From contig NC_057918.1 in the NCBI RefSeq assembly GCF_018873765.1, forward strand, positions 62,746,871 to 62,810,870: DNA of 64,000 nt, in the 5' to 3' direction. The notes below the pieces were generated by a model. That model was not told the DNA's origin and searched no databases. It saw only the letters and a list, made by a program, of their open reading frames with translations. How positions within the stretch are numbered: position 1 is the stretch's first letter; each line of letters starts with the position of its first letter. A program made the position numbers and the translations under genes. Below, piece after piece: positions 1-64,000 of this stretch. The DNA is from Telopea speciosissima (lineage: Eukaryota; Streptophyta; Magnoliopsida; Proteales; Proteaceae).

Positions 1-317
1 AAGGGAAGATAATTCAAAAGAGAAAAAGCCACTCACTGAAAAATGTAGGGAAACAAATTTAGGACTCTTAATCTCATATTAAAAAGATAATAAAAAAACA
101 AATAATCTAAAAACTTACTTGAGTAACCAGTCATGGCCAAGATAACTACAACAAACTAGAGTAACCAAGTAAGGGCTTGTGGGAGAATTGAGATCTCTAG
201 ACAGCAGACAATAAATACAGGGGAGGGATGAATAGACGGTGGAGCTGTGTTGTGGTGGTTTCTGGTTCTGTGAATTTATCTTTATTTTTGTTGTTGTGAA
301 CTTACAAGTTACAACAA

Positions 318-520
318 AGATGCAGAAGAAGAGGTGGAACAAATCTGTCGCCGCAACAATCGAACAGCGATGGAGAAGAAGAGGAGGAACAGAGTCGTCG
401 TCGCTGCAACTGAACGGAGATGGAGAAGAAGAGGAGGAATTGGGTCATCGCCGCTGCAACCGAACAGAGATGGAGTAGAGGAGGAAAAGAGTTGTCGCCG
501 TCGCCGTCGCCGTCACCGTT
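318..520. repeat. 50-bp direct tandem repeat, purine-rich
   Basis: Three units of about 50 bp (roughly 319-368, 369-418, 419-468) and a decayed fourth follow each other. Each has a GGAGAAGAAGAGGAGGAA-like block followed by a GTCGTCGCTGCAA-like block. Short open frames across it give only Arg/Glu-rich low-complexity peptides, so I do not call a gene. The array lies inward of a hAT-type end at 915 and may belong to that element, perhaps as the leader of its lost transposase gene. Confidence 0.6.
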
Positions 521-714
521 GAAGAGTTGAGGCTTTGAGTCTTGTAGGAAGATTCGCCGACGGTCGTAGATCGGAGATGGAGAAGAATCACAAGATGATT
601 GGGGTTTGGGGGCAGCCTGCGGCTGCTAGGGTTCGAATAGATTGGGAAACGAAGAGATTAAGGGAATGAGATTCACTCGTTTTAAGACTTCACTTGCTTA
701 AGTCCAAAAAAAAA

Positions 715-915
715 CCAGGGTCAAATCAGGGCTATAATCAGGGTCGGGCCGACCCTAGGTCTCAACCCTGACCCGACCCGACCCGACCCTGACTCAGGGT
801 CAGGAATTTTTGACCCTAACCCGCCCTCAGGGCCAGAAATCGTAGCCCAGGCCCTGTTCGGGCTCAGGGTGGGCCAAGGCGGGTTCGGGCCGACAGGGCC
901 AAACTTGCACCCCTA
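715..915. mobile_element. hAT-type transposon terminus (fragment)
   Basis: About 200 bp packed with GGGTC/GACCC and GGGCC/GGCCC subterminal repeats, ending at 915. Read from the right on the minus strand it begins TAGGGGTGCAAGTTTGGCCC, which is the usual look of a plant hAT-family end. No matching left end is visible in the window, so this is a truncated copy or one continuing upstream. No transposase is recognisable. Confidence 0.5.
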
Positions 916-919
916 ATAG

Positions 920-1771
920 AAATTATGGAAAAATGGTTGTACAACAAGATCTACAGACTACGATTTCTGGGTTAGAGTTTACCTTGAAAAAGGTAGGTAA
1001 ACAGCATGGAGTTGCTGGGTTAGAGTTTACCTTGAAGGATCCAAGCTCAAAAGGGTCCCAAGCCTTTCCTCCTTCTTCTTCTTCTTCTTTCTCTTTCTCT
1101 CTTCCTTCTCTCCAACGAAAGGAATAGAAGGGTTTTTTTTTTAGGCTGGAGATCTGTTTATATAGGCCCAGCCAGTAAGGCCTGTTTGCCCAATACTATT
1201 TTTATGAAAAACACATTCTTGAAACTCATTCTTCAATGCACACAGCTTCAAAGTGGGTCCCACATGATCACAGTGTTAGGGTAACATCCCCACAAGTCAT
1301 TCTAGGCACGGGGAGGTGATCCGGTGTGCGAGACACTGGGCCCCACGCATCTGAGATGCATTCTGTGCAGTACAACAATACTTGTCGATCCAACTGGTTG
1401 ATCCAATAGACCAGTAGATAAAACCCTGCTGTTTTTGCATTTGGGTCCCACTGAGGCCTGTGCCATGCCTAGGGCATTGCCCTCGTACAATTTGTGGCCA
1501 TTAAACCCTGTTTAAACATTTAAAAATGAATTTATTCCTGTTTTGATTAAGCAGGGGTTGTACCTTAGTTTGCTCATCAACTGGTGTATGGAACAGCAAC
1601 ACAGGTCTGGTAGTTGCCTCCGGATCGGTAGGTATGATATTACCGGAGATTTCCCCTAAAAATGAGCACCGGGTCCGTGCACCACAGGTTGCTAGTGGGT
1701 AAGACCCAGGATCCATCGGGTTCCAAACCTACATTCGGAGTTTGGGTCAGGGTCCGGGCACGGATGTAACA
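920..1771 (-). mobile_element. Tekay/Del-like gypsy LTR fragment, reverse orientation
   Basis: Read on the minus strand, this stretch matches the 5' part of the 3.2-kb solo LTR at 54994-58181. Shared blocks include CAAACAGGCCTTA, a TATA-like box just after it (plus 1160-1168), and a following GAAAGAG-rich purine tract. The minus-strand start at 1771 reads TGTTACATCC, a plausible LTR 5' end. The fragment stops next to the hAT end at 915. Similarity was judged by eye. Confidence 0.45.
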
Positions 1772-2484
1772 ACCTATGCATTTCACACACTACCCATCAC
1801 AAACGTACATATCACTCTCGTTAGAAATCCCATGACTTTTGCCATGGGAGAGAACCTCCATGGAACACATGATTCCCGAATCTTCTCTATAAGACTTCTC
1901 TTCCATCGAAACCCTATGTGTGTTGGTGATTGATATGAGGGAATGCAGACATGAACGAAGAGATAATGGGTGTGGAATAATGAAAGCAGATCCGAATTAT
2001 AAAAAGGGATGGATTTCAGTCAAATGTGTTGGCATGCATTTGTTGTGTGTCTTGAAACTTGGGAAGGTAATTGAAGTGGAATGAATTTCCTTAATCTTTT
2101 CTTCCTTGTCTCCCCCTTTTTGCCTTATTCTTTTAAAGGAAAAGGTTAGGCATGCCACCAGGGTACCAGCATGTGTCATCCTTTCTCCTCTCCTTTTGGA
2201 AAAGATCCCCCTTGCCATCTTGTGTCCAACATTGTGATTGGTATATGTAGTTAACTTATCGAAAGTTGGCAGCATACCAAATCCTCTCCCTTTAATTCGT
2301 CAAGTCATTTTTCAATCTCATTCGATGATCCTCCCCTAAGTCCTCTCCGTAACCAGTAACTATAAGTACAGCAGTCCTGATTGTTCTACCGGGAATGCTC
2401 GAGGGGCATTCCCGTCAGGGTTTCATGGCCTTACGACGGCAAATGGTCTTTGATGGATTATGGAGTATCATTTTGATACATCAT
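1772..2484. other. Gene-free stretch
   Basis: No gene or complete element was recognised. One perfect hairpin with a 9-bp stem (CGGGAATGC at 2390-2398 pairing with GCATTCCCG at 2406-2414) lies near the right end. The composition is ordinary intergenic plant DNA. Confidence 0.4.
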
Positions 2485-3573
2485 CGTGGGGGGATTGTGA
2501 TCATGCTTCATAAAAAAAAATGGAGTCACCACTTAAGGTTAGGGCCTAGAACCCAGTGATTGTGATTCCATCCGAGTTATCGAACAGATTCACGTGATTC
2601 CGTATGGTCTAGTCAGAGAATGGGTAAGGGGTCAGGCTACAAGTATGAGAAGGTATTAACACCCGACCTTGCCTAGTTAAACCGGTCTTTCTATCCTAGA
2701 TGCTAAATATCAAATATTCTCTCCTCATGGCATATTCACAAAATAACTACATAACATGCGTTCTATCAATATTTACACGTACTATATACACTGATGCAGT
2801 AAACCCAAAAAGACTACATTATGACGATATAAAATGCAATAATTATACCTCTATATTGAGATTCTTGACTATCGATAGTCCCCAGGTCAGGTGGAGACAG
2901 ATGGATGAATCTTCACTGACTCCTCAAACAGAATGATGGCTGTGAAGGGGATTTTTCGTTATCCGTACATAGATAGAATAACGGCTGGGAGCAGAGGCTG
3001 AAATCGGGATTGGGATGATCATCCTTTGAGTGGGGTAATCAAAGGATCTATCCATGGATGAGAAGGATCTTTTCTCAAAATCACTCAAGAAAGGCTCAAA
3101 GAGGGAGAAAAATGCTAAAAAATGGGGATGGGACCTTCTCCTCTCTCTATTTCTTCTTGTTTTGGGGAATGGGGGACCCCCCTATTTATAGGGGTGTACC
3201 CCATATCCGCGGTGCCATGGAGCAAAATCACACGTCGTCGTGGATGACATCATCTGCATGACATATGTCTATAGATTCGTCCTTGCGCCATGGAGCAAAA
3301 TCACACGTCATCGTGGATGACATCATCTACATGACATATGTCTATAGATTCGTCCTTTTACACGGCGTTGTGTAATATTCCACAACGCCGTGCTCAAAAT
3401 GCTCCTTCAACATCCAGTTTTTGGGCTTTTTATGGGCTTTTTGGGCCTTTTGGCAGTTCTCATAGGTTTTTAAGGGTTTTTTGGGGTTTTTTAAAGGTCA
3501 TGTGTACGACTCCTTCCATCTGTGTCCTGTTGTCATTATTGCCAAGGGTGGTGGCAAAATCTCAACGTCTACA
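2485..3573 (-). mobile_element. Tat/Ogre-like gypsy LTR, copy 1
   Basis: Read on the minus strand it starts TGTAGACGTTGAG at 3573 and runs past a conserved block ending in a GGTGACTCC-like motif near 2520. The same order of blocks occurs in the copy at 58187-59403: the TGTAGAC start, an ACAACAGGAC motif, a GGGGTCC/CCCC leader, AGACCG..., CTAATACCTTCTCAT, TCTGACCAGACCATA and GGCGACTCC. The GGCGACTCC-like motif resembles the primer-binding region of Tat/Ogre elements. No polypurine tract flanks this copy at 3573, so it is a fragment or solo LTR. No target duplication was found. Confidence 0.5.
3214..3357. repeat. 73-bp tandem duplication inside the Tat-like LTR
   Basis: Two head-to-tail copies, starting at 3214 and 3287 with GCCATGGAGCAAAATCACAC, differ at only a few positions. 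The other LTR copies in this window lack the duplication, so it is local and fairly recent. Confidence 0.85.
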
Positions 3574-4668
3574 GTAATGAGTGTTCCTTTTGGGCAAACA
3601 ATAAGGGTATGTTTAATTCCAAAGTTAGGTTTGGTCCAATCAATCCTCGCTATCTTCGATTATAAGTTATCGTTGTTGGTTCTTCATTGTGGTTCATAGG
3701 TTCCTCTTGTTCTTGCAAACTATCAGACATTTTGAGTCCTCTATGAGAAGGAGAAGGGTTTGAAATTTACCAGATTCATCCGAGTTTCATTTGACTCGGC
3801 AAAATAAAAACACCAAGGCATTCATGACTTAGACAAACTCAGACTGAGTCTGATCTCTTTCTTTTTTTTTTTTTTCTCTCTCTCTTAACGAAACTAGGTT
3901 TTGTTATTTTTTTACTCAAATCGGGCAACTCCGCCAAGTCAAAACTTTGTTTTCCAACTATGATTTGGTTATTAAATTTTATTTTAATTTGCATCTAAGT
4001 TTCTTGGATTTAGAAAGTAAAACAAAAATTATATTTAAAAAATATTATTATTAAATAAGGTAGTTTAAGTAGTTTATATGTCGAGAAATGATTACATATT
4101 TTGGAATTTTCACTTCTCTTTCCTTTAATTTTCCTTACAACCAAACAGAGCCTAAATGACATTTGTTTATAAGGGAGGGATCGACAAAAGAACAATATAG
4201 GGTGTTAGAGGGGAGCGAGAGTAGAGAGAATGAGACAGGCGTGCACGTTTGTGATTGCATGCCGGCCTTTCTCCCTTTCTTTATTTTCAACAGTCTATTT
4301 GTTTTTAACTATTTCTTCAAATAAATAAATCATGGAGTTTTAACAACTTGGTTACTCCATTAGTGTTAGATTATCAGAAGCAACTAGAAAAACCTTGGGC
4401 CTTTTAAACCCACAAATATTGAGTGAGACTGAATATAGTGTTCCTTTCCATAGGCTCAGAATGTTTACTTATATAAATAAATAAATATATATAATTAATG
4501 CTGGAGGAGCACTAAATATGAATGAAGACTACTTTTCATAGAGAATAGTAGAATCCAATTCAAAAGTCCCATGTAAGAGATCAAGTGGTCCTTATTGTGG
4601 AGTGGTGTGGTATGTATATATTATCCAACAACCACTTCTAAATAGACCTAAATAGTTGCTAAATGCAT
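3574..4668. other. Gene-free AT-rich stretch
   Basis: No gene, RNA or complete element was recognised. It holds T- and A-rich runs and short frames without family resemblance. Confidence 0.4.
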
Positions 4669-4676
4669 GAAACACT

Positions 4677-4813
4677 AGAGTCTGGATCCTCTCCAATGAC
4701 ATATAACTACCAGAGTCGATCTCCCACCATCCATGGGTTGTGGGGACTACATCGCATGGATGGTGGGAGATCGACTCTGGTGGTTAAATGTCATTGGAGA
4801 AGGATCTGAATTC
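4677..4813. mobile_element. Foldback MITE, 137 bp, with 8-bp target duplication
   Basis: The element is almost entirely an inverted repeat. The left arm (about 4684-4734, containing CCAGAGTCGATCTCCCACCA) pairs with the right arm (about 4754-4806), leaving a loop of about 19 bp. The direct repeat GAAACACT flanks it at 4669-4676 and 4814-4821. An 8-bp duplication fits a hAT-derived MITE. The ends pair less well than the middle. A transcript would fold into a long hairpin, so it could feed small-RNA production (inference). Confidence 0.8.
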
Positions 4814-4821
4814 GAAACACT

Positions 4822-5590
4822 GTATCCTATCCATATTTCCTAGACCTATACTACTCAAAGGTGAACAGATTCTTGCCAACCATTTGATGTAATATTAGGT
4901 ACAAGAAGTATTGAGCCATGCCATTTGAAGAAGGAAAAAAAAAAAAAAAAAACCACTACAAACGCTAAACATATCTTAAGATACATGAGGACATGCAGAT
5001 AAGCATATCTTGATTATTGACATACTGCAAAGAGAATTCAAGCCCAATTAAGAAGCCCAATTAAGATAGGACAAGACAAAAAGATATAAGTACAGATTCT
5101 TCGAAGGATTGTAGCATTTGAACTAAACTTTTTGTCCTTCATATATAAGTGTAACTACTAGAAACTATTATACTTAATAACAACGACAAAATAGCATCAC
5201 TAATAACAACAATATAACATTCTCTTGCGACGGTTTTTCCTATTGTAAGTAAAAGTACATATAAAAAAAAGAATAATTGCGATGGATTTCTAGTTGATGC
5301 CCTTTAAAATTTTCATCTCAAGAATCTTATTTCTTGTGGCCTATATATCTTCCTCAATTAAGGTTTCAAAAACCCTAACTCTAAAAACAGAAGAAAGAGA
5401 CAGAAAAGTAAGAACTGAGGTAGGGAAGGAGAGAGAATGTATGTCATGATTTTAGCACACCTGAAAACCCCAAAATCATTGGGTTTTGTATAGTGTAGAT
5501 CTCTCTTTCTACTTCCCTAAGATATGTATTTTCAGAATTCAATGTCTTAAGACTTCCATGCAGAGTGTGCCAGCCGCAAGTGGTGTGACC
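4822..5590. other. Gene-free AT-rich stretch
   Basis: No supported feature. It holds an A-run near 4937-4952 and scattered short frames. Confidence 0.4.
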
Positions 5591-5598
5591 CTATAGGG

Positions 5599-6341
5599 TA
5601 GAGATGTAAACGGATAGTCGAAAATCCGTATTTGATTCGGGTTCGTATTCGTTTATGAGGATTCGTATTCGGAAATTCACTATCCGGAAACTATCCGAAT
5701 TCGTCCGAAACTAATCAAATACAAATATGGTAATCCATGTTTCCGACCGATTATTATCCGATTCGTTTAGCTATCCGATGGTAATAAAATATCCGAAATA
5801 AAATATTCGTATCCGTCTATCCGATTTAGTTGCTTTCTTGAATTTTGTATTTTATTTATATTTATAACTTAGTAGCTAGTAAGTTAGAAAATATGATTGT
5901 TTTATATATATTACTATTTGACTAAGATAGATGTTATCATATATCTATTAGAAAAACATATAAAAACAAAACAAAAAGTAGAAATACATAAAAAATGTAA
6001 ATAAGACCAAAAAAAGGAATTAGGAAAGCCACAAGTAAAAATGTAAATAAGACAAAAAAAGATAGGAAAGCCAAAAGTCTCGATGGAAACTTGGAAAGCC
6101 AAAAACCTCTTTGAAAACTGAAATCTCGGATTCTCGGTCTCTCAACTCTCAACTCTCAAGACTCTCAAGTATAACCCTAAAGCTCAACGTTCTCTTTGCC
6201 TTCCATTCGCTGTGACTACAAATCTACAATCCCTCTCTCTCTGGTTTCATATACATATTGTTTCATGCCTTCTTGCGCACATCTTCGTTGTTACAAGAGA
6301 CATCGTTCTGCATGCGCAATCACCAGTAGCAACTGTCAAAG

Positions 6342-6383
<42 letters not shown>

Positions 6384-7085
6384 TTCTCTATATTGTTTCA
6401 TATGCATCGTTTTCTTCTTTATAGCATTACCCCTGATGCCATTTCTATCATTCTAATTTCTAGCGAATCCATCTCTTGGATCGTCCTCTAAAGTCCCAGA
6501 ACTCATTGTTCAGGTTGTCGATCTCAAGTCTGTCGGCAATAGATTTACATGAGTTTCTATCTTTCAGATTATGTTTTTTTTTTTTTTTTTTTTTTTAACT
6601 GTATGAATCTGGTTGTTGTATGTTGGATTTGTCATTAGTCTTATCTACAGTATCACCTATTACTTTATATTTGTTGGGTTGTTCCATATTCGGATACTGC
6701 AGGTTTGGTTGGGTTTTAGATCAAGCTTTTCTGTTTTATTATATTCCTTGCATTTTATGTATTATGTGATACATGATTTCAAATCGATTTGAAAAAAAGA
6801 GTGTAATGAAGTCATTTCTAAGAAGAAATAAAGCTCAATATATAGAAAATAGTAAACGGACAATCGGATGGTAATCGGATAGAAACATTCGGATATTTGA
6901 TATCCGTTGCTAAACGAATCGAACCGGATAATATCCGGAATCTGTTTAACAAGTCGAATTCGAATTTGGTATTGTATTATTATATTCGGTGGATATTCGG
7001 ATCGAATTTGGATAGCGGAATTGTAAACGAATTCGAATTCGGATAGTACCCAATCCGATTTGAATTCGATCCATTTACATCTCTA
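5599..7085. mobile_element. Non-autonomous hAT element, 1,487 bp, complete
   Basis: Terminal inverted repeats start TAGAGATGTAAACGGAT on the left and TAGAGATGTAAATGGAT on the right (one mismatch in 17). A perfect 8-bp target duplication CTATAGGG flanks it at 5591-5598 and 7086-7093. Both ends carry many ATTCGGAT/ATCCGAAT subterminal repeats, as expected for hAT transposase binding. The middle (about 6110-6600) has no transposase frame but looks like a gene leader: CT-rich sequence, a GTAAGT donor-like site at 6341 and a (TC)n run at about 6346-6380. This suggests a deletion derivative that kept the promoter, leader and first intron of an autonomous parent. The ends and target duplication are clear; the internal reading is inference. 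Confidence 0.88.
6346..6380. repeat. (TC)n microsatellite
   Basis: An uninterrupted TC dinucleotide run inside the hAT element, directly after a GTAAG splice-donor-like motif. Confidence 0.85.
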
Positions 7086-7588
7086 CTATAGGGTGCACTA
7101 AGTGAGTCTAATTCATTTTCCTTATTTAGTATTATTTATTTAGTAAATAACATTAATTAATGTTAAGTATAAAAATTATTAAAAATAATAAATAAAACCC
7201 TGAACAATATAAATTTATTACATTTAAGTCCCTCCACTTTAACATTGCATAACAGATTTATGGCTATGGAAAACGATACTGTCAAAAATCTTAATCCAAC
7301 ATAACAGTCAGTACTGAGAATTTCGACCATAGATTAGACATAAAACATTATAAAACCATTAATACAGGAGAAGCACCATGTGCACCAGAGCGAAGAAGGA
7401 ATTGAGAAATCACACAAAACAAGAAGACTCTTTTCCTACACTCCATGAAGACATGATCACCCCTACGTTGATCCGCGGAAAAGCGCCGCGGAAAAGCGAA
7501 TAATCACCAAAACATCAATACGGGAACCATGCATAAAGTGGGGAAGTCAATTCCGTTCCAAATCAAAGAAGGACATGATATCCTTGGA

Positions 7589-7858
7589 CTAATCTTCCTT
7601 CAAACTTAGACGTATCATAGCTCCATGACGAGGAGAGAGGAAGCATGCACGAAATTCCTCATAAATAGGACATACCTCAGCCATGTTGAACCGAAACATG
7701 TGAGTTTCAGGGATCCAGTAGCGGGAAACACCTCTGATCGAGTCCCAAGACAACACCATGGCCTTCATACCCACTAAAGGCTGGAGGTGCACTCTCCCCA
7801 AGGCTTCACGGTCGTCCCTTAGCATAGAATCAATCCATGAACTCAAAGCCTTGTCCAT
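7589..7858 (-). pseudogene. Plant mobile domain (PMD) fragment
   Basis: An 89-codon frame resembles the N-terminal part of the plant mobile domain found in MAIN-like proteins and in transposon-carried genes. Visible hallmarks are LVGMKAMVLSWDSI, then RYWIPETHMFRFNMAEVCPI and YEEFRACF. The first block corresponds to the usual 'all-WD...' segment and the second to 'W.pETHTF.....E.tpTLEDf'. A full domain is several hundred residues; here a stop follows after LSLKED and the frame is not recovered downstream. It is therefore a fragment, probably left by a mobile element. The start codon is the first Met of the frame and may not be real. No splice partner was found nearby. Confidence 0.6.
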
Positions 7859-8595
7859 GACTTGAAGGAAAAAGAGAGCAAAACAGCAAGAGGAAGAAAG
7901 AACAAAAGAAAATACTCAAGGACACTCCAAGAACAAGAGAAGGAGAGAATGAGGTGGTTTCTACACTCCTCAGGGTTCTAAATAAACCCCCAAGAATGAG
8001 ATTATCCTCGCCAACTCTAGTTTCATGTGGACTTACGAGTTATGAATGGCCATATTTTTCAGTATCTAGGTACAATAGCGAGAAATATTAATGTGTGCAT
8101 AGAAGATTCATAAAGCCATTTGGACATAGTTAAAATGTTTTAAGACTGTCCCATCAACCTAGAGGAGGTATGGGAATGGAGTACAGATCTGTATGCCCCA
8201 AACTACATAGAAAAAGAAAAACATGCCCTACCATATTGCTTGTCATACAGAGAATAAAGATGTTGGTAGGTCACTTGTAGTCTCTAAGTAGAGAACTAGA
8301 GGTTTAAGGTAGGCAGAGTAACATAGAAGGAAAATACATATACGTGACACCATCCAATAAAAAGGCAAATCTCCTGATTGTCAAATCGTACAAACATTTA
8401 CAGATCAAATGAACTAACTTACTTGCACAAACACTTTCAAATAAATCTTCCATTTGAAAAGTGTAAACTTTACAATTATTAAATATTTGGAAGGAAGGAA
8501 GAAAGCATACTCTGTCTGTGATAGGCAAATGCTATGGCTTTCTCTTCTCAATAAGAGATATTCCCTGTCATTCCGGCCAATTTCGGCTTTCAACT
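7859..8595. other. Gene-free stretch downstream of the saposin gene
   Basis: This is the 3' flank of the minus-strand saposin gene and probably holds its 3' UTR. On the minus strand an AT-rich block near 8475-8490 (TTTAATAATTG) could act as a polyadenylation element, but no canonical AATAAA is clear. No other gene was seen. Confidence 0.35.
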
Positions 8596-11500
8596 TTAAG
8601 TTTGAGACAGTTTGGATATTTCAGCATCAGAAGATTCATGTCCAACCACAGTGGCTGAAGGTTTACATGCATGGAGAGCACTGCAGATGTCTGTAAGTTC
8701 TAGGAACTGCACTGCATTGTCCATCAATAGAGGCCCATGATCAAAAACCAGTTTTTTGCACTGCCAGAAGATACAGGAAAAAATGAGCAAGGAAACCAAT
8801 TCCAAGTTACAAATCATTGTTGCAGTAACAATTTTTCAAAATTTCCATCACATCAGAGTATCATCTCATATTTCAGACTCCAGTTGCCTCAAATTTTCCA
8901 TTGATACTGATTGGATGTTCTTCAGTATCTTACATCACATCCTTGTAGAAAGTCATAAAAGGGTTGTACTCATTGTTATAAAGCACCAAAATAATGCAAT
9001 CGACCAAAAAAATGATATACCTTAATTGAGGTTTCATGTTGGGACTGGCATATATCAATGAGATGCCCCACAGAGGTGAAGGTTAATGGAGTATTTATAA
9101 TGGACCATAAAAAGGAAATGCATATCATCTTTGAGAATGAGCATAGAATGCACATCTAGCTAATGCAGTAACCAAGAAGCTAATGCAGTAACCAAGAAGC
9201 TAATGCAGTAACCAAGATATTCAAGAAAATAAGTAAAGAAGAAACCATTTTTTAGTCCTCTGTACAAAACTAGGCAATCCAAGATGATTCAATTACACTA
9301 TGTCAATGGCCTTAGAGGCCATGGATATTTATCATTAAAATTCCTGAAGAGTTCTCACCTCTTTCACATGGTTCTCCACTGAATCACATCCCTTTAGAAG
9401 CATCTCGATTATCTCTAACTGCAATAATTACCAAAGAGAAGTCCAGGTGTGACATCAAAGCAGGCACATTAATAAAAATAAAAATGCTCACTCCTTACAA
9501 GAAAAAAAATGTTCATTGATCTATTATCTTTTGATGCTATAATATTTTTTTTTTTCTGTAAGTATGATGTCATCAAACAAAACTTATTTTATAATGTTGC
9601 AGTGGATGGGACTCAAACTGAAGCCTCTTTCTTATAAACTGGCACCTTAACTGTTAGGGCGACTACAACCCTTGAACCTCCATATTTACATAGTTAAGCC
9701 TTAGCCACAACGTAAGAAGTATTTCTACCAAAGATGTCACTCCCTTCATCCCACAAAGAATGTCAAGTTTGACAACTCTCACATTTAAAGAAAAATTTGA
9801 TATTACACTACTGGGAACAACTTGTCACCGAAGTGGTGAACAAAGAAGTTATAAACTTCTTTTAATTGCCCCTTGTTTAATTCCCAAAAGTTATTTAATG
9901 CAGGAGGTAAAAAGGTGGGGGTTTCAAAAAGTTGAACGTTATGTAATGCAGTTTTTATATGAAATGGCGTTTACCATTATTAAAAAAACAAGTGTGTTAT
10001 ACTAAAAGGGCAAAAAAGTACAATTACAATCTTGTTGTAACCAAGGTTGGTTACAACAATATTTTCCCTCTATTAATTACCTAAATATTAATCACTAATT
10101 GTCCAAAATTACCCTTCCTAGATTTCCTCGAACAAATTAGATTCCCTTTCTTCTCTCCCTCTTTTAATGCACAAATTTGTAGTGGTGGCACTTAACATGG
10201 ACAAGTAAGAAATTTGAAAGCATTTACTATTCTAATGGACAAACAAATAGAGACATTGGAAAATTCCAAATCAGAAAGTCATTTTGGGTTGGAGAGAGAA
10301 ATGTTTCTTCCTAGGGGATAAATATTTAAATTTAGATAGGAGGAGTTGAGAATGAAACCCTCTATAGTACATGCCTAAGCTTAAGTATCAAGACCATATG
10401 CAAATCACCCCAAGGCCTCCTAGTTAACAAGAAAGTAGGCTAATTTTCTTCCCAATTCTGCTTTCTTTTTTTTTTCTTCATGAATTTAAGAAGTAAATCA
10501 ATAATGAAATGAAAAATCAAAATCAATATTGATCCACAAAACTGTTGCAGATTAAATAACTAACTAATTCCACAGAAATACAGATATGACCATTGTTTCA
10601 GGAAACAGACCAGAGGCTGGACAATACTTAGCAGTTGGCAGCCAAACTGGCAACATTTGATACAAATAGTCTCAGCAGGTGTGCAGTTTAATTGAAACAT
10701 ATATAAATCATTCTGACAATGCAAATGCATGTCTAGACGAGTGGTAATGGCTCTTGCATCTTTGTAAGAGGTCCTGGATTCACCAATTTACACAAAATAA
10801 TAATGTTCCATGGACCAACCATCTAGATTGAATGATACAAAAGGTCTGACCCTTTCAATTGGATGCTGCAAGAACCAGTTAATGGACCTAGGAGTCCATT
10901 CATGAACCTTATTTTATTTTTATTTTTTTTGAGAGTTACACCACAACTTAACCCTCCAATCTGCAACAACAATATCTGGTTCTGTTCTTCAACAATAGAG
11001 CCGACTTATTCTATATGCACCTCTAGTCCCATAACATAATTCTTACTCACCCTAGCTATCTCTCAAGCTCCTTCAAGATCCTTCAGCCATACTCTTCTAT
11101 TGCACAGATAACAAATTTATCAATGTTGAAAATCTACATTTTAGACCATGGTTGTTACTTTCAGCAGGGAATTTTATCCAGTTCCTTCCAGTGTCAGATG
11201 TCCTTTTGAAAGCAGTTAAGAGTACTAAACAGAAAGGAGAGCTAATCATCAGAAACCTGCACAAGGGAAAGAACATCTAAAGCGTATTTTGGCAAATACA
11301 CCGTGACAAATCTATACTGGTTTGTTAAAAAAGTAATCACCAAATGCTCATCAGATGTTTTCCTCATACTGGTAATGCAGTTCTGGCTCCTGTATGCATG
11401 CTGCAGAGGATCTGAACTCCAGAAAGAAATAAGGCGGGAAGGGAAAGGCTTAAGGTTTGGTTTCTGCAAGCATTTTTTATAAACTTGGCTACAATCAGAA

Positions 11501-14500
11501 TCATTCTACCAGTTCCTGGCCTCAACTTTTTGCTCAAAATAAGGTTAAAAATGGAAAAAAACTTTTACGAAAGGAATACCATTGGCTCTTGAGCTCTTTT
11601 GGGTGAAAAAGGAAGAATATTCTGGATGTTTATTCCATATCGTGCCTCATAATGCACATGGAAAAGGAGATAGAAGATTATCTGATGATCAGGTAAGATC
11701 TATTCTGAGGATTAGAATTGTTGTTGACAAAAAATATATGTTGGTCTGGATTTGGGGTTTGAAAGAATTCATTGGGGGTACTCTATTCTGTTCCATTGGG
11801 TAGTTGAAAGAAAGAAACAAGAGATTTTAAATGATCGCAAGATCTGTACCCAGGATTAGAGTTGCTGTTGGCAAATATATGTTGGACATAGCTTGTGGTT
11901 TGACAGGATATAGGGGTCAATACATCTGAGTTTGACTCCAGATTCTTCCTGACACTAGAGGAATAACATCAACCAGTATAGTATTCTATTTTTTCTTTAT
12001 GAATGTGAATGGAAATTTATCAGTTACAGAAAATTGGACAGTTCGTACACCAGATGTATATGATACATCATCACAGTTCATTTACAAATCAATACAAACA
12101 ACTGTTGCTGTTGTCATATCACGACACATCTAAATTTCAGCTTCCTTTTAAAATATGGATTGATGAAGACTATAACCCAGTATATGTTATACATCTCTGT
12201 TAAGTTCCAACATAGATACTTAGAGGACCACATAGAACGAAATGAAAGAACAACACTGAAAAAAAGATTGTTAATCATGAACTCAAATATTTGAGGAATC
12301 CTAAGCAAAATGCATAAGGGAAAAAGAGAAAAACACTAAAAGGAAAATAAAAAATAAATAAAAAAATAAAAGAAAAAGAAAAAGAAAGAAAGGTTGCAAT
12401 GGAAAAAGAAGGAAAAATGGTATCATCTATAAGCATGTATGACATTCATTCAGGTATAAAAAGAAGAACCTGGCTATCTTTCCTATCACATATTGTCAGG
12501 GAAATATTTGCAGAATAACTTTGTGCAAGAGGAAATTCAGATTGATGTGTTACGCAGATTGAGATTTTGTTTTCATTAAGAGGTGGTTTTAGGTATCCCC
12601 GCTGATGGCCATGCTGAAGGTGGGGTTCCCTTTACTGCACTTTGTTGACGTTTACTCTGTATTTTTTCTCCCATTATTTTAATATATTACACAAGGATCT
12701 TTAGCCAAAAAAAAAAAAAAACTTAGTGCAATTACAAACCTGTGTGTCAGGATCTTTCAACTTAATCAGAATTTCCGCAACAGCATGATGACACAGAGTA
12801 CAACCATTCTGTTCTGGAGAAGCAATTAATATCTGGTCATAAAGATTCATTTTCCAGCAGAAGTCCTCAGGTTGGATTGTGTCAAGCTCCATGAAGAAAA
12901 GCGGCGTATAGTAATCCACCAATGTGATGCACTAACAACAAAAGAGAAAATAACACCAGGGAAGATAAGAAAGTAAAACAGCTCACTGCAGTAAAACCAA
13001 AAAAGTAACAGAATAGTTAGGTCTCAAGATTTCTATGAATTTTGTTGATAAAAAGTTCCCCAACCATCAGCAGATACCAGACACTGTGCATTCCAGTTTC
13101 TTTGGGATCATTCCCTACTACCAGGATCGGCTTAAATGCTTGCAGTAATAATAGATGTTCACTAATCCTGCCACTATCATTACATTAAGGAAGATTACAA
13201 TTACTTATTCATAACAAGAAACTCCAATCTTGAATTGCCCATCAAGACATCCATATTGGGCATGTTAAGAAAGTTTAACCTAATATTGGATACCATATTC
13301 ATCATAACTAATCAATCAGCATGGTCAAATGTGTTATGTGTCGATTTTTATTTAGGTGTAGTTCTTTGTGATATAGTTATTTTTATTAATTTATTATTAA
13401 TTATATGTATCTACGGGATGGTGGTTAATTATTATATGTAGTTATTAAAAGTGGGATAAGTTTAGAGAGATATTTTAGGAGTTGAGAGAAATTGTAGGAG
13501 TGGGGAAGTGGGTAGTTAATATTAGCCGCGTATTTATTGATGTATGAAGAAGTAGAAAAAAAAGGAGAAAAATATTAATTAATTCTTGAGTTTATCTTGA
13601 GAGAGGATTGGCGACCTCCCAATTGCGCCAGGACGCCATTGCTTCGTCTGTAAAGCAAACTCTATCCCAAATTTATCTCTCTCTCTTCCTCTCTTTCTAT
13701 CCCTACTATTTCTCTTTTATTTTATTTTATTTTTAGATTATCTCGCACGTAACAAAATGATTCTAATCTTTAGAGGAAAAAGCTCGTAGAGTCCTGAATC
13801 TTATTTGTAACAATGACACTCAAAAAGGAGAGACAGGGAGGGAGAAGAGCCTTTATAAATGGCATAGATAATCTAAGATTTTGGTTTAGGAGATCTCTAG
13901 ATATACTGGAAAAAAAAATTGTCCGACCTAAGCACAAAGTTCCTTGCATGGGTGAGGGGTGGTGGCACACCTTCTATTTGCATCAGCTGATTGAACCAGA
14001 CTGGAAATCACTCAATTATTCAAACTGAAAAACTTATCAGCATAAATAAAAGATGAAGCTCAGAAACAACGCATATTCCAATATTTTTATATCATACAGC
14101 AGTCACATGGTCAACAAAGTCGTTTAAGCAATGGCATGAGATTTGATGGCTACCTGCTGCTTGAAGGAGTGCAATTTATGACAGGCAAGATGAAGGTCCT
14201 TGATGATCTGTGTCTGGGTCTTGTTATCACCAAGGTACTCTAATGCCTGGGTAGTGAACTGTTCACACAATGTGCAGACTCTTTCATTTGTTGTTGCAAC
14301 TGTGGAAGCTTGAATCTCACTTTTGGGCTCCTTATAGCTTATTTGCAGAACTACAACACAAAGAAGACAATCATTAAATTCAACTCTTTTTTCCAGAACA
14401 ATAAGCAAATGTGCTTCTAGTTAAGAAAATTACCTTCTCCAGACAATAGAGGCACATGAGGGACTTTATGGATTTTCCCACAAACTTTAACCGATTGGAA

Positions 14501-14993
14501 TAGGAAAACACTTATGGGATCTCAATCTCGTAAGAGTTAAAATGTTGGAACATCTTTTTTGCTAGGTTTCCTTAAGTTTTGGAGGATCATTGCCAGCATA
14601 TTTAACATATAAAATAGTATTAAAATATCATCTACATTTGCCAGCAAAAAAGTTGGAGGTGAATGTGGAGATGGACTACAAATTGGATGAGATAGTATAT
14701 GCATTGGCAAGTACAGTCAGAGGGATTAAGAATAGTGTATGCATCCCCCAGGTGCAAGATTTTGAGTTATGGTACAACACCCTTGGGACAGGAGAAGAAA
14801 GTGCATGTATTAGGCAGTTAAAATCTTTAGGAAGTTACTTAGAAGAATCATATGGTGAATAAGAATAAACTCAATATGAAGTCTAAAGGCATACCTGAAA
14901 GATCAGAGATCAGTAAGGTCCTAGCATCCACACAAGCCCAAATGATGCCCAGTACAAGGAGAAACAGAAGCCATACTCTCACCCCCATAATGC
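8596..14993 (-). CDS. Saposin B-type domain protein (prosaposin-like), secreted/vacuolar
   Basis: The gene is assembled from five coding exons with GT-AG introns: 14988-14895, 14350-14154, 12931-12740, 9418-9359 and 8760-8596. They join in phase to 235 residues. Residues 1-22 form a signal peptide (WLLFLLVLGIIWACVDA), so the product enters the secretory pathway. Two saposin-B domains follow: domain 1 has Cys57, 60, 88, 98 and 122; domain 2 has Cys141, 144, 172, 182, 207 and 213. Plant relatives are small two-domain proteins of similar length, thought to bind lipids or assist lysosomal/vacuolar lipid turnover. An N-glycosylation site lies at Asn74 (NKT). Oddity: the sixth cysteine of domain 1 is Tyr128 (NLYDQ), so the Cys1-Cys6 disulfide cannot form there. 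No frameshift or stop interrupts the five exons, so the gene looks functional. The long introns contain transposon debris. The start is the only Met giving the signal peptide; the exon has 5 nt of leader before it. Confidence 0.88.
9159..9218. repeat. 20-bp tandem repeat, three copies
   Basis: GCTAATGCAGTAACCAAGAA is repeated three times head to tail, the last copy ending AAGAT. It lies in the last intron of the saposin gene. Confidence 0.9.
10032..10059. repeat. Perfect 11-bp hairpin in an intron
   Basis: TTGTTGTAACC at 10032-10042 pairs perfectly with GGTTACAACAA at 10049-10059 around a 6-nt loop. It sits in the large third coding intron of the saposin gene and may be the core of a decayed MITE; no target duplication was identified. 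Confidence 0.6.
13332..13754. mobile_element. Solo LTR, 423 bp, in a saposin-gene intron
   Basis: The stretch starts TGTTATGTGTCG and ends CGCACGTAACA, so its ends are the inverted pair TGTTA/TAACA. The 5-bp direct repeat AAATG flanks it at 13327-13331 and 13755-13759. There is no internal region, so recombination between two LTRs has probably removed the body. The size fits a small copia LTR; the family is not identified. It lies between coding exons 2 and 3 and does not touch splice sites. Confidence 0.8.
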
Positions 14994-14994
14994 C

Positions 14995-16002
14995 TGCAGT
15001 GGAAATCAGTCAAAATCTAACTTGAACAATCTCAGCATGGTTAAGCTAGTTAAACATCACAGATCTGTAAGTCCATTTATTTATTTATTGTCAGTTCTGG
15101 AAACCGGCCCATTCTGAATGCTAGGAACTGAAATACATATTTAAATTTGGGAATCATGAGCACATGACTATGCACAACTAATTTCACTTTACATGTTTCT
15201 ACTGTCGCTACCATCAAATCTCAGTCTATGACTTAGATCGCAAGTCCATATGTACCCGCAGGAACAAGCCCCAAAACCAGCCCAGCAAGGTTGTGGATTC
15301 GACTGCTGTGAGAGGCAGCCTGGTCTGATGATGTGGCAAGTGTTTGTTGGTTTGATGGAGCATAACCTAAGGCAGCCCCAGCCCAGAGTGAAGCATGAAG
15401 AAGACAAAAGACCAAACCACTGTTCACGACACTGCTCACGTGAACAGAATCACAGTCCATATTTGCCTTGGGTGAGGATGCTTTATAGAAGATCTTGTGG
15501 GCCCTTCAAATGGAGAAAGATTCTCTCCTAAATCCTAATGCTGCCATAGTTTAGTTTCTATTTTTAGTTTTAGAAAGTATTTAGGTAGCTTCTGATTTCA
15601 GTTTGTTTCTATTTTTGCTTCCTTGCTTGTTTAGAAGGTTGGATCTATAAAGCCTTAGTAGTTTCTATTTTCAGCTAGTTTCTATTTTTCATTAGTTGTT
15701 ATTTTCCTAACTTCTATTTTGGTTTTAGGAAGTTTCTATTTTCTACCTTCTATTTTGTAAGCTTGCCTAAGCTATTAATAGGCCCCTTATTGTAAGGAAG
15801 GATCAGATTTGGAGAAAAGAATTTTCAGGCCTTGTTGCTATCAGTTATGGGTGAAATTCCATGTTTCAACAGCTGGGATAGCTGTGGGTGAGAGACCCAG
15901 ACTGAGCGAGCCATTCCCCTACCCCCCTCCCCCCTTCTCTTCTTTATCTTCTTCTCCTTTCTTCTTATCCCGTTTTTATGTTTTTCTTTCATATGTAAAC
16001 AG

Positions 16003-16034
<32 letters not shown>

Positions 16035-16950
16035 AATAAAAGTTTCAGTTATTCAATTTGTTCATCCTTATTGTGTTGATCCTGGCTGCAATCGATCTCC
16101 TACTGGTTTCCCTGGTTCGAGGTTGACTCATGCATTAGTCTGTCTGCCAAAATTGGATCTAGTTTTAATCCCAGAACTAAAGACAGCTTTCTAAGGCTGC
16201 AGTGCATAATCCTTAAATCAATAATAGATTCTCAGGGCCTATAATCTAATACATTCAATTGCAACAGAGAACATGTACCAGATTTCTTACAGAAAAGGAT
16301 ACATAGATTACATCATTCCGAAAATAATGGGCAAGACATACAACTCAGATGTATATACAGAACCATGCATATATACTAGTTGCATATGCCACCAAACTGG
16401 TGGTAGGCCAGAACCTTCAAAAACTCCATTCTTTCATATAATTAGCTTGGAAACCAGATGAATTGCGGCGGAAAGAAGTTATAGACAAGCAACTTGGAAC
16501 AGAGGTATTAGCATTAAGCAATTGGTTGCTCAATGGAGGAAACCAGAAACCCCTGGAGGGGGGACCCGATGTCAATATTCGAAGATAATTATTAGGAAGT
16601 AAAAGTCAACTCTGAATATGCCAATTCAGATATGTTACTAACAAGTAACAACAAATCATTTCACCAATTGAAACAACAGAACAGAAGAAAGGCAACAAGA
16701 AACGAAAAGAGGAAAACCACTCAAACGCATACCCAAGTGCGAGATTCTAATTCCTTTCTAGCCAGTAGTGGATAATAAGAGAAAACTAATTCAATATGTA
16801 AGACAGGGATCTTCAAGCTTTTGGTGGATTAGATTGAACAGTAGGGTGGCAAAAATCAAATTTGGAAATAGATAGAATCAGAACTGTAGTGCGGTTTCAG
16901 CCTTTCAGAGAAGAAGGGCTTCATTAAAAGTAGAAAAAATTGAAATTAAG
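14995..16950. other. 5' UTR intron of the saposin gene with probable LTR-like insertion
   Basis: From about 15440 to 16080 the composition changes to repeated TAGTTTCTATTTT motifs followed by ATTAATAGGCCCCTTATTG, a C-rich stretch and a 31-nt A run (about 16003-16033). This pattern resembles the 3' part of a copia-type LTR (promoter, leader, U5), but I could not fix ends or a target duplication. The rest of the intron holds nothing recognisable. Confidence 0.35.
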
Positions 16951-16953
16951 TAC

Positions 16954-17080
16954 CTGCAAAGAAGGGATTTGCTGGCCTGGACGGTGAGAGAGAAGTCTTC
17001 CTTCTTTGTTGGGCTAAGCCGAGAGAGAGAGAGAGAGAGAGAGAGAAAAGACTTCCTTCTTTGTTGGGCTAAGCCTAAAC
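16954..17080 (-). other. Non-coding leader exon of the saposin gene
   Basis: On the minus strand, sequence ending CTTCTTTGCAG|GTACTT at 16954 is a good splice donor. The matching acceptor CTGCAG|GCATT-ATG lies at 14993, so a 5' UTR intron of about 1.96 kb separates leader and start codon. The exon's upstream limit is inferred from the TATA-like box. A 29-bp block (CTTCCTTCTTTGTTGGGCTA on the plus strand) occurs twice, at about 16997 and 17052, on either side of a GA run. Confidence 0.6.
17021..17046. repeat. (GA)n microsatellite in the leader exon
   Basis: A GA run (CT-rich on the transcribed strand) lies between two copies of a 29-bp sequence. CT repeats are common in plant 5' UTRs; the flanking duplication suggests slippage-mediated expansion. 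Confidence 0.8.
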
Positions 17081-17106
17081 CTCAAATTGGGGATGCGTGT
17101 GCAATT

Positions 17107-17114
17107 AATTTATA
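17107..17114 (-). promoter_or_regulatory. Putative TATA box of the saposin gene
   Basis: The minus strand reads TATAAATT about 30 bp upstream of the inferred leader-exon start. Position and spacing fit a core promoter; the transcription start itself is inferred. Confidence 0.5.
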
Positions 17115-17301
17115 ACTGCGATTCCGCAAGGGGGAAAATTATCGGACCTTTATACGGTCCAGTATTGGTGGCACTGCTGTGGACATTGTGCAGCGGCCAT
17201 GTGTGCATATATGTCCGCTGCTGTGCCGCATGATGGCACAGCAACGCTGCAGTGCACAATAGTAGATAAAAATTCAAAATTATCCTCTCCAATTCTTTAA
17301 A

Positions 17302-17433
17302 GTGCGGTAATGTTAGGTTGAGATGTCAACACCTGGCAGCTGTTGCATCCAATGATCCGATCTCATTGTTGTGAACTGTTGGATGCAGCAACTACTAGGT
17401 GTCGGCATCTCCATCTAACCGCACTGCCACACT
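17302..17433. mobile_element. Foldback MITE, about 132 bp
   Basis: The left arm (17302-17351, with AGATGTCAACACCTGGCAGC) and the right arm (about 17380-17433, with CTAGGTGTCGGCATCT) are imperfect inverted copies meeting at TTGCATCCA/TGGATGCAGCAA. The pairing is clear by eye. I could not settle a target duplication, so the superfamily is open. Confidence 0.6.
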
Positions 17434-17650
17434 GTAGAAATTAGAGAAGTTAATAGTAGAAGCCCACCAATCGTGTTGGAGCTGGAGGAGTTCTGTTTAG
17501 TCTCTTTTCACCTCAAACAATTAACAAGTGTTCTTGTCGGCTCAATGACAAGAGTTTGGTGAAAGACTTTTTGTCTTGGATGTTTATAAAGAAAAAAAGA
17601 CTTTTTGTCTTGGACAGGCTCTCTGTGGTATAGTTTAAATCTATTATATG

Positions 17651-17786
17651 GGAGAATGTTTTTTGTGCTAGGGGCGTAGGCTGTGCCCAGATACATGAGG
17701 TGGGCAAAATGATCACCCTGTCCCCTGAATGGCAGGCCCATGTGTTTGGGCACAGGCTGCGTTGTGGCACAAAGAACATCAGCCCT
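17651..17786. mobile_element. CACATG-type foldback MITE, copy A
   Basis: The ends are inverted: left GAATGTTTTTTGTGC, right GCACAAAGAACATC. Inside are paired GCTGTGCCCAGATACATG and CATGTGTTTGGGCACAGGC. The same design recurs at 17838-17996 and 30906-31034, so this is a family of small palindromic elements. Confidence 0.6.
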
Positions 17787-17837
17787 ATTATATTTATCTT
17801 TCTATGAAAAAAAAAATATTTCTGCCATATAAAATAA

Positions 17838-17996
17838 GGGATAAAGTTCTCTCCACATGTGGCGCAGGGTGCGCCCCAGACACATGGGGGTGGTTGATAT
17901 GACCAGTACCCCCCCTAATGCCCAAAATCCCACCCTGTCCGCCCCATGTGTCTAGCGCAACTGTGCCCAGATGCGCTCTGAGACAAAGAATGTGCA
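17838..17996. mobile_element. CACATG-type foldback MITE, copy B
   Basis: It has paired CCCCAGACACATGGGGG and CCCCATGTGTCTAG cores and ends AAAGTTCTCTCC... / ...GACAAAGAATGTGC. It is the most diverged of the three copies. Its right half is included in the tandem duplication at 17952-18217. Confidence 0.5.
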
Positions 17997-18217
17997 CCCA
18001 CAAAATAAATAGAAGTGTTTGGTATGATTTATGATTCTTATTTCTCATTAAAATAAATCAAGATAAGCATAAATTCATAAACAACTAGCGCAACTGTGCC
18101 CAGATGCGCTCTGAGACAAAGAATGTGCACCCACAAAATAAATAGAAGTGTTTGGTATGATTTATGATTCTTATTTCTCATTAAAATAAATCAATATAAG
18201 CATAAATTCATATACAA
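17952..18217. repeat. 133-bp tandem duplication, two copies
   Basis: The block beginning CTAGCGCAACTGTGCCCAGA at 17952 recurs at 18085 almost unchanged (one visible difference is AATCAAGATA versus AATCAATATA). It takes in the right arm of MITE copy B and its flank, so it arose after that insertion. Confidence 0.9.
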
Positions 18218-18481
18218 CTCGAGAGTTGTTTATGATATATCACCATAAACTGTTAATGTTGTTTATGCCGGTGCCATTAATGAACATGTGTAAAATTCTT
18301 ACGTAAGTGAAGTAAATTGGTAAAATTATCGAAAATTAGATCAAAGCCTCATTTGCCATCCCTCTCTCCCTCCAACTCTCACCCCAATCCACCCCTTTCT
18401 AACATATGTCATATTATTATAATATATATATATATATTATAAAAGGAAGGCTTGTTATGTATATATATACTAGTAAACGTG

Positions 18482-18499
18482 CACGTGCAAATGCACGTG
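18482..18499 (-). other. Helitron 3'-subterminal hairpin
   Basis: CACGTGCA at 18482-18489 pairs perfectly with TGCACGTG at 18492-18499, with a two-base loop. It lies 8 nt inside the terminal CTAG (18470-18473) as read on the minus strand. Such hairpins act as the rolling-circle termination signal in Helitrons. Confidence 0.75.
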
Positions 18500-19339
18500 T
18501 GGTCTTATGTTGGAGAGAGAGAGAGGAATCGATGACTATTGATTGTTTAAATCAAAATTGCTAAAAGCAAGGGTAGAAAAGCAAGTACCATTTGTGTGAG
18601 GATCTGGGGATAGCCAAACCTAGTCTCCTATTGGTTGACAAGACTGATTGTCAAAACCGGTCCATGCCAGAATTGAATGAAGAATATGGTGTGGGATCCT
18701 GGAAGCAATAGTTTACAAGAAATTCAAATATTCAAATTATCAAAAACCACAGTTACTGGAAGACCTGAGTACAAAGCACAATATAAAGATTACAAGTTTT
18801 AGCCATAACCAAAAGAATTAGGAATTAAATGACATGGATCATCAGCCCTTGTTCTCTGTGTTGGGTGCATAGCACAAGAAGCATCTGGAAGTGTAGTAAG
18901 AATAATGAATTAAGACTTGGCGAATAGAATCAATAAAAAATGATTTTGTCTTTGGAGGGAATGAAGTAATTAGATTCAAGCATTTGATGCCACCCTATAA
19001 ACAGATTCTGAAGGACCTTAGAGTTCCTTAGATTGAACTCCAACCAAGTACAAGCCTCACAACCAAGGAGGAAGAGTAAAAGACCCTATTGGCTTGCTAG
19101 AATAAAAAACATCAAAAAATTGCAATTTTTCATTGTGTTTATGATGTTTTCATGAATCAGCCATGATAATCCCATCTCTTCCAAGTTCCACTCCATACCA
19201 AACTCTTGACATCCATTTGGGGAGATCAAGCACTCGAAAAGGCCGCATTACCTCATGAAAGATGCCACTGGTAAAAAGATAATCTTTTGTCTATATTTAG
19301 AGGGAAAAATAAATCTGTAAAGAAGAAAATTTTACATAC

Positions 19340-19398
19340 CTGATATGCTTTGAGTGATTGATAAATAACCTCTTTCTTCTTGTTAACGCTCTTGTACT
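19340..19398 (-). pseudogene. Exon-like fragment captured by the Helitron (gene unknown)
   Basis: On the minus strand a 59-nt open stretch lies between a CTTGCAG acceptor and a CAG|GTATGT donor; it encodes a lysine-rich peptide containing EYKSVNKKKEVIYQSLKAYQ. A second partial copy of its first half lies about 90 bp away (about 19450-19480). A further open stretch at about 19165-19275 (containing FRVLDLPKWMSRVWYGVELG) could be the next exon. I do not recognise the parent gene. Confidence 0.35.
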
Positions 19399-20347
19399 CT
19401 GCAAGACATCAATAATTTCCAAAAATTGTTTTGGTCTTTTGGAGATGGCTACTCTTAGCCTCTTTCTTCTTGTTAACGCACTTGTACACTGTTCGCATTA
19501 AAACTTCTCTAGGTGGATGTCAATATGGTTGTTTGATCTATGCCAAAGCTGTGGGGTAGAAAGGGGGAAGTAGAGACAAAACAGAACAAAAGAACGGAAT
19601 TGTTCATCCAAAAAGGCAATAAAAGAAAGGGGGAAGTAAAGACAACGACAGAAACAGAACAAAAGTAATAACAGTAAACTAAGAAAGAAAAAAAACAAGA
19701 TATAGGGATAAACCTCATCACAACCATCTTTTGCATCTTTGATCACATAATTTCATATTGTTTCTATTTCAAACTTCTTATTGTCCACATTTTCAAAGGA
19801 TGCCACATAAAAATCAGAAAAAAAAAAAAAAAAAAACAAAGAAGCTCTATGGGCTCAACTCTTGGAAGCAGTACATAATATCATATGAATTCAAGGGTTG
19901 CTTATTATAAATTGCAACATGGCTTTTGCTGGACTCAATTAAGACTTAGGGGGTGAAGTAATACATAAAAAAAATACTGCACATAAGTGGATTTGGAGAC
20001 AGAAAGTAGATTCATCATAGCAGCCAGTACAAAGTAAAAAATCAACATTTGAGGCTTAGATTTGATTTTGTGACCATTATGCTTAAAGTTTTTGTTTTTC
20101 ACTCTAGGACAGGCTTATGATCCAAATATCAAAAAATTAAGATTATCAAAAGATACCAGAGAGCAGAAATTCTAGCAAATAATGCAAGCCAGGCTTATGC
20201 CATAGAATGAAATAAAAAGGATTCGATAAAAGTAAAAAAAAAAAAATGGCATTACACACCTTTCACTAAGTCACTATTACAGTTCCAAGTTACAATTGAA
20301 TAATCAGGTAAGAGAAGAGTCCAAATCCAGGCACCAAGACAGAATTC

Positions 20348-21728
20348 TAGTGTTTGGTACTCTCAGCAGAATTCTCCTCCTTTCCTTTCCCAGACAACCA
20401 CAACTTTCTTTAGAAAGGCTTCTATTGGCTGGTAAGAATTCTCCACGGCATTGGAAATTCTCTGACATCGCTCACGACCATGCTTTGGTACTGCCGCAAT
20501 ACATTTCTTTAATATATTTTTCCGGTGCTCTTCATTTCCATGCTGAAGCTTAAATTTGTAGAACAAAGCCCAGAAATCCCCAATATCCAACACAAGAATT
20601 ACTGCACCATTCAGCCAGTTTCTTGCTTTCTCCACCTTCTTGTCATGCCAAAACAATTTACCACAACAACAATGATAGGGAAATCATGATCCGCCTGCTT
20701 GAGTGCATCAATACTTTTTTGTTTTGTGTTTGGGACATGGGGCCATCTCAATTGATGCTGCCCACAGGATACCACTGGTCCACTGGTAAGGCATTCTTGC
20801 AATCCCATTGCCATCAGATTATCAGCTTCCTTATTATTTTCATGACTTAATTCAGCTTGAATTGCAGTAAGTCAAACTTCAAGATTTTGGGGATTCTTCT
20901 TCCTGGCCATAGTAAGAATCGCTCGTGCTTTGCTTAGCATATTAATCTCTCCTTAATATTAGCAAGGGAAAGCCAAAGGAGAATGCAACTGGGACAATGC
21001 CTTAGAGACTCATAAGCTTTCTTGGCTTGCTCCAAGCGACCAAGACGGTTGTCCAGCTGTTCAAGCATCATCCACAATTTGAAGAATGAAGGGAAAGGTT
21101 TCAGCTCCTCTTCAAGCAATCTCCTCTCCTCTGCGGTGTTCCCCAATTCTGTCTCAATAATGGTTGATTTCATACACACCCTTTCTGTGCCTCCTCTTTC
21201 TCAAGATTTAGCAAGAAGCATTGTTGCTCGCTCAAGCTCATGGTTCTCAAACTCCAAATTGAAAGCCACAAGCCAAATTTCCTCAGAGTTGGGAATGGCA
21301 GCATAAGCTTCCTGGATAATAGCTCAAGCAGCAGGAACACCTCCAGCAAGCCACTTCTCTTTGGCACCCATTGACCATAGGACTTGGCATGTGGTCTGTA
21401 TGTTACCACTTTCTAGAGGAGAGCATCAAGAGATTCTCTGGTCCCATGACTCTTCTCAAGCTGTGCTGCCTTGAGACAGATACTCTTCTTGGTTAGGTTA
21501 ATGGTATGAGCATGAGCATAGATAGCTCAGGCAGTCTCAAAGGAACCCCTCTTCTTATACTCCTTGGTAACAGCAACCTATGTCCTCTTTCGATCTTCTT
21601 CCTCAACACTAATCCCAATGGGGGTTACAAATTATAGCATGGGATGTTGCCACAGATCCAGCTGGTTCTGCAGCTTCAACCTCAGTCATCCAGGCTCCTT
21701 TATCGACCACCAATCCTTCCCTTTGTAA
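20348..21728 (-). pseudogene. PRP6/STA1-like pre-mRNA splicing factor fragment (C-terminal TPR/HAT region)
   Basis: Broken frames on the minus strand follow the order of the C-terminal half of PRP6 (STABILIZED1 in plants), the tri-snRNP bridging protein built of HAT/TPR repeats. Recognisable blocks in order are GLVVDKGAW...EVEAAEPAGSVAT, VTYRPHA, IIETELGNTAEERRLLEEEL then FPSFFKLWMMLEQL...RLGRLEQAKKAYESL, CPSCILLWLSLANI, the segment around DALKQADHD, and FWHDKKVEKARNWLNGAV with GDFWALFYKFKLQHGNEEH. The C-terminus reads SAESTKH and a stop at 20348. At least five frame changes separate the blocks, so it encodes no functional protein. No intron is visible within it. It lies in the Helitron on the element's own strand and is best explained as a captured fragment; the intact parent should be elsewhere. 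Confidence 0.85.
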
Positions 21729-22019
21729 AAACATGATACCCCTCTTGCCTATTACAAACATGATACCCCTCTTGTCTAAATCTCTTGGAGAGACAATGCA
21801 AAGAGATTTCATATATTTGAGATGCCCATGTACACACAAGCAACAAAAAGTCTTCTTCTCTACTGTTAAAAAACAAATCTGCTAAGAAAGTGAGCAAACT
21901 AACCAGAAAAAAAAAATGATAAAACAGAATGCCAATTTAATAGTTTATTTTGCCTTGTTTCGTAAACTGGCATTATTAATGATGTCAGTTTACGAAGCAA
22001 TGGAAAATAAACAAAGAGT

Positions 22020-22343
22020 AAGTACAGTCACTTCTAGTCTGTCGTCCTCTAAATAATAATCGGCTACCTCTCTAAGATGCAATCAGTCAGATTTCAGTTC
22101 AATGTCCAAGTAGCTTACTATATACATCTTCAGAGACTTCAAATAACCCATCAACCTTTGATTCCCATATATACCTAAAATTTAGAAAGAGGAGTTGAAA
22201 CAATCTCTTTCACAAGACAAGGGAGGCGACCTTAAGAAACTAAATGCCCCAAAATAGTCTGCAATAAGATATACGGAGTAAAACCCAACTCCAAACTGTC
22301 CAATGAGATTGAGGTCAACGCTTGTCTGCATTTTCCCTACAAA
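22020..22343 (-). pseudogene. ER-type HSP90 (GRP94/HSP90.7-like) gene fragment
   Basis: Two exon remnants of the HSP90 ATPase domain. The first (22343-22254) reads [20 protein letters not shown] then VYLIADY, the highly conserved GxxGxG ATP-lid segment; the KMQTSGDLNLIGQ form is typical of the ER paralogue. The second begins at 22174 after an AAATTTTAG acceptor and reads YIWESKVDGLFEVSEDV, then breaks into stops and a frameshift near an EVADYYLE stretch that matches the next part of the family. Between them only intron-like sequence lies where the family has further residues, so part is missing. It sits about 300 bp upstream (in minus-strand sense) of the PRP6 fragment in the same Helitron, so two unrelated genes have been brought together. 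Confidence 0.8.
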
Positions 22344-22978
22344 GCTTGCATATAAAGCAAAACTATATTCAATAAAAAACTCATTCACATAGGAAAAAAA
22401 AAAAAGGTAAAGCAAAAGCTAAATTCCATTTCTATCCGAATGTTCTTGCCTATTGGTATCTTAAACAATTAAGAATAACACTTAAAGTTCCAAACTTTGC
22501 TATGGTTCCAAAGTTAATGATCAGATCTTATTGTGTCATTCCCTATACCTAAGTCACGAATAGAAAGCAATATCTTTTCATTGTCGAATTTAATCTACAT
22601 CATATAATTTTTAAAAAATTGCAGCGAACATCCAACAATCATTAAGTTCATAAGACATGCTTATGGTTAATAGAAGATGTAGCACCATAAATGTGAAATG
22701 TCAGAACTTGATTCTTAATAGTTGATTTCAAGAATAAAGGTTAAGGCTTGAATTATAGATGTAAACACCATCAGTAACAGATACCCAAGTTCAATGATGG
22801 AGGGTGGCGATTGCTAACATGACATGGATCTTTATCACCTCCAGTTTGCTGACCGGCCCAGTTTCCCAGTTCCTCTAACAAAGGGGGGCTGAATTGATGA
22901 CATGCCAACATAGACCAATTCAAACTCATAGAGTGACAATGAACTACTATCCTAATTAAGAGAAAGGAAAAAACAGAA

Positions 22979-23180
22979 TACCCTAAAGAGAGAATCATCT
23001 CATTTCTAAAGTCTGAAACAATTATTCTCCAATCATATAGAATATAGCAACTGAGGTACATAGGGAAAAATTAAATAGGATACCCTGAAGAGAGAATCAT
23101 CTCATTTTTAAAGTCTGAAACAATTATTCTCCAATCATATAGAATATAGCCACTGAGGTACCATTCCAAGCAAATACCAA
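22979..23180. repeat. 101-bp tandem duplication, two copies
   Basis: The block beginning ATACCCTAAAGAGAGAATCA (22979) recurs at 23080 with a few substitutions. It lies inside the Helitron, in sequence I cannot assign to a gene. Confidence 0.85.
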
Positions 23181-24485
23181 GAGATCATTGACCCAGATGA
23201 TACAAATTTCTGGAACATCTGCAGGCCGGCCATTAATCAATATGAATACATGAAATAGTCAATCTCAAACAGGGGGAAAGGGAGGAACAGAAGGAATAAA
23301 TCGAAAAGTAAACAAACGAGCCAAATATCATCTTCTTTGATTTGATGAGATCTGTTAAAAATTCAAAGCAGAAATCTAGAACCATCATAACGGGAGAGGC
23401 AATGGACAAGGTGGTTGCTCCACAAATACACAGAAATGCATGGGCCAAGGACATAAATCTGGCCATATTTTATCAATCTGCATGGGCTAAGAGCTTTGGT
23501 GCACATGCTATAAAGTTCTTGAAGTCCACAACATGGCAATGGGAGAACCCTTCAAACTACAGGGTGCTCATAAGCATATGCTATTTACACAAAACAAGCT
23601 ACAAATTCCTTCAATCCCATGTCAAGACACAAGATTAAATCCTCTAAACCAGAGTGTTCTTGCAAGCATAAATGAATGTTCACATGCATTGCACAAATGC
23701 AAACAGAGGGCGGTTGTAAACATAAACGAATGTGCACATGTGTTGCACACATGCACACATGCACACACTGCACATACATACATACCTCTAGGATCTAGGG
23801 CCAATAAACCTTTTTCCAAATTCCTGGTGCAAATTTTACACCAAACAGTTTACAACTCCCAACTGTCCTATAAGAGAATAGATGATTCGATCCATCTAGA
23901 AAACTACGTTCAGTTAAATCATAATAACATCATGATAACCCTCCACCGATCTCAGTGATAAAATATCAACCTCAAATGAGCAAGGAAAGTGGCTTAAAGT
24001 ATACTCCGCATGAAAGTGCCACAGGAGATAGCAGAATGGAAATTGTGATCACAAATTATTCTGAAACTTTGGGCTCCCTTTTAGCCATCTCCTTTGCCCA
24101 ATGGTAGCTGAAGATGTACTGACCATGCACTGCCATTTGGAAGTGGCAGGTCGTGACATGTAAACATTCACTATCATAATGAACATCACATTTTCAGAAT
24201 GGATTAACAACTCTATTAGCGTAAGGCAGTTTTGTCTTTGAAAGATATAAAAAAAGAAGGGGAAAGTTTTCATACACGGTTGTGTAAGCTGTGTATGTAT
24301 GTGAGAGGGTCTCTCACAAAGAGTTGGAAAAGTCATAAATCCCCACTAAATGTATAAGAACAAACCCAATAACTAAAGATGTTCCAGCGGTGGCAACACA
24401 AGCTGCAGTGCTGACATTTCCTGAACCAACCATATTCTTAATCTCAGCATGTTCAATATGAGAACTAAAACTGTGCAGCAGAAAT

Positions 24486-24800
24486 TCAAGGTAAGAGAAC
24501 TTTTACCTGTTCGAAGGGACGAACATTTTTCCTGCTATAGAGAGGAGAGGCCGCAGCAATCCACAGCAGAAGGGAGAAGACACGCTGCAATCCAATACCC
24601 TTAGATGGAGAGTGGAGACTTGTTAGACTCGTCGCTGCAAGCCTGCAACCGTTGCTGGAAGGGATAAAATCCACAGGTTTCTTCGGTTACAAACATTTAC
24701 GAAAGGGATTTAGGGTTCGAGCATGGTTTGGGAGAAGAGGAGGAATCGATATTTGGGGCATTGGTCGATGGAGAGATTTAGTGAGAAACAGATGATGCTT
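24486..24800 (-). pseudogene. Captured leader exon, copy 1 (gene unknown)
   Basis: On the minus strand a frame from 24674 encodes 56 residues (start MDFIPSSNGCRLAATSL, with a hydrophobic VFSLLLWIAAASPLYS segment) and then meets a GAACAG|GTAAAA donor near 24507. It looks like the first exon of a gene for a targeted protein (transit or signal peptide). A second copy lies at 30088-30350, interrupted by the copia insertion. I do not recognise the gene. Confidence 0.45.
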
Positions 24801-25137
24801 CCAAATCCTTCCTCTCTGCCGGTACAAATTGGATTAAAAGAGAGCTTACGCGTGCTAGCTATGAGTAAATTCTGAACTTAGTTTGATAATGAGTTTTGTG
24901 TCTGTTTTTTTGAAGTAAAACCTCTCAACAAACACTAAATCTCACAAAGAAGAGTAAATGTGAGAGAGAGAAGTGTGAAGAAGAGAAGGTGAGGAGCAGG
25001 TTTTGGCCCCGTCGTTTTTAACTCTCGTTTTCTGTCAATAAAAGCTCAGGACAATTTGAAGAACATAACTGCATCATGTCGAAAGAGGGAAGGAGGGAGA
25101 GATACTTACAGAGAGGAGGGGCCGCTGTATCAACCGA

Positions 25138-25451
25138 TCTTGAGTATCCCTCGGTTGAGTATCCCTCTCCCGATGGATACTCAATATCGGATTCTCCCAT
25201 TTTGGAATGCACAACTCTCTCAATCTCTCAAAATTCACATGTGATATCCATTGCCTATTCAGCAGATTGCAATCCCATTAAATCACATGTGATATAGAAT
25301 AGATATGGAACTTAATCTTATTGCAATCCTTTTGTAATCCTTAGACAACTCTCTAGCAACCAACTAGGGATCTTCTATGATCTTCCATGTAATTGTATAT
25401 ATCTCCATATTGGAGAATCATTTTGAATAATGGAAAAATACTATTCTAACA
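25138..25451 (+). repeat. 5' LTR of copia element 1
   Basis: Starts TATCAACCGATCTTGAG and ends TATTCTAACA. It differs from the 3' LTR by substitutions and small indels, including an extra GGTTGAGTATCCCTC-like block near 25150. The primer-binding site follows at 25452. Confidence 0.9.
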
Positions 25452-25548
25452 TGGTATCATAGAGCCAACGTTTTTTTTTTTCTCTCCTCCTTGCTCCAAC
25501 GAGCTTGGTGATCTTCCGTCTTTCAATCCCTAGTTGGTGCCTTCCACA

Positions 25549-28500
25549 ATGGCCACTGGTTCGTCTCTCTCCTCTCACACAGCCGAATCCATTAACACCT
25601 CTTCCCTGCCCACCATGGCTGCTGGTTCGTCCTCCATTTCCTTCCCCTCGGCCCACCACCTTCTATCCATAAAGCTAACTCCAACGAATTTTCTGGTTTG
25701 GAGAAAACAGATTGTACCATTTTTAAAAGGCCAAGGGCTCTTTGGATACCTTGATGGATCACACCCATGTCCAACCGATCCCATTGAAGCCGCTGCTTGG
25801 ATCAAACAGGACTCACAATTGGTCAGTCTACTTGTGGCATCTCTCTCTGAATCACTTGTTCCCCTTCTCTTGGACAAAGAAACCAGCCATGAATGCTGGA
25901 AAACCTTACATGAGGCCTACGACTCTGCCTCCACCACCAGACTGATGTCATTACATCTTGAGTTGCAAAGTCTTAAACAAAAACTAGATGAAGGTGTTAC
26001 ATCTCTCCTTCAACGTGCGAAGTCTATTTCGGATGAACTCGCTGCGTTAGGCAATGCAGTGAACAAAACTGAATTCAGTATGCACGTCCTTCGTGCCCTC
26101 AGTGATGATCTCCAAGATGTGGTCTCTGGCATTCTGAATCGGCCCGAACCTCCATCTTATCTAGAACTCCATGGCCTTCTTCTAAGCCATGAAAGCATGC
26201 GGGCCTTTCGGAAACTACTGCTCATTGATGCTGCACCTGCATCTACCCCTCCAGCTACCAATACCATTCAACGGTGCCCCCCTCCTCAACCAAATCCGGC
26301 TCTACCTCATCAGGCCTTGGTTCCTATAGGGGTCGTGGGGGGCGTGGTAGATCTGGTAGGGGTCGCGGTGGTCGTGGTCCTCCTCAGTATGGCTGTTTCT
26401 TCTGCACCATTTGCCATCGCACTAATCACCAAGCCCAAAACTGCTATTACCGATCTTCAAACCCTTACCCCTATTATCCATCCAATCCACCCAACCATGG
26501 TCCATCTCCGTATACTCCTTGAGCCCACTATGCCCAACCGCCACCTTTTCCATATCATTCTCCTCCACCATCATCAGCCCTAACTTGGTACCCAGACACT
26601 GGTGCTACCCATCATGTCACCCTTGACCTTCAATCCATGACATCCTTTGACAGGTACAATGGTCGGGACAATTTGCATGTAGGTAATGGTAAGGGTCTCC
26701 AAATATCTCATGTTGGTAGTGGTAAAATCACTTCTCCCACTCTCTCTTTTCAATTATCTGATATTCTCCATGTCCCCTCCATCACTAAACCTCTTCTTTC
26801 TGTTCAACGCTTTGTACAAGATAATGGAGTCTTTTTTTAATTTCATCCTTCCTATTTTTGTGTCAAGGATCAGGTCACCAAGGCGACGCTTCTTTCCGGT
26901 CTGAGTAAGGGTGGTCTATATACCCTTCCCTCTTCCTCCACATCCTCCCCAACTGCCAGTATTGCTGAAAGGACTTGCTTGGATGGATGGCATTCTCGTC
27001 TCGGTCACCCTCATGAGCGCATCCTTCGTACCATGATTTGCCAAAATAATCTACCTTGTAGTTCTTCTCGTCTTTGGTCTGTGTGCCTTGTATGTCAAAC
27101 GGGCAAGGCTAGTCGTCTCACATTGCATGAAACTAGTTCCCGTAGTGAATTTCCCCTTGAATTAATTTTTAGTGATGTATGGGGTCCATCCCCTGAACTT
27201 TCTTGTGATGGCCATCGTTATTTTATCATTTTTGTTGATGACTTTTCCAAATTTATCTGATTTTATCCTTTAAAGGCCAAATCTGAAGTTTTTGGGTTTT
27301 TCCATCAATTTAAATTATTGGTTGAACGGCAATTTTCTCGCTCCCTAAAAGCTATCCAGACTGATTGGGGGGGGGGGGGGGCGAGTACCGTTCTCTTCCC
27401 ACATTTTTTGCAAATCTTGGCATCTCCCACCGGGTCTCTTGTCCTCACACCCATGAGCAACAAGGCTCGGTGGAGCGCCGCCATCGTCATATTGTTGAAA
27501 CGGGTTTGTCCCTCCTTGCCCATGCTTCAGTCCCTAAGCAATACTGGCACTTTGCATTTGAAACCACGATGTATCTTATTAACCGCATGCCCTCCAAGGT
27601 TACAAATAATTTCTCTCCCTTCCAATTGGTCCATAATAAGACTCCCGACTATAATTTTCTATGTGTTTTTGGGTGCTTGTGCTACCCTCTCCTTCGTCCA
27701 TACAATCGTCATAAGATGGACTATAGGACCATACCCTGTGTCTTCCTTGGTTTCAGCTCCACCCATCATGGTTATCGCTGTCTTGATCGACTCCATAATT
27801 GTTTCTACATAGCTCGTCACGTTTGATTTGATGAATCAAATTATCCCTTTGCCTCTCCCTCCATCCTTGGTCCACCTCCATACCCCCCATCTACTAGCTC
27901 TCCTTGGAGCGTGGTTCCAATCGGCCTTTCTCCCACCCAACCTGTAATGCCTACACCACCACTACATGTGATACCAAGTCCCTCTCCATTACCATTGTCC
28001 TTGGACTCCCCACCGGCGGTCTTACCACCCTCCCCAATTCCAATGGCTCAAATTACACCTTCCCCCCCTTCTTCCCCTCCTCCATGAACCAGACCAATAT
28101 TTGAGTTGTATGCCACCCCACCCGCACCGCCTCCTCCACCCACTCGGCTTCACCCCATATAACTCCGATCTAGAACCCAAAACCCACAAGCCCTCACCTC
28201 TTCACCCACCACCTTTAATCCCGAACCTACATGTTTTACCCAAGCAAACAAAATCCCTGAATGGAGAACGGCCATGGCTGATGAATTCAATGCACTGGTG
28301 CGCAATGGCACATGGACCCTGGTTCCTCGTTGCCCCTCAATGAACCTTGTGGGCTGCAAGTGGGTATATTGCATCAAGCACAAGGCTGATGGTACCCTAG
28401 AGCGTTACAAAGCCCGCTTGGTAGCCAAGGGGTTCCACCAACAGCATGGAATTGACTACACCGATACATTTAGCCCGGTGGTAAAGCCTACCACTATCTG

Positions 28501-29759
28501 CACTATTTTGTCACTGGCCGTTGCCCATAAATGGTCGGTTCGCCAGCTAGACGTGCACAATGCTTTCCTTCATGGTCACCTCACTGAAGAAGTGTACATG
28601 ACTCAGCCTCCAGGTTTCATTGATCTAACCATCCTGACCATGTATGCCACCTCCATCGGTCCTTATATGGCCTCAAGCAGGCACCCCGGGCTTGGTTCCC
28701 TCGACTCACCCAGTTTCTGGTTTCTTATGGGTTCACTGCTTCCAAAACCGACCCATCACTCTTATTTACAATCATGGTGGTACTTTGACCTATGTTCTCA
28801 TCTATGTAGATGACATTCTGATCACTGGCAACACACTAGCCCAAATAACCCGCCTTCTTTCATCCCTTGCTAAGGAATTCTCAATAAAAGATTTGGGCCC
28901 TTTACATTTCTTTTTGGGGATTGAGGCTCTTTCTCATCCCCAAGGGTTGCTTCTCAGCCAGTCCAAATACATTGGAGATCTTCTTACTCGCTCTGGGATG
29001 GCTGACTGTAAAGGCGTCCTTACTCCTATGGCCACCACATCTAAACCATCCGATGCAGGGGGTGCTCCGTTCTCTGATGTGACTTTATACCGATCTATTA
29101 TTGGGGCACTGCAATATGTCACTCTTACCAGGCCAGATGTATCATTTTCTGTAAATCGGGTCTGCCAATTTATGCATGCCCCTACTGAAGAAATTTGGGG
29201 AATGGTGAAGCGTATACTATACTATCTCAAAGAAACTCGGGACTATGGACTTCTCCTTCAAAGAACACTGGACTTCCACCTTCAAGCCTTTTCTGATGTT
29301 GATTGGGCCAGTGATGGGGCCGATCGTAAGTCTATAGGTGGTTTTGCAATATTTTTGGGCCCAAATCTGGTCTCTTGGGGCTCAAAGAAACAAAAAATAG
29401 TGGCCCGTTCTTCCACCAAATTGGAGTACAAGGAATTAGCTGACGCTGCAGCTGAATTAATTTGGTTGGAGTCATTCTTTAATGAAATTGGCTTTCCATT
29501 AAAGTCTCCACCGATATTATGGTGTGACAACATTGGGGCCACTTATCTTTCAGCCAACCTTGTTTTTGACGCCAGCACAAAACACGTCGCGATCGACTTT
29601 CATTTTGTGCGTGATCGTGTGGCCAAGAAGCAGTTGACTGTTCAATTTATCTCTACCAGTGATCAGATTACCGACATCATGACTAAGGCATTATCAGGTG
29701 CACGCTACCAATTCTTAAGGGACAAGTTGAAGATCCGCTATCATCGGCCTTCCACTTGA
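25549..29759 (+). pseudogene. Copia element 1 gag-pol remnant
   Basis: Broken Ty1/copia polyprotein. Gag starts near 25549 and changes frame near 26270. A zinc knuckle (CTICHRTNHQAQNC) lies at about 26400-26441 after a Gly/Arg-rich stretch. The protease site is WYPDTGATHH near 26588. The HHCC integrase part begins WHSRLGHPHERI near 26990. RT blocks include [30 protein letters not shown] and YVDDILITG. RNase H has DWASDGADRK and [15 protein letters not shown]. It ends at 29759. Damage: TGA at 26521, TAA at 26838, TGA replacing Trp at 27258-27260, a G run at 27366-27380 that shifts the integrase frame, TGA replacing Arg at 27823, and shifts around 28640-28800. It cannot make a working polyprotein. 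Confidence 0.9.
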
Positions 29760-29766
29760 GGGGGTG

Positions 29767-30082
29767 TATCAACCGATCTTGATTATCCCTCTCCCTATGG
29801 ATACTCAAGATCGGATTCTCCCATTTTTGGAATGCACAACTCTCTCAATCTCTCAAAATCCACATGTGATATCCATTGCCTATTCAGTAGGTTGCAATCC
29901 CATTAAATCACATGTGATATAGAATAGATATGGAACTTAATCTTATTGCAATCCTTAATCCTTAGACAACTCTCTAGCAACCAACTAAGGATCTTCTATG
30001 ATCTTTTATGATCTTCCATGTAATTGTATATATCTCCATATTGGAGAATCATTTTGAATAATGGAAAATTACTGTTCTAACA
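29767..30082 (+). repeat. 3' LTR of copia element 1
   Basis: Starts TATCAACCGATCTTGAT directly after CTTGAGGGGGTG and ends CTGTTCTAACA. The target-duplication copy CGTTG follows. It includes a short internal duplication of GATCTTYYATGATCTT relative to the 5' LTR. Confidence 0.9.
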
Positions 30083-30087
30083 CGTTG

Positions 30088-30350
30088 TAATCCATTGGAG
30101 AGTCGGAGAGTTATTTTGTTGCACTCCACTGAGAAGGGAGAAGACACTCTGCAATCCAATACCCTTAGAAGGAGAGTAGAAACTCGCCAGACTCGTCGCT
30201 GCAAGCCTGTATCCGTTGCCGGAAGGGATAAAATCCACAGGTTTCTTCGATTACAAACATTTACAAAAGGGACTTAGGGTTCGAGCTTGGTTTGGGAGAA
30301 GAGGAGGAATCGAGACTTGGGGCATTGATCGATGGAGAGAATGTAATCGA
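30088..30350 (-). pseudogene. Captured leader exon, copy 2, split by the copia element
   Basis: This matches 24560-24800 over about 230 bp in the same orientation (shared blocks GAAGGGAGAAGACAC, CTGCAATCCAATACCCTTAG, AAATCCACAGGTTTCTTCG). The homology continues across the copia insertion into 25112-25137, where the minus strand reads CCTCCTCTCT|GTAAGTATC, a strong donor. Frameshifts relative to copy 1 are visible. The Helitron therefore carries the exon twice. Confidence 0.55.
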
Positions 30351-30585
30351 AAGACCGAGGAAGAGAGAGGGGGTGAGAGGGTCGACGGTGTGAAGTGGGG
30401 AAAATACTATTTGATATAAAATAAAAATGAAAATAAATAAAAGGGTACCGATAAATTATGAAAATTCCTATTAAAAGACAAATAGATTAGTAAAAAAAAT
30501 ATGTATTTAAATAAAGAATGAAGGATAAAATAGTCAAGTGAAAAAATCGCCATAAAGCATTAGTTCGTGCACTTATATAATAGTA

Positions 30586-30588
<3 letters not shown>

Positions 30589-30651
<63 letters not shown>
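30589..30651. repeat. (TA)n microsatellite at the Helitron insertion site
   Basis: About 60 bp of TA dinucleotides abut the Helitron 5' end. The other flank (18421-18469) is also TATATA-rich, which suits the AT-dinucleotide target of Helitrons. Confidence 0.9.
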
Positions 30652-30653
<2 letters not shown>

Positions 30654-30905
30654 CATGATTATTGTTTATAATTGATTATTCATAAATAAGGCATAAATAT
30701 AAGGGGAATAGAACACTACCTGTTCGTGAGCCTTGCGTGTCTCCCATGCCTAGACACAGAAAGTGCCCTGGGCGCCTGGAATTTTCGCCTTTACATGGTG
30801 GGAAGGCGGTCATTTCAAGGCGGGTAAGGCGGTTTGAGTGTTTAGGCGTGGCAGCCAAGGTAGGGGCACAATCGTGTAACGTTCTCTCTCCCTAAATATA
30901 AATAG

Positions 30906-31034
30906 GGCTGATATTCTCTGTGCCGCAGCGTAGCCTGCGCCTAGACACATGAGCCTGTCATTTAGGGGGTAGGATGGTCGTTTTGCCCACCCCCATGTGT
31001 CTGGGCCTGCACCTCTAGCACAAAGAACATTTAG
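30906..31034. mobile_element. CACATG-type foldback MITE, copy C
   Basis: Ends CTGATATTCTCTGTGC / GCACAAAGAACATTTAG are inverted. The core pair is GCGCCTAGACACATG / CATGTGTCTGGGCCTGC. It belongs to the same family as the copies at 17651 and 17838. A diverged stretch at about 30716-30890 (CTAGACACAGAAAG...GTAACGTTCT) may be a fourth, decayed relative. Confidence 0.55.
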
Positions 31035-31264
31035 CTATATAAATATAAACTAGGCCCAAGAGAGCCTAAGTTTCTCTCCATCCATAGAGGACGATTCGCC
31101 CACCATCCTAGGGTTCACAAACTCCTCCTAAGACCTAAGGTTTTTGTATTTTCTAAAATACCTCCAGATACCCTTTCTCACCCTCTCCCGCCCCCCGATG
31201 AATGGGATCCCATCATCCCATTCACCGTGGGTGGAGGGAAATGGATCATTATCCTCTCTGGTTC

Positions 31265-31407
31265 CCTGCCCGATACAGTTTTCCGGTTCCTCTCATAGGG
31301 AGGTGGAAATGACGACCTAACCCCTTGCCCGAACACACTGCCCGAGTGAGGTTAAGTTGTCATTTCCACCTCCCTTTGAGAGGAACTGGATAACTGTTCT
31401 GGACAGG
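31265..31407. mobile_element. Foldback MITE, about 143 bp
   Basis: The left arm 31265-31322 (with AGGGAGGTGGAAATGACGAC) pairs with the right arm 31349-31407 (with GTCATTTCCACCTCCCT) around a loop of about 26 nt rich in CCCGA. The outer ends are CCTGCCCGATACAG and CTGTTCTGGACAGG. No target duplication was settled. Confidence 0.65.
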
Positions 31408-31843
31408 AAAAAAATTTGGAGGGAAACTTGGTCTTTTATGTTTGATACTTTGATATCTTTTGACCTCAGATAATCAAATAATTAAACAATTAACTAGTGT
31501 TATTGTCGGCTGAATAATAAGACTCCCATAAAACTTAGGCGGCTGGATAGTAGATGACTAGTACCCAAAAAACTTACAGGTGCAATTCCAAACAAAAAAG
31601 CTAACAAGTGACTTCGTGGATACCTCAAGTTAGAAGAGATGGAGAACCACATAATCCAATTTGAATTGGTGAAGAAATAAGAGCTTCAGAGAATCTTTAC
31701 ATTGATACAAAGTTAATGACTCTTTTGTCGATGAATTCATTTCATAGGAATGCCTCTTTTCTCTAATTTTCTACTGTACCATCTCCGAAACTCCCTCTTA
31801 AAGCTTAATAAATTGGAATAGATTCACCCTCAAATTCTCACCA

Positions 31844-32318
31844 ATGGATATTTCCATTCAAATTCTCTCCTTACTACCTTCCTATCTTCATGTTGTCGAT
31901 GTCATAAACTTGATTACGTGGTGCTTTTCTTGCAGAATCTAGCAAAACCCAATCTTTCATTGTGGAATTCGATGATTCAGTTGTTCTTAAGATCCGGTTT
32001 TGTTCAAGAATGTATTGGATTGTATAATAGTATGCTCCATGAAGATATCTTTCCCGACAACAAAACATTTTCTGTAGTTCTCTGTGCGTGTACTACTATT
32101 CCTTCAGCCAGTGCTGGGGAAGGTTTTCATTACCAGATATTGACAATGGGTTTTGAATTTGATCTATTTTGACAAACTGGGTTGCTTGATTTTTATGCAA
32201 AGGTTGGAGATTTGAGCTCCGCTAAGAAACAGTATGGGGAAATGCCTAATAGAGATGTTGTGACTCATAATGTGATGATTACAGCATTGGGTAAGCATGG
32301 CTATGTAAGTGATGCGAG
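31844..32318 (+). pseudogene. PPR-DYW protein pseudogene, segment 1 (N-terminal)
   Basis: First of three pieces (31844-32318, 37135-37724, 42696-43548) of one intronless PLS-class pentatricopeptide gene, of a type that normally acts in organellar RNA editing. Recognisable PPR blocks are SLWNSMIQLFLRSGFVQECI...YNSML...PDNKTFSVVLCAC, LLDFYAKVGDLSSAKK, and RDVVTHNVMITALGKHGYVS. The Met at 31844 opens a different frame, so the start is uncertain and an N-terminal shift is likely. TGA at 32170-32172 interrupts the second repeat. The segment ends at GATGCGAG, the target copy of copia element 2. Joined to segment 2 there, the frame continues exactly (SDA|RNLFDEMP). Confidence 0.88.
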
Positions 32319-32599
32319 TATTGAGGATATGATTCCCTCTCTCGATCGGTTATACATTCCGTGTACAACCCTTCTTCTGTTTTAGGTAATAATCTATATC
32401 ACATGTGTAAAATATGATCACATGTGATATTGATTTATCTTGGAATAGAAGTCTCTCCACAATCTTGGTTAAGATGTCAATTTATTATTCCATGTAATCT
32501 TTGTAATCTTTGTTTCCTTGTTTACTTCCATCTCTTGTAGTCTGTATTTAATACTCCTCTATTGAGGAATCACAACTAAGGAATTATATTGCATTTACA
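32319..32599 (+). repeat. 5' LTR of copia element 2
   Basis: Starts TATTGAGGATATGATTCCCT and ends GCATTTACA. It carries a 13-bp stretch (around TCGGTTATACATTCCG, 32344-32358) that the 3' LTR lacks. An inverted CACATGTG motif is present, as in the LTRs of the other two copia elements. Confidence 0.9.
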
Positions 32600-32674
32600 T
32601 GGTATACAGAGCCTCTTTGCTCCAACGAGCTCCTTACTAAAATTTTTTTTCCTCCTCTCTTTCCTCAAACGACT

Positions 32675-35600
32675 ATGCCTGGGGAGGACGACCTCTCTTC
32701 CGCCACCTCTCTTGGCATCGTTTCTTCACCTAATGCACTACCCTCCTTTCATCATGCACACCACTACCTCTCCTTGAGACTGAGCTCTACCAATTTCCTC
32801 TTCTAGCAAACTCAAATTGAACCATTCTTGGATGGATAGAACCTCTTAGGTTACATCGATGGCACCTTCCCTTGTCCGACGGACTCCACTGCTGCTACTA
32901 CCTGGCATCGCCAGGACTCTCTTATTCATAGTCTTCTTATTTCCTCCATCACTGAGGAGGAGTTTCCCCTTGTTCTTGGGAAAACCACAAGCCAAGCCAT
33001 CTGGCAGTCGTTGTGTACTGCCTTCTCTTCTCCTTCAGAGAGTCGTCTCATGTCTCTCACTATGGCGATGCATGACCTCACCCAAAAGCTGGATGAATTG
33101 GTCTCTCAGTTTCTTCAACGTGCAAAGACGATCTTTGGTGAGCTCAGTGCTGTCGGGCACCCTCTGCGCCCCATTGCTTTCAACTTGCATGTTTTTCCAG
33201 GTCTCAAGCCTGATTTTTGCTCCATGGTGGACTCTCTCCTCACCCGGCCTGATGCAATTCCATATGATGATCTCCATGCTATGTTGTTGAGTCATGAATT
33301 TCTTCATGGCTCATCTTTGAAGAAGTTGACATTGGCCGACTCTCCTGCATCTGACACCTCTCCGACAGCCAACATTGTGCAGCGCTCTTCCCCCTCTTCT
33401 GCACCCGGTTCTTCAGAGCCCAATCGTGGTGGTAGAGGATTCCGTGGAAGGGGCCGCAGCGGTCGGGGACGTGGTGGTTTCCCTACTAGTCAGTCTTATG
33501 GCCGCTTCTACTATACCTACTGTGGCCGCACGAACCATTCCATTAAACGATGCTTTCTTCACCTCAAGTAGGGCTTTCAATAGGCGGCTCCATAGTACAA
33601 TCCATCCCATTAACCCTTAGCCTACTACACCTACCCGTCCTCCCCTTATGCGTCCTCACACCCGTCACCCTCTCAACCATCCCTACTCCCTACCCCTCCA
33701 CACCCGTCACCCCTACCCTGGTACCCGGACACTGGTGCTTCCCACCATGTTACCCCAGATCTATAGGCTTTATCCTAATATGATGACTACACTAGTCCAG
33801 ATCAGTTACAGGTTGGCAATGGTAAGGGCTTACCAATTTCTCATCTTGGTTCCGTAATTCTCTCTTCTCCTTCTTCTAAGTCTTTTTATTTAAATAATGT
33901 GCTTCATGTCCCTTCCATTAACAAACAATTTCTCTTAGTTCATCAATTTACTCGTGACAATCACGTATTTTTTGAATTTCATCCATCTCACTTTCTTGTG
34001 AAGGATCAGGTCACCAAGTCAACACTCTCTCCGGAGCGAGTAACAGTGGACTTTATGAACTCAATTCCTCTCCTCCATCTGCTAATGCTGCTGTCCGTAC
34101 TTCCTTGGATCTTTGGCATCATCGATTGGGGCACCCTCATGAGCGCTTACTGTGGCATATGATCACCATTAATAAATTACCTAGTTTTTCTTCCCATCTT
34201 AGTAATTTATATTCTTCTTGTCAATTGGATAAATCCCGTCGTTTAACTTTGCATACAACTTTTAGTAAAAGTCTCTTCCCTTTGGATCTTATTTTTAGTG
34301 ATGTTTGGGGCCTTCACCTACCCCTACTCTTGATGGACATCGTTTTTATGTTATTTTCATTGATGATAATACAAAATTTATTTGGTACTACCCTCTTGTG
34401 CGTAAGTCCTAGGTTTTCTTTGTTTTTACCAGTTGTAAACCTCTTGTGGAACGACAATTTGGTAGGAAAATAAAATCGGTTCAGACGGATTGGGGTGGTG
34501 AATTTCGCATCCTCCCTAACTTTTTTCAAAAAATTGGCATTATTCACCATTTATCTGCACCTCACACCATTGAATAACAAGGGTTCCCAGACATTTTTGG
34601 CACTTTGCCTTTGAAACTACTCTCTACCTAATTAACAGGATGCCCTCTTTGGTCTCTCTAGGTATCTCTCCTTTCCAATTGGTTTTTCATCAAAGCTCAG
34701 ACTATAGTTTCCTTAGGGTTTTTGGGTGCTTGTGTTTTCCATATCTTAAGACCATATAACAAACATAAAATGGATTTTCGTTCATCTCCCTGTGTTTTCT
34801 TAGGCTACAGTACGCTTCATAAGGGTTACAGGTGCCTCAATCTGCAAAGCAATTGTTTACTCATTGCTTGCCAGGTGCGTTTTGATGAAGAGCAGTTTCC
34901 TTTCTCCAAATCCATTCTTGGATCTCCACCTGTTCCTCACTCTCCTTCTCATGCTTTCGCCTCTACTCCCCTGATGTTCCTCCTCCTTCTCCCCCTATCC
35001 TTCCCATGCCCTTACCGGCCAACCCTTATGTCTCACCAGTGCCGTCCTCACCACCCTTATCTCCCCTTCTCACCTCTCCATTACCGTTGGTCTCCCCATT
35101 ACCGTCGGCCTCCCCCTCTCCCATCCCCTATGACCTGCCACCAACCCTCTCCCCTTCGCCGATCTCCCCTCCCTTACGTACCCGGCCCCTTAGTGACCTC
35201 TACCACACTTCTTCTCCTCCTACCCCACCCCAACCGACCACCACCTCTATTCACCCTATGACACTTCGCCATCACCCCAATCAACCTCATGCCCACTCTA
35301 CTGACATTATTACTGTGGAGCCTACTTGTTTTTCACAGGCCTCTAAGGTACCCGAATGGAGATCAGCGATGGCAAAGGAATTTAATGCGTTGGTTCGTAA
35401 TGGCACATGGTCCCTTGTTCCAAGGACCCCTGATATGAATTTGGTCGACTGTAAGTGGGTGTACCGTATTAAACGTAAGGCAAATGGCTCTCTTAAGCGC
35501 TACAAGGCTCGCTTGGTGGCTATGGGCTTTCACCAATAATGTGGGATTGATTACAGTGAGACATTTAGTCCTGTGGTTAAACCAACTACAATCCGTTGTG

Positions 35601-36848
35601 TGTTGTCTATTGCGGTTTCTCAGGGTTGGCTAGTTAGGCAACTGGATGTTCACAATGCCTTCCTGCATGGCTTGTTACGGGAGGAGGTATTTATGTCACA
35701 ACCCCAGGGTTTTGTTGATTCTAATCATCCTTCTCATGTCTACAGACTTCATCACTCGTTATATGGCCTTAAACAGACTCCTCGAGCATGGTTTCATCAT
35801 CTATCCACGTTCTTCACTCAACTTGACTTTATTGGTTCAAAGACAGACACCTCTTTATTTATCCGACGCACTGGCTCTCATGTCTGCTATGTACTGGTCT
35901 ATGTGGATGACATCCTCGTGACTAGTAGTGATGCTTCTGTTGTCCCTACCCTTCTGCAAAAATTATCGGGCGAGTTCTCCATTAAGGACCTTAGTCCTCT
36001 ACATTTTTTCTTAAGGATTGAAGCTAAACCTCACAGTCGTGGTCTTTTATTGACTCAGTCCCGTTACATCTCTGATCTCTTACGGCGTACCGGTATGGTT
36101 GATTGTAAACCGGTCAAGATGCCTATGTTCACAATTAAGGATTCGAACTCAGGGGATGCTCTCTATGACAACCCAACAGAATATAGGTCTGTTGTTGGGG
36201 CCTTACAATCATTACTCTCACACGCCCAGACGTGGCATTCGTTGTTAATCGAGCCTGTCAGTATATGCATGTACCCTCCATCAATCATTGGCAGCTTGTC
36301 AAGCGCATTCTACGCTACCTCAAGAGTACTCATAATCATGGTCTTCTATTGGTGCGTTCCCTCTCTCATCGCCTACAAGCCTTCACGAATGCTGATTGGG
36401 TAGGCGATGGTACTGATCGCAAATCCACAGGTGGTTTTACAATTTTCCTTGGGCCAAATCTTGTCTCCTGGACATCGCGGAAGCAACGAACAGTTGCATG
36501 TCCACAGAAGCCGAATACAAGGCTTTGGCCAATGCTTTTGCGGAATTGATCTGGTTAGAATCTCTATTTTTGGAACTCGGCTTCCCTCTTCATGGATCAC
36601 CCATGTTATGGTGCGATAATATAGGCGCCACTTATCTCTCCACCAATCCGGTGTTTCATGCTCGCACAAAACACGTTGAGGTTGACTTCCACTTTGTTCG
36701 TGATCATGTGGCCAAGAAATAGCTTCAAGTTCAATTCATCTCCACTCATGATCAATTGGCCGACATGTTTACCAAGGTTCTCTCCACCGCTCGTTTTGAA
36801 TTCTTGCGAGACAAGTTGAAGATTCGATTGCTCGATTCTCCACCTTGA
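32675..36848 (+). pseudogene. Copia element 2 gag-pol remnant
   Basis: Gag starts MPGEDDLSS at 32675 and is hit by TAG at about 32804 and 32837. The zinc knuckle at about 33510-33552 reads YYTYCGRTNHSIKRC, so its first cysteine is now Tyr. The protease site WYPDTGASHHVT is near 33719. Integrase starts LWHHRLGHPHER near 34108. About 60 nt is missing after HLSAPHTIE near 34570, where the catalytic region should continue. RT blocks are WVYRIKRKANGSLKRYKARL, a TAA after KGFHQ at 35537, [25 protein letters not shown] and YVDDILVTS. RNase H has [14 protein letters not shown] and [12 protein letters not shown], with a TAG at 36720 after HVAKK. The stop is at 36846-36848. Confidence 0.88.
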
Positions 36849-36853
36849 GGGGG

Positions 36854-37129
36854 TGTATTGAGGATATGATTCCCTCTCTCCATGTACAACCCTTCTTCTA
36901 TTTTAGGTAATAATCTATTTCACATGTGTAAAATATGATCACATGTGTTACTGATTTATCTTAGAATAGAAGTCTCTCCACAATCTTGGTTAAGATGTCA
37001 ATTTATTATTCTATGTAATCTTTGTAATCTTTGTAATCTTTGTTTCCTTGTTTACTTCCATCTCTTGTAATCTGTATTTAATACTCCTTTATTGAGGAAT
37101 CACAACTAAGGAATAATATTGCATTTACA
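36854..37129 (+). repeat. 3' LTR of copia element 2
   Basis: Starts within TGTATTGAGG (the LTR proper is best read from TATTGAGG at 36856) and ends GCATTTACA at 37129, followed by the target copy ACGAG. An extra TTTGTAATC unit separates it from the 5' LTR. Confidence 0.88.
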
Positions 37130-37724
37130 ACGAGAAATCTATTTGATGAGATGCCGGATAGGAACTCCTCCTCATGGAATTTCATGATTTCTCGCTATTA
37201 CAAGTTGGGTGATATCCTTTCTGCCCGTTTGATCTTTGATTACAATTTTATGGAATGGGCGATGATTGATGGGTATTGTAAGATGGACGACCTGAAAAAA
37301 GATTGGGACTTGTTTGATCGGATGGGGTCTGCAATGAACTCTCACTTGGAATACTATGATCTCAGGGTCTGTTCAACATGGTGAATTTGGTAGAGCAAGT
37401 TCCACATTTTAGCAAATGCAGGAGCAAAATGTGAAACCTACTGAGGTAACCATGGTCAGCTTATTACCTGCTTGTGCTCATCTAGGTGCCTTAGATATTG
37501 GTAAATGGATTCATGCCTATATTAGACAACAAAACTTAAGAACTGATGTTGTTTTCGGCAATGCTCTTATAGAAATGTATGACAAATGTGGGAGTATAGA
37601 GGCTGCTTTTGATGTCTTCCATGGGCTACCCACCTAACCCTGAAGAATATCTTTTGCTGGAACTCAATCATTGTAGGACTAGGTATGCATGGCTATGGTT
37701 ATGAAGCTATAAATGCTTTTGTTG
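37130..37724 (+). pseudogene. PPR-DYW protein pseudogene, segment 2 (middle)
   Basis: Continues segment 1 after copia element 2. PPR blocks in order: RNLFDEMPDRNSSSWNFMIS, YKLGDILSARLIFD, AMIDGYCKMDDLKKDWDLFD, then the long S/L motif MQEQNVKPTEVTMVSLLPAC...LGALDIGKWIHAYIRQQN, NALIEMYDKCGSIEAAFDVF, and a block ending YEAINAFV. In-frame losses (around 37245, near 37350-37410) and a frameshift at about 37636 (TAACCC after GLPT) disable it. The end is the TGTTG target copy (37720-37724) of copia element 3. Confidence 0.9.
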
Positions 37725-38041
37725 TATTAGAGTGAATAATATTCCCTTAGTATATTCATGAATCCCATAGGGATATATATATAAGGAACACAATGAGATT
37801 CTAGATCTCTTAAACAAGGAAACCCAATATTGGGTGATACAAAGAGATACAAAGCTATAACCACCATAGCCGATCAATATTTGGTTGCCATAGATAGAGC
37901 AGTCCATATCACATGTAAATCACATGTGATAATTGACCAACCAATCAATATTTGGTTGCCATAGATAGAGCAGGCCATATCACATGTGATAATAGACTGA
38001 GAAAGGAAGGTGGATCATCTCTAGTGATCCTTCTCTTAATA
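37725..38041 (-). repeat. 3' LTR of copia element 3
   Basis: 317 bp. It is longer than its partner because CAATATTTGGTTGCCATAGA with its flank is duplicated (37877 and 37946). Each unit includes a CACATGTGAT motif. Confidence 0.9.
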
Positions 38042-38048
38042 CACCCCC

Positions 38049-41000
38049 TCAAAGTGGAGAATTGGGCAACCGAATCTTCAGCTTGTCACGTAGACTCTCA
38101 AAAATGGGAGTTGGCCAGCGGTTTTGTCAGTGTGTCAGCGAGCTGATCTTGAGAAGAGATAAACTGGACTTGTAACTGCTTTTTGGTGACCCGATCATGA
38201 ACAAAATGGAAGTCGATTCAACATGCTTTGTCCTGGCATGAAATACTACGTTGGCGGACAAATATGTGGCACCCAAGTTGTCACACCAGAGAATAGGTGT
38301 GCCAGATAACGGATGACCAAGTTCAGTAAGTAGCGATTCCAGCCAAATCAACTCAGCCGAGGCTGCTAGAGCCTTGTATTCGGCCTCTGTGGAAGAACGA
38401 GCTACAGTGCGTTGCTTGTGAGAGACCCAAGAAATAAGATTTGGCCCAAGAAAGATTGTGAAACCATTGGTAGATTCTCGATCAGACCCATCACTGGCCC
38501 AGTCAGCATCAGTAAATGCCTGCAAAGAGCGGGATGGAGAACGTTCAATAAGCAAGCCAGCAAAGTTTGTGCTTTTCAAATATCGAAGAATACACTTGGC
38601 CAATTGCCAATGCTCCTCAGTTGGAGAATGCATGAACTGATATACACGATTAACCGTAAAAGAGACAATCGAACGAGTAAGTGTTACATATTGTAGGGTA
38701 CCCACGACTGACCGATACTGGGTTGGATCTGACATTAGTGCACCCCTTGAATCAGAGAATTTGGTAGTAGTAGCCATGGGAGTTTTCACCGGTTTGCAGT
38801 CAACCATTCCAGTACGCTTTAACAGATCCGAAATGTAGCAGGACTATGATAGCAGAATGCCCTTTGAATGACGAGTTACCTCAACACCCAAGAAAAAGTG
38901 CAGATCGCCAAGGTCTTTGATGGAGAATTCACTGGACAGTTGGTGCAACAGAGAAGAGATCTTGGATGAGTCATTTTCAGTCACAATAATGTCATCCACA
39001 TAAATAAGAATGTAATAGACATGGCCACCAAAATAGTGAATAAACAAAGATGTGTCCGTTTTGGATCTATGAAAACCCAATCCAATCAAAAACTCAGACA
39101 AGCGATGAAACCAAGCACGGGGTGCCTGTTTGAGGCCATATAGCGAGCGATGCAGCCTGCAAACATGATTTGGAAATGAAGGATCAGTAAAACCTTATGG
39201 TTGGGACATATACACCTCCTCGTCCAACACACCATGAAGGAATGCATTCTGAACATCTAATTGGCGGATGGGCCAGGCTTGTGAAATCGGGATGGAGAGA
39301 ACACATCAAATTGTAGTGGGCTTCACCACCGGACTGAAACTCTCACCATAATCTAACCCAAGTTGTTGGTGAAACCCTTTTGCCACAAGTCGCACTTTGT
39401 AGCGCTTAAGAGACCCATCAGCTTTCCGTTTAATCTGGTAAACCCATTTGTTTCCAATGAGATTCATAGTGCTTGTGCAAGGAACAAGAGACCATGTACC
39501 GTTTTGAATCAAAGCATTGAACTCATCTACCATTGGTGTACGCCACTCTGTAATTTTATTAGCCTGCGAAAAAGAAGTAGGTTCAGTAGCAGCTGTAGTG
39601 GTAGTATGTGCATGTGGGAACCGGGCATGGGAATGAAGCCGCATTTGGTGCAAGGACTGTGCAGGTTGTGGCGGTGGGGAGGGTTCCATGGGTGATGGTT
39701 CAGTGTAGAGGACAAGGACCGGTCTAGTGCACAAAGGTGGTGATTGGGATAAAGGTGGGGAAGGCACTAGGACCGGTGAGGTGGGGCTGATGGTGTTGCG
39801 GGTAGACAAGGCCGGGCTAATGGGTGTCTGGAAGGGAGAAGGAGGTATGGGAGATACTGGGGAGTTCGGTATAGGAAGTGGTAAGGGATCACGAGGCCGC
39901 ATCATTGGTACACTAGGAGAGAAAAATGGAGCCGATGCCCACGATTGTGATGGTGTGGGCAGTGGGGTAGGTGGAGTGGGTGTTGTAAAGTTGGAGAAAG
40001 GGAAGGTTGTCTCATCAAACCGAACATGACGGGCAATGATAAATTTATCCGATGTTAAATCAAGACAGCGGTAACCCATATGTGACGAACTGTAACCAAG
40101 GAAAACACACGCCGAGGAACGATAGTCCATTTTGTGACGATTAAACGGATGGAGATAAGGATAACATAGGCAGCCAAAGACTTTAAAAGAATGATAGTCA
40201 GGGAGTTTGTGAAAAACCAACTGAAATGGTGAAATCTCTAAAGAAACCAAAGAGGGCATCCTATGTATTAAATACACTACAGTCTCAAAAGCAAAATGCC
40301 AATATTTTTATGGCACAGACCCATGAGCAAGAAGGGATAGACCAGTCTCAACAATGTGTCGATGACGTCTTTCAACGGCACCTTGATGCTCATGGGTGTG
40401 TGGCACAGAGATGTGGTGTGAAATTCCAAGATTAGAGAAGTAAGTGGGGAGAGGGGAGGGGGGAGAGAGCGGTACTCACCACCCCAATCAAATTGCAAAG
40501 CCTTATTTTTTCTACCAAACAAATGTTCCACAAGGGCTTGAAATTGAGGAAAGATAACAAAAACATCAGACTTGCTTACCAAGGGATAAAACCAAATATA
40601 CTTGGTGTTATCATCCACAAAAATCACATAATACTAGTGTGCAAAAATAGAAGTTGTGGGCGAAGGGCCCCAAACATCACTATAGATTAAATCTAAAGGA
40701 AATAAGCTTCTACTAGGAGTTGCAGGAAGAGAAAGGTGATAGGCTTTGCCCAGTTGGCAAGCCTTACAAAGTTTACTTAAAGAAGAGTTCTGAAAAGGTA
40801 AATCATTTATTTTAAGCATAGTTTTGAGAAGATGCTCATGTGGATGCCCAAGACGATGATGCCAAATATCAATGGTACTACAGACAGCAGTGGGTGGAGT
40901 CTTGGGATTTAATTCATATAGGCCACCTCTACTCGGACTGGAAAGCAGCGTTTCCTTGGTTACCTGATCCATCACAAGAAAATGGGATGGGTGGAATTCA

Positions 41001-42349
41001 AAGAAAACATTATTATGCTTCAAAATTTGTTGAACAGAAAGAAGAGACTTAGAGATAGAAGGAACATGTAAAATATTGTGCAAATAAAAAGAACGAGAAG
41101 TGAAAGAAGGAATAGAGGATGAACCAATGGGTGCAATCTGTAAACCCTTACCATTACCTACGTGCAGTTGATCCGGACCATGGTATTCATCATATTGAGA
41201 AAAGGATTGAATGTCAAGGGTGACATGGTCCGAGGCACCAGTGTTAGGGTACCATGGGAGATCAGTAGATGGGTGTGGGGTTGGTAAAAGAGGAGGGTTC
41301 GGGTTGGGATAAGTGGGAGGGTTTGCCATAGGAGTGGGGTAGGTTGGATAGGTATAATGGGATGCAAGGCTGGACTGAGGATGGAACGGGTAAGGGGAAT
41401 TGGTGGGATAAGTAGGCTGTGAACGATAGAAACACCGATTTGTAGAATGATTCGTCCGTTTACAGATGGAGCACCAAAATCGACCATAACCTGTAGGGGG
41501 GCACCACAACCACGGCCACCACCACGGCCTCAATGGCCCCAACGTCCACCATGGCCTCCATGGGTAGGGGAAGAAGAACCGAGGGTGCCAGATGGATTGG
41601 CGCGTTGAACACTGTTGGCCGTGATTTGAGTGGCAGGGGCAACAGCATCGGTGATAGAGAGTATCGTCAGGGATATGCCATGAAGGAATTCATTACTTAA
41701 GAGCATCGCATGGAGATCATCGTAGCCTAGCGGGTCTGTTCGAGTGAGAAGGGAGGACACCATAGATTTAAATTCTGTTTTAAGACCCCGATAGATGTGA
41801 AGGTTGAAGGCACCAGGGCGTATTGGATGACCGGCAATAGAGAGTTCTTCGGCAATGGATTTAGCACACTGTAGAAAGAGAGAGACGGGTTCGTCTGGCT
41901 TCTGTGCAAGGTCAGTCAAGGCCATATTCAAAGACATCGAACGGTTCTCAGATGGAGAAGAAAATGCCATAGATAGGGTTTGCCAGATGTCACGGCTTGT
42001 ACGCTTTCCAACAATGAGAGGAAACACCTCTTCTGAAAGAGATGAAACCAGCATGCTGCGAATCAGTGAGTCTTGGCGATGCCAAGCAGCAGCTTCAAGA
42101 GGATCCTCAGGACACGGGGTGGTGACATCAACATGGCCAAACAAACTTTGGCCATCAAGAAATGGTTCGACCTGTGTTTGCCAAAAAATAAAATTCTTAG
42201 AGGTGAGCTTTTAAGGAGATATAATGGTGTGCATGATTCAAGGAGGGAGAAGAGGGAGACGATGGAGATGCTGTAAGAACAGAAGTGGCTGTGGCGGTGG
42301 GTGTGCTAAGGGGAGCACCATGAGGGGCGGTGCTATTCTCATGCTCCAT
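38049..42349 (-). pseudogene. Copia element 3 gag-pol remnant
   Basis: Gag starts MEHENSTAPHGAPL at 42349 and shifts frame near 42200. It continues FGHVDVTTPCPEDPLEAAAW and ends near 41530. The zinc knuckle CSICKRTNHSTNRC is intact. The protease site reads WYPNTGASDH: the catalytic Asp of DTG is Asn (GAC to AAC), so the protease is dead. Integrase has WHHRLGHPHEHL and, after a stop near 40633, a frame with FDWGGEYRS and then a shift. From 40277 the frame runs through MYLIHRMPSL, FGCLCYPYLH and the start of RT (KWVYQIKRKADGSLKRYK) to a stop at 39306. RT resumes with [14 protein letters not shown] and YVDDIIVTEN, stops near 38843, and RNase H has [14 protein letters not shown] and [14 protein letters not shown] before a shift near 38225. 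The end is TGA at 38049-38051. Confidence 0.9.
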
Positions 42350-42434
42350 GAACGAAGAAGAGAAGAATAAAGGAACGAAAAAAAAAAAGAAGGTTAAGAT
42401 GAGCTCGGTGGAGCTTGTCCGGCTCTTGATACCA

Positions 42435-42690
42435 TATTAGAGTGAATAATATTCCCTTAGTTTATTCATGAATCTCATAGGGATATATATACAAGGTACA
42501 CCATGAGATTGTAGATCTCTTAAACAAGAAACCCAATATTGGGTGATACAAAGAGATACAAAGCTATAACCACCACAGTTGATCAATATTTGGTTGCCAT
42601 AGATAGAGCAGTCCATATCACATGTAAATCACATGTGATAATAAACCGAGCAAGGAAGGTGGATCATCTCCAGTGATCCTTCTCTCAATA
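42435..42690 (-). repeat. 5' LTR of copia element 3
   Basis: 256 bp. On the minus strand it begins TATTGAGAGAAGGATCACTG at 42690 and ends CTCTAATA at 42435, next to the primer-binding site. Confidence 0.9.
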
Positions 42691-43548
42691 TGTTGAGATG
42701 GAAAAGGAAGGTATAAAACCAGAAGGTGTTATCTTTGTTGGGATTTTGTCTGGGTGTAGCCATTCTGGCTTGGTTTCTGAAGGTAGACTACATTTCTTTC
42801 AAATGTGTGGTTTGCAAAGTCAATCCTGGTATTGAACACTATGGCTGCATGATAGACCTCCTTGGCGGGGCTGGTTTCCTTGAAGAGGCCTTGAAACTTG
42901 TAAGGACCATGCCGACAATGCCAAACTCAGTAATGTGGGGTAGTCTGGTCCTTGCATGCCAGATTCATAAAGATACGAAAATTAGTGAGCAAGTGATACT
43001 ACATCTATTGGAGTTGGACCCTCATGATGGGGGGTAATTATGTTTTCCTTTCCAACATGTATGCATCAATGAATTATTGGGAAGATGTGGAGTCATGTAG
43101 GAGGTCACAATGTCTGAGAGAAGAATTCATAAAACTCCAGGTTGCAGCTCAATTGAGGTGGATAGTGTTTTACATGAATTCGTGGCTGGTGACACTTCAC
43201 ATCCACAATTTACAAAGATCAACGCATTTCTAGATGAGATTGCTTGGGAATTAAGAGGCCGGGTTTGGGCACAAACTTGATACAGCCTCTGTCCTGCATG
43301 ATATAGAAGAAGAGGAAAAAGAAAGCACAGTTAAATATCATAGCGAGAGGATTGCTATTGTTTTTGGGCTCATGAGCATACCATTAGGAAAATCCATTCG
43401 AGTGGTGAAGAACCTCCGAACATGCGATGATTGCCATGCCACCTTGAAGCTTATATCTAAACTATTCATGAGAGAGATAATTGTGAGGGATAAAAATTGG
43501 TTTCACTATTTTAGGGATGTATCATGTTCTTGTAAGGACTACTGGTGA
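42691..43548 (+). pseudogene. PPR-DYW protein pseudogene, segment 3 (E and DYW domains)
   Basis: Continues segment 2 exactly when copia element 3 and one TGTTG are removed (AINAFV|EMEKEGIKPEGVIFVGILSG). It then shows SGLVSEGRLHFF, a shifted NPGIEHYGCMIDLLGGAGFL, LVRTMP...VMWGSLVLACQIH, YVFLSNMYASMNYWEDV, and the E/E+ region. The DYW domain follows from about 43270, with [11 protein letters not shown] (the zinc-binding HxE), [12 protein letters not shown] (CxxC), [13 protein letters not shown], and the terminal CSCKDYW with TGA at 43546-43548. DYW is the cytidine deaminase of plant organelle editing factors. Its key residues survive, but at least four upstream frameshifts mean no full protein is possible. 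The gene had probably decayed before, or soon after, the copia insertions. Confidence 0.9.
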
Positions 43549-44605
43549 TTGGTCAAAGATTCAATGAATTCTGCCCAAGTTAAACGAGCTATAGGGTGCT
43601 GCTGCATCCAGTACCTAATCATTCATCTTGTGATTGTGCCTACAGAATTTAATGCTTTGCTTTTCTTTTAAGACCATTTCCTTCAGTAATGGGAAAGGTA
43701 TCTCTCTTTTGGAAGGGTCTTTTACTTTGGTTTTTGACCACAGGAGCATCTTGCATCTGGGGCTGTTCAGCTTGTTGTGGATCTATGGTGGAATTGTGTA
43801 TGCACAGTGTCCTGGTTGAAAATAAGATGCATTTGGAAATTGATTGTTACATTATTTTTAGGGTTCAGATGAAGGAGACATGAAAGGACCATAACCAGCT
43901 GTTTTATCTACTTACCCAAAAAAAAAAAAAAAATCAGCTGATTTGTCTGATACACTGGTAATGTCATCAAAAGGACACTATGACAAGTCAGAGGCTCTTG
44001 ACTTTGCTAAGGAAGCATTTGATTCGCTGGAAATGTTTTCTGGTATTTGTTAAACATCAATCTAAAATTGTATGAGGATTAGAAAAGAGAGAAAATGTTT
44101 TACTGAAAAGTAATATAAAAAGTTGGAAAACTACATCCATTTCGGAAATTGAGATGTTGTTCTCCCAAAATACTGATGCTATCTTGGTCTTTAGTACTCT
44201 AGGCACTTATGGAGGACTCAACCCCCATCATGTCTTGATTCTTTCTCTCATTTAGTCATGTTCAAAGTTTCTTATTGATCATGTAGAACAAAAAAAAGGC
44301 CAAATGCTGGAAAAATCTAAGATAAAAGTTATAACAAGCTGATTCTTACAATGTTGGGCAGTCCGCATTGCACCAGTGGGTTCTTGCCATGTCAACAATC
44401 ACAACCTAAACTGTAGGGTCACGATGGACCGTTCAATACCATACACACACACACACCCATACAACCCATTTCCGTTTCACGAATCCAGTTGATCCAAAAT
44501 CCTTAAAATGGATTAAATATCATTGGGTCTAAATCATTCAAAAAGTATTACAAGGCCAAATGGCCTGAAATTGTTTATCAATTCATGAGGTTACAACAAA
44601 AAAAT
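43549..44605. other. Gene-free stretch
   Basis: No gene was recognised. It contains an A-run at about 43917-43933 and a short CA microsatellite at 44442-44455 (ACACACACACAC). Confidence 0.4.
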
Positions 44606-44607
44606 AG

Positions 44608-46720
44608 GGCTACTCCTCCCTAGAGCCATTACCCTCCTCATCTTCTCTCTCTTCCTCGTCCTCCTCATCTTCCTCATTTCTACTCTCTTCACGCTCATCC
44701 TCGTCATCACCATCAACCCGGGCAATGTCTTCAGTTGAAATGACTGGAGATTGAGGCTCTGATGCATCCACAGTTGGAGCTGCTTGAAAAGCAGCTACAA
44801 CCTCATTTCTCTGCCTTTGTAGCCGGGTTGTAGCAGCTTCATACCCTTGAACGTCGTCCTCCGACATTGCATAACAACATTAGCATCATGATTGTACTTT
44901 TTGCATACTAACCATACATGAAATGTCATGAAGGCTCAACCTACCAACTGACTCACTCGCACACTGAGAGATGTAGCAACCTCCTTGAGGCTTGCCACCA
45001 TCCCCAACAAGTCATCATACCTATATCTAGGGACCAACACAGTCACACAAACAAGTCAGAAACAAAACAGGAATCATAGTAACTTGCATGACAAGTTCAA
45101 TACTTACAAAGTGGTAGCAACAAGGATAGCCAACTACCGCCGAGGAAGGTCAATGGATGGCAACCTCCCTGCCAAAACTAATTTACATCCATCCAGGCGT
45201 GAGAAAGAAGGCATCTAGTATTTTGTATGAGCACGAAGGCATAGCAGAAGAACCTGCTGGAGCGATACCACTAGCTTGGTGAGGGGTAGCCACCGAGGGA
45301 GACCCAAACGAGGTCTCATCACCCCTAGTGGAAGCAGCAATAGCACCAGTAGCCTGAGAAGCTCTGTGATAGCAGGGACCTACCAACAAACACTATTAAG
45401 TCAGTAAACCATAGGAATAATCGAATCAAGAAAGTTCAGATCAAAGACACATCAGCTCCTTTGTCTTGTACTCATGGTAACAGCCCCATGAGTTAATCTC
45501 CTTGAAAGGTAGTGCATCCACGTCCTTCAAGAAATGGCTCATCTCGCTCTTGGAGAGCCTCTCCAGCTCAAGCATGAAGTGAGGAGGGCGCCTAGGCACA
45601 CAAGGCCTGTCAACGCCAAGCCACTGTTGGTATGCCCTATCACCGAGGTACTAGGTGTACCCTGAAGGATCAACAAAGACCATGCGTTGAGGCACAAGTA
45701 TTCTAGCTGCCTCTAATTGGGCTTTTACACTCAGTTCCACAGTGGCAAAAGGTTGCCACTTCACCTGTCAAGGACCAAACAAATTAGGTTAGTACCAAGA
45801 AGAAATTATAAAAGGCTACGCAAGTAAGAGATTTTTACCTCCTGAGGAGAGCCAGTTCAGCATCTCCCTCACTACACACATACCATCGTCTCTTTGGGAC
45901 GGGTGTTATTCGTCGACGCATTCCCACCCTAGAGAAGAAGGTCTCGTCTTGAGATCTTAACCTAGGAGCACGTACTCCCAAGTGGTCATAGCACCAACAC
46001 TGCAACTAAGAGAAAGACAACTTCTGTGCATTCAAAACAATACAAGGAATGCAAAACAAAGGCAAGAGGAAAGTGATTACCTATGTAAAGAACCAAGTTC
46101 TGCCATCACATCTCCAAAGAGTCTAGCATCCTCAGCATATGGGCATATCCTGCCCCTGCCCAGTCGAAGGACTTCACCTTCACCAGGTCTCTCAGGTACC
46201 ACACCAAGGAGATATGGAGTCTCATACCACTGTTGTTGAACAACGTGTTCCCTAGCAGGTACAAAATAAAGCACTAGGCTTGTTGGTTGATCTCCTCTCG
46301 CCTTAAGAGTCGGTGACAATCTTTCCTTCCCAGGCGCGATGAAACCATTGTACCTTCACATCGACTCTAGTGGGCACGATTGAATCTGTGACATCTGCTC
46401 TGTCTCAGAAAACTGCCAACCTCCAGGACAACCCACCAAAGTAATACCGCCAAGTGACAAGCCGATATACATGAAGTAGCGGAGTGGGGTGATGGCCATC
46501 TTCTTCATTGGTAGATGGAATGTATGAGTGGTAGGCCATCACCTCTCTGCCAAGGCTTGTGCTGAGAAAGTATCGAAGGACCTGGTTTATAAGAGAGACA
46601 AGTTCTCGAACTCGACAATGGCAATCCGCCCCCTCAAGACACTACAAATCGTCTTGTACTAGCTTAGGGTAGTCTTGCATGACCCATATTTGTGGTAGGT
46701 CATAGGTGCCTGTATAACAA
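44608..46720 (-). pseudogene. Plant mobile domain gene, decayed, multi-exon
   Basis: Read on the minus strand, several exon-like pieces have the make-up of plant-mobile-domain proteins. About 46700-46330 includes a frame with VMAYHSYIPST/EEDGHHPTPLL and WRLAVF. 46319-46077 includes WYETPYLLGVVPERPG. 45775-45455 encodes VKWQPFATVELSV, RILVPQRMVFVDPSGYT then a stop, QQWLGVDRPCVPRRPPHFML and LPFKEINSWGCYHEY. A heptad-like exon at about 45018-44943 reads DLLGMVASLKEVATSLSVRV. The last frame (44867-44610) is a strongly acidic tail of Asp/Glu repeats ending EEGNGSREE. The piece order (PMD core, then coiled coil, then acidic tail) fits PMD proteins carried by mobile elements. Internal stops make it a pseudogene. 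Confidence 0.5.
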
Positions 46721-47097
46721 GGCATACAAGCAACATACATGAATCAATACAGTCCACAATCCATTTATAACAAATTGAGCATCATAAAAAATCCAAAGGG
46801 CAAATGGATTAAACATGATCACAACTAAGAAATATATTAGAGATAACATTCAATGCACAAGAAGCATTTAGGATTTAAATGGTCCGCATAATGCAATACA
46901 CCCAAAAATAAAAGACAAATAGTGTCAAACATGATAATCCCCAGTGAATTAAACAAGCAATACATGAAAATCATTCCTAGAGGAATTTCAAAATGAGCAC
47001 TCATGGTTTCAATTTGGACTCCCCAAAAACAAGAGACAATTCAATTATCCCCAATGGAGTGCATAAGCCATAGCAAGAAATTGGCCACATTATAGGG
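46721..47097. other. Gene-free stretch before the Athila-like element
   Basis: AT-rich, no gene recognised. It ends in TAGGG (47093-47097), the left target copy of the Athila-like insertion. Confidence 0.4.
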
Positions 47098-48775
47098 TGA
47101 TGAGCACATTTATGTGTGAAATCTTAGGGCATAAAGCATACATTTTACCACATTGGACAGAGTTACTTTGGTGCTTTCTTGTGCTTTTCAGGTTTTAGGT
47201 GAATTCTTGTGAAAATGGAGCAAAAGATGCTAAGAATAGCTAGAAGCGCCCAGGAGTCGAGAAAATCAAGTTTGGGTTGAGCACTGAAAGAATCACACCA
47301 ATCAGTCAAATTTGAACGTGAGTACAGTGGCCTCTTAGCATAATTTTGAGGTGTTAATAGTATGAATGCGTAGCCCGTCGAGTCACCTTCACAACGGTTC
47401 AAACGGTACTTAATTCCGAGTTGAAACGAAGAAGTTACGGCCGTTTCCGTGGACAGGGGTTTATTTGTAATTATTGACAGTCGGCCGGGGATAAAGTAAA
47501 ACGGAAGTTCGGATTCCAGGGGCCTTAGCGAATTATCAAAAGTTATCTTTCTGTCAGCCGAAAGATTCCATTTGGAAGGCTCCGGAGCAGTCCAACTTCA
47601 ACTTGAGATATCTTGTGCTCCCGAACTCCAAATTGGATGAAATTTAGGTCTATTTTGGGTGATTTTTCGTAAGGAATACAACAGTGAGGCCCATATAAGC
47701 ATCCCATGCTCCATGTTTTTTGAAGGACAGATTTGACATTTCATTAATTGTGAGTGGAATCCTAGTCTTCACCCTTGCTCTCTCTTTCCTCCAACTTTTC
47801 AAGGGCACTTTTGGAATTCTACTTGGGATAGATTTCTTTTGAAAGATATTCTCTCATCTATGGAAGTTTGAAAAGTTAAAGATGCCTTGATCTCATTGCT
47901 TGGAGAAGACACCTACAAAGAAAAGGAAGCACAAGTTAGAATTACAAAGTTATTTTTTAATAAATAGAAGGTTTATGTATCTAGGATTCTTTTCTCTCCC
48001 TCTTTCTATTTTTTTCTTTTTTTTCTTAGGATTCAAGGCAATATAAAGGAGGAAGGAGAAGAGAATATTCTCTTTTCTTAGGAAATATTTTTCCTACCAC
48101 TTCCCTCTTCTCTCTTCTCCCTTCCCCCTATAAATACCCCTTGCCCTTTGGGTTGTAATAAGTTAGTTTTAGTTCAGTTTTTAAGTTAGTTTTAGTTTAG
48201 TTTTAATTCAACTTTTAGTTCAATTTATTAGTGAAATTTCCTTTTTTCTTCTTCTAGTTTTTGGCTTTCTAAGTTTTAGTTTGATTTCATGCTTTCAATT
48301 CCATAGTTGTAATGCTTTTGATTCATGCTTTAATTTTATGTCTTCAATATGGTTGTAATAATTCTAGTTTAGTTTCAAGCTTTCTAGTCTAAGTTCCTAA
48401 GTTGATAACAAGACTTGGAGATTTAGAAGAGGAAGTCATGCAAGGTTTGTTCAAGTATCCAGGTTTTTACTCTCTAAACTTTTAAACTCATTCTCCCTCT
48501 CTTCTTCCATCTCATTCTTCTTCTTCTTCTCCTCTCTATTTCTTTTTTTTTTTTTTATGTGGTTATGGTTAGATGGATATGTGTTAGGACACCAATTTAA
48601 TTCGTTAGATGCTTGTGAGTTAGGATGTGTTAAATTGTTAGTTTAATTTAACACTTTAATTTGGTTCACTTTGCATTACTTTAAAGTGAGTAAAATAGGG
48701 TGGCGTATATCTCCTCGTGTTCGACCCGTAGCTACGATTGACCCGTACGCTTGCGGTATTATTTTAACTTAAACA
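47098..48775 (+). repeat. 5' LTR of the Athila-like element
   Basis: Starts TGATGAGCACATTTATG and ends TTTTAACTTAAACA. A TATA box (TATAAATA, 48129-48136) after a CT-rich tract marks the likely promoter; GTTTTAGTTTAGTTTTAATT-type repeats follow it. Confidence 0.9.
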
Positions 48776-49226
48776 AGTTTTTGGGGCCGTTGCCGGGGAG
48801 ATTGTTGTCCACTTTATTTTTCTTATTTTTTAGTAGTTGAAAGTGCTTTAATTTCTCCTCTTTCCCCTCTTCTATTTCAAAAAAAAAAAAAGAGTTTTTG
48901 AAAACCTCATCTTGTTTCTTTTTTGTTTCAAGAGTGTGCACTCAATCTGAAGTTTTTTATATGCTCAAACCCAACCTCTTTTGGTGTCCCTTATAGGATT
49001 AAGTTACCTATGACGCTACATCTTGACTTGGTTGGGTGGATTGGCATGTGACTTATCTTTGGAGGTGACCACTTTTGATAACAAGAAAGCAACATAGTAA
49101 GCGCTTGTGTTGTTAGTGATTTTTTCTAGTCCTTTTATTTTTCTTTAAATCCAACAAAAAAAAAAAAAAAAAAAGAAAAAGAAAAAATGGAGACCTCAAT
49201 TTGGGATAGGTGGTTAGTTTAGAATA

Positions 49227-50642
49227 ATGGGAGATACACTTCCACATATGACTTTGGGGGAAAGACGGAACTATGCTAAGGCAACCATGACTTTGGGGGA
49301 AATATTTAAACAGGCTAGGGAAGCCAAAAGTAGTGAGATAGAGAACAATTTTGCACCACCCCAGTACAATTTTGCTCCCCAACCCAACTATGGGTTTTCA
49401 GAAAATTTTGATTGGTCAAATCCCCAGGCTATCCATGTTATGGAAGGATGCCCTAATCTTTATGGGGGTAGCTTTGGTGATGAGAATATGAGTCCTCTAT
49501 TTCAGTACAATTCTATTGGCACTTACAATCAGGGGTGGAGTGATCATCCCGATTTCTCATGGGATCAATGGAATAACTAAGCTGGACCACCCAATTTCCA
49601 ATGTCATGGTTAGTTTGGTCCTCCAATGCATTCAACAAGAATGAATGAGCTAGAAAGGACTATGGATAGAATGGAGAAGCAACTCTCTCAACTGATCACT
49701 ATGTTACAGGAAGAGGAAATGGGTACATTACCTAGTCAGCCTGAACCTAGTCTATGTTACCAGATTCCTGATCAGAATGAACCACCCCACCCCCAGTTTA
49801 ATGATGTTGAAAGTCCACCACCCCAGTTTGAGGTTAATGAGAGTCACTCCCAACAAGATGATTTTCAAGGTGATTTATTTGTTGAGATTGTGTCTCCTGA
49901 ATATGTTAGTGAAGCAATGTTTGATGAGCCAGCTGAGGAAGTACAACTTTTGCCTGAAACTTCTGATTTTAGTGAGCCTAGTGTTTTTACTGATTTAGAA
50001 TTAGATTTTCATGATAGCATAGAAACCCTGGAAATTCGATCTCCCCCTCTCTCTTTGGACAACCCAGATGATTGTCATTTTGAGGATTCAATTGTCCCAC
50101 ATATTGATTTGTCCAAACCTCCTAGGTTTAATGATTTTATTGAGGAGGACAATGTTAGTCCTAATGCTCTTCAAGCATTTTATCACGATCTTTATTTGAA
50201 AAACCAAGTTATGCAAATGGCGGATAGTTGTATTGCTGGGATTGATTTGACTGAACCACCCATTTTTTATGATTATTCTGATGAGGTTACTGACATTCAT
50301 GATCTTTTTGATGCTTACTACGATCCATTTTTGGCTAGTTTTTCTAAACATGACATGTGTTCTACATTGCAAATGGGAGAGAAGGGGAGGATTTATGGCA
50401 TGAGTTTTAATGCCTTCATTTTCCACTGTCCCATGATGACATATTTTTCTATTGGATATTTCTCAGTTGTGCTTAACTTCTATATTATTTCTCGCTTTAC
50501 TATAATTCATGGTCGAGTGTTTTCTGGTTCTGAAGCCCTTTCTACATTTGTCGGCCATGGATTGAGATTTCTTTTGATGCCCCAAGTACTTGTTGTAAAG
50601 CTCATGACTCTTCATGATCCTCTTTTTGATTATATCTGGTAA
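49227..50642 (+). pseudogene. Gag-like frame of the Athila-like element, two stops
   Basis: One reading frame of 472 codons from MGDTLPHMTLGERRNYAKAT to a stop at 50640, broken only by TAA at 49578 (…WNN*AGPP) and TAG at 49611 (…CHG*FGPP). Both fit CAA-to-TAA and CAG-to-TAG transitions, so the frame was open recently. The first 117 residues are Asn/Gln/Phe-rich. A coiled-coil-like stretch (MNELERTMDRMEKQLSQLIT) follows, then a long acidic Pro/Asp/Glu-rich region with repeated IDL(T/S)(E/K)PP motifs. The last 70 residues are hydrophobic (MMTYFSIGYFSVVLNFYIIS), perhaps membrane-spanning. The coiled coil and position fit the end of gag, but no zinc knuckle or protease is present. A hydrophobic C-terminus could instead be part of an Athila env-like frame fused by deletion. 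I am sure of the frame, not of its role. Confidence 0.6.
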
Positions 50643-51796
50643 GCCCCCTCATCTGCTCCCTTGTCCTTATTCTTTCTTTTATGCATGCATTGAGAACATT
50701 GCATGAATTAAGTGTGGGGGGGTGTGTGAGCTTGCTTATTTGGTAAATTTTGATTGTGACGGTAGTTTGGTGTTGTGCATACGTTTCTTTGATTGCGAAG
50801 CGATAGAGAGAGGGAATTAGGTGTCCTAGCATACGAAATAATAAAAAATCCCTTTTCAAGGACGGTAGTTGGTTTGCATCCGATGAGAGGGACTGAATTG
50901 GAAAATATGAGCGCTATTTCATTTGATGGCTAGATTTTTCTATGTGTTTTATGGACCCCTTGATCTTTTGGCTAGTAGTTGAGACCAATTTGCTTATGGC
51001 AAGGCAAGACATGAAAGTGAAAGTGAATGAAAGAAAAAAAAAAAAAGAAGAAAAAAAAAAGAAACAAGAAAATGAAGTGGAATTCCTTGGGACTAGACAG
51101 GGCACTGTGCCTCATGAAGCAGGGTGACTTGATCGAAATTCCTTGGAAGGAAACTCAAAAAAACTCTTGCATCAATATCTCAATGTCTTATGGATATATG
51201 CAAAAAGTGAAGCTACCAAGTATTTGGGCATCTGGTGTATGCTCCACCATGTCATTCAGAGAATAGTAGTGGAGTAGAAATAGAGTTTGTGGTTGAGAAA
51301 GAAAAAAAAACTTTTGCCTTAATGCCTGAAAAGAAAGTATGGTAAAAAATACTCAAAGCCTAAGTCTTTGGTTCCATCGATGCTATAGGGGGGGTTTACT
51401 TGAAGGTGAGTAGTGTTCAAAAAATATGAGGAGATCGCTTAATCTTGAGGCATGCTTGTTACTTGAATTGATGTGAGGTGATAAAATTCAAGTGTGGAGG
51501 AACCTTTGGCTCCTTGATCTTTAGTTGAGCACTTTTTGGGATTATGTGCACTGTCCTACTTATGCCATGATTAAAATTTGTAGCATTCATTTACAATTGA
51601 ATTTTGGGTGTATATTCACTACAAATACTCACGAGACACAACTCGTCCACTAGAGGTAACCTAGGGGTTTAAAGGCTTGTTGCACATGCTAAGTGCATCC
51701 GTGATTCCTACGAAAGTGAGTTAGGATTTTTTGCTTTCTAGGTTAGTTTTTCTTTTTGTTTACTTGAAGACAAGTAACGTTCAAGTTTGGGGGAAT
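50643..51796. other. 3' untranslated region of the Athila-like element
   Basis: Contains CATTGAGAACATTGCATGAA followed by a G run (50724-50730), a sequence style common downstream of the last frame in Athila elements, then non-coding sequence with A-runs and the polypurine tract at about 51783-51794. No gene. Confidence 0.55.
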
Positions 51797-53504
51797 CTCA
51801 TGAACACATTTATGTTGAAATCTTAGGGCATAAAACATACATTTTACCACATTGGACAGAGTTACTTTGGTGCTTTCTTGTGCTTTTCAGGTTTTAGGTG
51901 AATTCTTGTGAAAATGGAGCCAAAGATGCTAGGAATAGCTGAAAGCGCCCAGGAGTCGAGAAAATCAAATTTGGATTGAGCACTGAAAGAATCACGTCAA
52001 TCAGTCAAATTTAAACATGAGTACAGTGGCCCCTTAGCATAATTTTGAGGTGTTAATAATATGGATGCGTAGCCCGTCGAGTCAGCTTCGCAACGGTTCA
52101 AACGCCACTTGATTCCGACTTGAAATGAAGAAGTTACGGCCGTTTCCGTGGACAAGGGTTTATTTATAATTATTGACAGTTGGCCGGGGACAAAGTAAAG
52201 CGAAAATTCGGATTTTAGGAGCCTTAGAACAATTATCAGAAGTTATCTTTCTGTCAGCCGAAAGATTCCATTTGGAAGGCTCTGGAGCAGTCCAACTTCA
52301 ACTTGAGATATCTTGGGCTCCCGAACTCCAAATTGGATGAAATTTGGGTCTATTTTGGGTGATTTTTCGTAAGGAATACAAAAGTGAGGCCCATATAAGC
52401 ATCCCATGCTCTACGTTTTTTGAAGGACAGATTTGACATTTCATTAATTGTGAGTGGAATCCTAGTCTTCACCCTTGCTCTCTCTCTCCTTCAACTTTTC
52501 AAGGGCACTTTTGGAATTCTACTTGGGATAGATTTCTTTTGAAAGATATTCTCTCATCTATGGAAGGTTGAAAAGTCAAAGATGCCTTGATCTCATTGCT
52601 TGGAGAAGACACCTCCAAAGAAAAGGAAGCACAAGTTAGAATTAGAAAGTTACTTTTTAATAAATAGAAGGTTTATGTATCTAGGATTCTTTTCTCTCCG
52701 TCTTTCGATTTTTTTTCTTTTTTTCTTAGGATTCAAGGTAATGTAAAGGAGGAAGAAGAAGTGAATATTCTCTTTTCTTAGGGAATATTTCTCCTGCCAC
52801 TTCCCTCTTCTCTCTTCTCCCTTCCCTCTTCCCCCTATAAATACCCCTTGCCCTTTGGGTTGTAACAAGTTAGTTCTAGTTCAGTTTTTAAGTTAGTTTT
52901 AGTTTAGTTTTAATTCAGTTTTTAGTTCAATTTATTAGTGAAATTTCCTCTTTTCTTCTTCTAGTTTTTGGCTTTCTAAGTTCTAGTTTGATTTCATGCT
53001 TTCAATTCCATGGTTGTAATGCTTTTGATTCATGCTTTAATTTTATGTCTTCAATATGGTTGTAATAATTCTAGTTTAGTTTCAAACTTTCTAGTCTAAA
53101 TTCCGAAGTTGATGACAAGACTTGGAGATTTAGAGAGAAAGCCATGCAAGGTTTGTTCAAGTATCTAGGTTTTTACTCTTTAAACTCTTAAACTCATTCT
53201 CCCTCTCTGCTTCCATCTCATTCTTCTTCTTCTCTTCCCTCTAATTCTTTTATTTTTTTTTATGTGGTTGTGGTTAGATGGACATGTGTTAGGACACCAA
53301 TTTAATTCATACCAATTTAATTCATTAGATACTTGTGAGTTAGGATGTGTTAATTTGTTAGTTTAGTTAGTTTAATTTAACACTTTAATTTGGTTCACTT
53401 TGCATTACTTTAAAGTGAGTAAAATAGGGTGACGTATATCTTCTCGTGTTTGACCCGTAGCTACAATTGACCCGTATGCTTGCGGTATTATTTTAACTCA
53501 AACA
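51797..53504 (+). repeat. 3' LTR of the Athila-like element
   Basis: Starts TCATGAACACATTTATG (first bases TC instead of TG) and ends TTTTAACTCAAACA. TATAAATA is at 52836-52843. A small duplication of ACCAATTTAATTCAT (about 53298-53327) is absent from the 5' LTR. Confidence 0.9.
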
Positions 53505-53599
53505 TAGGGCACCATATTCAAGACCGAAGCAATACCAAAATTACAAATCCATGATCAAATGCAATTCAATATGTTATCCATGGGTAGGGAAGCATGAAC

Positions 53600-53890
53600 A
53601 TTGCAAAGTGGAAGAAATCAATTTACCGGAGGTGGATCCCACACGTTGCTACAGAGATGTGCAGGAGAATCCCAGAGAAGGTGTCCTTCGTACCAGGGTG
53701 CCCTGGTCGACTCCTTACAGTCACTCAATAGATCCTCATCAGGATCCATGTCCGCCAGACAAGCAGGGAGGGTAGTAGGGTCACTGCTATCATGAATCAT
53801 GTCCCAGAGCTCCTAAGCCTCTTTGGAGGAGGTGTTCTCCTTGCCAGGTAGCATCGGCCTATTACCTCTGTCTCTTTCGAACATTCTGGA
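53600..53890 (-). pseudogene. Possible 5' exon of the decayed plant mobile domain gene
   Basis: On the minus strand an open stretch (from about 53887) reads MFERDRGNRPMLPGKENTSS, then a stop, then a 60-codon frame with PACLADMDPDEDLLSDC and STRAPWYEGHLLWDSP. It lies just outside the Athila-like insertion, on the same strand as the decayed gene at 44608-46720, so it could be that gene's first exon with the element in an intron. I do not recognise the sequence. Confidence 0.3.
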
Positions 53891-54594
53891 GACAAGCAAG
53901 GCAAAGTACAAAGAAAATAAAAAAGAAATGATATAGAATACCCGAAACCCTGTGCCTTCTTGAAATCCACTCAGATAGGAATTAAGAGGAGAAGGTAAAT
54001 ATTAATTCAAGCCCAAAATCAAAAGATTCCACTCTCAAATGCTTTCACATGGTCTCAAATGGTGAAAATCACCATTGGAATCCCTAGAGCTCAAACAGGC
54101 GAGAAGAGAAATGAAAAATGGAAAGTGACTCTTCATATTTCATATGGACGATCCCGTCCAGAATCAACATCGAACCGACCTGTCGACATTGACGAGTTGT
54201 TGATTCCTCAGAGTTGATGTCAACTCGGGCTCTTAATGTCGATGAAGCCATTTTCAATGTTGACTCCAACCTTTTGGCGCCAAGTTCAAAATTCGAATCA
54301 ACCAGTGACTTGGCACATTTGGCACACCAATACACCTCTTCCACTTGACCCACGACTTTGAACAAGAGATAAGTTGGCACCAATCACGCCTAATCAATGG
54401 CGACTACCAATTTTGATCTTTTCCAAATTATGCCCTGCACCGATAATTACTATTCATGCCCATACTACGACAACATTCCTTGTCTACCCTCAACCACAAC
54501 AAGTACTGCACAATCAGCAATGATGAAATTAAAACAATGCCCCTTATGTATTTCATGTACAATCAGCAATGACAAAATTATAACAATGACCTTA

Positions 54595-54765
54595 CATATT
54601 TCTCAGTACGCCCTAATAGCGGGAGTTGTACTCACTTAATTCCCAACGCGCCCTAAGAGGCAGGGGCTGTATAGATATTTCCCCAGCACGCCCATACAAT
54701 AACAATGAATATACAATCACCAAATTCCCAGCGCTCCCAGAAATGGCAGAGGCTATATATTCTCA
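54595..54765. repeat. Degenerate short tandem repeat
   Basis: Four loosely similar units of about 40-45 bp each hold a CCCA(A/G)CGC-like core and a GGCAGGGGCT-like block, for example TTCCCAACGCGCCC, TTCCCCAGCACGCCC and TTCCCAGCGCTCCC. No gene is seen around it. Confidence 0.4.
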
Positions 54766-54993
54766 TCACACTGACACAATAACAATTATGATTATACCCC
54801 CAATGGAAGAGTCCATACTATCAGTAATTTTCATTACCCAATTAGCGCAACTCACGCAATAGTCGCCCTGACACCTGTGGGTATCGCGGCCTGACCCCCC
54901 CGGAGGAAAAGAAAGATTGCTCTGCTCCCGAGGTGGGGGTGGTCTTTTGCGATCCTTTGTTGTGATTGATACTAGATTCATTATTGGGGATAG

Positions 54994-57900
54994 TGTCAAA
55001 CCTGCCTCTAACTAACTGGAATTTTGGATGAAGGACAAGGACCTCTAACCAGACACCTAAACACACTGTGGAGCATCACTCCAGTGGATGAATTCAGTGG
55101 AGAACCCCTGAGGATGTCCTCCTACATACCTGTCAGAAGATGGATTACAGACCCATACAGCTGCACTGCCAATAGCATGATGTACTGCATCAACCCCTGG
55201 TACTCTCTCTCCTATCCATATTTATGGGGCCCACACCTGTTCAGATGTGTGTCAGACCCTGGATGAGGTACTGGTGCAATGCCCAAGCCATAGGCCAAGC
55301 ACCTGTGCAAGCCCAAGGCCTATACAACAATGCTGCATTTTCTGGGTGATGCACTGGGCAATTGGCCCAAAGGCCCAGAGAATCACCCAGAGTGGCTGAA
55401 ATGGGCTTATTGGACTCCAGACATGTGGGGACCACCCATATAGACCATGAACACCCTCTAGGGGTAGATGAGAATTTTAGGAACCGTTACCCACCCTTGG
55501 AGCCATGTGGACCCCACCTGTGCAGCTAGAATGCAGTAAAAAATGCATTCTTGATAAATGGACCATGCGGCCAAACAGGCCTTAGTCAGGCCAACTCTAT
55601 AAATAGAGGAGGGGGGACTGCCATTTTGTCCTTGCTACTGTAACTGAAAGAGAGAAAGAGAGAAAGAGAAGGAAAAGGAAGAAGAAGAGAAGGAAAGGCA
55701 GAGAGAAGAATAAGGAAGACCTGTGCTGCAATTTTGTGCACTGAACCAGCTACATACCACCTCCAGGTAATAATCCTTATCCCTGTATGCTACTGTTCTC
55801 TGTGTTGGTTCCCTGATCTCTGCTCTGATGGTTGTATCCCAGACCTGTAATGCCCAGAACATCACTGGGATGGCTTGGGAAGCATCAGATCTAACATGCA
55901 AAGCTATTGCATGTAAGATCTAACCATGATACATCAGATTTACTGCTATTTTTACTGCTGAGACTAAAGTCAGTCTCTATGCTTGACTGCACAGCACAGT
56001 TGCACCCATAATAGGCAGTCTGGGCATGGATCTTTGCATGCAAGCTGATCCTTGCATACCTTAGCATAGGATCAGTGTCCTATAATGAAAGTATACGTAG
56101 AACAGGCCCTGCGTGCAGCCCAAACTGAATCCTTGAGCTTGAGCACAGCCTGGACAGCTGTTCTCTGTGATATCAAAACAGCTCCTTGCTTCTAAATGGG
56201 TAAACCAAACCCAAAACCATTATGACTAGTGGATTTTCCTCCAATTATGGTCCATGACCATCCCTCATGCATCCCTATTCAAAGCCATGGCAGCCCCTGT
56301 TGCAAAACCCAAGAAAAGCTGCCCAAACCCGTGTCAAACAGGCTATGGGCGATTGGCCCAATCACCCAATGAAATGCCCAAAGATATAAACTGGGCTCAA
56401 TTTGTGTCCTATCTTTTTGGGCCTTCACCAGTGACCTATGGGCTGTGTGATGAGGTGGTAAATGACCAAAATACCCCTCTCCACTTATGCTTGCTGTCCT
56501 CTATACCCTGAGTACTCAAGTGGGCCCCACAGGCCCAGGTAACCATGTCCAGGATTGGTTTCAGCTGAACTGCTGACCTGGGTATTGGCTTGTGTGACTG
56601 TTTGGGCCATGTATTGACTGACTATGCTGTTAGGTACCAAGTCAGATAGATTTCCACATCTCTGGATGATGCACCGGGAGATAGACCCGAAAGCCCAGTG
56701 CAAGGCCTAGAGAATTCCAAGTAACATCAGTATAAACACAAAGTCAGACTAGTAAGCCTAGACCAATGCTAGGATATTAATGTAACTTTAAATATTAATT
56801 GACACACATTTATGATCCGATAAATTAGGTTTTGATCCCGTGCTCGAGGTGCACAGTCAGACACCAACCGGAACAGAATCGACAACTGAACCAGTAGGAC
56901 CAAAACAAGGTGAGTGAAATTACACCATGTATGTAAATGCGACACGGCTAATATGTCAACACAAATTATAATGATACTATTACATTGTTCACTTAATTCA
57001 ATTACTGTGAATTCTATTGAATAAAGAATGCTTGTCTGGTGAATTCTGTGATTGGACATTGAATGCTGTATGTGAATTGCTAGACTAGATGCCATAGCTG
57101 GCTTGGAAATGAGGCCAATGGTAGCCCGTAGAATGGGATACGATTGACACCACCCAACTCATACGATGCCATATAGATGCATTGGGCTAGATTATCATCA
57201 CATGTGCTACGTACCCTTGCCAATAGGGGTTAAGGTGTTGGATGCCTGTGAGAGTGACCATATGAAAGAGAAAAGAAAAGAAAAAGAAAAGAAAAGAGGA
57301 ATGTTATGGGCCATAAGCCAGAGAAAATAAATGTAATATGTGAAAGAAGGGATGGATGCCTCACCGGTTAATCTCAGAGGGCTGGTCAGGCTGACCTTGG
57401 TGACTGATGCGGGAGCTGATCGGTCCTCTCTGAGAACTCAATGGGTATATCGCGGGAAGGGGTTAAAAGCCCGCACTAGGGATACATGTTAGGTGGCTAA
57501 TAAATAAAATGAGCTACACCTCATGTAGGACTCATATGGTTGTGCTTGCATGTGTATGCATGGTAACATTTTCATTCACGGGCTCGGTGGAGCTCACATT
57601 CTATTATATATGTTTTTGTTAGATGATCCTACAGGTGGATGTTACTATGGCGGGGAGGCTAATCTCCCGGAGGTGAGCTATGGTGGGTATGGCGATATTG
57701 GTATGGACCCGGACGGAGGTTATACCGCTGGTACGAGTATTTTTGGTGGTAGCTGAGGATGACCCGTGAAGGGTGTTATTGACTCTGTTTTGACCTTGGG
57801 ACTCCTTTTGGTTTGTTGGAGATTCTATCTTTTGTACAGCTTTGTTTTTGGGGTTCGGGTTACCTTACTCTATTTATATTCTTTTGTATAAAGCTGTGTC

Positions 57901-58181
57901 TAATAGAGTTAGGAGCTGCTGGAATTCTGGGAGTGAGAGAGAGAATGAACTAAAACACTATGATGTATATATTTTCCTTTCGTTGTTTTACTTTTCCTTT
58001 TTAAATGTTTAATGTAAATATAGCTTTCCGCTGCACTCTGAGTTTTACATTATGTATTATGGTGGATGTGTGTGTCTGTGAATGGATTAACTGCTTCTAG
58101 ATCCTTGGGGTTTGGCTGATTGTTGCAGTGCAATTTGGGTCACCTACCTAATCCTCCCAGGGGGTGGTTTGGGGTGTGACA
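54994..58181 (+). mobile_element. Tekay/Del-like gypsy solo LTR, 3.2 kb
   Basis: Starts TGTCAAACCTGCC and ends TTTGGGGTGTGACA, with a perfect 5-bp target duplication GATAG at 54989-54993 and 58182-58186. The 3' style (GATCCTACAGGTGGATG, later GGGTGTGACA) and length fit the large LTRs of the Tekay/Del chromovirus group. No internal region is present, so it is a solo LTR left by recombination. A TATA box and leader lie at 55598. It interrupts the Tat-like LTR that continues at 58187. A reverse fragment of the family lies at 920-1771. Confidence 0.8.
55598..55605 (+). promoter_or_regulatory. TATA box of the Tekay-like LTR
   Basis: TATAAATA is followed within about 30 bp by CATTTTGTCC and a GAAAGAGAGAAAGAG leader. 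Position within a complete LTR supports a U3/R boundary promoter. Confidence 0.55.
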
Positions 58182-58186
58182 GATAG

Positions 58187-59403
58187 AGGGGGTGGGGTCA
58201 TGCTTCAATTTAAAGAAATAGGAGTCGCCACCTGGGGTTTGGGCTTAGGACCCAACAAGTGGTAGCCCAATCTCTCGGGACTGGAAAGGGTTACATGATT
58301 CCATATGGTCTGGTCAGAGATTCTGGGTAAGTGGTTAGGTTATGAGGATGAGAAGGTATTAGCACCCCACCTCGCCCTGCTGAATCGGTCTTTTTACTAG
58401 ATGCTAGGTTTTGAATTTTCTCCCATAGTAGCATGTCTTATAGCAACATGTATGGCTAAATCATGATGCAATAACTATTTACAAGAAGAGAAAGTATGTT
58501 ATCTTAAATAGAAAGTATGTTATCTTAAATACTATGTACACTAAATAGAAGAACTTAAGAGTCTACAGTGTGTCGAAATAAAAGAGTAAGAATGTATACC
58601 TGTACGCGAAACTCATGAGATCTCGAAGAATGAATGTCCCCCCGGCTCAAGTGGAGACAAATGACTGACTTATCTCTCATTGGACAGAATAACGACTTCT
58701 GAAGGTTAGGTTGGATTCTCAAAATTTAGGCAGATTAACGATGTCACAAAGGCCTTGAAACCAAATGCTTGATACTTAGACAGAATAATGGCACTGCAAA
58801 AGATTTGGAAGCTAAGAACTCGATCTCTGGATAGAATAACGGCATCGGTGAAGATTCGGAGGCCAAATACTTTGATCTTCAGACAAAACAACTGCACTAC
58901 AGGGGACTCATAGTCTTCGTAGAAGAAAAGTATGGGAATGGGTTGGACAGTCGAATCCGGGCGACCCGGACTATGGACATGGTAACGGGACTAAGGATTT
59001 CAATACTGGGGATGGGACGGACCCTGAGACAAGTGCAATAGGGCTTCAGACACTGAAACAGGCGAAACAAGGATCTAAGGGTGCACTTCCGGAGAAAAGT
59101 TGCTTGTTGCAAATGAGGGAGGGGACCCCTATTTTTAGGGGTCCAGGGGCGTTTCGCGGCGCCGTGATCAAATTTAGATTATTGAGTCACCATGGTTGTA
59201 GCGCCTCAGTAGTCTATTTTTTTGGTCCGAGGCACCGCAGAAGCCTAGTCTAGGCCCTGAAGCTAGAATTCCCTAGTTATGGGGAATTTTGGTTCTTTGA
59301 AAAGGCTTCAAAGTCTTTGGGGTTTTGAGAGACATTGTCAATCCTCCATGTCCTGTTGTAATCATCGCCCTGGGGGGGGGGAGGAAAAAATTCAGCGTCT
59401 ACA
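58187..59403 (-). mobile_element. Tat/Ogre-like gypsy LTR, copy 2
   Basis: Minus-strand LTR start TGTAGACGCTGAATTTTTTC at 59403, preceded (at 59404-59420) by a polypurine-type GGCCAAAGAGGGGCAAAC. It runs to a GGTGGCGACTCC motif near 58230 that resembles a Tat/Ogre primer-binding region, and on to the edge of the Tekay-like solo LTR. It aligns block by block with copy 1 at 2485-3573. Confidence 0.55.
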
Positions 59404-60065
59404 GTTTGCCCCTCTTTGGCCAAGGCCTGTGCCAATAGCCAAAGGGAGAAGACAAAAGATGGCCGGATTTTGTCACCAGGAGTATGTACTGCCGTCACTT
59501 TGTTCATAGGTGACGGAGTTGAACAATAAAACCACACTTCAGTAAATCAATCAGTAATTTTTTATTAAAAACTGATAATAGAATCATTTTCGGTGAAAAT
59601 CGATAGCAGAACAAAATCCGGTGAAAACTTGTCATTTAACCATTATTAGTTATGTGAGGGTGATGCGGCACCGCACAACCATATTCAATCATGCGAGGGT
59701 GATGCCGCACCACTTGAACCTAAAGATGAGGGATTCAGAGCTTTTCAGGGGTAATAAGGTAAAATGCCCGGGCACTATAAAATAGAGGGGAGGTCCCTCA
59801 TTTTTCATTATGCTTCTCAAGTGTAAGGCTCTATTGATTTTTTTTTCTTCTGATTATTTGGATTTCAATCTGTGAGTGACGATGACTTTGAGGAAGCACT
59901 TGCCCAGGTGAGCAGCTGATGGGAATAGGCTCAGCGACATTCGTGCTACGTGGTATCCAGGGAAGACCCTGAAAGATACCGGCCAATTCAAGTGCTACTG
60001 TGTCTAGGCAGGGCACCACGCTGTAAGTATCATACTCTACCTCTTATTTATGTATTTATAATATG
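59404..60065. other. Tat-like interior, non-coding
   Basis: It begins with the polypurine-type tract and contains a repeated GCGAGGGTGATGC(C/G)GCACC motif (about 59655 and 59694) and a TATA-like TATAAAAT at 59776-59783. No open coding frame of known family is visible. Confidence 0.4.
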
Positions 60066-60070
60066 GTAGG

Positions 60071-61581
60071 TGTTTGATGATAACAAACACATTGGTACAA
60101 GCCATTGTGTATCATTATGTCAACAGGATTGATGATAGAATAAAGAAGAACAAGCCAAGACTTGAAGGACATAGCACAAAGGCTGAATAAAGAAGTTCAA
60201 CATCAAGCTCAAAAGAAGTCCAAGACTTGGAAGCTCAAGAAGAAATCTCTCACAATATGGAAGAACTTCAAGACACCTCACCATTCATACAAAAGAATGA
60301 TCGAAGATTAAAGAATATCTCTAAAGGAAGCCAAGAACTCACACCCACAAGTGGAAGAAGCTCCAGAAGAACCAAATGCACTTAGAACACATTCTATGCA
60401 CATGCACATCAAATTGCATACGCATTGCATACATTCTTAGAGACTCTAGGAGGTACTAATCATCATGCCCTAGACCTAAGAATAAGTCCATAAAAATGAT
60501 GGACCAAACCCCAATAAAGTCCTAAGCAAGCTGGACAAAAACCCCGTGTCACAGTCAAGATTCAAGCAAAACTATCTGTAGGTCAACCTACAGATCGACC
60601 ATTTGAAGCAGAAGCTTGTCAGTGCGAACTGACAGATCTTTAGGTCGATCGATACCTATAGGTCGATCCATAGGTCGATCAACAATTGACCACCAGCCTT
60701 GAAAAGCCTATAATGGTTAGTTTTTTCAATGGTTCTTTTCTATAGGTCGACCTATAGACTTATAGGTTGACCGATAGACTAAAATCATGACCGTTTTATA
60801 TCCGTTAGGACTCAAACTCCACCCATATTTTTGCTATAAATAGAGCATCAAAATGGCTCTTAAAGCAACCCTTGAACATACAATATACACATCCAATTGA
60901 GATCATTGGAAGAGAGTTTCAAATCATTATTGAGAGCATTCTTTATTATTGAGCTCAAAGCTCCAACTTATTGTTCTTGTCCAAGAACTCAAGCTCTCTA
61001 TTCTCCACATCTTCTCCAAGTTGTATCATCAAGAAAAGTGCATTGAGAGATCAAAGGTGCATCATTATCATCGATATCATTCATATCATTGTGCACCGAT
61101 ATCACTCAAAGGGTAAAGTGTCACTACCCTTTGATAGGTATTTATATCACAACTTTACTATATTTATTTTGTTTATGCTTTTGATTTGAGAAAGCATTGT
61201 TGTATTAATCTAGACCGTACTTAGATTAGTACAAGGACCCTCTCATCCTTAAGAGATTGGAACGATACTCTTGTTCTGTAACTAAGATTGAAAGGATACT
61301 CTTGTTTTGGAACTAAGATTATAAGGATCTTCTTATCCTGTTAAAAAGAGTTGTAAATGTGTCATTTTTCCACCTATTGTATTGAAAGGGAAATACTAGT
61401 GGAATTCTCTCAAGGTTGAGAGGAGTGGATGTAGGCTAAGTTAGCTGAACCACTATAAATCTTGCGCCTCATTTACTTTTGCTTTTTACATTGCTCTATT
61501 TAATCTAAGTGTGCAACTAATCGAAAAAGATGCAAAATCCACTAGTGGTAACCTATTCACCCCCCTCTAGGTTACTCAACA
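60071..61581 (+). mobile_element. SIRE/Maximus-like copia solo LTR, 1.5 kb
   Basis: Starts TGTTTGATGATAACAAACAC and ends AGGTTACTCAACA, with a perfect 5-bp target duplication GTAGG at 60066-60070 and 61582-61586. TTTGATGATAACAAAC at the start and TATTCACCCCCCTCTAGG near the end are typical of SIRE-type LTRs. A TATA box (TATAAATA, 60835-60842) lies mid-way. An internal patch (about 60580-60775) repeats TAGGTCGAYC and its inverse several times, a possible hairpin region. No body is present. Confidence 0.82.
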
Positions 61582-61586
61582 GTAGG

Positions 61587-62475
61587 CATATCTCTGGCAC
61601 ACACAAATAAATACCACTATAGATCCTTAATGGTACGAAAACCAGTGCAAACCCATTCAATACCCCTCTAGATACCTAGTGGCACATAAATTCATTTAAC
61701 TCGATCTACTAGATACCACTATAGATATCCAATGGCATACAAATCAATGTAAATCCACTAGATACCACTATATGTACCCAATGGCACGTAAATCGATGCA
61801 AACTCATTGGATTCTATTATAGATATCAATGGCACACAAACCAATGTAAACCCATTAGATACTACTATAGGTACCTAATGATACCCAAATCGATGCAAAC
61901 CCACTAGATACCACTTTAGGTACCCAATAACACATAAATCAATGCAAATCCACTAGGTATCACTATAAGTACCTAATGCCACACAAATCAATGTAAATCT
62001 ACTAAATACCACTATAGGTACCCAATGACATGCAAATTAAAAATGCAAATCCACTAGAAACCACCATAGGTACCCAATGATACAAATTCATGCAATTCCA
62101 CTAGATACCACTGTAGGTACTCAATGATATACAAATTGATGCAAACCCCTTAGATACCACTATAGGGTACCCAATGATACACAAATTCATGCAATTCCAC
62201 TAGATACAGCTATAGGTATCCAATGGCACATAACATTGCAAATCCATTAGATATCACTATAGATACCCAATGGCACGTAAATTGATGTAAACCCACTAGA
62301 TACCATTATAGGTACGCAATAGCATGCAAATCAATGTAAATTCATTAGATATCACTATAGGTACCTACTGACACACAAATCGATACAAACCCACTAGATA
62401 CCACTATAGGTACCCAATGAACCTCAAATCGATGTAAACTCATTAAATACCACTATAGGTACCTAATGGCATACG
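61587..62475. repeat. Tandem array 1, unit about 50 bp, about 17 units
   Basis: Units carry CACTAGATACCACTATAGGT, then ACCCAATGGCACACAAATC and AATGCAAA(C/T)C. Units differ by several substitutions each and vary slightly in length, so the array is not newly amplified. Tandem arrays of this kind are often found in the interior of Tat/Ogre elements. Confidence 0.9.
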
Positions 62476-62855
62476 TCGTTCCACAGTAACATTTTCTTGG
62501 ATTGTCAATAGGATCGAACGAACGGTGTCGTTCCACAGTACCTTTTCTTGGAACGACTAAATGGTATCATTACATATTCCAAAGATTGCTATTTTCTTGG
62601 ATCGATTGAACTGTGTCGTTCCACATTCCAAATCGATCGAAGGATGTTATTCTACATTCCAAAGAGTAACATTTTCTTGGATGGACCGAAGGGTGTCTTT
62701 CCTCATTCCAAAGAGTAGCTTTTCTTGGATTGATTGAAGGGCTTTGTTCCGCATTCCAATGAGTACCACTTTCTTAGATCGATCGAAGGGTATCATTCTG
62801 CATTTTAAAGAGCCCTATTTTCTTGGATCGATCGAAGGGTGTCATTCCACAAATC
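62476..62855. repeat. Tandem array 2, unit about 50-57 bp
   Basis: About seven units share TTTTCTTGGATCGATCGAAG, a GGGTGTCATTCC(A/G)CATTCC-like block and AAAGAGTA. It abuts array 1 directly but has an unrelated unit. Confidence 0.85.
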
Positions 62856-62859
62856 AGCT

Positions 62860-63065
62860 AGCTCGACCAAAATAATATAGTGATTATATGACATACTGTT
62901 TGATGACACTACAAACACTGTGATCACATATGAGATATTGTGTGATTGCATGACATCCAATGTGATTACGTGAGATGCATATTAAGGAGTGATTATATGG
63001 CATACATAGTAATTATGCGACATACGACATAACTATATGATTACAAAAGCATACATAGTAGTGAC
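62860..63065. repeat. Degenerate array 3, ATTATATGACATAC-like units
   Basis: Short units with GTGATTATATGACATAC-like cores repeat about every 22-28 bp (62881, 62930, 62964, 62990 and so on). It is strongly decayed but continues the series of adjacent arrays. Confidence 0.55.
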
Positions 63066-63510
63066 ATAGCATAATAGGTTATATTGACCCAGAGATTCCA
63101 TTCCACAAGGGAATAAGTCCATCAATGACAAGTTCCTATTTTCTAGACCATAAGGTGTTGATGCCAATTGAACACATCTATACACTTGTAGTCATGGTCT
63201 GCTTGGTTCCACATACCGATGATAGCTGACTACATTTACATATATTTGCATTTGCATTATTGGTCTGGGTAGTACTCGTGTATTGACCAATTACGTAAGT
63301 TTTTGATCATGGTAGCATCCGCTTACTATCTGATTTTGCATGTGTTATCGACCAATTTTATTGAGTTTGGTTTTATCGCTTGCTTTTTTGAATTGTACCT
63401 TTGCCACCCCTGAGTAGGGTATCGGTAGTACATGCTCGTGGTGAAAAAAATTAGATGTTCTGTCTTTGCCCTTCAGCTATTATATAGGTCTCGGCTAAAG
63501 AGGGGCATTG
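63066..63510. other. Non-coding stretch ending in a polypurine tract
   Basis: No gene. At its right end GCTAAAGAGGGGCATTG (63494-63510) precedes an LTR start and is the inverted counterpart of the sequence at 59404-59420. Confidence 0.5.
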
Positions 63511-63733
63511 TGTAGACATGGAATCTTGTCATCCTTGGAAATGACAATAACAGGAAGCAGACTAACCTTTGTATTTCTCTCAAGAAGGACTCACTCGTGC
63601 ACAAAGACCATATCACCCTCACATCTGTAATAATGATAATAGTTAAAGAGCCAGTTTTGCCATGAAAGTTATGCAAAGACCTTTTAAGAAATTTCTCTTA
63701 TGTGAAATGGAAAATACAGCCGAACGACTATAA
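63511..63733 (+). mobile_element. Tat/Ogre-like LTR start, copy 3 (partial)
   Basis: Starts TGTAGACATGGAATC directly after the polypurine tract and shares AAATGACAATAACAGGA with the first 60 bp of copies 1 and 2, here on the plus strand. How far the LTR extends is unclear; an open frame follows from 63734. Confidence 0.5.
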
Positions 63734-64000
63734 GCCCACACACTAGTAATTTACCATGACTGGTGGCAGAGTTCTGACTCCCGCCTCAACTCTTTCCAAG
63801 CCTTCTATTTGCCTGATGGTCCTTTATTCAAGTCTGTTGTCGTGACGAGTTACGCCAATTCCCCCGCTACTAAGAAAGATGGCGGCCTTTCTGAAGTAGA
63901 AGTTCCTGAGGCAAACACACCAATCTGCTGCTCGAGCTCTTCTCCCATATTGAAGAGGTACTATTTACCTTCCCGGCCATGGTGGTCCTGCTCTCTACTG
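63734..64000 (+). CDS. Open frame running off the window end (unknown)
   Basis: A frame without stops runs from 63734 to the window end (89 codons) and has no Met near its start. It reads YHDWWQSSDSRLNSFQAFYL, then PDGPLFKSVVVTSYANSPA, then EVEVPEANTPICC. Codon use looks coding-like. It may be an exon or the start of a retroelement frame. I do not recognise it. Confidence 0.25.

Follow-up and report, generated by a model that had tools for sequence, protein, structure and literature searches.

That Helitrons carry genes in plants is well established, and one review cites about 2,791 expressed gene-carrying Helitrons in maize (PMC13317346). The element described here shares with the gene-capturing non-autonomous Helitrons of maize, as the accessible text of Dong et al. 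2011 (PMC3288121) presents them, short conserved termini, several gene fragments, related copies with different contents and stepwise gain. Unlike the maize elements in that text, most of the ends inspected here lie in (TA)n tracts, and the copy under study appears to join halves of two lineages. Its signals also agree with those given for Helraiser/Helibat in the accessible sections of PMC4778049: 5'-TC, CTAG-3', a 3' hairpin, insertion between A and T, and a preference for AT-rich targets. The same sections mention a possible bypass of the 3' end in Helraiser, whose preference is for AT-rich sequence within about 20 bp, whereas the present family is found in a microsatellite-like TA tract. 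A preference for TA microsatellites is described in the available portion of PMC4486113 for MuTAnT, a group of Mutator-like elements in Medicago, but these belong to another transposon order and move by cut-and-paste.

We analysed a window of 64,000 nucleotides from Telopea speciosissima (C3:62746871-62810870 of the 823-Mb genome), in which an earlier note, made from the letters alone, had proposed a Helitron with TC and CTAG ends, a 3' hairpin and host A and T at its junctions. The ends proved to be as described, and many copies of them were found. On the minus strand, host A at 30589 precedes TC (starting at 30588), and CTAG (ending at 18470) is followed by host T at 18469; that is, host A and T border the element on the two sides, as in Helitron insertion between A and T. 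TA tracts flank it on both sides, where a short target site duplication is unreadable. The palindrome at 18482-18499, which lies 8 nt before CTAG, pairs into a 7-bp stem closed by a 4-nt loop, and the 3' hairpin folds as DNA at −7.8 kcal/mol (z −3.2; 1 of 200 shuffles equals it). Less its nested copia element, the Helitron is about 7.2 kb. We took it to be non-autonomous because no RepHel frame was recognised in its open-reading-frame listings. Coordinates of all features are given in Table 1.

Table 1. Features of the Helitron and its surroundings, in window positions.
Feature	Position	Strand	Basis
Non-autonomous Helitron	18470..30588	-	5'-TC, CTAG-3', A/T junctions; both ends common to C2 copy
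3' terminus	18470..18505	-	hairpin 18482-18499, 8 nt, CTAG, host T
5' terminal region	30403..30588	-	starts TCATACTATTATATAAG; at least 44 matches to 256-bp 5' query
PRP6/STA1 fragment, roughly C-terminal half	20340..21746	-	frameshifted, with stops; human Prp6 match
HSP90 genomic segment	21972..22653	-	phmmer; genomic matches adjoining HSP90 exons on C4, C5
HSP90 coding pieces, ATPase domain	about 22245-22346 and 22105-22176	-	phmmer
Module A, 3' half with PRP6 and HSP90	18470..22946	-	87-96% to C2 (L011), 94-97% to C1 (L029+L009)
Module B, interior	22968..25125	-	leader block 24344-24830; in pieces with C11 (L033/L050), 87-97%
Module B, 5' part	30083..30402	-	second leader block copy 30121-30340; contiguous with 25032-25129 match in L031, L035
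Ty1/copia LTR retrotransposon, nested	25126..30082	+	LTR pair, RVT_2, broken frames, empty sites L031/L035
(TA)n host tract, 5' junction	30589..30650	.	sequence
TA tract, 3' junction	18460..18469	.	sequence

Both ends were used as queries against the 823-Mb genome. With 131 bp of the 3' end as query, at least 42 matches were obtained (window included; best 40 of 104 candidates scored), and with 256 bp of the 5' end at least 44 (window included; best 40 of 365 candidates scored); some of these matches stop short of the tip, and in a few cases two of them are parts of a single place. Sequence was fetched for twenty 3' places (9-10 kb each) and twenty 5' places (about 3 kb each). Six of the first eight 3' loci (the window being L001) read CTAG before host T, the others being L007 (CTAA, then T) and L004 (CGTG, then T), and the flanks of these eight differ beyond the TA tract. 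The table of 3' ends comprised 16 entries, from 15 of the 20 long loci plus the window, and showed CTAG in 13, CTAA in two and CGTG in one, with host T following all 16. Over these ends the hairpin stem was paired at 108 of 112 positions (102 Watson-Crick and 6 G-T). Left out were L009, L017, L019, L022 and L025, in which the 61-base end query was unmatched to its end; CTAG followed by TAT is visible in L009, L019 and L025, and inspection of the same loci found no such end in L017 and L022. At the other terminus, TCAT precedes the core in 15 of 20 tabulated ends, which come from 17 loci (the window appears as L030; L036 was counted twice and L028 three times); L039, L041 and L043-L046 fell outside that table, having no core within 2 mismatches.

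A search for copies with both termini, suggested by the earlier note, was successful: the copy on C2 (L011, the same place as L004) matches the window element at each terminus at 87%, its 3' end reading CGTG rather than CTAG, and single ends are matched at many further places. The copy on C1 (L029+L009) has the 3' end in common with the window, and its 5' end has diverged, matching at 72% over 182 bp; one arm of its 3' hairpin is lost, and it is not among the 16 tabulated ends. The family copies thus have common termini and differing interiors, as Helitrons do. We concluded that the window element is a true Helitron.

The captured PRP6 and HSP90 fragments also held up. The PRP6 piece matched human Prp6 (PDB sequence) with E = 7e-41, in several frames, from mid-protein to near the C-terminus. 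The HSP90 N-domain (ATPase) piece gave E = 1.2e-6 by phmmer; the downstream coding piece gave E = 0.68 alone in the window and falls in register when the C2 copy is aligned. The PRP6 and HSP90 pieces of that copy are 93-95% identical to those of the window. A genome query with PRP6 returned six matches (6/6 candidates scored): the window, C2:45.88 Mb, two C1 pieces and two contiguous loci with 1,434-bp matches, at C2:4.35 Mb (86%) and C11:2.25 Mb (85%). These two loci are candidates for resident PRP6 genes and parents of the fragment. The HSP90 query (best 40 of 928 candidates scored) matched C2 and C1 at 94-95% and, among the matches listed, C4:10.85 Mb and C5:14.30 Mb at 75-77%. The latter two matches sit just upstream of multi-exon HSP90 genes, which are the likely parents of the HSP90 piece, and other multi-exon HSP90 genes are also present in the genome. 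The intact parents sought by the earlier note have counterparts at candidate level. Five further HSP90 fragments were found at C2:37.4, C4:32.0, C9:23.8 and C9:39.7 Mb (81-82%) and at C8:13.0 Mb (77%), and no HSP90 domain was matched near those five. The window piece carries residues that we take to be of the ER type; these residues and its similarity to two HSP90 genes that are not intron-poor make it a putative ER-type fragment.

PRP6 and HSP90 occur together only in the window, C1 and C2 elements, among the matches listed (PRP6 6/6, HSP90 best 40 of 928); the arrangement that the earlier note had held against a Helitron origin, the two fragments adjacent at other loci without Helitron ends, did not appear among them. 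By eye, the PRP6 stops lie at identical places in all three copies; therefore, an already-broken PRP6 fragment was spread. Distances between the window and C2 copies were 0.049 (PRP6) and 0.037 (HSP90), those between the window and C1 ranged from 0.026 to 0.058, and those between C1 and C2 from 0.044 to 0.046. Because the stops are common to all three copies, a protein product from a PRP6-bearing chimera appears unlikely. If the window element is transcribed, a non-coding or truncated transcript is most likely.

The two halves of the window element differ in their relatives. Its similarity to C1 and C2 ends at 22946-22948, past which C1 and C2 keep sharing a different sequence, in blocks that reach almost to their 5' ends. 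Similarity to the C11 element (L033, about 31.19-31.205 Mb), which bears the family 5' region, ends at 22968-23058, and the next 1.35 kb at C11 gave no DNA match to the window element (HSP90/PRP6 part included), to C1 or to C2. No PRP6 or HSP90 match lies near the C11 boundary among the matches listed (PRP6 6/6, HSP90 best 40 of 928), and these pieces could lie beyond the 1.35 kb read, behind an insertion. The junction of the two halves, near 22947-22967, spans about 20 bp with little homology, suggesting end-joining or template switching. The simplest reading of these alignments is that the window element would be a C11-type 5' half joined to a C2-type 3' half, with one composite copy known. 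The earlier note had listed a leader exon with the HSP90 and PRP6 fragments inside the element. The three were not acquired together: PRP6 and HSP90 form a cassette common to C1 and C2, and the leader block belongs to the other lineage. Within the leader region, the block 24556-24776 recurs at 30121-30340 with 91% identity, and several family copies carry duplications of parts of the leader block. Two open stretches of this region had no Pfam match.

The copia element is roughly 5 kb, or about 41% of the Helitron span, with LTRs at 25126-25451 and 29765-30082 (K = 0.030) and a reverse transcriptase domain (RVT_2, E = 1e-16). In L031 and L035, the sequences that flank it in the window run contiguous, giving natural copia-free sites; that is, because these flanks are contiguous, copia arrived after its host module. 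Comparison of the window with L031 and L035 showed a 7-base overlap at the target (CGCTGTA/CGTTGTA) that consists partly of LTR bases, and the two sides have different 5-base sequences just outside the LTRs. One contiguous 12-kb capture was ruled out by this nested element. The earlier note had mentioned neither the copia element (25126-30082) nor the repeat of 24556-24776 at 30121-30340.

Other gene pieces were found in the family. L018 and L025, chosen for their common 3' end, carry an HSP90 piece (PF00183 match); these loci match the window at the 3' end only, so their HSP90 piece differs from that of the window. By eye its residues read as cytosolic type, and its later part matched cytosolic HSP90 first (E = 7.7e-5) and endoplasmin next (E = 8.6e-5), near-equal and weak values that do not separate the two types. 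No 5' end was found for the L025 element. A GAUT domain fragment (E = 7e-20) is present in addition in the C1 copy. We considered whether this was a nested transposon, but neither a clean duplication nor convincing inverted ends were seen at its edges; internal capture is more likely.

The ends of the family lie in a distinctive setting. The sequence TATATATA directly follows 13 of 16 3' ends, compared with 1.3% of A/T sites in the fetched sequence, the ends with other flanks being L012, L027 and L028. Likewise, (TA)4 was present within 40 bp upstream of 18 of 20 5' ends, compared with a background of 0.8%; both background rates were taken on these same fetched loci, and some of the loci overlap. 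Family ends also adjoin one another. In L039, a 3' end lies near a second family 5' region by way of a TA tract; in L043, where there is no TA tract, a 3' end lies within about 30 bases of a second family 5' region whose 5' tip is degraded; and in L018 the neighbour of the 3' end begins with TCATA/TCATACTA units that run into HSP90 coding sequence. The flanks of L013 and L047 resemble each other by eye, with TA beside oppositely oriented elements.

These observations suggest a tentative account, to which we give somewhat less than even weight: the lineage may prefer (TA)n microsatellites, so that copies would pile up end to end (L039, L043, L018). This would favour the fusion of elements into composites and the capture of gene pieces more than once, with two different HSP90 genes contributing pieces to separate elements of the family. 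The TA tracts could instead have grown by slippage after insertion. Among the titles and abstract openings returned by searches of an open-licence library we found no TA-microsatellite-targeting Helitron, and one may still be in print; papers, in their available parts, cite a lepidopteran helitron-like superfamily located in (GAAA)n.

Taken together, we consider it quite probable that the window element is a non-autonomous Helitron that inherited a dead PRP6/HSP90 cassette, is a composite of two lineages and later received a copia element. By this account, an ancestral element would have gained a genomic piece of HSP90 and the C-terminal half of PRP6, and the cassette would have decayed before copies of it arose in at least three places. 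The 3' half of the window element (to 22946) would be this cassette and the 5' half (from about 22968) would come from another lineage of the family, the two presumably joined through end-joining or template switching, with copia inserted afterwards at 25126. As inferred from the family, the element would have moved via rolling-circle transposition, with its enzymes supplied from elsewhere. A simpler history, in which a single lineage captured leader, HSP90 and PRP6 stepwise and no elements fused, is consistent with the stepwise capture described for maize Helitrons in the accessible text of PMC3288121, and with the extra GAUT fragment inside the C1 copy. We nevertheless judge it unlikely, since C1 and C2 share different sequence in place of the window element's module B, in blocks almost as far as their 5' ends, and module B is present at C11 with its own family 5' region.

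The order of the pieces raises a further alternative, a putative expressed chimeric gene in which a promoter at the 5' end of the element drives a functional spliced leader-HSP90-PRP6 transcript. The HSP90 and PRP6 pieces do lie on one strand and in order, and chimeric transcripts arise from maize Helitrons according to the available part of PMC4528327, but the PRP6 stops shared by the window, C1 and C2 copies and the interruption of the leader region by copia in the window make such a gene very improbable. Least credible of all, to the point of a negligible chance, are look-alike ends that arose by accident around unrelated gene fragments: TC and CTAG are short by themselves, but the termini recur at many places. 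The many end-query matches and the second two-ended copy, on C2, rule this explanation out.

No new gene is indicated at this locus. What the composite Helitron offers is an ordered series, from a shared dead PRP6 through the joining of modules to a later copia insertion, that shows Helitron assembly and the shuffling of gene pieces. The TA-tract preference and the composite build may be unusual features. In this family it can be tested whether shuffling is caused by insertion into TA tracts and the stacking of copies end to end.

Two sister elements carry the same PRP6 and HSP90 pieces as the window Helitron (18470..30588, minus strand): copy C1, spread over loci L029 and L009, and copy C2. 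Inside C1, we observed a GAUT (galacturonosyltransferase) domain fragment at L029 4597–4863; this GAUT-bearing stretch was missing from C2, and no clean target duplication was found at the edges of the fragment. The PRP6 piece of C1 was also interrupted by a ~5.4 kb insertion (L009 303–5705), which is LTR-retrotransposon-like and has GGTGC on either side. The window Helitron itself contained a short insertion at 22817–22897 that is absent from both C1 and C2. Among the matches listed, its sequence was multi-copy across the genome and arranged as inverted pairs, and the insertion resembles a MITE remnant.

Close to the Helitron's 3' flank lay a 133-bp tandem duplication (17952–18217, 98% identical), and one repeat occurred in inverted copies on either side of the element (17616–17796 and 30893–31067, 78% identical). 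Further out, a PPR-protein fragment (31822–32169; PPR_2, E 4e-11) ended just before the first of two copia-type elements that occur in addition to the one nested in the Helitron (25126–30082). An LTR-like pair of 1.7-kb direct repeats (47100–48775 and 51800–53504, 92.6% identical) enclosed open frames at 49218–49577 and 49614–50639, neither of which had a Pfam match. An irregular tandem array with a period of 49 bp occupied 61606–62866.

Copia-type elements in the window outside the Helitron
Feature	Position	Orientation
Copia-type element	32318–37129	opposite to 37725–42690
Copia-type element	37725–42690	opposite to 32318–37129

Elsewhere in the genome, another family 5' region was found close behind a Helitron 3' end at loci L039, L043, and L018 (~6430–6500). 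Two elements other than the window Helitron that have the family 3' end, at L018 (~5300–6430) and L025 (~3600–4600), contained an HSP90 piece of cytosolic type, as judged from its residues by eye. Judging from these sequences, the Helitron family evidently holds pieces of two HSP90 genes.
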